Assembly: GCF_008831285.2 (NCBI RefSeq)
Contig: NC_045138.2
Span: 39,919,115 to 39,983,114 of the forward strand
Origin: Nymphaea colorata
Taxonomy: Eukaryota > Streptophyta > Magnoliopsida > Nymphaeales > Nymphaeaceae
Reading direction: 5' to 3'
DNA length: 64,000 nt
Each line of letters starts with the position of its first letter. The stretch's first letter is position 1. Under the pieces are notes generated by a model. That model saw only the letters and a list, made by a program, of their open reading frames with translations. It had not been told where the DNA came from and did no database searches. The position numbers and the translations under genes were made by a program. Positions 1 to 64,000 of the stretch are shown piece by piece.

Positions 1-740
1 AGCTTTCAGTTGACAGTTTTTCAAAAGTAGACCTATTAGGCTTTTACGTTTGGCTTAAGACACCACTGTACATAGGCCCACTTGTGCTTGAGTCAAGTAC
101 CATCTCGTAATACAAAGATTACATCACTGCATGATTCCGCGATGAAGTTGTTGTAGGCAGGTAGAGCGGAATGGTAGAAATACCGAATACGTTGTGCTTA
201 TCATCCCTCATTAAGTTCTTCTCGAGAGGTGTATTTTGTTTTTTTACTTGATTAAGGGACTTGCATTAGGGGGATCATGTGGCTTTGCTCTGCCAAGGCA
301 TAGAAATGACTCTTCTCCTTGTCAAGGATCTTCAAACAAAAATCTATACACCCATAACCCTGTGGGTGCAAAAATTCAACCAGTTCATGATGGAATTGGA
401 AATATCAGCTCATAATCCACCGAATTCAAGTAAATCAGCTGATCTAATTTCCCGTAATGTAGCCTCCCAGAATGTTATTTCTAATTTGTCCACCAGACAT
501 CGTCAAGCTGCACACCTTGTTGAAGGATGTAGAACACTTTCTTTGTAAGACCTACCAAACCTGAACTTGCTTTTGGTCATCAAAGCCACAGCGAGAGAGA
601 GAGAGAGAGAGATTTCCTATTCTTGCATATCTGCCTTCAATCCTTTGTTCATGGAATCACTTTATGTAATGGCCTCTCCCATTTAACTATGACATTTTTC
701 TATTTCCTTAGGCACTAACTGAGCTTGTCGCCTCCATTGG
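1..740. other. No gene recognised; GA microsatellite
   Basis: I see no supported gene here. A short GA run lies at about 593-612. An open frame at 279-548 resembles no family I know and has no splice context. If the DCP2 first coding exon lies outside the window, this stretch would be intron 1 or upstream sequence of that gene. Confidence 0.4.
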
Positions 741-1880
741 ATGGCCATGTGTTGCTTAAAGTTTGCTTATTCTTCCCATCTACTGTCAAGTTGTAGTTGC
801 AGGACCTTTTCATTTCCATGGGGCTTTCCCTTTCTTGTTCAGAAGTCATTCAAATCCTCAGGCAGACGGCCCAAGAAGAAAATTTACTATAGGGAACATG
901 ATCTCGATAGGGTCATGGGGCTCCAGAAGAAGCTTTCACTTATTTTACAACTCAAGAACATCATTCTCAACCAAAAGAATCGATGTATCCTTCTTGGAGA
1001 CCTAGAAAAGGAAGTTGGTATTGTTAGAAAATAGAATTTTATGTCCATCATTCAGAGATATCCATTAATTTTCATGGTTACTGGAGGAAGTAGAAGACCT
1101 TATGTCTTACAACTCAAAGACAAGGCTCTCTCAATTGCTGAAGAGGAAAAAGATGTAATGGAAATGATGGAACCCATTGTTGTCACCAACATAAGGAAGT
1201 TGTTGATGATGTCCATGGATTGTAGAATTCCATTGGCTAAAATTGTCTTCATCCAACCTGAATTGGGCTTATCCAAAAACTTTATGGAGGATCTGATTCC
1301 CAAGTATCCAGAGTTCTTTAGAGTGCAGGAGTTCAAAGGACATGATTCTCTTCAACTGGAGAGTTGGGATTCTTCATTAGCAGTCACTGCCCGTGAATCC
1401 GACTTGTTTGTGGATCCACTCAATGGGAAAAGGCCCCAGTTCAATAAAGATGGCAACTGCTTCGGTCCATTTTCCTTCAGAATCAAATTTCCTGTCGTAT
1501 TTTGGTCAAACATGAGGTATCTTGAAGAGTTTCATAAATGGCAGAAACTGGCATTTCCTTCCCCGTACTTGAATGCTAGACGGTTCAATCCAGCCAGTCT
1601 GCCTGTGGAGAAATGATTAACTTCTGCACAATTAGATGCTTTTCATGCTGAATATCAACTACCATGTTGGTTGTTGCTCTGCTTGGTGAGGAATCATGGC
1701 ATATTCTATCTCATGAATAAGGGGATTAGAAGCACCATCATGCTTAAAGAAGCTTATGATGGTTCTTGCTTGATTGAGAAATCTCGTTTGGTTAGATTTA
1801 ATGATAAATTCTTAGCTCTTTCAGGCAGGAGTGAACATAATTTGAAGAAGAGAATGCCTTTAACTGCAGAAGTTGTGTGA
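741..1880 (+). pseudogene. PORR-domain protein pseudogene (two in-frame stops)
   Basis: One reading frame runs from an ATG at 741 to a TGA ending at 1880, about 380 codons, which is normal for the intronless PORR (plant organelle RNA recognition) family. Known members are imported into plastids or mitochondria and help splice group II introns. Recognisable stretches in order are RPKKKIYYREHDLDRVM, LLGDLEKEVG, the YPEFFRV segment, the LESWD segment, AQLDAFHAEY, NHGIFYLMNKGIRST and VRFNDKFLALSGR. The frame is broken only twice: TAG at 1032-1034, where the family has Trp, and TGA at 1614-1616, where Arg is expected. Both are single transitions (TGG to TAG, CGA to TGA), and there is no frameshift, so inactivation looks recent. 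A short N-terminal product or stop readthrough is possible but unsupported. The locus ends about 640 bp before the first visible DCP2 exon, same strand. Confidence 0.88.
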
Positions 1881-2515
1881 AGCTTATTAGGTTTTGTAAA
1901 GACTTATGTACTTTGAGAAAGTTGCAATACAATTTTTTTTTTGTCTGTGGAGCCACGTGAGTGCCAACATAAATTTTTCACAAAAGCCTAAGGTTTTGCA
2001 GGCAGATGATCTTGAAGGATGGCCATTATTACTCCCTCTACATTTTTTTCCATATCTAAGCAAACTTCTAAAAATGATTGGACACAACGAAAAAACGTCC
2101 AAATGGCACAATCATTTTCAATGTATAGACTATAGAGATCTCAGTGTTCCGCATTAGTCTGATAAAGTTGGCAATAATAGGGTAACTCGAGCCATTGTAG
2201 ATGTTGATAGCCTGAACACCCTGAGACTGAGGTTTGTGCGAGATGGGTATTCCTTTGTGGAATGCGTGCATTTCTTGTTTGTGGCATGTTCTGCAGGTTC
2301 AAGCCAGTTATGCTGCATGTTGAGGGAAGGAAATTTTGTGTTCATATTTATTTGTTTGTTGATTATTTAATTTTTTGTGCTTGGCCTTCATGACCTTGGC
2401 AGGTTTCTATGGAGGTTTAGGGAACAAACTTTTGACAATATATGGAAGAAATATTTTTTCGTCATTTCTGTTTGGAGCTGAATTAATAAGGTGCTGTTAC
2501 ATCTTCTTCATGCAG

Positions 2516-5500
2516 CCGTTTTGTTCTGAATGTCCCTAAGGAAGACCTACAGTCTTTTGAGAGGATATTGTTTCTTGTAGAGCAAGCCCATTGGTTTTAT
2601 GAAGACAACTCAGTGGAGCAGAATCCATCACTCAAGTCACTTTCTCTGAGGGAATTTACCTCTTTGAGTATCCAGGCACTAATCTTGTTTTTTTCTTCAT
2701 TTTGTGATTGTAACATAAAGGACATTACACCTGCAATTTTTGCCATATAACCCCCTTTTTCATGTTGATGAATTTGTGCAATGTCAAAACTAAATTGAAA
2801 GGTTCTTTTCTTTGATGAGAAGATGCATTTGGCCATGACAACTACCTGAAGTTATGGTCTGGCATCAATACTGTGAATAGTGAGCCTGCATTTCCCAGTT
2901 ATGTATAAGTTGCGAAATGCATTGTTTAAATTTTGAAGTGCTAGAAATTGTGGTTCCACTTGCAATTAGGTTACGGACTTTCAGATTGAACAGAATAGAA
3001 CAATCTTGGTGAGTCAAATGGGGCCACAATCATGAGATCAGTCACTCATGAATTGGGTCTATAATGTAACCTTCCTTCCAGAGTTGCAACTGTCTCTCCA
3101 GAGTCGTAACTGTTATCTTAGATCTTGATCTGAAAATTTAGTCTTGGCAATTGGTATTCTGGCCATATACCAACAAGACTGGAGTGATAACCTATAATAC
3201 TAGGTGGCGTAGCACATAAAAGTTAAAACTTGAACTTAGCCCCTTGCTATGTTGGAGGCTAAACACCATAAGGTGCACTAAAAAATTTCTTCTTTTGCGG
3301 GCAGTTAACGGTTTACTTCCACACGTTCCTGTCACCATGTTGAGCAAGAATAGAGTTGAATATGCTCATGGAGTTGGGCTAGTGGCACATGTTCACGCGT
3401 GTCTTAAATAAACTCAAGAGCTTTATTGGCTTTTTAGTGCTTCTGCAGAATGACTAAAAATATGTCCCATGCAATGGTATAAGTAGCTAATTTGGTAAAA
3501 ATGAATTTGTTGTGTGTGGATATTGTATGATAGATTGCCCATTGTTTTCTTCTTATCCTTCGTAGTATTTAATGGTTGTTCTTCTGCATAGCGACCATAA
3601 ATATGTCCACTGTGCAGGTGTAACTAGTTAATTTACATATAAATTTGTTCTGCGTGGATGTTATATGATAGACACCCCTTTGTTTTCTTAAATCCTCCCT
3701 AGTGTTTAATAGCTGTGCAGCACTTAGACCGTATATTGCTCATATTGATGACATATACAAGGACTTCACATCCTACAAAGTTCGGGTACCAGTGACGGGT
3801 GCAATTATTTTGGATGAATCCTATGAGCGGGTAAGTTCTCAGCTTTCCTCTAAAAGCTATACTATTCGGAGTCGGTTGTTGTCTTCTGAGATCTGCAATG
3901 GAGTAATCCTTTGATATAGGTCAATTCCCATGTCCACAAATTGAGCCTTGGCGATTTAAATGAATTAAAAGCATGCTGTATGACTGAGGTTAGAGAATAG
4001 TTTGCGATTGTATGGTCATTAAATCTCAAAATGTGTCTGTCTGTTTGTTGCTATCGAAGATTTTCTTCGGCTTGCAGTTTCCTTTGTCCCAACAATTTTG
4101 CATCCCTTCGGATGCAAGCAGTGAGCAGTTTGTTCACGCTTTCATGCATCACTATTGTCTCTGCATTCCATCATTGATGAATCAGGATATTCTTGTGTGG
4201 TTGATGCAAATACCACATTTGAATTTTGTAGTGCTTGCTAGTGAAAGGTTGGAAAGCTGGTGCAAGTTGGAGTTTTCCCCGTGGAAAGAAAAACAAGGAT
4301 GAGGAGGACCACGCATGTGCAATCAGAGAGGTATTGACTCTTTCTGTAGCTAGGCGTTAATATATATCTTGTATTTGAAAAAGTTCCCAATGAATATGTC
4401 ATGACTTGTTTTATGGAAAGATACTTTGTATTCTGTTCTTTGTTATTTGCTTGTCCTTCCTTGCAGTTTATTCTTCCTTTTTGTTGTTGCTGGACAATTA
4501 GATGCACTGACAGTGTGAAAATTAGTTATTTATTGATCTCTGATGCTCTCTGGTCGTTTAGAGAACCTTTTTTCATTAGGTATAATAGTGCTTATTTTTC
4601 CTTTTCAACAATAAATCAGGTATTGGAGGAAACTGGGTTTGACATTTCCAAGCTTTTGAAGTTGGAAGACAATATTGAAGTTGTAGTAGGGCAGCAAAGA
4701 GTGAGACTCTACATTATTGCTGGAGTGAAGGAAGATACGGTCTTTGCACCTCTAACGAAGAAAGAAATAAGTGTATGTTTTCTTCTTAGAACTGCACTAT
4801 CATTTTGTTGACATATCTGTCAATTCTCATTTGAGGTGTCCCACATGCCGAGTGTTTAATCATCATCTATGTTATTTGTTCATTATCATTACCGCCAGGG
4901 CTGCCCCATTTGCAATCATATGATTACAGACAATCATTCTCACCAACCACCATCATTACTGTTACGTGGCCACTACTATCATCATTGAAAATATATTATC
5001 ATTACTTTTCTCTGGTGACATTCTTCGTCTCTCTCACTCTTTCTCTGTCTCACTCACATGTGCTTTTTGGGCTGTCAGAAAAGTTCTTTTCTCTTTCGAG
5101 ATCTACATTGCATTTTGACTTTCACTTTATTGTGGTGGATCTTCTTTATGAGCCAATGCTGTTTTCTTCTATGAATAAGCTTTTACATATCTTTAGAACC
5201 TGCTTTGGTAACATGAAACTAACTGATTTGGAACTCAGTCGCCAAGTTATGGGAAGGACGCATGTCTAAAGACATCAGAATTCTTTCCATGAGAACTATG
5301 AAGTTCCAATTATTTGTAATTCCCGAGTTCGTCAGTTTTAGTTTGAATGAGGAATGTTCTTTACTATTTGCATACTTTTATAATTTTTGAAGATGCTTCT
5401 CTCTTCCCTGTTCCTATGTGTTTAATAAGCCATATTTTTAGTTTCTTTTTCCGGTTTAGTTTCTTGAATCCTTGATGCTGTTTCCCTCTTTGGCAACCAT

Positions 5501-6675
5501 GGAGAGAATGCAAATTTATGCAAAAAATTTGGAATATTTTGAGAAATTAACAAAATGATAAATAAAACAAATGGAGAGGTGAAGAAATGTACCTTATGCT
5601 TTTAACTTGGAAATTTGTCAAGTGCAAGAAAGGGAGAAAGAAAGCCTTTTTTTCGCTTAATAGTAGGTTGTGCCTTATATGTGGAGTTTCCGGGACATAT
5701 GAAGGCCTTATAAGGTGGAGGCCTAGAAAGGCGTATCACATGGTCTCAACAGATGCACAGCATCATTTGTTTTACTGTGTATATTTCTTAAATCTTAGTT
5801 TTAGTTCTCTAGGGTTTGACTATGCACAGCTTATTTTCGACTGTGCATCTACACAATATTTTGCTGGCTTTGACTATGCTTTGGCCTGTGTCTCCCAATC
5901 TGGTTGGTTGGCCTTAGTTTTCTCCATTTGGATGAGATTTTGTACGATTAACAAGCTTCTTTCTTTGATGACTAGTCTTGATTCAGTTTGACCCTGTCTT
6001 TTGGAGATTGACCAAGTTCATTTCATCTGAACAGTTTACCAGGTTTGTTTCAAGTTTGGCTTCTGGTCCTTCTAGGGTTTTAGTCTATTACTAGGGACCC
6101 AGATCTGAGTGCCTCTCGGCCATGATTCACATGCACATACACCGGGGAGAAAGGTGAGGACAAGAAAGGCCAAGAGAATCGTAGCTGCTGAAAGAAGCTT
6201 GTCAGGCATTAATTACTGGGGAGATGACCCTGTTTTATTCCCCCAGAGATTAAGCTGTTTATCTAGGGTTTCTTTTATCAATATAATCTTTTGGAACTAT
6301 TCTAAGCTAAACAAATTTCAGCATGTCGCATAATGCCCTCAATGCTGTCGAGAGCTTGAATGTGATGGGAAGTCTGGAAAGTTGTAGCCAAAGAAGGTTT
6401 TGGTCTCATTTTTGTTTTACCTTCTGCTATACAGGAAATTTCTTGGCATCGTCTTGATGAGCTTCAGCCAGCTGGTAATGATGTAATATCCCGTGGATCA
6501 AATGGGTTGAAGCTGTTTATGGTGGCCCCCTTCTTGATGTAGGTATTTCTGCCTGCATGAACCCACTACGGCAATGTTTGTCTGTTGACTATGTTGCTTT
6601 CTTATGCAGGCCTCTTAAAGCGTGGATTTCTGCACATTATCCTACAGGTCAGAAATCTGATGTGTCTGTGAAAGG

Positions 6676-6743
<68 letters not shown>

Positions 6744-7266
6744 CACATGCATCATTGTCAAGCCAACTTGGTTGCCTGATTATTTGAAAGAGTTGTCTTG
6801 CCCCTTCTATGGTAAATGGCTGAAGATCTCTTGATCATTTTGTTGGCACAAACATTTTCCTTGATTGGTTGGGTGCTGCAGTGATCTCTATCTGATGTGC
6901 TTGTGCTGGAAATACCGTATTGCAAGGTGTATGTTTGATACTGTGGGTGATGTCAGCATGGATAACTAACTGTAAACTGGGAATGTTGGTCATTTCTTGG
7001 TCAGCTGTCCATATGTTTTGAAGTTTAGAGGCTGCTTGCTTCATGAAAAGTAATGTGGTGTGATTTTCTTTGAAGGTGCAACATGCTGGAAGGCAAAGGC
7101 AAGCTCAACTGGAAGCATGAGTGATGCAATACCCTCTACAACTGTTGTAGATGGGGGTGCCAGTGCACCTTCGACTGTCATTAGTCCTGGTAAAATCTTC
7201 AGAAACTTCAGATTTGATTCTGGTCTCATTGTAAGGGCTCTGGAAGCTGCCTTTGCCAGCAGTTAG
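2516..7266 (+). CDS. DCP2: mRNA-decapping enzyme subunit 2 (5' exon missing)
   Basis: DCP2 is the Nudix hydrolase that removes the m7G cap from mRNA in cytoplasmic P-bodies, together with DCP1. Visible exons: 2516-2667, 3703-3830, 4232-4330, 4620-4772, 6435-6538, 6610-6674 and 7076-7266 (TAG). All have GT-AG borders and matching phases, giving 297 codons. The N-terminal regulatory domain contains [18 protein letters not shown] and AHWFYEDNS. The Nudix domain follows, with [20 protein letters not shown] joined to VLEETGF across the 4331-4619 intron, so the Nudix box REVLEETG is split by an intron. Box B contains [20 protein letters not shown]. The tail ends in [14 protein letters not shown], as in plant DCP2. 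The first visible exon begins in phase 2 inside a Ser codon, so a short ATG exon (about 25 residues) is required upstream. I could not find it between 1 and 2515. Confidence 0.95.
6677..6740 (+). repeat. (CT)n(CA)n microsatellite at a splice donor
   Basis: The exon ending at 6674 is followed directly by gt and then 12 CT units and 20 CA units. The repeat therefore forms the start of the DCP2 intron 6675-7075. Reading through it stays open for some 37 codons (Leu-Ser then His-Thr repeats) before a stop at 6785-6787. Confidence 0.9.
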
Positions 7267-8829
7267 CTGGTGTTTCGTAACCCCTTGTATATGAATGGCT
7301 AGATAACTGTTCTTCTCTTAATGTGGAAATACAATTCTCTAGTTTATTTACCAAGTGAAAGTAAGCATCATCTCCCTTACGGCTCTTGTGGCCAGATCAT
7401 TGTTGTGTATGAACAGGCTGGCTTTTTCATGATGGAATGTGTTGGCACCGTTCTTGCTTGCTATTACGGCCACCGTATTGGGAAGTGCTATAGCGGCACA
7501 GCGTCTCTGAGGATGTTTTGTTTTTGTGCTTGTTAGGGACTAGGGAGAGTCTGAGGAACTGTCGCTGCTGGGTGATCAACCGTCATGTTCCTGTTCTAGT
7601 TGGTCTGTCGTAAGCCTCATTATGAGATTGCATCTCCCACGGTTCCGATTTTTGTTAGTTTGTGCAACTCAAACAAATCGGCCTCAGCCAGACTCCGATC
7701 CTAAATTGTTGTTCGATTCATGCCTCTTCATGACGTGCGGCGCTTTACGATAGAGAAATCCGTGCATCTCATGTCCATGGTTTAGGAGACTTCCTTTCTG
7801 TGTTACTTGCATTTTTCAGGTTTTCCACTCAACTAGTTGTGCATCTGTTGGAATGACCATACTGGATGATCCTTGTCCCGCCATTATAAAAGGTTCACTT
7901 TGTCGTTTCAAATTCAACACGTGATTTTCCATTTTTTGCGGTCAAACATGGACATGGAATTGTGAATCCCAATTTCCAATGGAGATGGAGGTTTCATCAA
8001 CTAAGACGTAAAATTGAAGGACAAAATCACAAAACTGGTTTTTGGATTGAATAAGTATAAGAATTATGTAGAATGATTGTAAACTGTTTGATGATTAATT
8101 GTTTATAAAGTATCATGCAAAATTTATTTTGAGTGAGAGGATATCCCACCCTTGAGTGAAGGCTAAGTTTTTTCTTTTTTCCCATTCTCTTTAGGGTTTA
8201 TGACTGTTTTCGTTGTTTTGATGTTTTCCCTACAACAAAAAGAGTTGATGATATGAGAGTTTAAAATGAAGTTATCATTTAATTATATTATATATATGTA
8301 TATATATAATGTTGCTATGTTTAAAGGACCATAAATTATTGCTAAATCCAACATAAGCCATGGTGACATTGTAGATTGTCTCCAACGCCATTTAGTGAAC
8401 TTTTTTAGCAATAATTTTTTTTTTTTAAATTTTAACCATTCGGTGTTTGGCAAGATTTAATCATTCGTATGTGTGTGTCAATATATATATCGGTGATTGA
8501 ATTTGAAGAACAAAATAACGAATGTCACTTTATTTTTAAAACAAGTTTCTAAAAAGCTCTTCATTTTTTAAAGCATGCAAACGTTATGCTATTGAAAATC
8601 ATAAAGTAATACATGAATTTTCATGAGCCAAGGGAAATTTATTAAAAAAAAAGAAAAAGAAATTTGGGCTGGTTAGGCATAAACGGTTAATGGGTTCAAG
8701 ATCGAATCCGGCTGTTAGCGGGGGTGATCCGAGCTGTCAAGCTTTTGGGTCGACACGGACTGGGGGCTCGACACTGAACTGGCGTTTGAGTCGGGTTTAA
8801 GAGACTCGGAAGGCGCTCTTCGAAAATAC
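7267..8829. other. Intergenic, DCP2 3' flank to delta-COP leader
   Basis: No gene is supported. The first part is probably the DCP2 3' UTR. The stretch 8040-8660 is very AT-rich with short TA runs. I found no clear transposon ends. Confidence 0.4.
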
Positions 8830-9260
8830 CTCATTGGAGAAGGTCGGCCCATTTCCGTCGTCCGTTTTCCCTCGCTACTCCGTTGCCTCTCCCATTGCTC
8901 CCCCCTCCTTCCGCGGGCAACGGCCGTCCTCCTGCTGCACACAGCACGCTGCTTCCGGTGGAGCATCTCCTGTGATCGGCGCTGTTCTACGTCATCCTGC
9001 TGAAAGGTACTCTCTCTCTCTGCTGCTGGAAAACGGGAGCCCCCTTTTCCGATGTGAACCTCTGGCTGCAGATCTACTCTCTCCCCCTCTCTCTGCTGTG
9101 GAGATCGGAGCCTTTTTTTTCCAATGTGAATCTCTGGCAGCAGATCTCTCTCTCTCTCTCTCTCTTTCTCTGTATCTATCTATTTATCTACCTATCTGTG
9201 CTGCCTGTGAAAGGGTAAGATCCCTCTTTCCCACTACAGATCTGAATCCCTCTTTACGGA
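8830..9260 (+). promoter_or_regulatory. Putative promoter / 5' leader of delta-COP
   Basis: This segment is clearly richer in C and G than its surroundings and carries several CT tracts (9007-9020, 9144-9170), typical of plant transcription start regions. Two donor-like sites lie here: AAAG/gtactc near 9005 and AAAGG/gtaaga near 9213. It sits about 0.9 kb upstream of the first visible delta-COP coding exon. The assignment as leader is inference; open frames across it look like chance. Confidence 0.35.
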
Positions 9261-10156
9261 AACAGATCTAGATCTCTTTGCAATTGCAGTACTTAAACGT
9301 TCACGGCAGCTTCCATATGTCTGCCCTTACTTTTAATTTATGGCAGTTCGGTCTCAAAACTGATTTCTGTGTAAGAAAGATGAAACTGCTAGAAGAGGTG
9401 TTTGGTTGTTCGGGGCTAGTAGCTATTGGCGCATTCTCCGTTTGTTTATCTGGTGGAAAGCGTTCTTTGGGTTTCGGATCTGTTGGAATGTGATTTTTTC
9501 CCATCCATGACTGAATTTCAGATACTTCTCTAGTTATTTCATTTGGAAGCCTTTGTCTTTTGTGGGATTCAACCTTCTATGAATCTTGGTTAACCTTTGA
9601 TTCATCTTAGCAATCTTTTCTCCGTTGAAGGGGACATGTTGCATCCTTTGTCACAATAAGGCAGTTAATATCTTTCCATAAGGCTCTACCTTCTGCAAAA
9701 GTTTAAACCTTAGGACAGGACTTCTTTCAGGGAAGCCCATAAGGTTGTTAATGGTGATGAAAATTTCATCTCTTGATGCTAAAGAAATCAATGCTCTGTT
9801 ACTGATCCAGTCATTGATTGTCGACTGGCCAAGATATTGTTTTAAGAGCTTATGACCCATCTCTTGACTTTTTGCTTATTATCTATATATTTCTTTCTCC
9901 AGGTTCACAAGCTACAGCTCTTGATTCGGAGCATCTCATACATATTACAGCCTTTTCCTATTGCAACGCTTCACAATGGTTTCTTCCTTGTTTCCTTTGT
10001 GCAATTTCCATTGTTTTTATCTGCTACATTCTTTATTTACATGATTAGTGGAAGTTTAGACCATCTCAGTGGTCGTGTACAATTTTCTCTGATTGATCTG
10101 GCTTCCATGTCAATCTACTGTAGAGTTTCTAATAATATGAACCCATTTCTTGACAG

Positions 10157-11024
10157 GTGGTTCTTGCAGCTTCTATTATCAACAAGTCTGGTAAAGGTGA
10201 GCTGCATTTCTATGAACTACATTAGTACATCGAGGTTCTGCAAGAAAGACTCGTTTGTACATTTAAAACCTCCTCATATGCACAAAAATGTTTGCAAAAA
10301 TTGTTACTGGGGTTGCATAAAATATGTAAAATTTTGTTTTCTGCACCTCCTATGAATATTTACATCTTTCATACATGGTATCCATTTTGAGTTTCCTCTT
10401 TCTCCTTTACTTTTCTCACATTTCATTCAGATCACTTATATATGGTTATGTCTATTTTCAGCATTAGTTTCAAGGCAGTTTGTGGAAATGTCACGCATCA
10501 GGATAGAGGGACTGCTAGCTGCATTTCCTAAGTTAGTTGGTATAGGAAAACAACACACTTATGTTGAAACGGAAAATGTGCGCTACGTGTACCAACCAAT
10601 GGAAACTTTGTATCTGCTTCTTGTCACAAACAAACAGAGCAATATACTTGAGGATCTGGAGACATTGAGGCTCCTGTCCAAGCTGGTATTCAACTAAACC
10701 TTTTGCAGCCATTTCATATTTTAGTTGATTTTGTTTGGGTCTATGGAATCTACTTTTGATGAAGTGGAAGGTGTTTATCTTCATTAGTGAACTTGTTTTG
10801 ATATGTTTTATTGCTCCTTGTAGCTACTCCCTGTTGTAAAGGCAGAATTCAGTTAATATTTTAACCACACTATAGTAATTCTGAATGTGATGGTTTTGAA
10901 CATTCTAAAACTGAAGTGTGATGAGATATAAGCTTTTAGCTAATTGTGTTTCCTGTCCTTTTTTTTGTGTGTTTTCAGGTTTTCTTGAAATTTTCATTGA
11001 ATTTCATGTGTCTCCACACTCACT

Positions 11025-11059
<35 letters not shown>

Positions 11060-14000
11060 GTGTGTGTGTGTACATATGTATGTATATATGATTTTATTAT
11101 CCTTTTTCTCTTTTGTGTGTCTGTTGTTGTATTATCTCCTTCTGATAGCTGCATATTGCCAAATCTTGCACAGGTTCCTGAATATTCCCCTTCACTTGAT
11201 GAAGAAGGCGTTTGCAGGATGGCTTTTGAGTTGATTTTTGCTTTTGATGAAGTAATATCTCTTGGTCACAAGGAAAGTGTAACTGTTGCACAAGTCAAGC
11301 AGTACTGTGAAATGGAGAGCCATGAAGAGAGGCTTCACAAGCTAGTTATGCAGAGCAAGATAAATGAAACCAAGGATGTTATGAAGAGAAAAGCTAGCGA
11401 AATTGACAAGAGCAAGGTTTATATTCTTATTTTGTAAGTCCTAATTGTTCTGCTGGCTTCTGATAACCTTTCTCCTGATGTGTATGTGCACCTGTTCTCC
11501 TTTTTCTCTTTTCTCTCTCTCTTCAGATGGAGAAGAATAGAGGGGAAAAAGGTGGTTTCATGTCTCTGCCATTGTCTGGTTCGACTAGAATTGAGAGTAG
11601 CTTCAACGATATGAGCATATCAGGTGGCAGCGGTGGGGGATTTGGCAGTGGATCTGGATTTGGATTTGACACTGATATCGAGCCAACTAAATCAAAAGGT
11701 TCTTCCTTGGCTTATTCTGCCAGAACAGTGATATTACTTCCCAGATAATTTTGTAGTTTTGAAAAAATTAATGATGAATATTGTTGAATTCTGAATCTGT
11801 CAGAGTTGCTTTTAAAATTTGCTGCTGCTGTTTGGTTCACTAACCTTGCATTATTTTGGTGTCACTAATTATGCGAAAATCTAGTCACATATTGTTCATA
11901 TTGCCAGGTCGGCCAACTTCTTCTGCCACAGCTCCCCCTAAAGGTCTTGGAATGCAGCTAGGAAAAACACAGAAAACTAATCAGTTCTTGGAGTCTCTGA
12001 AGGCGGAAGGTGAAGTAATTCTTGAAGATGTGAAACCCATCCCAGGACAGTCAAGAGCGCCTGCTCCCATACCATCTGATCCCATCACGTTGACTGTAGA
12101 AGAAAAAATTAATGTGACTCTAAAACGTGATGGTGGATTGAGTAACTTTGATGTCCAAGGGACTCTTTCACTGCAAATACTGAACAAGGAAGATGGTTTC
12201 ATTCAAGTCCAGGTGGTGTACTTCTTCTAGTATGGGAAAATAGATATGATTTTCCAGGTTTTCAGTTTAGTTTCTATCTTTTGAGGAGTCAGCTTTCCAA
12301 GATTCTGCCATATTGGCAGGCCATTGCAAATTTTCTCTCTTTCTATAAACTGTTGGCATGAAGGTTATGAAAATAGACAGTATAGTTGGTCGGCACAGGT
12401 TTTTTATATTTTCATTGATTGATTTTCCCTCATGGGTGTTTCTGGATTCTCAATTATTTCTTTAAAATATTTGGAAAAAAAATGTTGACCGCAGATGTGA
12501 ACTGATGTGTTTACTATCAGCTACATACTGTAGGAACAAAGTTTACTTTCTGATAATATGTTTAACTGTAATACGTGGAAGTCAAATGATCCGTTTCATT
12601 GACCTAGCATACAAGTATAATTTCAATTAAGTGCTGAATGCTAGAAATTTGTAAAACATTTAAGAAAAAGGTGTCATTGTAAGTTCTATTTCTTTTCCTG
12701 GATTTTTGAAAATTGTAAATTACTGTGACAATTCTTGATGTTTATGAACAACTACTTCGTTAAGCATCTGAAATCAACTATGTAATATTTATTTGCAACA
12801 ATTACCAATAGATCTTTTGAGAGAAGGAGCACATATAATATATTTATATTTATGTGAATATTTATGTTTATATTCACGATCATGTAATTAACTAGCTAAC
12901 CAGTATGGAGGTGATCTAAGTTGCCTTGGATTGACAAGTATAATTTACCATGTATTTTTTTTTGTTTGCACATTTGAAGATGCATTGTCATGATAAGTAA
13001 TACTGCTGTTTGTTTGGAAAATAGTTCACTTCTTCTAGAGCTTTGCTGCCTGTAAATTCTATGGATCAAAAGATTGTTGTGTTAATGCCTAATGGTCACT
13101 TTGGCATAGTGTGCAACATGACAGTTTTTATGTGTTGAAATTTTATAATCTAATATAAAGGGTTCTCTGTTGGTAAGTCCAATGCAATTTTGACTTGAAA
13201 CCAATGACAACCATAACTAGGTGGTAGTATGGCGTTTCCTTGCTTTTAGTTCTCATGAATGTCAAGTAAGAGTACCTCAAAGTGTTATTCATTTATTCCC
13301 TTCCTTTTCAGATTGAAAGTGGATCAAATGCAGGGTTGCAGTTCAAAACTCACCCGAACATCAACAAGGAATTATTTTCTAATGAAAATATACTAGGCTT
13401 GAGGGACCCTAACAGACCTTTCCCTACTGGCCAATCTGGTGAGGCTTCAGGGGTTGGGCTTTTGAAGTGGAGAATGCAAAGTGTTGATGAGTCTGCTGTG
13501 CCACTCAGCAGTAGGTTCCTGGCTTACCAATTTCTTTTTGTGTGTGTGTGTGTATATTGCAATGTCTTGTCTGAACATGTTTTTTTATTCCAGTCAATTG
13601 TTGGCCTTCTGTCTCTGGTGGGGAAACATATGTTAGTATTGAGTATGAAGCCTCCTCTATGTTTGATTTGCGGAATGTTGTCATTTCAATTCCTCTTCCT
13701 GCATTGAGGGATCACCCAGAAGTCAAGCAAATTGATGGAGACTGGAGGTCAACTTCTAGCACTAAACATTTCCATTGCCAAGTTGTTTGTAGAATACTTT
13801 GTGGTTGACTGGTTTCTGTTGCTTATTTGACATACTGACAATATTGCAGCCACTGATTCTCTCATGTGCCTGTCATTTCCTCTAGTAGTAGGAGAGGGAG
13901 TATGACCTAATGTCTGATGTTGAACATCGGATTGAATTGTATATGTGCTGAAATGTTTTGTAGCTAAACTATTTCTGGATCTTAACAAAGCTTCATTACT

Positions 14001-15948
14001 TGGATATATTTCTATATAATGAACTCAAAGGGGCACTGGACAAAAGATTGTTTCTTTTGTTAAAAAGCTGATTCTATATCAGATGCTATCAACCTTCCTT
14101 CTTAATTTTGCCCGTGGTTTTCTTGGTGTTGATGTTGTGTATTTTTTCTCATCTTCTTTTAATCTTGCACTTTTCATGTGTAATTTCAGAAGTCAGTTTA
14201 TTTTTTGTTGTCTATGCCTTAAAAGTCAAAGCTGTTGTCAAGCAGATAAAATCGTTTTTTATTATTTCACATCAAGAAATTCAGATATGCATAAGATATT
14301 TCTGTTTTTCGTTTGCATGTATATATGTGCCTGTATGGTTGTCCATGTCATTCCATCTGCTGTCACCGTAGTTCTTCTCGAGGCATTCCTAGTAGTTGCA
14401 TTTGATATCCCTTAGAAGCATATGCAACCTTTACAAAATTTCCTGCTTTGGTGTTAATTTATTGGCACAGTCATGGAGATCATGCCTGTCCAGTTTGATC
14501 TACTTAATATGAACTGCAAGTATTATTAAATAAAGGGAGCTTCTATATGGAAAAGTTATTATATTGAGACGAGCTACTAGTCTAACATGCTAGAATACAA
14601 GTGTCTAGATGCACTCACATGGACATGTTCGGGTATATGTGATACATCCTCATCATATGCACACCCAACCTAGGTGTCTTTCTTTTGTACTCGACAGCAT
14701 GTTTATTGCAAGAAGTATGTCTGGGACCAAGGTTTTGAGTTCCACGCTGCTATTTTTTGTACATTGGCAAGGTAGAAGTCAATCTTTTGTTCAGCATGTT
14801 TTGGGTTTTGCCTTTGTTTTGCTGCATTTCTCAATTTAAGATCTGTATATTTTGCTATTCATATTTTGACCATATAATTCTACTGTTAGATTGTTCAATA
14901 GTACCTATTTGGATGCAGATACGACAGTAGGAGCTCTGTTTTAGAGTGGTCTATCCTTTTGATTGATAACTCAAACAGGAGGTAAGCAATATTAAGATGT
15001 GTTAGAGCAGCCTCATTACTTTCATTTCATAATTCTTATTTGCACATTGCAGTGGATCTATGGAGTTTGTAGTTCCTCCAGCAGACTCTTCTGCTTTCTT
15101 CCCCATACAAGTTAGGTTCACTGCAGCCAAAACATTCAGCGATGTGAAGGTTAGTTTGTTTAAAATTTTAAATGTAGCCATTTCCCTTTTTAATGCCTGT
15201 CCTAGTTTGCTGCATGCTCTGTAGTTGGTGCTTGGGATAGGACGACCAACACTTTGTGCATGTGTGCATGTTCAGATAAGGAAAATGGGAAGGGGAGGTA
15301 TTGCCTCTGACATGTCTTGTCTTGTAAAGTAATTATGATTTTGAAGTTCATAATGCCGATACTTTGGGCCTCTAATTTTAGATCAAAGTCAACAGCAGTG
15401 GTAAAGCAAGTGGACTAGGCACTAGGCACTTTTATGTTAAGTGCTAGAAAAAAGCTTGTGATTATTCAGTGGCATCGTCAAATGTCGTAGGGCTTTATCA
15501 TTGCGTTTGTTTAGTGCTTTGGTTTGTAACATTCTAGCATTTATGGAACTTTTGATCCATGCAATCGTTTTGGTGAGTGATTCTCTCTCCTAGTTGTAAA
15601 GAAATCCAATTCGATGTTTCTTGTACATCTCACTGAACATCATGGACCATAGTTTTGTTCATCCAAGTTTGTTATAGAAAATTGCAACTTTGTTCTAGCC
15701 AAGTATGAGAAGGTATGGAGAACCCCATGGCCTTGAGTTCAGTCTCGACGTTCCAGTTGATAGACGGTGGATGTGATTTTGTTTTGTCATTACTACATGA
15801 TACTTGTGAAAAGTGGCTGACTTCTTAGATGGATGGTTAAAATTTTCCAATTTTGCAGGTTGTTAATGTTTTGCCCCTGAAAGGAGGTCCTCCTCCAAAG
15901 TTTGCCCATCGCACACAGCTCATCACTGAAAATTACCAAGTAATGTGA
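10157..15948 (+). CDS. Coatomer subunit delta (archain), ATG exon not located
   Basis: Delta-COP is part of the adaptor-like F-subcomplex of the COPI coat, which returns cargo from Golgi to ER. Exons: 10157-10196, 10462-10685, 11174-11416, 11527-11698, 11908-12212, 13312-13510, 13594-13747, 14919-14981, 15053-15149 and 15859-15948 (TGA). All phases join, giving 528 residues, or 529 with the initiator Met, close to the Arabidopsis length. The N-terminal longin-like part includes [23 protein letters not shown] and [17 protein letters not shown], followed by [20 protein letters not shown] Gly/Ser-rich linker follows (exon 11527-11698). The C-terminal mu-homology domain starts near [16 protein letters not shown] and contains [19 protein letters not shown] and [13 protein letters not shown]. 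The first exon begins with GTG GTT after an acceptor and has an in-frame stop just upstream, so the ATG must sit at the end of an upstream, mostly untranslated exon. The largest intron is 12213-13311. Confidence 0.96.
11025..11090. repeat. (CA)n-(TA)n-(TG)n self-complementary microsatellite
   Basis: In the delta-COP intron 10686-11173, about 13 CA units run into TATATATAT and then about 6 TG units. The CA and TG arms are complementary, so the tract can fold on itself. The next acceptor is about 80 bp downstream. Confidence 0.85.
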
Positions 15949-16856
15949 TCTTGATTTTATTGTGTTTGGTTTCCATGTATACATCGAGCATGACTACCCT
16001 CCCTTTGTTGATATTTTTGCTTGCCATGCAATGAAGCAAAAGGGTCTGTATTTTCTTCCTTTTTCCCTTTTTTTTGAGAGTTAAGCCGAGGACAACACCA
16101 AGGAGAAATTCAAAACAATAAAATTTTAAAGTTGTTGCTTGATATAGGTTCTCTAGCTTGACATGGTTCAAATGTTCCTTTTATCCCAGGATTAAAATCC
16201 TGGATTCAGCTGAATAGGGATTTGCATCCCTATTTGTTGTTTTGGTTTTATGTCAGGGTTTCCATTCCACTGTTTGTTGATCGCTTGGAAAAAAATGTTA
16301 TATAGACTGTTGGCATGTATAGTATATGGCTGCTGATGAGATTAGCACACCAAACTTGCATCGTCTATGGTGGGCAGAAAATTAATCTGCATTTTAACCT
16401 GTAACATATAAACCTTGACAAGGCAAGTAACGAGATGATAGCAAAGCAAACCAGCCAAGGGCGTTCAAGCAAGACTATTTGGAGAATTACTTTCTCCACA
16501 AAAAGATCATGCAAACGCTAACAATGCGTTTCCAATGGTATTATTGGAGCCTCACGGACTCTAAAAAAAAAAAACACCCACACACACAAAAATTTACAAA
16601 CACAACACCAATATCATAAACCAATAGCATTTCCATTTTCTGTTTAATAAAGATCATACAAACCATCAACATTGAACCTTGGGGAGTTGCATTTACAACT
16701 AAGATGGCAAAACTCAAGAACCAAGAATTTCAGAATTAAGTGGCGTCCTAAACGCCATCTTTAGAAAAGCAATGAAGGCCCTAAAAATACCATTCGGAGC
16801 ACCCTGTATAAAGAGAAAAAAAAAGAGAACCTAATTTACCTAGTGCAGCAATATTG
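15949..16856. other. delta-COP 3' flank, no gene seen
   Basis: The first part is probably the 3' UTR of delta-COP. The rest is AT-rich with a poly-A/CA tract near 16563-16595. No coding evidence or transposon ends were recognised. Confidence 0.4.
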
Positions 16857-17630
16857 TTAACCAATCAATTGCCAATAAGAAACACTAAACCGAATAAAGT
16901 GGAGAAATGATAATTGACACTGACAAGTGACAAACCATCTTTTGATATGTGCTGCTGCTAGAAACGAGCTTCCACGATTCATCTTCATTCCCATCCCTTT
17001 CTTTTTCTCTTTAACGTTCCAGCAAAGCGAACCGTCGCCGCTGCTCTGCTCGGTCGTCACTGCCGAGTCATCAAGAGATGGCTCACGGTTGCTCGTCAGC
17101 TCCGCAAACCGAACTCCCAAACTCTGCCCAAATTTACGACTTGCCTGCTGATCGCCCTCTACACCCTGCAGAAACGCCAGGTCGTTGCCGTTCATATCTA
17201 CTCATTCCCTGCCATCGAGGCATGGAATCGACCAGACCACATTGCCTGCAGATCCCCAAATGGGGATGAGGAATTGGCGGCCACATTGGATGCAAATAAA
17301 GCCTGAGATTTAGCAAACAAGAAGTAAGTATCCCTCCGCTTTGCCCAAATCTCCAAAAACTCAGATAACACCCAAAAGCCCAGAATCTGTCCTTCATTCT
17401 CTGAACTCAATGTGCGTTGGTTTCACCTGCCAATTGAAATGTGATGGAGATGGAAACATGAAACCTATAGAACGCATTGTGGGTCGCCTCGGTGGATCAA
17501 TTGAAAGGGGACGATGGCTTCTGCGCAGCTGCCTGAAGCTGTTCATAGGGATGAAGACGAAGAGAGAGGCAAAATTCATACACACGAGCGCACGAACATG
17601 CACGCCTATACATAAATGCATACCTATCAA
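16857..17630 (-). other. Unassigned coding-like segment, minus strand
   Basis: On the minus strand this stretch is richer in G and C than its neighbours and has overlapping open frames with protein-like composition. One (17410-17198) contains EFLEIWAKRRDTYFLFAKSQ. Another (17195-16857) contains GQSLGVRFAELTSNREPSL. A third (17630-17394) contains RPLSIDPPRRPTMRSIG. They sit in different frames with stops between them and I could not join them with convincing splice sites. It may be a decayed gene, a gene fragment, or exons of a gene I do not recognise. No function is proposed. Confidence 0.25.
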
Positions 17631-17879
17631 GCCATGGACCTGTCCTTCTAAGAAGGCATAGTTGGAGTTTACGTATGAGACTCGAGAATGTGCGTGAAGG
17701 AATTTTATGAAAGTTGGGATCTATCCTGAAACTTTTTATGATAGAAGCCTCTAGCTCAACAAAGTCCCACGGTACCGAGCAGATGGCTTGGGCTTCGCGA
17801 GTTAAGAGCGTCCTTGAAGAAGAAAAGTAACCATAATTTTCAAGAATAAAAATGTTGTTGAAGTTGCGGAAGGTAATTA

Positions 17880-18620
17880 AGAATGATGATAGATTACAGA
17901 GAAAAGTAATAGTTGTAACTAAAACAATGTTTGCTTGAACGATGAAGTTTCACAAAATTGTCAATCATCGTCCCCTTAAACATTGGTTAATTTTGGCGCA
18001 CAAGAAGAGCAGGAAAACTCTGCCTGAATTTGCCAAAACCATATAGGTATTAGGGCCTCACTTAGGATCCCAAGGGAGATATTAGATATACACGAAGCGT
18101 TGAATATGTGTACATGACCATAGATTCAGAAAGAGAAACCGTATGCAACTGGTCAACCGTTTTAAATAGAGTTGAATGCATGATCAATGTCAACCATTCT
18201 AAGTAGATCTAAATTATTTGAATTATTAAAATTTAAACGTTCTCCCAAATTTATCCCAACTTATAAGAAATTGATTTTCCATATTTGAATGAAATTTGAC
18301 TTGTCAGAGGATTTAGTTTTAGAATATCATAAATACAATGACTCACTAGCTAGCAACAAATGTACATGTGTATAAAAAAAAACTTTCGTGTAAAACCAGA
18401 GGCCGACCTCTATAAAACAAGATAGTCCTAACTCTTGAATCTTTTTCTTCATTGAATGTTCGGTTCTAGAATATTAGAGGCTAAAATATCCATATGAATG
18501 ATACAAACGAGTTGGACGAGCTGAGGATTTCAATAAGGATATGAATACTTGACATCTGATTTAGAATTAAACTGGATTTGAAAAGGATTAGATTATGTAG
18601 ATCGAACTGAATAGGTTAGG
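17880..18620. repeat. Dispersed repeat, copy 1 of 3
   Basis: This matches segments at about 39700-40330 and 54905-55480. Shared blocks in order: a tract like GAATGCATGATCAATGTCAACC, TTATAAGAAATTGATTTTC, GACTTGTCAGAGGATTTAG, then TATAAAA followed by GATAGTCCTAACTCTTG, then TTAGAATATTA, and an end block like GGATTAGATTATGTAGA. Identity is moderate with many indels. It may be an old solo LTR or another TE remnant; I could not define termini or a target-site duplication. Confidence 0.6.
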
Positions 18621-18886
18621 GGGAAGACCCGGAAAGCCACGGAGAAATTGGGAGAGAAGACAACTTCGGCCAGGGTAATAATAGTTAAGCTTACTCACCT
18701 ATTTTCTTTTAATTCCCATTTTGAAAATTTCGTGGTAGTTGTTTCGTTTTATTCTCGAGCAGATAATGCATGGAAATGTCGAGATAATTTCAAATTCTGG
18801 CGACGTTTTTTTCAAATTTGCATGTTGATATTGTACGACAGTATCCCCATGTTTTCAATAAATTGCCTTCCCAAGTTAACTGTAGG

Positions 18887-19216
18887 TAGGGCTGCACATG
18901 AGCCGAGTTGAGCCCAGCTTGGCCAGCTCGAGCTCAACTCGACTACACAAAATCGAGCTCGAATTTGACTCGTTTAACTTGTGAAAATTTGTTTTTATCC
19001 TAAAAGTTAAAACCAGTGAACCGGTTTTGGCAATATTATATAGAGTATTGGTTTGCGAGTCGAGTCGAGTCGAGTTCCTGAAACTCGAACTCAACTTGTT
19101 TATCGTTTTGAGTATCTTTATAAGCTTGTCGTTTATAAGCTAGTCAAGTACGAACCAAGTCTTTCCGAGCGAGTTTGAGCTGAGCCCAAATTGAATCTGC
19201 TCTTTGTGCAGCCCTG
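18887..19216. mobile_element. hAT-type non-autonomous element (MITE), CGAG-rich
   Basis: The 330 bp element starts TAGGGCTGCACA and ends TGTGCAGCCCTG, which gives 12-bp terminal inverted repeats differing at the first base, as in the hAT YAGGG consensus. It is flanked by 8-bp duplications ACTGTAGG (18879-18886) and GCTGTAGG (19217-19224), one mismatch. The interior is made of repeated CGAGTCGAG / GAGCTCGAGC motifs. It has no coding capacity. A second element with the same layout is at 56546-57009. Confidence 0.8.
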
Positions 19217-19489
19217 GCTGTAGGTCAGCAGGTTTTGCTGACCAGTGTCTTTGTATTTTGCAATTAGAAGCAGAGCCAAAAAAATTTCTGACTAAAATTT
19301 TAAATATTTAAGTAACACCGATATGTAAATGAAATATCAATATGAAATTAAGCATTTTTAGCCAGTATGGGCAATTGCTCACAAAGTGCCCACACCAGCC
19401 TCAGTCAGCCCCTGTGTGCAACCTTTCCGGGGTTTTTTTTTTTTAATGCATTTGTTTTCCAACGATCAGTCACTTTTATCTAAACAACT

Positions 19490-20140
19490 TCGGAAATTCA
19501 TATTGCAAGAAAAGTAAATGGTAGTGGACCTACACAATGAGGTTGTACATTTATCCAGATATTAGATTTCCAGTTAATTATTAGGTTGATGGAGCGATAT
19601 CGCTAGATTTGGCTAACAATGCAATATGTTTCAGAGTATCGCTTTCAGCCATACCTTTGCAAGTTCTCATTATTATTTTTTTTTTCAAGAAAACTTTCTG
19701 GCATTCCTTCAAGTGTATCGCCTCTATATATGTTAGCTTTTCTACTAAACATGAGATTGAGATTGGTTTTGCAAGATAAAACGTTATAAGTACCCGTGGG
19801 GCAGGCTTTGTGTTATGAGGCAGGGGAAGTTACGGGCACCTGTACACAGTAAAGGAGGGAAGCACATTTTGGTTAATTTATTAAAAAGAAATGTCTTCCA
19901 TAATTTTTTTTACTTTTTAACATTTTCAATTTTGTCTTTATAAAAAGTTTTCATTTACGTCGCGGTTCAAAGAACAAAATCTTGTGAAGGTTTGTATATA
20001 AGATATGATCATTGCAAGTCCAATTTGAAGGCCATCAAAAACAAGAAAAATTTAAATTTTCAGTTTTGTAAAAGTTTATATAAACTTAGATAAGATATGG
20101 TTATTGCAAGTTGAATTTGAATGTAATCAAAATCAAGAGA
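19490..20140. repeat. Dispersed repeat pair, copy 1
   Basis: This matches 28428-28752. Shared blocks are AGTGGACCTACACAATGAGG, TTTATCCAGATATTAG, CCAGTTAATTATTAGGTTGATGG and AATGCAATATGTTTCAGAGTATCGC. A twice-repeated unit follows (near 20000 and 20090) with GATAAGATATG, ATTGCAAG and AATTTGAAGGCCATCAA. In this copy the two halves are separated by about 320 bp (19675-19990) absent from the other copy. It is probably a TE remnant of unknown class. Confidence 0.65.
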
Positions 20141-21013
20141 TAACTATATATAAGAGCCGAAGAAAATGAAGCTCGATGGTGTTGTGTTTAGCTTTTTTTT
20201 CCCAATAGCAGAGAATAACTTTTGACACAGGCAAAGACTTGGTTGTGATAATTGCTAGCTTATGAAGTGAATTAAGCCTCTTAAATCCATCATTACTTTT
20301 TGAACTGTGAAACTTGTTTTTGAGTGATGTCCTTAATTTGTACCGATATGTCACTAGAAAGAAAGTAATTTCAGGACATAAGGGAGATCAAGTTGCATGC
20401 ACAGGGTGTGCATGCATGTGACAAATATTTATATACACTAAAGAAAAAAGAAGAAAAGTTGGATATTAAAAAAAAAATTATAAAGAAATTTATATTTTAT
20501 ACTTTTAACATTTTCACAAGCTCTTTTTTGTCTATTTAAAAGTCTTTATTTTTTTTTCTTTACTAGAAATAATTTGGTCATTACACACTCCTGTGCACAG
20601 AGAAATACACCTAACTAGTTTCAGACATAGGTGAGGATGATTACACAAGTACAGAAGCGTTCCAAAACTAAAAGGGTTTATTGTCTTCTTAGAACGCATG
20701 TTATTATCAAGAACGCCAAGTTTTTGTTTCAAAAAATATGGTGTAATGACGCATGTTGTCTTTGGATCCAATAATGAGACGTTAACGGACATAATAACAC
20801 TATGTTTATTAAAACAAGAACATAACGTCCGTAGGATACATGTATCGAGAAAGTAGTATTCTTGGTGCCATGTATGTCTTTCAACGACTGCCTTATTGCA
20901 CAGAACCATGCACACAACTGTTACGTATATATGGCAGAACAAGGCCCCTTGTTTGACATATTGTTATTCAAACCAAGAAGGACACCCACACCTTCCTCAC
21001 ATGATCTTCACTT
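20141..21013. other. Intergenic, downstream of the glucanase gene
   Basis: This is AT-rich sequence without supported genes. On the minus strand the part next to 21014 is probably the 3' UTR of the glucanase. Open frames at 20532-20942 have no recognisable features. Confidence 0.4.
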
Positions 21014-22198
21014 TCAAGAGAAATCGATGGGGTAGACAGGAACCATGTTGGGATAGAAGAGGCCAAAGTGGTTCTCAGTGCCCTGTGGAGTCTTCTGGTT
21101 CTCATTGAACAGTGCAAAGATGTACGTCTCGATGGGCGTCCCTGGCCTCTTGGGCGTCCCTTGTGCCACATGCCTCACCAGGTTCTGGTTGTAGGTACGG
21201 GCGTTCTCGATGGTCGAGAAGCCATCGTTCTCCCCACCGGACGGCCAGCCGCTTTCCGAAACCACGATGCGGACTTGGCCGGCACCATACCTTTCCAAGG
21301 CGGAGTAGACGGAGTCGACCATGGCGTCGAACAGGTTCCTGTACCTCAGTTGCCCGTCGTACACCACGTCAGAGTTGGCGGTGAAGAGGGCGTAGGGAAG
21401 GTTCTGCCGCATGCCCTTGTAGGTGAAGTAGGGATAGACGTTCAGCATCAGGGGCGCGCCGGTGTCGACGAGAAACTTGACGACGGGACGCATGAAGGGA
21501 GCGGCTCTGTCGGAGAAAGAACCGGCGGATGGAGGGTAGGATGTGCCCATCACCGCCATGTGAACGGCGGTGGTCACCATGATCTTGCCTTGCAAACCCG
21601 CCGAGGATATCGCGTCGTACACGTGACCCATGGCCGGACCGACGTATTGGGCATGCACTTCAGCAGTGGTGCCGAAGACTTCGTTGCCGACGGTGATGTA
21701 CCGGAAGTCAACCTCCGGCAGGTAGGCCAGGATGTGCCGCTGGACCCAGTCTTTGGCGAAGTCCAGATCCTCAGCGAGCCTTTTCAGGTCATCGTTACTC
21801 ACACCCACGTTAACTTGGATTCCTGTATTCCTCAGAGCATTGAGGACGCCGGCGTCCGGATCATACAGCCTCACCTTTCTAATACCCTTGGACCGGATGA
21901 GTTGGATAGCCTCTGGTGGGGATGGCAGATTGTTGCCGAGCAGCCCGTAGCAAACTCCAACATGTTCATTCCCTACAGCCCGTAAAGACTCCTTTTAAAG
22001 CCATTCAATGTCAGAAAGGGGAAAGCTAATTGATTGACCTGCGGCTCAGGTATGTGCTGATTCAAAGTTAAAGTTATGTAAGGTGAAATCAGAAATTTTT
22101 TATAAAGAAGAAAGCAAATTAAATTTTAACATAGGTCGAAATCATTTTTCAAAATTTTTATACAGGATAAAGAAAAATTTTCTAAAACTTACATTTCT

Positions 22199-22239
<41 letters not shown>

Positions 22240-22959
22240 GGGGTGGTGTTAAGACCGATGTAAACCCCCTGACTCCGCCCCTAAAGGTATGAGAAGAGAT
22301 ATGCATTTGTTTGCCTATAAGTTTGGCTATATGTTTTTGCCCTTACACACGAGTTTATGTATTTATGTGCATGACACGTATCAGGTTGAAGCAGGGAGAG
22401 TTAAGAAATTTTAAAAATTTTAAAAATTTATATATAAATTTTAAAAATTTAAGTTTAACTTATACCAAAAAAATTAAAAAATATATTTTAACTCTTGTTA
22501 AAAAATATTGAAACCGCTCATGCAACTAAAACTTATGGCTCTGCCAAGACTCAATGAAAGTGGACTAAACAGATATAAATGTCATTCACTATATGCACAG
22601 CAACCCCTTCTCGCCTCTTGGAGTAAGTTTTCTGTGAAGCAGATGTTGAACTTCGTGCAGCCTATAGGGTCAAGATAAAGCAGAATGGGTTTTTGTAAAC
22701 CTTTGCGAAGTTCAATTACACCTGTGAAAAAACAGGATTTTTGAATGGATCAGCCCATTTTAATTAGGATATCAGGACCGTGTTTACGTACGTCCTTCAT
22801 TTTGTCGGAAATATATGTATAAAACTCTTCCATCTCAATTTTTTATATGAATGTTTTAAGCAATGAATCTCCATGCATGAATCTGGATACCAAAATTTGG
22901 AACAAAACGATAAGAACAAATGGAAAAAGAGGTCATGCATGATCCTAAATGTCATATAA

Positions 22960-22994
<35 letters not shown>

Positions 22995-23130
22995 CATTTT
23001 CATAGTCGCCGGTTGCAGCAGCCATCGTTGCAATTCTTCCTCCCAAGCAGATTAGCAACACATACATGAAGAGAAGGTTAATGCTCGAGATAGTCTTGGG
23101 CTGGGCCATTGTTGCACATGAAGAAGCCAT
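21014..23130 (-). CDS. Glucan endo-1,3-beta-glucosidase, GH17, secreted
   Basis: GH17 enzymes cleave beta-1,3-glucans such as callose or fungal wall glucan, and many are PR-2 defence proteins. Two exons on the minus strand: 23130-22995 (45 codons plus one base) and 21972-21014, joined in phase 1, giving 364 residues. Exon 1 is a signal peptide with core NLLFMYVLLICLGG. The one- or two-exon layout with an intron near the end of the signal peptide is typical of the family. The mature part opens with VGVCYGLLGNNLP. The catalytic proton donor is Glu in ITVGNEVFG, and the nucleophile is Glu in VVSESGWPSGG. The FALFNENQK and NHFGLFYP motifs close the barrel. The protein ends VYPIDFS with no C-terminal CBM43/X8 domain or GPI signal. 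The ATG at 23130 is chosen; a second ATG lies seven codons on. The intron carries a small transposon and a GA/CT tract at its donor. Confidence 0.95.
22079..22283. mobile_element. Probable non-autonomous hAT-like insertion with poly-T
   Basis: This lies in the glucanase intron. Candidate 8-bp flanking duplications are AAGTTATG (22071-22078) and AAGGTATG (22284-22291), one mismatch. The right end reads CCCCCTGACTCCGCCCCTA; the left end TAAGGTGAAATCAG is a degraded inverse of it. A run of 35 T occupies 22200-22234. The ends resemble the GGGGCGGAGCCA-type termini of other elements in this window (26710-26902). The left end is too decayed for certainty. Confidence 0.5.
22964..22992. repeat. (AG)n microsatellite adjoining the glucanase splice donor
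   Basis: Read on the gene's strand, exon 1 ends at 22995, the donor is gtt and then (CT)14 follows at once. It is the first sequence of the glucanase intron. Confidence 0.9.
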
Positions 23131-24766
<1,636 letters not shown>

Positions 24767-24819
24767 CCTGTGAAGGTGTAGGGCTTGTGGGGCCCATTTG
24801 GAGGACCCACCAAATGGGC

Positions 24820-25219
24820 ACAAGGCATTAATGGAAGGCCGCTTCGAATTAAGTTCACTCAGAAGGACGTTTGTGTTGAAACTCTGTTGCCTTAATTCCG
24901 ATGCTTCGAAAATTAGTGGTCAACCATTTCTTTCAAAAGGCTTTTGTGTCATTTTATAAAGGAGTTTTTTTTTCTTTTTTTTGGTCAAGGTAATTTTTTT
25001 CACCTTTTTATGTGTAATCTGACTTTGTAGGGGGACCGACTTGTTTTTGTCATCAGGGTCATTTTAGTCTTTTAGTTCCCTTAATTCATTGGATTCTAAC
25101 GCGTAAAGAATGAGAAATATAGGTCAAGGGTCAGCTGACGACCAAAAGCACGCCAAACTGCAACGTCGAGGGTTTACGTAAGAGAATGAAGAAGCAGCCG
25201 ATCGGAATTTTTCCCTAAT
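24820..25219. other. Gene-free AT-rich spacer
   Basis: There are no supported genes. I see only poly-T tracts and no transposon termini. Confidence 0.35.
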
Positions 25220-26460
25220 GTCCAAATTAATTTTGAAGTTTCTCTTATGTTTTAATTATTTACGTTCCTATTTCAGCTGTTTGTTTTAGAAAAAAAAGTA
25301 TATTAAGTGTTGAATGAACCTATACACTAAATAGAAAGCATGCCAATTTCGAGTGAACTAAGTTCACCCACCCACCACCCAACAGAGAGCCGAAGTTTCT
25401 ACCGAACCCTTCATTCTTATAAAATACCTCGTAATTCAACTCAATTCTAAATGTTTACAATGGTGAACAGTATCTGAAAACACAAGATATCAAAGCAATT
25501 TTTTTAAAAATATATTTAAATTATTCTTTTTAAATCACATAACCATCATATTTTCAAAAGAATAATATAATATATTGTTTGTGAGTATTGGCTGACTCTG
25601 CCCATTAACTTTTTTTCAGTTGGGGAGCTTGCTCCAAAATCAGCCCATAATTACCTAGATAGAAAGTTGGCCAACTCAATTCAACTTTAGATGTTATTAA
25701 AGCTGGGGGTGGATATAAAACATATAAGTGAAAGTCATTCACTTTTTTTTTTTTTAATTTTTTTTTGGAGTTTTCCTTATATTTTAGTTGCTCATACGTA
25801 TGTTTTAGTTACTATTCAAATACAATAATGTAATTTCGAGCATTTTTTAGCCGTTGAATCAGCCAGTAGACTAAGTAGAAAACTAGCCAATTTGATTCAA
25901 CTTCGGATGGGTTGCAACGGCTGTGGTAACTGCAAACATATAAGTGAAAGCGATTCGCTTTTTTACTAAATAAGAATTTGAAGGCTTGAAGTTTTTCTTA
26001 CAATTTAATCAATTATTTATAAGCATATTGCAGTTGTTTCTCGAACATATTATAATAGCAATATTAAATCGATCCATTCCACTCACTTTTAGAACTATTA
26101 TAAAAGTTACATATGGATCACAATTTAGAAACTTTGTTGCGTTCATTTACCATAGATACGAGACCAATGGTGATATGGATTTAAGGTTGGACCTTCCCCT
26201 ATTCGACCTTAAACCACTTGAACGTAGCATGGATTTGAAATGCATGTTATCCAGATCCCGTATATGGGGGTTCTTACGTGACATAGCTTTTAAACCAGTC
26301 TTGGATCTCGTATGAGGCTACCAAGTATCGCCTTAAAAGGCTCATTCACTCAAAAGAAAGCCAACCAATTCAATTGAATTTTGGATTATAGCAGTAATAG
26401 TGGACGGTGTATAAACATGCATATAAGTGACAGCTATTTTTTTTCTTATTATTTTCTAAT
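25220..26460. repeat. Degenerate tandem repeat, three to four units
   Basis: Similar blocks recur near 25620-25800, 25855-26030 and 26335-26490: AGAAA then GCCAAxTCAATTCAA, CTTxGGAT or TTTTGGAT, then ATATAAGTGA(A/C)AG followed by a poly-T stretch, then GAAGTTTTxCTTxTAxTTTAG. A weaker fourth copy starts near 25235. Unit spacing is irregular (about 225 and 480 bp), so the array has decayed by indels. It is non-coding and of unknown origin. Confidence 0.5.
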
Positions 26461-26499
26461 GCTTTTGAAGTTTTCTTGTACTTTAGCTGTATTTATATC

Positions 26500-27030
26500 T
26501 CTGCTAAACTCTTCAGCCCTCAAGGCAAAAAACCTTCACTGATGCAAAAAAAAAAAAATTATACTTAAAACATTGTCGCTAAAACCTTCACTGACGTTTT
26601 TCAACATGTCGTTCAATTGGGGTAACATTAGTGATGTTTAGGCGTCAGCAAATCCAATCCATGAGTTTCAGAAGAGCGAGCGATTTACTGACCTTTGCAT
26701 ACGTCACATCAAGGGCGGAAGGAGGGGGGCCGCCTGGGCCGTGGCCCAGGAGAGCGCAAGAAAAAAAAATTACATTGAAAAAATCAAATTTTTTTAGTTT
26801 GGCCCGACCCATCGCTTCTCTTGGCCCTACCCGTCGCTCCTCTTGGCCCGACCCATGGATTTGTTTGGCCTGCCCCTAAAAAAAATCCTAGCTCTGCCCC
26901 TCCGTCACATGATTATTGTGCGAGCTTATCACTGATGTTTCTTTGCGTCGACAAACATTTATAGTGGCATCATTTGCGCCTCATTAAATGTTATTTTTAC
27001 TGACCTCTACCTAGCTTCTTTCGGTAATTT
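26500..27030. mobile_element. CACTA-like subterminal repeat region (interrupted)
   Basis: Short motifs such as CTTCACTGACG, CTTCACTGATG, GGCGTCAGC and TTTACTGACC recur on both sides of a small hAT-like insertion at 26710-26902. Clusters of such motifs resemble the subterminal repeats of CACTA elements, where the transposase binds. No CACTA terminus or transposase was found, so the class is only a suggestion. Confidence 0.3.
26710..26902. mobile_element. Short hAT-like non-autonomous element
   Basis: A 193-bp segment is flanked by perfect 8-bp direct repeats CGTCACAT (26702-26709 and 26903-26910). It begins CAAGGGCGGAAGG and ends CTAGCTCTGCCCCTC, imperfect inverted ends. The centre repeats TTGGCCCGACCCATCG-like units. 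It has no coding capacity. Confidence 0.65.
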
Positions 27031-27392
27031 TTTGAAATTATGTTGTTACTTAATTTTAGTATTAGATACATACAAAAAAATATCAAATTGGTAACTGTAG
27101 ACATTAATACACCATAAAAAGTAAAGAAAGAGGTGATCAACAAGTTCTTCCATAATGCAGTGTCCATGCACCTGCGACCAAGGAAATTATGAACGCCTGC
27201 AATATAAACACAGGTTTATATTAGCTGGGCAGCTAATTTTACCATTAATCAAAGAGTAAATAAAGCATTTTCGATCGTCATATCTAATGATCATTCATGA
27301 TTCAATGATTTCAAGAAGCGGTGCAACTTTCGCAAGATATTAAAGATGTCATTTCATTTGAATACATAATAAAAATATAAATGATCACATAC

Positions 27393-27530
27393 CTCGCAGG
27401 TTGGATCAAACATGTTCTTCAGCAACATGCATTCAGATTCAGCTGCAGAGAAAGTCACACCAGAGGTTTGCAAACTTGACTGCTCTTGAAAAGGAATGGT
27501 TGAAGGTTGCTCTGGAGTGATGCCATTGAA
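27393..27530 (-). pseudogene. Isolated exon of an RBM39-like splicing factor
   Basis: Read on the minus strand, this stretch encodes SLFNGITPEQ, then a Pro/Gln/Ser-rich linker, then SECMLLKNMFDP, ending CysGlu at a good donor (gtatgt). The core ECxLLKNMFDP is characteristic of the last RRM of plant RBM39/CAPER-type splicing factors, where an intron also falls just after the FDPxTE segment. The rest of the RRM (an EPDFDLDIKEDV-like stretch) is not found within the next kilobase on the minus strand. A short segment after an acceptor near 27220 does not match. So this is most likely a gene fragment, perhaps carried by a transposon. The upstream splice site is unclear, so the right border is approximate. 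Confidence 0.45.
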
Positions 27531-28427
27531 CAAGGAAGCTCCAAGTGAAGCCACAATACCATAACAGATGCACAATATTTTAATGGTTAGAAAATCAAAA
27601 CGAAAAGAATACACAAAAAAATGTGGTGCTAGCCTAAGAACAAACCTTCTAAGCCCACAAACCACCACAAGATAGATATAATAAAGTAAGTAATTTGTAA
27701 ATAGTAGAATTGATCAAGAGTGATGGCCTTCTCACAGCAAAATCTCTCTTTCTTTTGCCTCAATCTTCACCAAACAGTCAGAGAAGGACAAGAAAAAAGC
27801 TCCAAACAAGAAATAGAAGCTTTCTCTCTCTCAATCTCTCATCTTCTCTCTCTAACAATATCTCTTGTTGTTTCAATTCAGTGGAGATTCTCCTCGAAAG
27901 GAACTCACAAAAAGGGAAGAAACCTCAAAAGCTCTAGAATGACCAAAACCGAGAGGCTTTCCTCTTCTTTCTCTCTTTTGTTTGAAACTTTTCAAAAACA
28001 GTCGACAAAATTTTGGGTATGGGCTTCTTTTCAATGCTTCCAACTTGAAGTACGTAGGCCTTATCATTCTTTTGACTTGGATTTGGATCCTCTACATGGA
28101 GGTGATCCAGCCCAACCAGGGGCGCAGCCAAGGTAGGGGTTTGGCTCCACTTCAAATTTTTTTTTTTCAAAAAATTTATGTTTAAATTTTAAAAAATTTT
28201 ACTTATTTTATATAAAAATTTTAAAAAATGATATTTCGTCAAAATTTAAAACGAATCAGGTTCATTAACAATTCAGGAATTTGGATCTTCACCGGCATTT
28301 AAGAAATGGCGGAAATAGCCTTTTTTTAAATACCCCACCCTTCGCTTGATGTGTGCCGATCACCGCCTTGATGCACTGTCATTTAACAAGCCCTACCGAC
28401 CCTTTTGAAAATTTCACGATAGTTTTA
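27531..28427. other. Non-coding stretch, possibly TE-derived
   Basis: No gene is supported. CT-rich sequence at 27750-27860 and a GGGGCGCAGCCAAGG-like motif at 28118-28132, similar to termini of small elements elsewhere here, suggest transposon debris. No matching right end was identified. Confidence 0.35.
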
Positions 28428-28752
28428 AGAAAAGCAAATACTAGTGGACCTATACAATGAGGTTATAAATTTATCCAGATATTTTCCAGTTAATTATTAG
28501 GTTGATGGTCCGATATTGTTAGTCCTGTCTAATAATGCAATATGTTTCAGAGTATCGCCTCCCGAAGCATAGTCAATTCGCCGGCAGTCTGGTATCTTTG
28601 CAAGTTCTTATTTTTCTTGATAAGATATGATTATTGCAACTCAAATTTGAAGGCCATCAAGAACCAGAAAATTTTAATTTTCAACATAGTAAAAGCTTAT
28701 GTATATTTAGATAAGATTTGCTTATTGCAAGATAAATTTGAAGGCCGTCAAA
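28428..28752. repeat. Dispersed repeat pair, copy 2
   Basis: This is the counterpart of 19490-20140, with the same block order but without the 320-bp interruption. It ends in a poly-A run at 28750-28770. Confidence 0.65.
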
Positions 28753-28929
28753 AAAAAAAAAAAAAAAAAATTCATAGGAGAACAATTTTGTATGGTTCCA
28801 TCACATTGGATCCCTCTGTTCCATTTCTGTTTAAGCAGCGCTTTGCTGGGCTTGTCAGCGCAAGTAAGCCTTTGAATCCCGAACTGAATCTCATATTTCA
28901 ACATGTAAACTAACATATCACTAATAATT

Positions 28930-29890
28930 AAAGATGTCGATAAATTGGATTTGAATCAGATATACCTCCGCTTTTTCAAATATTCACATCTTCGGATTCT
29001 AATACGAATAAAGAAAAGTCATATCCAATGAATCTGAAATCCGATTTCACAATTTATTCATATCCAAATCCAAATTTTGAATCGAATTTTGCCAATTTTC
29101 AAAATGTAAAAGCATTAGATAGAGCATATTTATGTATATTTGAATCAGTATCCAAACAGATGTCATTCTCTTTTTCTAATGTTTGGTCATTTTATTTGAA
29201 TTTGGCTCAGTAAAATGGATGTACAATTCCAAAACATCAATGATTCAATCAGAATGGACATATCCGAGTACTCACTTTTAAGTTCAACAAATGTCTGAAA
29301 TATGAGTTTTTAATAAAATTTTCCACTTCAAAAGGGAATGAAAGTCAAATCTCTGTAGTGGTCAAATGTCAGGGCATAGTTGAATTAAGCAATGGTGTCG
29401 TGATGGCCAATTATAAAAATATTTTTGACAAATAGATGAAAAAATATATAACACTAATTAAAAATAAGAAAATCTTTAAAATTTCCTTAAAAAGTCTTTT
29501 CTTAATTGGCCACTGAATTGAATTGGTTTTCTACCTATTTGATTTGATCAAGCACCCAGTTCAAGCCAAATGGATCATGAGGAGTCTGACTTAATATCTA
29601 AGGATGCTAATGGATCCAATTTGGATTCAACATTCAACCGAACCATATCAAGAAAATCAGATATAAAGAAAAGTTTGATGCCTAATGGAAAAGATTTAGA
29701 TGGAATAAATGATATTCAACTGGATTCAGATTTAAGTGAATATTTCATCGGATACAGTTTTCGATAAATATCTTGTACTCAATGTCTATAATGTGGTTGG
29801 GATTCAGTTTAAAATCCAGGTTCAAATTCAGATGAATCTAAAAGCCGAATTCAGATTATGAATTCGGTTTTTGGATCCGGATATGTTAAA
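28930..29890. repeat. Degenerate AATCCGAAT-type simple-sequence region
   Basis: The stretch is dominated by variants of AATCCGAAT / GGATTTGAAT / CAAATCCAAATTT on both strands. Similar sequence occurs near 40190-40310, 41270-41660, 43960-44350, 58140-58540 and 60960-61380. Short open frames inside it are artefacts of the biased composition. It is probably a decayed satellite-like or TE-internal repeat. Confidence 0.5.
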
Positions 29891-30728
29891 AGAATTCCTC
29901 GCTGAGGCATCTGAAATCCGCTATTTATTTAATAAGTGGATCTCTCTCTCATATCAACTTCTTATAGTGGTCTTAAGGTGATGCAGGATGAGCTGGAAGA
30001 GATTGGCACCACACTACCCTTACCTTACGGGGCCCCCACTCAGGTTAGCGTTTGACGGCAAGTAAATATTTAACAAAAAAAAGGTCTTCCTTACAACAGA
30101 GGATATTTCAGGAGAAACAAGTTTGGAAACTTTTGGAGTTGTTCAATAGATTTTGAAGTCTTTTTGGAGTCATCAACTGCACTTCCAAAATTTTTTCTTG
30201 AATGCTGATGACACCTTTTAATGTCTAGTCTCTGGCATCTTCTTTGAATGTTTATTAAACCTTTTTCAAGTTTTATTTTGTTTTAGGATTAATCATCAAT
30301 TGAAAGGATTCTCGATTTCTAACAAGGATTTTTTTTTTTTAAAAAAAATCTCATGTTTTCTAGATCTGTAAACATTAAATCTGAAAGTCTATTTATGGTT
30401 CTCAAGTTAAAGGATCTCAAATCAAACCCTTCTCTCCTCTGACTTGAGATCCATAAATTCAAGGCTTAGTGCATGATGACATTAATTAATCTGTGTTTCT
30501 TTAATCCATAGTTTTGTTGGAACCATGGATTAAGGTGGGCGCCCTTGCTAGCTTGTAACCAGAGCAGAGATGAGTTTGTATTTCTTCCGTTCAACTGCCT
30601 TTTTGCCTCTATATTTGTAATTCAGACAGCTAATTTAAAAGGTGGTTTTGTCAGCCTTTCAAATATTGAGCCCGTTTTCCATGACTAACAACATTAAGTC
30701 AATGAAAGGTTAGCTGTTCATCTGAATC
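29891..30728. other. Upstream region of receptor kinase A
   Basis: No gene was seen. This should contain the promoter of kinase gene A. I could not identify a convincing TATA box. Confidence 0.35.
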
Positions 30729-30932
30729 ATGGTCTCCGAAGAACCTCAATTTCAATTCTCTCTCTCTCTTTCTCCTCCTCCACCTTCTTCTTCTTCTTCT
30801 TTTATAGCTATTGAATCCCTTGAACTTTGTTTGTCAGGAGAAAGTGGTCTGGTTAATGGAGTTCTGGTGCACGGGCTACTGAAGGCGTTAGCACAAAGTG
30901 GGTGGTGGCAACAACAGCTGACCAGAGAATAA
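30729..30932 (+). promoter_or_regulatory. Possible uORF in the leader of kinase A
   Basis: An ATG at 30729 opens 67 codons, low-complexity at first (Ser/Leu/Pro runs), and stops with TAA at 30930-30932. One base separates this stop from the ATG of kinase A at 30934. If the transcript starts upstream of 30729, this would be an upstream ORF able to limit translation. Whether it is transcribed is unknown. Confidence 0.35.
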
Positions 30933-30933
30933 G

Positions 30934-31505
30934 ATGATGGACGCAGAACCCGTGATCTTCTTCTTCCTCCTCCTTTTCTTCCTTCCCTCCATTTCCTCCC
31001 AAAGTCCACCTGCCAGGTTGCCTCCTAGCGAGGGTACGCCTCTTAAGCTTTCTCTCTCCCTCTCTTCTTCTTCTTCGAATCCCTGAACTCTTTTCGTCGT
31101 CGTTGTTTCGTTTGTCGTCGAGGTTTTCCAAGGAAACGGAGACGGACACTCTGGTTTCTGCTTGGTTGTCACGCACGCTATATTGATGGACGGGACTTGC
31201 ATTCTGCGATCGTCGTCCGGACCATCGGTCCTTTCTTCTTCTTTTCTCTCTCTCTTGATTCGATTTTGTGCATCATCATCTTGTCACTACTTCTCTCTCT
31301 TATATAAACTCGGAATGAGATCAACCAGTCTCGCCTCGTTCTCCTTTTTCTTTTTCATTACTCTGCCGACGACAGTTATACTGATTACGCAAAGATACAT
31401 AAATTAAAAAAAGCTTCAAGGATGATATATGTACGACCCCCGTTACTCTCATCTCCTTACGCGAGCACGTAATCATAATCATTGGCTGAGTGACAGCACC
31501 CTTTT

Positions 31506-31559
<54 letters not shown>

Positions 31560-31763
31560 TCTCACCATTGGAAGCACCTAACTTTTGAAGCGCAGTGGCT
31601 GCGCTCCAGCGATTTGCAGACATCTTGGGGAAGAAAGACTGGGACTTGAATGATCCGTGCAGAGGCGACAACGGAATTACTTGCTACTGCAACGGTACCA
31701 TCTGTCACGTGACAAGCATGTATCTCTCTCTCTCTCCCTTCTTTTAATTGATATCTACTAAGT

Positions 31764-31800
<37 letters not shown>

Positions 31801-34800
31801 ATCTTTTTCCTTGTTGGTGCTAATGTTAGGCTTACATGAATGCAACCAGAGTTCTGAAAGGGCAAGGGCTGCCTGGAACACTACCGAGAGATCTGTCAGG
31901 ATTGCCATATCTTGGGGAACTGTAACTTCTTTCTCTTCAACACCAAAATTTTTCCCTTTGATTCCCGGGCTTGTATTGAATGATCCGGAAAGTTTCTTAA
32001 GTGTTTAACTACAATTCTGCTTCTGCTGCCTTGTTTTGGCATTTCGAACATCAGGGATCTTACTCGCAATTACCTCTACGGATCGATACCTCCAGAGTGG
32101 GGCAAACTGAGACTTGTTAATGTGTAAGTAATGGAGTAATTGTTTCTTATATTTATTTCAAGATGTAGTTCGTTCTCAACAGTGCCTTTACTTATATCTG
32201 ATTAAACATCTCTTGTTGCATGCTCTCATTAATGTATATCTTGGTAAGTATATCGACAAAAGATGAAATTAGTTTCATTAATGTATATCTTGGTAAGTAT
32301 ATCGACAAAAAATGGAATTAGTTTCATAAAAATGATACTTGAAACTAAAAACAAAAAAGGCTTGTTTCGCACTGAAAAAAATTATAATAAGACACCTAAC
32401 TTTTAGACAAATAATAATGCTGCTCAACTTTTTAAAAGTTAATAAACAAGCGGCGCTCAACTTTTGATGGAAATTCTCATTGAACTAACTGTATCTACGT
32501 TAATATTTAATATAAGATGGCAAAAGTTCCTGTAAAGACTCGCTTCTCTCCTGGCTGATAAAATTAGACATTTAAGAGAGAGAGATTAGTCAATTTACAT
32601 AAAAAATTAGATATATAAGCCTTTCTTTGGCTCCTTCGATTTACATGCACGAATTAACCTTATGGGGAGTGAATCTTCTTCCACCACATTATATTAGGTC
32701 GCTCATGTCAAACCGCCTGTCAGGGCCCATCCCGAAAGAGCTAGGAGACATGATCACTCTTAAGAATATGTAAGTTTCCTCTCTTTTTTCTTTTTTTCCT
32801 GTTGGCCGCCCTAGAGTATTAATTTACCACTTTAACTGATCTTATGCGAATAAACTGCAGAACGCTTGAAGATAACGAGTTTTCAGGGCCACTTCCCCCA
32901 GAAATTGGAAATCTGAAAAATCTTGTGAGACTGTAAGAGATCTAGTTCCATAGTCAAACTGTGCTAGCCTTCTTCTTTTCTTGCTTAGTTAATTTGCTGA
33001 CGTTGGTTTGTATTCAATTTGAGCAGAATCCTCTCCTCAAATTACTTCACAGGACCATTACCAGCTACAATGAAAGAGCTAACGAACATGACGGACTTGT
33101 AATAATCAACTTTCCTTTGTTTTTCCAATTTTCTTTTATGGAACATGTATAGTTAATTCACATAAAACTAATGCCACAGATTACCATGTTTTAATGTGCT
33201 CTGTTTGTTGAAGCACACACTAGGTTTTGCATATTTATTTGAGACATGCAATAACTTTTCATCATATTATTAGAAATTATTGCAACTTTATTCCTTCACC
33301 TTTTTTAAGTACCAAGCACTGAACACCCACCCAGTATCTAAAGCCTTTTCATCTGTTGTGCAGTAGAATAAGTGATAATGGGTTTTCTGGGAAACTACCC
33401 GAATTCATCTTCACTTGGACTTCGCTCACAAGATTGTAAGTTGGTCCCTGATGCCACGTGAATCTCGTATATATCGAATACTAATGTTAACTAATTGATT
33501 ATGGTTTTTGGCTTTCTGGTAGGCAAATTCAAGGAACAAGTTTGACAGGTCCCATTCCTTCTAACATTGGTGCACTGGAAAATCTAACCCAATTGTATGC
33601 CTCTTTATCTGCTCTTTGCTGCTTTACTGTCCTTAATTAGGCTCTTATCCTTTGCGGTATGTCACCATGCTCTGTTTGATTGTAGGATAATGAGTGATAT
33701 AAAAGGGACGGGATCCAGTTTCCCAGATATAAGTCAACTAATGAACCTAACGATACTGTAAGTTGTATGAGCATAACTTTCTTGCTATGTATATGTTGAA
33801 TCTATAGATATTTTGTTCGCGGGAAAGAAAGAACTGACCTTCATTTGGTGAATGCTGTTGTAGAATACTAAGATCGTGTAACATTTCTGGGGAGATTCCT
33901 GATTATATTGGTCAAATAAAGAATCTGAAGACGTTGTAAGTCATCGTGTTGTTTAAAAAAGAAGAGAGAATTTTTTATTTGGTCTGTTTTTTCGATTAAT
34001 AATACATACCCTGTGCTATTCGTGCTTCCTTTCTCTCGACAGAGACCTAAGCTTCAATAACTTATATGGAGGGATTCCAAACTCTCTGAATGACCACAAA
34101 AAACTACAGCAACTGTGAGAATATCCTCACTCCAGCAAACAGTTCATTTGACAATCTTGGCTTCAGTAAAATGGATGCATGACCGTGTTACTTCTTTTCC
34201 ATTAGGTTCCTAACAAGCAACTATCTATCTGGCAGCATTCCAGAATGGATCATGACGCAGAACCTGAACAGGCAAGTTTATGTTGAACAATTCTTTATAA
34301 ATCCCTTCCGAGGAAAAGAGCAATTCGTTTGTAGCTTCTCTCTCTCCACACACAGATATATATATATATATATATAGAATGTGTTGTCTGCATTAGTTAC
34401 TGCTGCTATACTGTTTTTAGGTATATTAACTGTCGCTAAAAAGTACTGCTAAACATATTTTTCTCATAAAAATGCAAAATACTTGCACTCACTACTCAAA
34501 TTTTAGAAATATCACCAACGGAAGAATTTCTACCCCCATTTGCTATTTCAACTACATAACGTGTGGTAATTCTCAGAACTGTCAGTATATATTAACAGTA
34601 ACTACTGTTATTGTGAGAAACATGTGGCGTTGATCACTTAAGGCCAGTATTTCATAATGCTAGAATTCGTTGATGCGCATAACTCCTTGCTTAAGTTGAG
34701 TCTATTAGTATAGGATTACCTCATGTTGGCTGATTATGCGCCCAAGGGATTTTACCATTTCTTGCCGGTAGATCTTGCTTTGCAGTTTCGCTTTGGTGGA

Positions 34801-37800
34801 AAATGAGAGAAACGTTCATCTAGAGCATTCATTAAGGCAACCAAAATTTCTCAGCGTGCTGTCTAAATGACTGATTAATTAAGATGTAATTGCATGATAA
34901 TCAGCTGCAGAACCAAGGCAAATTAGTTGTGAACTTAAAATAGCATCATGTATATCATACATATATATGTGTGTGGATTGCCATCTATGTAGATAAAACT
35001 GTCACGGAGAATAGTTATCTTTTGTTCCTTGATACATTCAGGGTGAGTCCATGTTGTTGCCTGTTTTGTGTGAAATATAAATGCACAAAAGCTATAGATA
35101 TATTTTCATGTGTGAACACATACATGTCTACATGTACAGATGGCATTCTTTTCTTGTATATTTTTCCCATCGCCATTGAATCTTCCAGTCATTTTAGTTA
35201 TTTTTTGACATTGCCACGACTGCAATGGAACAGAGATTTGTCATTCAACAATTTTACAGACATAACCGGTAACGCGACAATTAGTTGTTCATCCACGAAT
35301 CTGTAAGGTTTTATTTTCCATTTTCAAGTTACAGAATGCTTATAGTAAAAATATCTCTCTAATAATCACTGCAACATCAATTTTCAGCAATTTGGTCGAG
35401 AGCTTTTCGTCAGTGTTGGAAAACCAGTAAGCTTTTTACTATACTCTGTAACCGAATAATGGTGTTTGTTAGTAACACATTATTAACCATTAATAATCCA
35501 ATCACTTCCAATCGTATTGAAACTTTATGCAACCATTTCCTGCCATGTTCTTTCCATTTCTTAAACTTGGATTTGAATATCTTGATGCAGAAGCAATATA
35601 ACTCCCTGTCTGAGGAAGAACTACCCTTGTGCTGAGAAAAGATGTAAGTTCCTTTTTCCCTTTTTATTCATGCCTTTATGGCTAATTATCAAGAAAAAAT
35701 TCATTTTTTAAACTACCAACAAGGAAAAATAAAAAGACTTCAGCATAAGTTTCAGATACCTTTTCATTCTCCAAATCTGAAAAATATGGTCCATTTGCAG
35801 TTTCCACTTTGTTCATAGACTGTGGAAGTCCAGCAGCAACTCCCATCGGAGCCATCAATTATGAGGCAGATGGCCAGAGTAAAGGTGCCGCAACATTATT
35901 CGTGAGTCCGAACAATAACTGGGCAATGAGCAGCACAGGGGTATATCTGGATAATGATGATGACAACGATGAGTACATAGAATATTCCAACAGTTCTCTC
36001 CTGTCCATGCCTAATTCAGAACTCTATAAGTCAGCACGTATAGCTGCAACTTCTCTCAAATACTACGGACTGTGTCTTTATGATGGGAATTACACAGTGA
36101 AGCTCCATTTTGCAGAAATAATGATAACAGATGAAAAGAATTTCAGCAGTCTTGGAAGGCGCCTTTTCGATGTGTACATCCAGGTGAGGTCACGTTCTGC
36201 GTCCACAGGGAGAAGTTAAGTAGTTATTCCTGATTCGATCTGAAAACATATTCTTCATAAGTGCAGGGGGAGTTGAAGCTCCAGGATTTCAACATAAAAG
36301 AAAGTGCCAATGGTTCTTTCAAGGATGTTACTAAAGTATTCCCTAACATCACCGTGACAAGCGGCAGTCTCAGGATCCACTTGTTTTGGGCCGGGAAGGG
36401 TACCACAGTGATTCCAAAAAGAGGAGTTTATGGGCCTTTGATATCTGCCATTACTGTGACTCCTGGTACGGCCGTTTTAGTTTGATATGTAAATATACAT
36501 AAGTATACTTGATAGAAACATGAAAAATGCAAGGTATAATAACTGGCCCTTAGCTGGTGTTTGAGATTTCTTCGTCCTCTACAGTTGTATGTGTATATAG
36601 TATATGATAGTGTCACTCGGACTGAAGAACAAACTTCACTTGAATTAGGTGCCATATACTGGTTAATGCATTCATTTTTCTAGCTAGAACATATAGATAA
36701 CAATAATATACATGTCACAAGTATCCGATATATCAGATGTGAAGCATGTTGGGATACTTGTTTATATGTATATGGAAAGTATACATATGAGTTGATCTTT
36801 ATGAAACAAATTTGAAGTGCATGCATAAAATAAACTGTAGGAACTGTTTACAATGTCCACGGACAACTGACCATTTCCTTTAACCATTTTGGACATGTTT
36901 ACAGAATTTGAGATTCCCAAGCGACCGGTGGACCGGACTGTTCTTGTAATTGTGGTTGTTGTTGCATCTGCTGCCGTGCTCATCATCATACTGCTCGCTG
37001 TACTTTATGCTCGCCGCCGGGCCAATCATGGTAAGAGTAGATGAGATTAGCTGACAACATAACTTTGCTTCTCACGCTAAAGAATAAGAAATTAAACGAG
37101 TAGTGAACGTATTTGACGGCTTAGACGCATGGACATAAAATGGGAATCCAGGAGTTTCATCGGTTTATAATCATTAGTTCACATCTATGTTTTACTTCAT
37201 TTGCAGTAAAACATATAGGCGGCCCCTTCACTTTGCGCCAAATAAAAGCTGCCACGCGTAATTTTCATCAGGACAACAAGATCGGGCAAGGAGGCTTCGG
37301 ACCAGTTTACAAGGTAGTACGACTCTTGGTCACAAGATGAATGCACTTGAACTTTTTACAAAGTGAAGTTAAGTTTCTGTGGTATAATAAAAAGATGTTT
37401 AAGTTTTTATTTCCTTCATATAGTAAGCCTGTTTCCGATGTAAGTTAGCTGGGCAGCTAGATAGAAGAAAATCAAGACTTAAGCAACTTTTTGTTATTAT
37501 AGTAACTTCGTATGGTCTCTAAAATCTCGACAAGAAAATCACTAGGTTTGGCAAAAATTTTTGATATTCGTCACTATGGAGCTATGCAAAACTTGTATCA
37601 TATATGATCAACCAGGTGCGATCATCATGTGGCATGTTTGGATAGTCAAGCTTCTTATCTTGGCCAATTTCAGGGTTGCCTACCAAATGGTACAGTCGTT
37701 GCAATTAAGCAGCTCTCAGCCGAATCATATCAAGGAAATCGTGAATATATTACGGAAATAGGTTTGATCTCTGCGCTACAACACCCAAATCTGGTGAAAC

Positions 37801-39245
37801 TTTATGGCTGCTGCACTGAAGGAAACCAACTCTTTCTTGTTTACGAGTACATGGAGAACAACTCTCTAGCTCATGTCTTGTTCAGTAAGCTTAATCAACG
37901 CTTGATTCTTGTTGCAAATATTATTCTTCTCTTTTTTTCGTTAGCATCTTGATGGCATGCCCTTCTGTGCAAAACAAAAACAGGAGATGGTCCAAAATTG
38001 GATTGGAATACGCGCCGAAGAATTTGCATCGGAGTGGCCAAGGGTCTGGCGCATCTCCATGGAGGAACTAGATTGAATATTGTTCATCGAGACATAAAGC
38101 CCACAAATATTCTGCTGGACAAGGATCTCAATGCCAAAATATCTGACTTTGGATTGGCGAAACTGGTTGAGGCTGACCGCAGAAGCAGAACGCCTGAAGT
38201 AGAAGAGAACAATGACCGCAGTACCCAGCAGGATGGAGATGAGATCAGTGTGAGCAACACCCAACTTGATGAAGATGGGAGTGGTGAGGATGGAATCGAA
38301 AGCAGCACCACCCTTCCTGATCAAGTCGAGCATTCCTACAACCAGAGAACCCGCATAGTTGGAACCGAGTAAGTTTCTCTTTTAGTTGGAGAGTAAGAAT
38401 TGATAAGTTTATACAGGTCATTTTACCATCTTTGTTACTACACAAATGAAAATTACTGCACTTTCGTTTCAGAGCAATACAGGTCTTTCTACTTTATGTC
38501 AATGTTCTTAAAAGTTCCTGAACATGCATTTCTTTTCAGGGGTTATATAGCACCTGAATATAAGAGGAGCGGTCGCTTGTCTTGCAAAGCAGATGTCTAC
38601 AGCTTCGGCATTGTCGTCCTCGAAGTAGTGAGCGGCAAGAGCCACAGAAGCTGGCACAGTGAAAAGTGCCTCCCCATGCTTGATTGGGTATCTCCTCTAC
38701 CACAGCCTCTTAAAATTATACCCTTTTACAGGTAATAACTTTCTGTTCTTCCACAGGCACTTGTTCTTCAAAAGAATGGAAGACTTCTGGAACTTGTGGA
38801 TCCAGAGCTGGGTGCAGATTTCTCTGAGGAGGAGGCCTATGTCCTTCTTGATGTGGCCCTGAGATGCATCGATAAGTCTCCCTCACAGAGGCCTGACATG
38901 TGCACAGTGGTGGGCATGATGGAGAACCAAACTCCCATGAAACCTCAGCCTGTATCTTGCAAGGAGAAGAAGACAGTACCCTCTGAAGTTGAAATTGAGT
39001 ACAGCCAGTCCCAGTATAGCTGGGTTCGGGACGAAAGCCAGGATGGACCATGGACTGCTTCCATGTCAGGCACCAGTATGGACTACACAGACAGTGGTGT
39101 TAATCCTACATTGCGGGAGGACTCTCATCCTGTGGATATTGAATCCGGCCGCCGCCGCCGCCGATATACCAAGAACCAGAGGACCAAGTCCGTCGAACAT
39201 CGTCCGTCGTGGTCTTCATGCTATTCTGGTGGCACCAAGAAGTAA
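30934..39245 (+). CDS. LRR/malectin-like receptor kinase A (LRR-VIII-2 type)
   Basis: Single-pass plasma-membrane Ser/Thr kinase, 1071 aa. The 24 exons join in phase: 30934-31033, 31596-31719, 31850-31921, 32055-32123, 32698-32769, 32861-32932, 33027-33098, 33364-33435, 33523-33594, 33686-33757, 33864-33935, 34043-34114, 34206-34271, 35234-35302, 35388-35426, 35591-35643, 35801-36183, 36267-36465, 36905-37030, 37207-37313, 37674-37884, 37984-38368, 38540-38687, 38757-39245. Order: signal peptide ([14 protein letters not shown]), LRRs about 75-336 (most on their own 72-nt exon), malectin-like domain about 390-583, TM about 598-618, kinase from about 640. Motifs: [15 protein letters not shown] (Lys673), [14 protein letters not shown]. 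Residues 793-853 form a 61-residue acidic Ser/Thr-rich activation loop, where gene B has 9. Intron 34272-35233 has a GC donor. The tail carries five Arg codons (GCC/CGC run). The ligand is unknown. Confidence 0.93.
31508..31555. repeat. (TA)n microsatellite in kinase A intron 1
   Basis: About 24 TA units lie 40 bp upstream of the acceptor of exon 2. A second TA run (31766-31798) lies in intron 2. Confidence 0.9.
38166..38348 (+). other. Expanded activation loop in kinase A
   Basis: These 61 in-frame codons lie between the DFGLAKL segment and TRIVGT. The equivalent loop of gene B is nine residues (DEDENALNN, 51118-51144). The exon is 156 nt longer than its gene B counterpart (385 versus 229), with unchanged phase and flanking splice sites, so the extra 52 codons are a true in-exon insertion. 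The segment is rich in Asp, Glu, Ser, Thr, Asn and Gln. It contains [11 protein letters not shown], which resembles gene B's [11 protein letters not shown], suggesting growth by duplication around that point. Confidence 0.9.
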
Positions 39246-39699
39246 CCAAGATCAGGTGATAAGTAAAGGACATGCCACGTTGCAGGCTTGTGGTATAGAT
39301 TCACGTGTTTTTGTAGGTTAGCCTGCAATTGCTACGTATTGATGTTTACACTCTGATGATTTCTATGCATTTCTCTTGTGTCTTTTGTCTGATTATTATT
39401 TTGAAGCTCTGACTTCATGTAAACCATGTGATGCAACAATGCTGCAAAACACAAGTTGTGCTCACAGATGTCAATGCAATATTTACTTTCGAAGTTGATG
39501 GGCATGAAATATCGTCTTGTTCCACCTTTCTTAGAATTTTGATTTACCAAATTGATGTCGTCTGGATATGAAATATCGTCTTTGAAAGGAAAAAGTATCC
39601 GTTAGTTTCAAGAACGAAAGGATCATGACTTGCAGAAGGTATAAAACCAGATTTATAAAAGGAAAACAATTCCCAGAGGGCATTGGGCAAGAGAACAAC
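39246..39699. other. Kinase A 3' flank
   Basis: Probably the 3' UTR and downstream sequence of kinase A. No other gene was seen. Confidence 0.4.
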
Positions 39700-40330
39700 A
39701 GAGGATTTATTTTCTTGACAAGTAGGGATTGAGGATAAATTATTGGAAAAAGTAATACTTGTTTATAAAATGATATTGCTTGAATAAATAAGTTTCAGTA
39801 AATTGTCGATCATCGCCCCCTAGAACTTCGGTTCATGTGTACATAGAGTTGAATCTTCTTAAATAGATTTGAACGATCTGAATTATCAAAACTCAAAACT
39901 TCCTCCAAATTCATCCCCAAATTATAAGAAAGTACTGATTTTCATATTTAAATAACAATTGACAATCTTGAAGCTTGCCAGAGGATTTAGTCTGATCATA
40001 TAATAAATTAAGTACAAAATTGGTTCTTATATGTGTGTGTGTGTGCACGCGCTTATAAACTACTGCCAGAGTACTTTTATAAAAGATGATAGTCCGAGCT
40101 CTTGTGCCTTTTTCTCATAGAATTTTCAGTTATTAGAATATTAAAAATTAATAAAACTATCAAAGTCAAGATGCAAAGGAATTGGGCAACGACAGGGATC
40201 GGGTTTCAATCTCAATCCAAACATGAATACTTAACATTTGATTTTGGACTTAAATTGGATTTCAATAAGACTAGATTCTGTAGAATTGGATTCAAATCCA
40301 AATTTTTTATCATGGTACCGTAAGTATTAT
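39700..40330. repeat. Dispersed repeat, copy 2 of 3
   Basis: Same block order as 17880-18620. It contains CAATTGACAATCTTGAAG, TTGCCAGAGGATTTAG, CTTTTATAAAAGATGATAGTCC and a block like AATAAGACTAGATTCTGTAGA. It marks the start of the segment later duplicated with gene B to give the gene C unit (copy 3). Confidence 0.65.
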
Positions 40331-41996
40331 TCAACCGCTGCATTGTTAAAAGCATTTTCTGTTTCATTTAAAAGTTTGTCACGAATCAAACATTAATTCA
40401 GGCACAAACAAGATCCAACCTCAAATGTCAATCCAATTCGTAGCTACTGTTACTCAACCAATCAATATTGTGAAACAGACTCTAGTGATCTCAGACACCT
40501 CGGATCTGAGATCAGAAGTGAAACAAACACAGAGTCACACACACACAGTCTCTCTCTGATGCTAACTTTTCTCTGCAATCTCTCTCTTATTCTATAGTAA
40601 TAGATCAATTGTCATTGGCCATGCCTTTAGTAGCATTGGTTTTCTCTCTCTTCTTGTCCTCAAATTTTGGTATAGATTCCCATTTTATCGGGCCAACCAT
40701 GTTTTTTCAAAAGGTTTAGACTAACATTTTTTAATATTTTAATATGAAAAAGATTTGTTTGTCAAAACCAGCTCTCTCGTCAAGCCCGGCTCTATTCGCT
40801 AACTTAAACAAGCAGGATATGCGTTGCTAAGTTCTGCTTGACCGTAGATTATATATACATATTGTTTATCCGTACTTTTATTTATGCATTTATGCGTCTG
40901 ATTAAGATAAATAAAGTTCAGTTTTACACGTTACATGTGACAAAGATGACGCATCATACAGTACATGCAAACATGATAAATTATGAAGCAGTTTTTATGT
41001 TCGGCATACCAATACAGTAGTTTTTGTCCCATTTTTTTGTGCTTTGGATCTTTATTTGTGTCCAAAGTCTAGATCATATGTGATTTGACCTAAGAGATGT
41101 AAATCTCATTTAACTGGATCTAGATGTATAATCAATCCCTTTCTCCATTAAAGGGAATTGGAGCTCCGGTTTGGCTCCCAGTTTACAGCTTGAAGAAGAG
41201 GACCAGCTCGGCTGGTTCGGCTTGTTTGCCAGCTCTAGTACTTGTTGGAATTGGTGTCAATGGATAGGAATCAAATCAAATACACCTTTAATGTTTATAT
41301 TTACTTTTTTAGATATTGACATGTTCATATGCAAAACCTGACCCCCAAAGACAAATGAAAAAAGTCATATATCAATCCGAACCCAAAATCAGATTCCACA
41401 ATCTCAATCTGATCTACATCTGACTTTTACATTCATAGCTTAATTTTGAATTGAATTTCGCTGGGTTTTAAATGTGAAGACATTTGTATAAGATATTTGT
41501 TTAAATCCAATCCAATTCCGATCTGAGTCTAAATTTGATCGATATTTGTGAAATCCAAATATGATTGCAATTTAATTCAATTTCATTTAATCGGATGTTA
41601 ATTTTTTTTTATATCCAATCAAATAAAATAAAATGATTGAGATAGAATATATTGACATCCGTACTTGGGACCTGTGATGGACCGGCACCACTCACAGAGT
41701 TGACAATCGTGAGCTCTCAGTTGACAATCGTGAGCTTCCTCTTCGCTTCCCGTGGTCCACTGCATTCAAGAAGACTTAATTATTTGATTTAAAAACAAGT
41801 AAGTTGCTCGCATATCCTCCTCCATCGTCTTCCTGTTTCCAAATAAATTACATGGTTTCATGGCGGTTGCTGCGGCTTCCATGAAGGTCTTCCATGGAGC
41901 ATTTACGTTAACGCCGGTCATGGTTTGCCAAGCATGAGCCGCTGAGAAGCGGGCGCAAGGTGGATGAGAGAAGTAGCGGCGGCGGAGGCGGCGGCG
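40331..41996. other. Gene B upstream segment, duplicated upstream of gene C
   Basis: This has no gene of its own. It aligns in order with about 55440-55600 and 57670-58830 upstream of gene C: the CAATTGTCATTGGCC tract, the AATCCGA-type repeat (41270-41660), and GAGTTGACAATCGTG near the promoter. An upstream ATG at 41964 is in frame with the gene B start but is not conserved as coding in gene C. Confidence 0.55.
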
Positions 41997-44900
41997 ATGA
42001 TGACGAAGAAGACGATGAAGAGGAACGCCAGGCCTGTGATTGTCCTTCTCTGCTTCTTCTTCCTCTTCTTGTGCCCTTCTTCCTGTCAAACGCCAACCAA
42101 GTTGCCGCCGGGCGAGGGTACGCGACTTTGCTTCTTCTTCTCTTTTTCACGTTGGCGCGTTCGGAACCCTTTGAATTGCCTCGTCGTGAAACACGGATGA
42201 TTAGTAATTTCATAAGTGAAATGCGAGCGACAGTTATTGCAAAGGACTGGTGTTAAATGTCGATGCTCCAAAAAAGGTTCACTCCAAAGCAAAACGAAGG
42301 ATTTCATTCATCTTAGATGAATAGATTTAAAAGAAAAGATAGATGATGATGAAGATGACGATGTCATTAGGCGATAGCTACTTGCATGATTTTGTCAATT
42401 TTACATCTCCCATTTTATTCAGAACTTATTGGCTTTATTGAATAATCTTTATTCATGACTAAGAAAATATAGGAAAATTTTGTTTTCCGTGACAAATTTA
42501 GTTGTTATAAATTGAGAGCATTGTAAAGATTATAGCTGACATCCTTAATCCAGGTTTGTTTTGAACTACGAATACTCTTCCATAACGTTTAAATGGGCTT
42601 TTCCTAGATGAACTAGCATGTAACATAGCTGATCAGACTTGTTTCATCTAAAGTTTCCTTCGTTTTGAAGTTTATTCATTCGTTGACTTTATCTTTAGCG
42701 CATATATATATATAGCGCTCATGATTGAGAGTTGCAATCTAAGTAAAGTTCGCTTAAGATTTTATTTTATTGTCTAGTGGTGGTTCAAGCTGCTTGACGC
42801 GTACTGGATTTATTTGTTAATTCAAATTAATATAGAGTTTAGCATACCAACATTCAAGCTGTGTCCAAACAAGATCTGATGGAGTGCGGTTGGATCCAGA
42901 TCTATGATGGTGTGCGGTTGGATCCAGACCTGGAGCGTAGTGCGTGTGTGTATATCCTAGCTTGTAGCACCCCAAGCGTTTAATCTTATATCTAAAATTG
43001 TGAACAATTTTGGTGGGTTTATAAAAGAAATTGTTAAGCAATTGGTTGTTTTGGTTCCTCACCTTTTTTGGGACGGTAACCAAAGTTGGTAAGAATAATT
43101 TGAGATCTACCATATCAAGAGCCTATTAATTTGGTGGTCCATCTAAAAGGATTAAGTTTTCTGAATGGTAACATGCAAATGTTTGAGCATGTTTAAAATA
43201 GAGGAAAAACTTTTACACAGCAAAAAAAAAACATTCATCTTAGTTCTGTTATCGAGTAAAATGTTTTCCCATAAGAACGTTTCACTGTCATCCCAATTAC
43301 TTTGATTTCAAACATGGGTGAAGTTTTTCTTACCATAGCTGGGATTTTTTTCACCTCATTTCACCTGGAAAGGATTCGGCCGGGGCAAAAACTTGGAGGT
43401 GAAATTTTCAGCTCTGCAGTAAAAAGACATCTCGACGGGCTAAATTATCACTCTTTACGAAGCTTTTCTTCCTTGTTTTGAAATTGCGTACTCTTAATCG
43501 TTGGTGAAATTATGGAAGCAGTGGCTGCGCTGCAGCAGATAGGGAAGATCCTGGGGAAGACGGACTGGGACTTCAGTGTCGACCCATGCAGCGGTAAGTC
43601 GGGATGGACGACCCTCCGGCCTCAGAAGGGATTCGAGAATGAGGTCGGCTGCGATTGCAACAATACCGTCTGTCACGTCACCAGAATGTACGTACAACTC
43701 TTTCTCGCTTTTTCTCACACGTTACCTAAAAGTTTTGCACTTTTTACTTTCCTGTTCTTCGCCGGTAACAATTACAATACTGGCTTTAAAGGGCATAGCA
43801 TCATTGGTTGGTTAGATAGGTGAGCACGTAAAAGGAACATTGTAGTTTGATTTATGTGAATGTTATTTTATTGTATTATATTATAGATGAAGTGATTGTG
43901 GCACTTTAATTTAATTTATGTGTGTTTACTTATGTCCTAACTTTAGATATGTCAACATATTCGATTTGGATCGCCTATCAAAATGAATTGTTTCGAAAAA
44001 ATGGGATATGAAAAGACAATTAATATTTGATTAAGAAATTATATCAAATTAATATTTGATTAAGAAATTATATCGATGAGATTCAGATTTGGATCCTGAT
44101 ACATATAAGTATCTGACCGAATTTGGAGATAGATTAAAATTGAATTAAACAAATAACTTATATTAAGTGCTCTCGTATGTTGAAAATTGGTCAAATTTGG
44201 TTCAAAATTCGGATTTGGATATGAATGTAAAATTCAAATTCACAAGAAATTGGATTTCTTATTCAGATTTTATTTTTTTCGTACTCAAATTCAATTTAAT
44301 ATTTGAAAAGACATACAATTAAGAATATATCCGATTCAAATCCAGAAGCGAATTTAGGATGTTGAGGAGGGGAAGGGTGGTGTTGAGACTATTTTTATTT
44401 GTTTAAGGATGAAGGTTGTAGACATTGTGCTCACCTCAGTAATACTTGCAATACAGATTCCTGAAAACTCAAGGCCTAACTGGGACGCTACCGAAAGATC
44501 TATCGGGACTTCCATTTCTTGAACAATTGTAACGTATCCCATTACCATCTGATCCTTCCAATCTTCGGTGCATTTATGATTCACAAGAACTTCAATTGCA
44601 AATTCATTGTTCTGCTCTAAATATTAGGGATCTTACTCGGAACTACCTCTCTGGACCAATACCACCAGAATGGGGCTCACTCCGGCTCGTTAACGTGTAA
44701 GTGAATCTTGAGCAACCACGCACCGTCATTTCTTAATCTTTGTCGAACTGCTTTTCACTTTAGTTAGAAATTTGTTTTGAAAATTTAACACCTAAAATTT
44801 ATTGACGTTACTCAGCATTATATATACATGTATATAATCCTCCTCATTTTGTTTTCCTGAATCACTATAGGTCACTCATGTCCAATCGCCTCTCAGGGCC

Positions 44901-47900
44901 CATCCCAGAAGAACTTGGAAACATGATCTCTCTAAAGAATATGTAAGATTGAAATTTTACTCCCAATGTCTGTAGTTGTGCTTGTATCATATGCATCCAT
45001 TGCTGCTTTTGACTTTGTCCAAATGGAACAGAACGATTGAAAATAACCAGTTCTCCGGACAACTCCCACCACATATTGGAAATTTGACAAATTTAATCAG
45101 ATTGTAAGTTTACTATCCTGTCGCCTGTTTACTTATACTTGGTCTGTTTCTGGTATAAGATTACTAATGTTCGTGACATTTGATCTGAACGTAGGATAAT
45201 CTCATCAAATAATTTTACAGGAGAGCTACCGGCAACATTGGCAAGGCTCAAAAACATGACAGATTTGTAAGAAGTCGCTTTATTTTTCAGTCCTATTGCT
45301 TTTGACGAGGACAGACCTGAGCTCATTTCGACAAAAGACCTACACCCGTGACCCGAGTTCCATAGCTTTGCGTTCGCTACCACTCCGCGTTAAGAACACC
45401 ATTTGAAAATATGATTTTCTGCATCTTTGAGGGCATTGACGGATTCCACTGTAAAACATTCTCATAAAATCCACTATGCGCTTTTCAATTTCTCCACTTT
45501 AGAAGTCAAAATTAACATGCCAAGCATGGTTATTTATTCGAGGTCAGATGATCTTTCAATTTAGTTAGTCCCAAGCATGTATACCTCCCTGCAAAAGAGC
45601 CATGTATGAATTCAACTGTATATATAAAACTAACTAAATCTCTTTCACCTATCATGCCGTAGGATATATAAAGCTAATTAAATCTCTTTAATCATTCATG
45701 CCGTAGGATATATAAAACTAATTAAATATCTTTCATATGCAGTCGGATAAGTGACAATGGTTTTTCCGGAAAACTACCTGATTATATTGGGAACTGGATT
45801 CAACTGAATAAATTGTAAGTGTTACTGCTATCTTATTTCATGGTGAGTTATAAGTCCTCTTTAGAATGTGATGGGTTTGTTCTTTGTCATAAGAATGATC
45901 CAAGGAACAGATCTCGAGGGCCCTATTCCTCCCCTTGGTTCACTAAAGGGCCTTACATTCTTGTAAGTATTTTCCTTCTCTTTTTTAAAGTCCAAAAGAC
46001 TAGATTGGAGTTAGACATCACTATGAGAACGATTTTGTGCTCCATCTGAATGCAGAATGATTAGTGATATAAAAGGAACAGGTTCCAACTTCCCTGAGTT
46101 GAGCCAAATGAGTTTGGTCAGACTGTAAGTAACCATCTCTTTCCTTTTGTTATGTGTAAACATGATGCTTTCGAGGAAGGTGTATGTAAAGCTTGGGAGT
46201 TCCTTCCAAATAAAACGATTAATCTTGTCTTTTTGCTTTAGGATACTAAGAAATTCAAATATCTCTGGTGAAATCCCAGATTATCTTGGTGATATGGGAA
46301 GTCTGGAAATCATGTAAGTTGTATATTATCATTGAATAACATCAACGAAAAGAAATGTTAAAGCTTATATGCTTTGGTACTAGCTAAGACTAGTTCATAC
46401 ATGGTTACTACCCTTTTCTTTTACGGCAGAGATCTAAGCTTTAATCACCTGTCTGGTACTGTTCCAACTTCATTAATAAATCACAAAACCTTACGTAACA
46501 TGTGAGTATCATTATCAAAGTTCATTGCAATAAAGTTTGCATAAAGTTCTATATATAGGCCATTATGTGTATACATGTCAATGTGAATACTACATTCTGT
46601 TTTCTAGGTTCTTAACAAGCAATCAACTAAATGGCCCCTTCCCTGAATGGATCTTCAAGACGCAGTTCAAAACGTACGTTGCTCTTGCTCTTCAATACTT
46701 TCAGTTTTATTTTGGGAATGCTATTTTCACCTTTTTTTCACCTACTTTTTTCTCTTTTCGCTTCATTTTCTTCTCAAACCGTGGTTTATCTTAAGATTGG
46801 TGGAACTTAATCGAAAGAAAAGGCCTGAAAAACCAGCTGTTCTAAAATTATATTGACTGATTGACTCGAGGAGATGAACTCATATTCCTTCTTTGGCTGT
46901 TTTTCTCCAATAAAGTAACACGTTGAAGCTGCTCCTGCAGGATGACATCATCAACCTTAATGCCCCTCAATATTTACATCTTTTTATCTTGTAAAATTTG
47001 ACTTTGCTATTCCATTTTGACTTATAAGTTATTGACCTTTGAACAGAGATTTGTCGGTCAACAGTTTCACATCAACAGCTTCTGAAGGGTCGTCTTCCTG
47101 CCAAGTGCAAAATGCGTATGGACTTTTCTCTTTCTTTTTTGGGAATAGAGGTGGTCTGGTCCTGCTGGAGCACTAATTCAAATATATTTCTCCATTGATT
47201 GCTTTTCTTTCAATTTTTAGCAACTTGGTTGAAAGCTATTCACCAGCAACCGTGAACAGGTAAGCTCTTCCAGCTACTCTGACATTGCGTGTTGGGATTT
47301 TTACAACCTAATCTACTGTCAATCGCATTGATGTACATGAAAAATTAACCTAATAGATTCTTAATTTTTCTTTAAAAAAACTGAAATTCATGCAGCAAAG
47401 AAATATGTTCTTACTGGATTAATAACTTCACTTGCTCCGGAAAAAGAAAATGTAAGAAATATTTGGTACTTTTTCCTTTCTCATAAATTTCTAGCAAAAA
47501 TAGTTTTATGAAGCTTATTTAACATATTACATCGTTTTGATGTATTCATCGCAGATTCATCGTTTCATATAGACTGTGGAAGTAAGTCTCCCACCACCTT
47601 TGAAGGCACAACCTTTGAAAAAGATGGAGTAGTTGGTACTGCAACATTCTTTGCGAGTGAGAGTGAAGCATGGGCAATGAGCAGCACGGGTGCATACTTG
47701 GATAATGCTGATGTAGCTGATGATTTCACAGCTACCAACTCTTCGATTCTATCTATTCCTGATGCAGCAATCTATACCACAGCACGCCATTCTCCAATCT
47801 CCTTCAAATACTACGGACTCTGTCTCTGGGATGGACCTTATACAGTAACACTCTATTTTGCAGAAATAATGTTTACGGATGACAAAAACTTTAGCAGCCT

Positions 47901-50900
47901 TGGCAAGCGTGTTTTTGACGTATATATACAGGTGAATTTTCACAAGCGTGGAAGGAGCTTGCAAAAACGTTTTGCTGCTTATTCTAAAAATATGTAAAAT
48001 GCAGGATAAACTAGTGCTTAAGGATTTCAACATAGAAGATGCTGCTAATGGACCTGGCAAGGCTGTTACTAAGAAATTCTCTGCCAATGTGACAAGTGGA
48101 GTTCTAAGGATCCATTTCTTTTGGGCTGGGAAAGGCACCACTGTGGTACCACTGAGAGGAGACTATGGTCCTTTAGTGTCTGCCATTTCAGTTGATGCTG
48201 GTAGGACTCTTTTCCTCTTCTTGACTTTAAGATATAAATGGACCTCATACATGCAGATCAGGAGTTGTTAGGTTAAGAGAAACCAAGGATAATTGCTGAC
48301 AGAATTGGTTGCATAGTTGCAACGGTGATGAACATTAGATCATTAAGGTAGACAAGGAAGAGAAATAACTTGGTTAAAATGAAGGTCAAAATCTCAACTA
48401 TCATGACAAACTCGGTTTTAAACAGTTTTAGAATTCATTTACGTGTGTGTTTCATTACTTCATACTTAAAATCCAAGGATTTGATGTGGATGTAGTACGG
48501 CATTTTCTTTACTCATGTGGCAAAACATTCATTGTAAAATCCATAGTTGATCAGACTAGGAATTTTAAATCTACACTCAAAATCCTTATTCTACCTTCTT
48601 AAAGGTCAGATTTAAGTTCAGATGGGGAAGGGTCCGATCTTAAATTCACGGTTTTCAAAAACATCTTAGGCATTTGATTACTTCAGATTTGAAATTTACG
48701 GATCTGATGTGAAACTAATGTGGTATGCTTTTGTTGATGTGGCAAACGATCCATGATAAAATCTATAGTTCATCAAAGTAAAATCTTAAAATGAAACCCA
48801 ATATCCAAACTTAGAACCACAGTTTTACAGTTTTACTTTGAGAAAATGTATGATTTAAGATCAAGAGGGGCTCTGATCTTAAATCTATGGATCTCAATAA
48901 CAGAGAATTTTAGATCGGGGCAATCAAAAGCCCCCTTAGTTTCTAGTCTTCATGACAAGAGTCGATATTGGTGCATAGTTTGCCGAAGTAGAAAAATTCA
49001 ATTTAGGCCTTCGCAGCGTGCCTAAGTTTGAACCAGCTTCTTGCCACCCGCTCTACAGGGTAGATGTAGCATGATTCTCGCACTATTTGTGTATCTTCAC
49101 CACGCACCTACAAATAAACTCGAATGCATATGCGCATGCAAAAATGATGAATTTTAATGATCTTAACTGCTGATGAATTTCATTTTATAAAATACAATAA
49201 TTTAAAGCCTTTAATTTAATGCTACCCTCGTAGTTCATGATAAATTTGATAATTATCATAAGATGGAGTCATTCATCTAAGGCTAGGGTAAGTGTTCAAT
49301 AAAATACAATGCGTATTTGCGTTTCAAAGATATAGATATGAACAAAGGCAAGCATTACATTTCTATAGTATTGAACATGTGCAGGAGAGAGAGAGAGAGA
49401 GAGAGAGAGTCTAGTTTTAGTTTTCATGCCGCTAAATTTGCACTTTCTAGAGCTACAGTGGTACCTGCTTACATTTTCAATGACTAATCAGTCTCTTCTT
49501 TCTGGGCATGCCTGATGGTGAAGACTTCGTACCTCCAAAGACCATTGAGAAAAATACCACCAAAATTATTGTGATTGTCGTTGCGTCGATTGGAGTGCTG
49601 TTGCTCCTAATTCTGGGAAGCCTTTGCGTATTCTCAGTACTCAAGAGAGGTAAGAATAGATCAGGATCCGTGGAATAACTTTTTTACGTGACGTCATATT
49701 TACAAATGAAATAACTTTTACGTGACGTCACCTTTACAAGCTCTTCTTCAAAGGAAAAGAACAGGCGAAACGACAGTGGTTCCGAGGATATTTGCTAAAT
49801 GTTTCTTCCATGTGCAGGTTTTGGAGAACGTGATAGAAGTAGTACTTTCACCTTGCGCCAAATACAGGCTGCTACAAGGAACTTTCATCCTTCCAACAAG
49901 ATCGGACAAGGTGGATTTGGGTTAGTGTACAAGGTATGTATGACTTCAAAACAATGAAAGAGAAAATAAACGCGTCTGTATGGCAACCTGGTCAAAGACA
50001 TATCAGGTTTTTTCGAAATAAGTGTTTTATCAGTTATTTTCCCTTTATATAAGAATTCATCAAGAAATCCAAACAAAGCAAAAATTCTGCAACAAAACCG
50101 CTCATTCCTGGTAATGCGAGGGAAACCATCGAGAAGCTACTGCACATCGTAAAGATTCATGACATTAGTAGAGCTATTCCCCCATTTGGTTATGATAACG
50201 AAGACATCCCCGTTTGGCCCTGGCATTGGAGAAATGCAATAAATAATTATCATTGCCCAATTTCCCATGTCCTCTAAAACATGCTGCGATTGTATGCCAT
50301 TGTTTGGGGCTTGTTCTTCTCTTTCTCATGAGGGTTGCTCTTTCTGAAGCACATGTCACTCTAATTTGAGCAAGTGTAAATATTGGTAGCTTTTGATGGT
50401 TAATGTAACTTGAACATCTTGCTTATTGTTGTTGCTACTGTGTTCTTTTGGAAAAAAAAAAGGACTGTACTAAATGTTAACTGAGTGCAGCTTAAAACGG
50501 TGAAGATAGTTGCAGACGGACAAATTATAGTCTTTCAGAATTCTACCATACGTATCAATATCCTCATTGACTTAACACGTGAAGTGACAGTGCAAAATTT
50601 CTTCTGTACAATGCAGGGACAGCTACCAGATGGGACCATTGTTGCAATAAAGCAGCTGGCACCCAAATCGCGGCAAGGAAACCGTGAATTTATCACCGAG
50701 ATGGGCATGATTTCAGCATTGCAGCACCCAAATCTAGTAAAGCTTCACGGTTGTTGCATTGAAGGCAATGAACTCTTACTGGTCTACGAGTACATGGAAA
50801 ACAATTCCCTTGCTCATGCTTTGTTTGGTACGCTTGAAGATCGCAAGAACTCTAGTTACTTCCGCTTACTCGTTTCCCTTCTTGCTTTAATTAATTTGTT

Positions 50901-51252
50901 TATGGATGTGCTTTCTTTTGCAAAATCGAAGCAGAAAATGGGCTGAAACTGAACTGGCCTACACGCCGTAAAATATGCATTGGAATTGCTAAAGGTCTGG
51001 CATATCTCCATGAGGAATCTAGACTGAAGATAGTTCACAGAGACATAAAAGCTTCAAATATTCTGCTCGACAAGGATCTGAATGCCAAAATTTCTGACTT
51101 CGGCCTGGCCAAACTTGATGAAGATGAGAATGCCCTGAACAACACCCGAATAGTTGGAACTCAGTAAGTTGCCAATGTTCCCTTTTCTTTCACAAAAGCC
51201 AATCCTTCTGATGTTCTGTGGGTATGTGTAAGTGTGGGTTTGTGGTGCGTGC

Positions 51253-51301
<49 letters not shown>

Positions 51302-52397
51302 GCTTGCAACCTATGAACATTACTTTGCACTTGGTTTTTTTTGACGTTGTGTGGATCATAGTCTCACCATTGACTCGTCGCCAAAAGTGATAAGCTACCT
51401 CACTTCCACAATGAAGTAGCCTGTGGAATACATGTTCCTATGAGAAGAGAACGAAAGGCTTGTATATTAGACGTAGAGTTCTCAACTTTCATTTAAAAAA
51501 TGAATTGTACTTCACCCCTGCATAAAAGCCATTGTCCTCTAAATTTTCCCAAAAAGAAAACAAGTATGGTACAACAAAAAATGCCTTTAAGATACTACTG
51601 TTTCCTCATGTTGACAAGGTTTCCCTATATTCATACTTCATCGTGCTGCTAACATCCTATCTTTGCAGGGGCTACATGGCACCTGAATATGCCCTGCATG
51701 GCGAACTGACATGTAAAGCAGATGTTTATAGTTTTGGTGTTGTTGCTCTTGAAATAGTTAGTGGAAAAAGCAACAAAATGAAGCACTCAAGAGAATGCAT
51801 GTACCTGCTGCAATTGGTACGCTACTTCACTCTACTCAAATATCCAATTGCATTAACTGTCCCTTCTCTATCAACAATGACACCGTCCTTCGACAGACAT
51901 ACCGCCTTAAAGAAACAGGAGATCTCCTGAAGCTTGTGGACCCAGAGTTGGGTGCAAACTTCTCTAAGGAGGAAGCCCTGGTTATTCTGAATGTGGCTTT
52001 ATTGTGCACCAATGCTTCGCCTTCACTTCGGCCCGATATGTCAAAGGTGGTGGACATGATTGAGGGTAAAATTCTCATTGATCCTCAATCTGTGTGTTCT
52101 ATTGAAAAGGTGGATAGCACCATTATCCACTTTAGCGAACCTCAACACAGCTGGACGCTGGACAACAGCCAAGAAGGACCATGGACCAGGAATACCGCAT
52201 CATCAATTTCAATGGCGAGCAAGGAATCCACAAAAGATGGACAGACTGTAACAGAAATCTCTGAGGACCTGCATCCAAAGGACGCAGAACTAGATTATCC
52301 TCGCAATCATCCCAATTATGTGATGAGCCAAACTCGCAAGAAATCATCCCCATGGGGCCCATGTTGTTCCGGTGGTAAGGCGCAACAATCTCCATGA
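41997..52397 (+). CDS. LRR/malectin-like receptor kinase B (LRR-VIII-2 type)
   Basis: Tandem paralogue of kinase A, 1043 aa. Exons: 41997-42117, 43522-43687, 44457-44528, 44628-44696, 44871-44942, 45032-45103, 45195-45266, 45743-45814, 45894-45962, 46056-46124, 46242-46313, 46430-46501, 46608-46673, 47047-47115, 47221-47259, 47396-47451, 47555-47931, 48005-48200, 49524-49649, 49818-49933, 50617-50827, 50935-51163, 51669-51816, 51897-52397. Order: signal peptide ([16 protein letters not shown]), LRRs about 96-355, malectin-like domain about 410-600, TM about 615-640, kinase with [15 protein letters not shown] (Lys693), [11 protein letters not shown] and GYMAPEYA, then a Ser-rich tail. All kinase residues are present with a normal short activation loop. 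Start choice: ATGs at 41964, 41997 and 42015 are all in frame; 41997 is used, but gene C favours 42015. Long introns are 42118-43521 and 48201-49523. Confidence 0.93.
45621..45747 (+). repeat. Tandem 44-bp repeats at the acceptor of kinase B exon 8
   Basis: Three units, each starting TATATAAA(A/G)CTAA and ending near CATGC(C)GTAGGA or GCAGTCGGA, run up to the acceptor of exon 8 (45743). The last unit is the real splice site (atatgcag). The first two read GCCGTAGG in place of GCAGTAGG. Confidence 0.8.
48440..48920. repeat. Degenerate direct repeat in kinase B intron 18
   Basis: Two units of about 230-240 bp are recognisable by paired blocks: ATGTGGCAAAACATTCATTG and ATGTGGCAAACGATCCATGA, then AAAATCCATAGTTGATCA and AAAATCTATAGTTCATCA, then GGGTCCGATCTTAAATTCA and GGCTCTGATCTTAAATCTA. 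It is non-coding and of unknown class. A GA run lies downstream at 49385-49409. Confidence 0.55.
51252..51302. repeat. (GT)n(GA)n microsatellite in kinase B intron 22
   Basis: A GT run (about 51252-51274) followed by a GA run (about 51275-51302) lies roughly 90 bp after the donor of the activation-loop exon. Confidence 0.9.
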
Positions 52398-53469
52398 ACC
52401 AATAAGGAATCTGTACTTGGGAATGTTCTTATGGTGCATATACACATTTTGATTTACATAACTGGGCTTTACATCTTGACGGAAGATTCTATGCGATAGA
52501 AAATGACTGCCTTGTTTGGGTTTGACATACAAGTAAGCCAATAATTCTAGTCTGATTTCCCATACTACGGTTCAATTTTGTTCCACAATTATTGAAGGCA
52601 TTTATGCCTGTTTCAAGGTCTTTTTATGTATAATGTGTGGATCCACAAATGTTGACTCAGCCTTCTGAGCCACTTTCTTTCTGGGGGGGGCATTATAATA
52701 ACATTTTAAACTTCAACATACAAAATGTAGCCTAATTCATGGTGCTATTGAGTTTCATTAGTATATCAGGATGCGCCAATTTGAACTGTCAGACTTCCAT
52801 AAATTACTGATCCAACGACGAGGGATTGGAAGGTTTGAGAACAAGCATTCATATTTATGTACGATCATATCTGTAACTTATAAACAGGTGATCAGCAGAA
52901 TTAATGTTCATACAGTTTCCGTGCTTCATGTCTTTGAATCTTCCAAGTATCTCTATTTGCTTCACAACAGGATATCTCAACTTCTATGTGATTCTTTGTT
53001 GCCTCCAATTGGGAAAATGATTATTTTGTTTAAAACAGTCGGAAAGAAACTTCTTGTACGTAGTGACAAACCTTCAGACAGATTAATAGGATAACGATCA
53101 CAAGCCTATGAAAAATTATTCAACGTCAATTTCGCTCGGTCTCCATCCTTCCTAAGTTTCCCCAGTAAGTTTTCACAGGCTCTGTTCTATGCATCTTTCG
53201 CACATATACATTCATTAGTTTCAAACTTTAGAAACTGTATACGAGATATGAGAAGAAATCAACAGAACTCCAATCAAACTTTTGGTTGACCACCTGCACT
53301 TTTCGAAACCTCCAAAGAGGCGTACCAATTTCTCAAGTTAAGCTCTAGATCTAAACAGAAACCTTCAGATGCTAGACAAACTAAAACTAAGCAGCTTTCT
53401 ATAGTACCTTGTCATGCGCTTTATCCCTCAGCCCAAGCATCAGCCGCTTTGTGGAGTAAAAGTGATAGA
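52398..53469. other. Kinase B 3' flank, no gene seen
   Basis: Probably 3' UTR followed by spacer. A run of nine G at 52682-52690 is the only notable tract. The open frame at 52771-53094 resembles no family I know. Confidence 0.4.
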
Positions 53470-53500
53470 CCTATAGCGGTGAAACTTTCACCGCTGTAGG
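53470..53500. repeat. 15-bp near-perfect hairpin
   Basis: CCTATAGCGGTGAAA and TTTCACCGCTGTAGG are inverse complements with a single G-T wobble and a one-base loop. The motif ACCGCTATAG recurs near 54798. It may be part of a transposon end; no target-site duplication was found. Confidence 0.8.
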
Positions 53501-53723
53501 CCTCTTGACTATTAGAAAAAAAACTCGAGTAACGATTATTCTCAGTAGTGGAGGTTATGGACCTTCGGCTACTTGGCTAGTAGCTAGGGCAGAAAGAAAC
53601 AAACAAACAATAAAAAGGGAACTCACAATAAAATTGATCTTCCATAGTTGAAATCCTCTCTTTTGCGATATAATCTGAAATAAAATAAGTTATAAAAAAT
53701 AAGTATATAAAACACATGGAAAT

Positions 53724-53727
53724 AGAG

Positions 53728-53773
<46 letters not shown>
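53724..53773. repeat. (GA)(GT)(GA) compound microsatellite
   Basis: Short GA, GT and longer GA runs follow one another in the spacer between kinases B and C. Confidence 0.9.
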
Positions 53774-53775
<2 letters not shown>

Positions 53776-54485
53776 GTCTTTCTTTTTTCTTGCAGCATTT
53801 ATGTAATTTCTTGCGCCTAAATACATAGCCATTTGGAGCACAAGCATATAGCCAACTTGATTTGAATCTACATTTTTGGTTCTTTTATTTGAGTTTTTGA
53901 AGGTGCATTTGTTAAACCATGAGGTCCAACAAAATGAAGATTTCAGATTTGAGATTCGATGGGAAACAAACACAACATAAGTTCTCGGAAAAAAGAGAAC
54001 TTGGTTTTGTGTCAAAATTGGTGAATATTGCAAGCTATATTCTAGATCATTGAATCTATTCATAAACATATTAAATGAGGAGTACGGTAAGGCTTTTTTT
54101 TAGCGTTTATGATGAAGGTGAGTCTCAACCACCAAACTTGTGGAAGTAATATCATGATAGCTCAAGCCACATGGCCAAGTCGACCTTATGAGCTTGAGAA
54201 TAGGATCGATGTGTCGAATATTAAGAAACTTTTAAGTGAAACACTTATTCCGCAGATTACCAATCTTGAAAAAGGAAAAAGAAAAGAAAAAAAGAAAATG
54301 AGGGGGAAAAAGAAAGAAAATAAGATGGTAGAGAGTGAGAGAGATACCAATAAAATTGAGAAAACAAGGAAGAGAAAGTGTGAAAAAGTGGATGGCACGC
54401 CTATTTTTATAACCTCACTATAGATTTTCTCAAGGTAATGTTTTTGCGTCAGTAAAAGTTTAAGTAAGGGTGGTAAAGAAATGAC

Positions 54486-54890
54486 GGGGGGGGGGGGGGG
54501 GATTTAAATATTTAGCCATTAGTGACTGGCTTTATTGCAGCGTTTCCAATAATTAGATTTTTGAAATTTAAAAAAAAAAGCGGAATATAAAAAAATGATA
54601 CTTTGACTAACGGATATGAAAAAAAAACGTCAGTGAATGTCATAACCTTTATTGACGTCCTCTACACAAACCGTAACTGGGAATGAAAAAAGCCAGATCC
54701 TTACTGACGATGGTCAATACCGTCAATATAGATCAACACCTTTATTGACGTTTAATAGCAGGGCGTGGAGGTTTCTATGGACCTCGGTGAAGTTTCCCAC
54801 CGCTATAGAATTTCAGGCTCGGGTCGTCAGCTTTAGAGACGCTTTAATAAGCACGTCAGTTGATTGGCCTGCACGGCAGTTTGCACTCCG
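54486..54890. mobile_element. TGACG-motif cluster, CACTA-like remnant
   Basis: The segment opens with 16 consecutive G (54486-54501). From 54627 to 54858 the motif TGACG or its complement CGTCA occurs seven times in about 230 bp, often within TTATTGACGT or ACTGACG. This resembles the motif cluster at 26500-27030. No termini or transposase were found, so the class is a suggestion only. Confidence 0.3.
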
Positions 54891-54904
54891 TAGCAGGTTT
54901 TGAA

Positions 54905-55480
54905 GGGAGATGTATACGAACATTTGATGCATGACCACAGATTGAGCGAGGAGTGGATGCAATTGGTCAACCTTTTAAATATATTTGAATGCAATGTCAA
55001 CCTTTTTAAGTAGATTTGAATTATCAAAAGTCAAAGGTTCATCCCCAAGCTCTAAGAAACTGATTTTCATATTCGAATGGCATTTGACAATCTTGAAATT
55101 TGCCAGAGTTTGATAAAATAATAAATTAAGCACAATGCTTTGCTAATTTATATATATATATATATATAATAGTGCCAGATCTAGTACTTTTATAAAAGAT
55201 GATAGTCCTAACTCTTGTCCCCTTTTCTCATCGAATGTTCACTTGTTAGAATATTAAAAACTAAAAGATTAATATCAAGATGCAAATGAATTTGGCAAGT
55301 AAAGGAATTTCGATATGTGTCCTCATATTAAACAATTCATTTGGACTGAAGTTGGATTTGAATAAGACTGGATTATGTAGAATTGGATCCAAATCCATAT
55401 CATTGATCATGATACCCTACATATCCAATCCGTTGCCTGGTAAAAAACATTTTCCGTCTTATGTAAAAGGTTGACACGGA
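54905..55480. repeat. Dispersed repeat, copy 3 of 3
   Basis: Counterpart of 17880-18620 and 39700-40330, with ACAATCTTGAAATTTGCCAG, CTTTTATAAAAGATGATAGTCC and AATAAGACTGGATTATGTAGA. It is the leftmost recognised part of the duplicated unit that carries gene C. Confidence 0.65.
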
Positions 55481-56545
55481 TCAAATATTAGTTCAGACAC
55501 AAAGAATATTCAATTACTGAACCAATGAATACCGTGAAACGGACTCTAATGCATTTCAGATCTTTACGTGCAAGTAATAGTTATATTGGACTTATGTATC
55601 TGCTCTTGCAGCGATTATCCGTATCATTTTTAATCTATTGGTGGCCTTCCATGGGATCCAATCATTGTCACAAATATCGTTCTCAGATTTTTAATGGTGA
55701 GATTTTTCTCGATTTTTTCAACGGCAAAGTTGTTTTTTTCGGAAAAACTCGGATAGTTTAAAAAATAAATAAATATATATGAAATAAATGAGAAACTAAT
55801 AGGAAAGCATAAACAAAGCTATATAACAGTGATAAAAAGGAATGTTTTAATGATAATAAAAATAATGAAAATAATTCAGTTTAAGTCTATAGGTGAATCC
55901 ATGATAATATCAATGCTGAAAAATAAACATTTGAAAGAATAGGAAAAAATCGAGAAAAAACATAAAAATGTGATAATAACGAGACAAGTATTTTTTCCCG
56001 TTTTTTCAAAATGTCGTGATTTTTCACTTTTTTCATTTTTTGGTGTTCATATCGTGATATTTTCGAAAAGTTCACGATATCTGTGACACTTGATTCAATT
56101 AGCAATTTGTATGTTTATGTCAACTGACATGTCGCACTTACTTTTTTTAGTGTTTGCCAGTTGACTGTTTAATTTCCTTTAAAAAAAAAACTGATGACGC
56201 ATGTGGATTTTTGAAATATTGAAAATATAAGAAAATTAATGAATACATATCTGATGTCTAAATTGAATTTGATGGACCGAGAAACTTAAGACCTTCAATT
56301 TTAAAATCCTTGCAAATTTTGGTATGCACATTAATTAGTCGGACTTTTCGTGTAAAGTTTTAGATATTCTGCATCGTTTCTTATGGTTGAACTTATAAAA
56401 TGGTTGACTAGCCGACCCTCATCAGATGACAGACAAATTAAGCATTTTATATATGCGTATACATAATTTGTGAATGATCTCAGCTATTTAATGGGGCTAA
56501 TAAAATTAACTAACTTTTGAGAGAAATGTCAAAGGCTTGTATAAA
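55481..56545. other. Sequence inserted in the gene C upstream segment
   Basis: From about 55600 to about 57670 there is no counterpart upstream of gene B. It includes a repeat rich in TATCGTGATATTTTCG-type motifs (about 55680-56110), which looks like TE debris of unknown class, and the hAT element that follows. No gene was seen. Confidence 0.4.
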
Positions 56546-57009
56546 TAGGGGTGAAAATCGAGGTCAAAGCTCCGCTTGTGAACGAGTTCAAGCTGAATTA
56601 TTTGCTTAACGAGTCGTGCTCGAGTTCATGAGTCGATTCATTCAAATAATCGAGTTGAATTCGAGCTCAGCACATACGTAACTGCCTAGTCGAGCTCGAG
56701 CCTTAGTCAAGTCGATATATTCAAACGAGTTTATGAGTTTGTCGAGCCGTAATCGAGTTGAGCTTGAGCTCAACAGGTAACAATAGATATAAATTTTATT
56801 TAAATGAGTTTGTCAAGTCTTAAACGAGTCGAGTTCGAGCTCAACATATAACAATGAATATCAATTCTATTCAAGCGAGTTTGTCGAACCTTAATCGGGT
56901 CAAGCTCGAGCTGCTTTCGTCCAGCTATTCTCGAGCTCGAGGTTTCATTAGTCGAGCCGAGCTCAAGCTGACTGAGCTCAGACTCTACTCCACTCATGTT
57001 CACCCCCTA
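56546..57009. mobile_element. hAT-type non-autonomous element (MITE), CGAG-rich, copy 2
   Basis: The 464-bp element has perfect 8-bp target-site duplications TGTATAAA (56538-56545 and 57010-57017). It begins TAGGGGTGAA and ends TTCACCCCCTA, so its terminal inverted repeats fit the hAT YAGGG rule with one extra base. The interior is packed with GAGCTCGAGC / CGAGTCG motifs like the element at 18887-19216, but its termini differ. It has no coding capacity. Confidence 0.8.
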
Positions 57010-57017
57010 TGTATAAA

Positions 57018-57515
57018 TGAGATCTCTTGAGCAGAGAAAAAAAATGATGATATTTTTCACATTTCTTTAGAGTACCTAAGGTATGCATTTTTCCTTTGCT
57101 AAGAGCGTCTTCACACATTGGTTTGTTGTTGGATGCCTTAGTAATTGACACAATTAACGTTACTCCACAGCAAACACGATGTTGGTATTATATATGAGAA
57201 CCACTGAATTTGAGAACTAGTCATGCACAAAATTACAGTTATACATATTATCAACTCAAAATGAAGAAGAAAACCCAAAAATGCAAGTATAATTAATTGT
57301 TATTTTGAAAGCTAAATCTTGATTTTATCTCCTTTTCCCGAACGGTTTCTATTAAATATGCAACAATTAGTGATTAATAAGTTAAATAACGTGGTACAGA
57401 TGGAAATTATAAGTCCGGCGAAACGAGCAGGCAGCTGGAGTTTTCTTATATAAGGAGATGCAAAGATTTAGTATCATAAGTACATGCCCATTTGTATTTC
57501 CTAACGTGTATTATG

Positions 57516-57577
<62 letters not shown>

Positions 57578-58851
57578 CTGGCATATGAAACTCAGGCCTG
57601 CGACTGCCTGCCCTATGACCTTCCCTTTTTCTCACTCAGAATACGTGCTGCTATCTTAAGAGTTAAGTGACTCTCTCTCTCATATGCTGACTTTCCGGTA
57701 TCTTAATTGTTAAGTGACGCCATCTCTCTCTCTCACTCATACTCTACTGTGCTGAGTTTGACATATAGTTCAATTATCATTGGCTACGTCTTTAGTAACA
57801 TTGATGATTTCTCTTTCTTTTTCTCTCTCTATTCTATTCTGTTGTTTGGTGACGCTTTGTCACCGCAGTTTGAATGAATTTTCATTTTGTCTCTCTCTCT
57901 CATGTCATGTTGACTTTGAAGTTAAAAGCCTGTTGACAGAAATTTTTAACCAAATACGTGCTGCTATCTTCATGATTTCTCTACTGCACTATTTGCTTAT
58001 GTGGGTGAGTGGGATGTTACTGCATCATCCAATGAATCAACCCTCCTTTCCCCTTGATCTCAAGGTCTAGCGCTGTGTCGAGGCCACTAACCAAGCAATG
58101 AGATAACAACTTGTTGGGCGCTCGAATGAGTGTCAGTAGATCGGATTCAGATCAGATATACTTTTAATCATATCTAATTTTTAGATAATTTCATGTTCAT
58201 ATTCGAATTTAAATTCAAATATGAACGAAGAAATCATATATGAATCAGTGTCTGAATCCAAAATCTGATTTTACAATTCAAATCGAATACTAATCCAATT
58301 TTTAAGTTCACATCCGAATCAGAATTTGGAATCTGATCGATTTTTAAATGTGAGGGAGTTGGTATAAGATATTTGTTTCAAATTAAATCTGATCCCAATC
58401 TGAATTTGAATTTGATCGGATACTTATGGGATCCAAATCTGATCACATGTCATTTCTTAAATTTAAATTTCGTAATTGGATATTATTTTTTTATACCAAA
58501 CGATTCAATCAAAATATCCGATATATTGACATTCCCACTTGCCGGTCTATCTGTGATAGACCAGCACCACGAGCAGAGTTGACAATCGTGGTCCACGACT
58601 CCACTGTATTCACGAAGACTTAAGTTGTTGATTGAAAAACAAGTAAGATGCTTGCATATCCTCCTCGTCTTCCTGTTACCAAATAAATTACATGGTTTCA
58701 TGGCGGTTGCTGCGGCCGTCTTCCCGGGAGCATTTACGATTAATGCTGGTCCTGGTTTGCCAAGCATGAGCCGCTGAGAGGCAGGCGCAAGGCGGATGAA
58801 TGAAGTAGCAGCGCCGACGGCGATGATGATGTGAAGCTCACGAAGAAGAAG
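57018..58851. other. Gene C upstream region
   Basis: A long TA run lies at about 57519-57575. From about 57670 the sequence aligns with the gene B upstream region, including the AATCCGA-type repeat (58140-58540) and GAGTTGACAATCGTGG near 58577. A short upstream frame of 12 codons (58796-58834) ends before the gene C start. Confidence 0.5.
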
Positions 58852-59533
58852 ATGATGGGGAAGACCAGGCCTGTGATCGTCCTTCTCTACTTCTTCTTCC
58901 TCATCCTGTGCCCTTCTTCCTCCCAAACACCTACCAAGTTGCCGTCGGGCGAGGGTACGCGCCTTTGCTTCTTCTTTTCCTTATTCTTGACGTTCATGCG
59001 TTCCGAATCCTTTGAACTGCATCGTCATGAAACGTGAATGATTAGTAAGTTCATGAGTGAATCGCGAGCGACAATTTTTGCGCAGGACTTGTTATAAGTT
59101 TATGCTCTAAGAATAATTACTCGAAACCAAAACGAAGGATTAGTTCATTCATTTTAGAAAAATATATCTTTTTTTTTTTTACACAAAAAGATAGATGATA
59201 GATGAAGATGACGATGTGATTAGGACAGAACTATCATCTTTAATCCATGAGAAAATATAGGAAAAACTTGATTTCTATGACCAACTTATTTGTTATAAAT
59301 TGAGAGCAAACTGCCGGATATTGTTAAGTTTTAACTGTAAAGATTATACTTGACATCCTTAATCCAGGTTTGTTTTGAACTACAAATACTCTTTCATACC
59401 GTTTAAAGGGGCTTCCTATATGAAACATCTCTTTCTCTAATTAATTGTCATCTAGCATAGCTGGTCAGACTGGTCCCATTCCTGTGGGCATTACATGTTG
59501 GCCGGTGCTGAGGTAAAAAGTCACGATGGTGGT

Positions 59534-59570
<37 letters not shown>

Positions 59571-62500
59571 TGCACGCGCACTAAAATTACCTTGTTCTCC
59601 AAATTGGCACTTTTCGTCATTAATGTCTGTAAACGGTGGATCTAAGTGGAGTTTCATCTAAATTTCCCTTTGTTTTGAAGTTTATTCATACGTTGACTTT
59701 ATCATGTGTCACCTTTTCAAAGAATGATTACAGCAGTATTCATATATATATACATATATGTATATATATATATATGTGTGTGCGCGCTATATGTCGAGAG
59801 AAGCGCTCATGATGGAGAGTAGCAACCTAAGTAAAGTCCCTTAATGCTTATTTTTTAGTCTCGTAGTGGTTCAAGCTGACTGACGCCCATTGGATTTATT
59901 TGTTAATTCAAATTAATGTAGAATTTAGCATACTAATATTCAAACTGCGTCCGAACAAGATCTTATGGCATTCTGTTGGATCTAATCTAGACCGTAGCGT
60001 GTGTGTGTATTCTAGCTTGTAACACCCCAAACGTTTAAATCTTATATCTAAAATGTGAATAATTTTGGTGGGTTACAAAAATTATTGTTAAGTGATTAGT
60101 TATTTTGATTCCTTTTTTTTTTTTTGAATTGAAACCAAAACTAAAAGTAGGTCGAGATCTACCAGACTAAAAGCCCATTAATTTTGTGGTTCATAGGATC
60201 AAGTTTTTTTTTGTGGTAACATGCAAATATTTGAGCATATTTAGAATAGAGGAAAGATTTTTACCCAGGAACAAGTTCCTCCAAGTTTTGTTATCGAGTA
60301 AATTTTTTTCCACAAGAACGTTTCTCTGCCATCCCAATCAAGTGTGATGATTTCATCGTCTAAAGTTCTTTTCACCATAGCGCGTATCTTTTTCATCTCA
60401 TTTCACCTGGAAAGGATTCGCCCGGGGCGAAAATTTCAAGGTGAAATCTTCAACTGTGCAGTAAAAAGACAACTCGACGGGCAAAGTTATCAATCTTTAC
60501 GAAGCTTTTCCTCCTTGTTTTGAAATTACGAACTCTTAATCGTTGGTGAAATTATGGAAGCAGTGGCTGCGCTGCAGCAGATCGGGAAGATCCTGGGGAA
60601 GAGGGACTGGGACTTCAATGTCGACCCATGCAGCGGTAAGTCGGGATGGACGACCCTCCGGCCTCAGAAGGGATTCGAGAATGAGGTCGGCTGCCTTTGC
60701 ACCGATGCCGTCTGTCACGTAACCAGAATGTACGTGCAACTCTTTCTCACACACGTCACCCAAAAGTATTGCACTTTTTGCTTTCCTGTTCTTTTCTCTC
60801 TGGCAACACTTACAATACTGACTTCACAGGACATAGCATCGTTGGTTAGATAGTGATAGACCAGCACCTAGAACATTGTTTTGATTCACGTTGATGTTAT
60901 TTTACTGGTGGATCATAAATAAAGTGATTGTGGCACTTTAAGTTTTGAATACACCGCAGGTCCTAGATGTTAATATATTTGATTTGAATCGAAAGAACGG
61001 TTTCAAAAAAAATTGAACATGAAAAAAATATATATATCCGCTTAAAAAATTGGCTTGAATTTGAATTTGAGAATTGACATATGATCATATTCGAACTTGG
61101 ATCGTGATACACATAAGTATCCAATCGGTTTTGGATATGGATTAAAATTGAATTTATTTTAAATAAATATGTTATATTCAATGCCAAATTCAGTCAAAAT
61201 TCAGATTTGGATATGAATGTAAAATTCAAATTCATGCGAAATTGGACTTCAGATTCATATTGAGATATGACTTTTTTTTTTGTATTCAAATTCAATTAAA
61301 TATCTAAAAAAACACATATGGTTAATATGGTTAAGGGTATATCTGATTCAAATTAGATCCATACTTAGAGGCAAAAGGAATTTAGGATGTTGAGGGGGAA
61401 GGGTGATGTTTAGACTATTTTTATTTTTCTAAGGATGTGGGTTGTAGACATTGTGCTCACCTGAGTAACATATGCAATACAGATTCCTGAAAACTCAAGG
61501 CCTAACTGGGACGCTACCGAAAGATCTATCGGGACTTCCATTTCTTGAACAATTGTAACGTATCCCATTACCATCTGATCCTTCCAATCTTTGGTGCATT
61601 TATGATTCACAAGAACTTCAATTATTCAGTTGCCAAATTCATTGTTCTGCTCTAAATATTAGGGATCTTACTCGGAACTACCTCTCTGGACCAATACCAC
61701 CAGAATGGGGCTCACTCCGGCTCGTTAACGTGTAAGTGAATCTTGAGCAACCACGCACCGTCATTTCTTAATCTTTGTCGAACAGTTTTTCACTTTAGTT
61801 AGAAATTTGTTTTCAAAATTTAACACCTAAAATTTATTGACATTACTATATACATGTATATAATCCTCCTCATTTTGTTTTCCTGAATCACTATAGGTCA
61901 CTCATGTCCAACCGCCTCTCAGGGCCCATCCCAGAAGAACTTGGAAACATGATCTCTCTAAAGAATATGTAAGATTGAAATTTTACTCCCAATGCCTGTA
62001 GTTGTGCTTGTATCATATGTATTCATTGCTGCTTCTGACTTTGTCCAAGTGGAACAGAACGATTGAAAACAACCAGTTCTGCGGAGAACTTCCACCACAT
62101 ATTGGAAATTTGACAAATTTAGTCAGATTGTAAGTTTACTATCCTGTAGCCTGTTTACTTATACTTGGTCTGTTTGTGGTATAAGATTACTAATGTTCCT
62201 GGTATTTGATCTGAACATAGGGTCATCTCCTCGAACAACTTTACAGGACCGCTACCAGCAACATTGGCAAGGCTCACAAACATGACCGATTTGTAAGAAC
62301 TCTCTTTATTTTTCAATCCTATTACTTCTGACGAAGACAGACCTGAGCCAAGTGCCGGAACCGATGCAGTATCACCGACCATTTGGTCAAGAACACCGTT
62401 TCAAAATATGATTTTCATAAGACACTGCATTGTGGGGCATTGACAGATTCCACTGTAAAATATTCTCATGAAATCCACCATGCCCTTTTCAATTTCTCCC

Positions 62501-64000
62501 TTTTAGAAGTCATACTAAAAAGCCAAGCGTGGATATTCATCAGCAGCAGAGCGGATTATCTTTCAATTTAGTTAGTCCTACGCGTGTATACCTGCCTGCA
62601 GAAGAATCATATATGGCTTCAACTGTATATATAAAGCTAACTAAATCTATTTCATTCGTCATGCAGTAGGATATGTAAAACTAACTAAATCTCTTTCATC
62701 TGTCATGCAGTAGGATAAGTGACAATAGTTTTTCTGGAAAGCTGCCTAATTATATTGGGAACTGGACTCAACTGAATAAATTGTAAGTGTTGCTGCTATC
62801 TTATTTCATGGTGAGTTATATGTCCTCTTTAGAATGTGACGTTGATTTTTGTTTTTTGTCATATAAGAGTGATCCAAGGAACTGATCTCGAGGGCCCTAT
62901 TCCTCCCCTTGGTTCACTGAAGGGCCTTACATTCTTGTAAGTATTTTCCTTCTCTTTTTTAAAATCCAAAAGACTGAATTTGAGTTTGACATCACTATGA
63001 GTATGATTATGTGCTCCATCTGAATGCAGGATGATAAGTGATATAAAAGGAGCAGGTTCCAACTTCCCTAAGTTGAGCCAAATGAGTTTGGTCAGACTGT
63101 AAGTAACCATCTCTTTTCTTTTGTCATGTGTAAGCATGATGCTGTCGAGGGAAGGTGTATGTAAAGCTTGGGAGTTCCTTATCCAAATAACTGATTAGTG
63201 TTGTCTTTTTCTTTAGGATACTAAGAAATTCAAATATCTCTGGCGAAATCCCAGATTACCTTGGTAATATGGGAAATCTGGCAATCATGTAAGTTGTATA
63301 CCATCATTCAATAACATCAAAGGAAACAAATGTTAAGGATTATGATCGTCGGTATTAGCAAAGATTAGCTCATACATGGTTACAACACTTTTTTGGCAGA
63401 GATCTAAGCTTTAATCACCTGTCTGGTGCTATTCCAAATTCAATAAGAAACCTCAGATCCTTACGTAACTTGTGAGTATGATTGTGAAGTTCATTATAAT
63501 AAAGTTTGCATAAAGTTCAATAGGCCGTCATGTATATACATGTCAAACTGTGAACACTACATTCTGTTTTGTAGGTTCTTAACAAGTAATCATCTGTCTG
63601 GCCCTGTCCCTGAATGGATCTTGAAGGCGCAGATATCCACGTATGTTGCTCTTGGTCTTCATACTTTCAGTCTTATTTTGGGAATGTTTTTTTCACCTAC
63701 TTTTTTCTCTTTTCTCCTCGTTTTCTTCTCAAACCGTGATTTATCTTAAGATTGGTGGATCTTAATGGGAACAAAATCTGTTCTAAAATTATATCGGCTG
63801 ATTGACTCAAGTACTGGAACTCATCTTCCTTCTTTGGCCTTTTTCTCCAATGAAATAACACGTTGAAGCTGCCCCTGCAGGATTAGATCAACAAGCTAAA
63901 TGTCCCTCAAATTATTGCACTTATTATCTCTAAAATTTGACTCCACTAATCCATTTTGACATATAAAGTTATTGGCCTTTGAACAGAGATTTGTCGGTCA
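58852..64000 (+). CDS. LRR/malectin-like receptor kinase C, cut by window end
   Basis: Closest relative of gene B. Exons seen: 58852-58954, 60564-60729, 61483-61554, 61663-61731, 61897-61968, 62058-62129, 62221-62292, 62711-62782, 62868-62936, 63030-63098, 63217-63288, 63400-63471, 63575-63640 and 63987 onward. Every exon after the first has the length and phase of its gene B partner, and no stop or frameshift is visible, so the gene looks intact as far as shown. It encodes a signal peptide (VIVLLYFFFLILCPSS), the paired N-terminal Cys region ([15 protein letters not shown]) and eleven LRR exons. The malectin-like, TM and kinase parts would lie beyond 64000. The start is the ATG at 58852; the ATGs used upstream in gene B are lost here through an 11-base difference. 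Large parts of introns 3-6 are nearly identical to gene B, pointing to a recent duplication or gene conversion. Confidence 0.9.
62627..62715 (+). repeat. Duplicated splice-acceptor unit in kinase C
   Basis: Two 44-bp units end in the same GTCATGCAGTAGGATA. The second is the acceptor of exon 8 (exon starts 62711). The first gives an equally good AG at 62665-62666. Use of the first would read AGG ATA TGT AAA ACT AAC TAA and stop. Confidence 0.8.

Follow-up and report, generated by a model that had tools for sequence, protein, structure and literature searches.

Gene A, a receptor kinase gene of Nymphaea colorata, encodes 61 residues between DFGLAKL and TRIVGT in the activation loop of its kinase (aa 792-852; 38166..38348, + strand, from the spliced model compared with that of gene B), where its tandem paralogue, gene B, has 9 (DEDENALNN). 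Positions here and below are those of the window, the whole stretch of 64,000 nucleotides that was analyzed. The activation loop is the place where such kinases are switched on. The extra sequence appears to have arisen, at least in part, by internal tandem duplication of a 36-nt loop unit of the B type; this is well supported for the core of the loop, in which about two copies are certain. The explanation that we favor, and consider probable, is that the product of gene A is a functional LRR-malectin receptor kinase, in which a piece of the activation loop was duplicated in tandem and in frame, on the A branch, to form a flexible appendage that could be phosphorylated. What is new here is the type of receptor, the origin by local duplication and the occurrence in a single gene.

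Gene A and its tandem neighbors

Gene A (30934..39245, + strand) consists of 24 exons encoding 1070 aa. The original prediction of an open frame was borne out, in that the 24-exon spliced model is open from end to end, and Pfam matches in its translation include LRRs, Malectin (PF11721) and a protein kinase domain (Pkinase). The splice sites are AG acceptors and GT donors, with a single exception, a GC donor at 34272. This donor (CAG/GCAAGT, 34271-34272) belongs to intron 13, and gene B has GT there. A hydrophobic stretch of 23 residues, visible in the translation, is a candidate transmembrane helix between the malectin and kinase portions. The kinase has the motifs GQGGFG, VAIK, HRD (aa 765), DFG (aa 785) and APE. 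The kinase motifs had been described as intact, and the VAIK lysine, HRD, DFG and APE are indeed present, but the lysine is residue 672 in this model and not 673. Two Pfam kinase models match the kinase region, each in two stretches. Their best matches end at aa 797 and 799, which would fit a kinase domain split by the extended loop.

The lengthened segment lies in exon 22, which runs from the catalytic loop to the activation loop and is 385 nt long in gene A (37984..38368, + strand) and 229 nt in gene B (50935-51163, + strand). The net gain of gene A over B is 156 nt, or 52 codons. In both genes the exon has AG and GT sites, is entered in phase 1 and is left in phase 2, as calculated from exon lengths. 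The 52-residue in-frame insertion, the exact position of the 61-residue loop (38166-38348) and the agreement of splice sites and phases with gene B were all predicted correctly. A stop-free frame of 146 residues lies antisense to this exon (37941-38381, - strand) and is probably due to chance.

Gene B (42000..52397, + strand) also has 24 exons, with exon 19 starting at 49524, and encodes 1042 aa, with an open frame throughout and a loop of the normal 9 residues. The exon structures of A and B match, both spliced models being open end to end, and Malectin is also matched by the frame of gene B exon 17. A third tandem paralogue, gene C (58850..64000, + strand; start approximate), is cut by the end of the window, and its kinase exons, which lie downstream in locus L002, were taken from the genome. 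Its loop is single-copy (KIDGDENAQNST), with DGDENAQNS following KI at the loop position. There are thus three tandem LRR-malectin receptor kinase genes, occupying 30934-64000 of the window and continuing in L002. B and C are nearer to each other than to A; their loop units are alike in 32 of 36 nt, and their exon 22 proteins are ~93-94% identical.

CORK1 is an LRR-malectin kinase of the LRR-VIII-2 subfamily. Among the LRR-VIII-2 receptor kinases of Arabidopsis are LMK1 and LIK1 (PMC7145971). Gene A shares with these kinases the combination of LRR, Malectin and kinase, it is an RD kinase with HRD, DFG and APE, and it has two like neighbors in tandem. By its predicted architecture gene A fits an LRR-VIII-2 receptor kinase, as described for LMK1. 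The long activation loop lowers the case for membership slightly; loop length is a property of the relatives and not a formal criterion.

Elsewhere in the window, a frame on the - strand (21014-21994) encodes a glycosyl hydrolase 17 of the beta-1,3-glucanase type (Pfam PF00332, E 2.9e-106). An equally long stop-free frame lies opposite to it on the + strand (21005-21985). The plant organelle RNA recognition (PORR) domain is matched by a frame at 1035-1616. No Rfam family was found in the 64,000-nt window at the gathering threshold.

Activation-loop length in related kinases of the genome

The genome from which the window comes (407.8 Mb, 783 contigs) was searched with gene B exon 22 as query. 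The best 150 of 1260 first-look candidates were scored, and the loop was read in all 150. These places probably include other kinase families, and two of them (L121 and L122) have identical translations; their number is not a count of LRR-VIII-2 genes.

Among the 150 scored places, the best of the 1260 candidates, a long loop is present only in gene A. The related kinases of this genome hardly vary in the length of the activation loop: in 147 of the 149 other scored places, 14-16 residues separate DFGLAK, or its equivalent, from GT. The extension that makes the loop of A 52 residues longer than that of B is absent from all of these 147 places. In the remaining two, L048 and L072, the frame is lost just after DFG and loop length is not measurable. 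These two loci (C14:1245900-1246700 and C4:4366100-4366900, respectively) are kinase copies with a broken frame and are possibly pseudogenes. Gene A itself (L026) has 66 residues from DFGLAK to GT by one pattern; a looser pattern cut it to 38. Seven of the 150 places were not parsed by the loop pattern and were then read by eye. By-eye reading gave 15 residues for L047, L060, L070, L121 and L122, with an altered GT in L047 and L060. L035, shortened by the pattern, also has 15 by eye, as do L099 and L109 by alignment. Some of the surveyed places, for example L113 and L136, have GS in place of GT.

The original prediction knew of no standard member of LRR-VIII-2 with such a loop. That is true of the places examined in this genome; outside the family, long inserts have been published for the RLCK XI and AGCVIII kinases. 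In the titles and abstract openings of the matches listed in the open-licence literature, no LRR-VIII-2 kinase is reported to have an activation loop of increased length.

Origin of the additional loop sequence

The single-copy loop unit of gene B is 36 nt long and encodes 12 residues (51111..51146, + strand). When this unit is aligned wrap-around to the gene A loop, it covers 38168..38283 (+ strand), with 80 matches in 119 columns and a score of 70. Codon shuffles of the loop gave 21.5±4.5, with a maximum of 52, and 0 of 3000 reached 70. The corresponding unit of gene C scored 58, compared to a shuffle maximum of 52 (n=1000). The clearest copy is that of the 3′ part of the unit, 10 residues at 38232..38261 (+ strand), which matches gene B at 22/30 nt and gene C (DGDENAQNST) at 21/30 nt. 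It is directly adjoined by the start of the next copy, QLDEDG (38262..38279, + strand), with 16/18 nt matching gene B (KLDEDE) and 14/18 gene C (KIDGDE). The end of one copy (...NT) therefore meets the start of another (QLDED) at 38261/38262, and across this junction (38232-38279) 38 of 48 nt match gene B, close to the 77% identity seen in the adjoining upstream part of the exon. The internal duplication hinted at in the original prediction is real and was understated, the ten residues that precede QLDEDG being part of it.

The score was also compared with other sequences. Among 1330 windows of 192 nt on both strands, those containing the B unit itself scored highest (76), followed by the loop windows (70 and 62) and then by a value of 42. 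A coding-sequence background, from which windows with the loop core or CTTGATGAAGATG were left out and 464 were kept, gave 54 as its best remaining score, from gene B's own unit, followed by 30 and 28. At a lag of 12 codons the codon self-similarity of the loop was 0.43 vs. 0.29, a value reached by 0 of 3000 shuffles at that lag; over any lag from 6 to 32 the peak is weaker, being reached by 64 of 3000.

Toward the ends of the loop the likeness fades. The score of the first third (KLVEAD...STQQ) against the unit was reached by 87 of 1000 shuffles, which is not significant, and that of the last third by 7 of 1000, a modest result. Since the net insert of 156 nt does not correspond to a whole number of 36-nt units, duplication of a 36-nt unit would need further insertions or deletions. 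The outer parts would be heavily eroded copies, or else sequence of another kind. Neither Tandem Repeats Finder nor a second repeat finder detected a repeat in the loop, the one family reported by the latter lying in the next intron; presumably the copies are too diverged.

The extension can be placed with a tree of exons 21-24 without the loop, built from 25 loci after one of 26 (L029) was dropped for having too few columns. Among these unnamed paralogues A is sister to B+C, with a support of 0.926. The branch of A is long (0.307), compared to 0.014 for B plus 0.089 for the B+C stem, and with this topology the loop extension would most simply have arisen on the A branch.

Two other accounts of the sequence were considered. 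The insert might have been captured from elsewhere, from a transposable element or another gene, with its likeness to the loop unit due to chance. The first third, which is not significantly like the unit, would permit this. Against capture, the likeness of the core to the paralogous loop greatly exceeds that of shuffled sequence, the phase is correct and there is a tandem junction. Moreover, when the genome was searched at the protein level with the loop plus flanks, two candidates were obtained, and gene A itself was the only match at E <= 0.001. We judge capture very improbable. Alternatively, part of the loop (38250-38345, 32 residues) could be an exitron, alternatively spliced to give two receptor forms. 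With a splice-site matrix built from the 46 introns of genes A and B, the best-scoring frame-preserving GT-AG pair inside exon 22 is that at 38250..38345 (+ strand; 96 nt; donor 6.7, acceptor 0.9). Its donor is near the median of true sites (7.2) and its acceptor just above their 5th percentile (0.5; median 6.1). In-frame GT-AG pairs within a coding exon are common by chance, and the presence of this one is weak evidence. Roughly half of the exitrons that have been published have a length divisible by three, and exitron splice sites are weaker than those of retained introns (PMC4484396). In Arabidopsis, disordered regions and phosphopeptides are overrepresented in exitrons of 3n length (PMC4484396). 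Given these descriptions, an optional loss of the 32 residues is conceivable. Composition argues the other way. Exitron GC is described as lower than that of exons (PMC4484396), whereas the G+C share of the loop exceeds that of the rest of exon 22, and T makes up 15.3% of the loop compared to 36.4% of the gene A introns. The composition of the loop is thus exonic, not intronic, and the likeness to exitrons lies in the possible frame-preserving pair within one coding exon. Moreover, the loop sequence is accounted for by duplication of coding DNA. For these reasons an exitron is considered unlikely. An intron comprising nearly the whole loop (38166-38345) was rejected, having a donor score of -5.6; its removal would leave 1 residue, compared to 9 in the relatives.

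Other kinase inserts and the possible role of the loop

The loop was predicted to be acidic and to contain Ser and Thr, and this agrees with its composition: 17 D/E, 5 K/R, 8 S and 5 T in 61 residues. Relative to the charge-hydropathy line it lies on the disordered side, and the flanking parts of the kinase lie on the folded side. There are four S/T-x-x-D/E motifs and one TP, which are pattern matches without an estimate of chance. The loop alone had no match among solved structures at E values up to 10.

Insert architecture at this position in the kinase is not new in kind. In RLCK XI, a kinase insert domain (KID) of ~199-527 aa, with a mean of 280, lies between subdomains VII and VIII (PMC9992409). 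It is conserved across land plants, has nuclear localization signals and is found in non-RD cytoplasmic kinases (PMC9992409). In contrast, the insert of gene A has 61 aa, well outside that range, occurs in one gene, is acidic, belongs to an RD receptor kinase with HRD at aa 765, and comes partly from its own loop sequence. With respect to nuclear localization signals, and on composition only, the 5 Lys/Arg among its 61 residues form no basic run. The AGCVIII kinases have, between their DFD motif and T-loop, an insertion domain, or T-loop extension, of 36-118 aa; in some of them it determines localization (PMC3499706). In D6PK, an AGCVIII kinase, the insertion domain controls localization, and serines beside acylated cysteines are phosphorylated (PMC10881395). 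This insert is typical of the whole AGCVIII group, with its DFD motif, whereas gene A has DFG (aa 785) and is of another kinase group. Nor is an origin by tandem duplication, as found for part of the gene A loop, mentioned for the AGCVIII insert in the portions of these two reports that were available (PMC3499706; PMC10881395). Gene A is a member of neither group, given its HRD and DFG motifs, its LRR-malectin ectodomain and its loop of 61 residues.

The sequence of events that we favor is as follows. After the split from B and C, a 36-nt piece of exon 22, which codes for the first half of the activation loop, would have been duplicated in tandem on the A branch. Replication slippage or unequal exchange is the probable mechanism, and divergence of the copies would have followed. 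The outcome would be an acidic and probably disordered insert of 61 residues that separates the magnesium-binding DFG strand from the TRIVGT/P+1 segment. As the duplication kept the reading frame and is followed by the conserved TRIVGT...APE, closure of the catalytic core could still take place despite the insert. With TRIVGT-APE unchanged after the loop, the kinase would be expected to be competent in catalysis, the acidic insert forming a loose appendage. By analogy with the RLCK XI and AGCVIII inserts, this flexible and potentially phosphorylated appendage may tune activation or bind partners. The original prediction also named substrate docking as something that the loop could change. Activation-loop phosphorylation of BRI1 and BAK1 is required in brassinosteroid signaling (PMC10317173). 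Given that requirement, extra phosphorylatable residues could tune the activation of gene A or recruit a partner.

The main alternative is that the loop is a neutral expansion, disordered and tolerated, with no selected role. It is a possible explanation, less likely than the one just given. Inserts are found at the same position in other plant kinases, the long loop is present in one gene only, on a fast-evolving branch, and nothing points to selection on the loop itself. Against it, the copies have diverged strongly without loss of the open frame, gene A is intact with a constrained kinase, and the loop is biased to acidic residues and Ser/Thr, although the single unit is already acidic. In a further and improbable reading, gene A is a decaying or dead kinase, and the loop grew after constraint was lost. 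The long kinase branch would fit, as would the whole-gene dN/dS of ~0.22. Decay is opposed by the 24 open exons, the presence of the catalytic motifs and a dN/dS of ~0.12 for the kinase without the loop, from a comparison with B in which 192 of 264 residues are identical (dN 0.19, dS 1.65). With dS near saturation, this pairwise ratio mixes old and recent constraint and weighs less against a very recent loss, which would escape it. The kinase core is intact and, by this measure, appears to have been under constraint.

If tandem duplication built the loop of a functional kinase, as we favor, it could also have copied a phosphoacceptor. In the wrap-around alignment Thr823 (38259..38261, + strand) occupies, within the duplicated copy, the place of the loop threonine Thr853 (38349-38351), which precedes RIVGT and which we take to correspond to Thr450 of BAK1. 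By eye, the diverged outer segments of the loop also end in Thr. We offer only as a doubtful suggestion that duplication of this residue has produced a multi-site, graded or decoy switch. If true, multiplication by a kinase of its own activation-loop site would be a route of evolution in kinase regulation that is undescribed in the available portions of the literature examined.

In-frame duplication of the switch in a constrained receptor provides one concrete route by which kinase insert domains may begin. Genes A, B and C together offer a ready comparison of a long and a short loop within one family. Should the loop prove to be phosphorylated or to bind a partner, the wiring-in of a new regulatory loop could be followed in gene A as a simple system.
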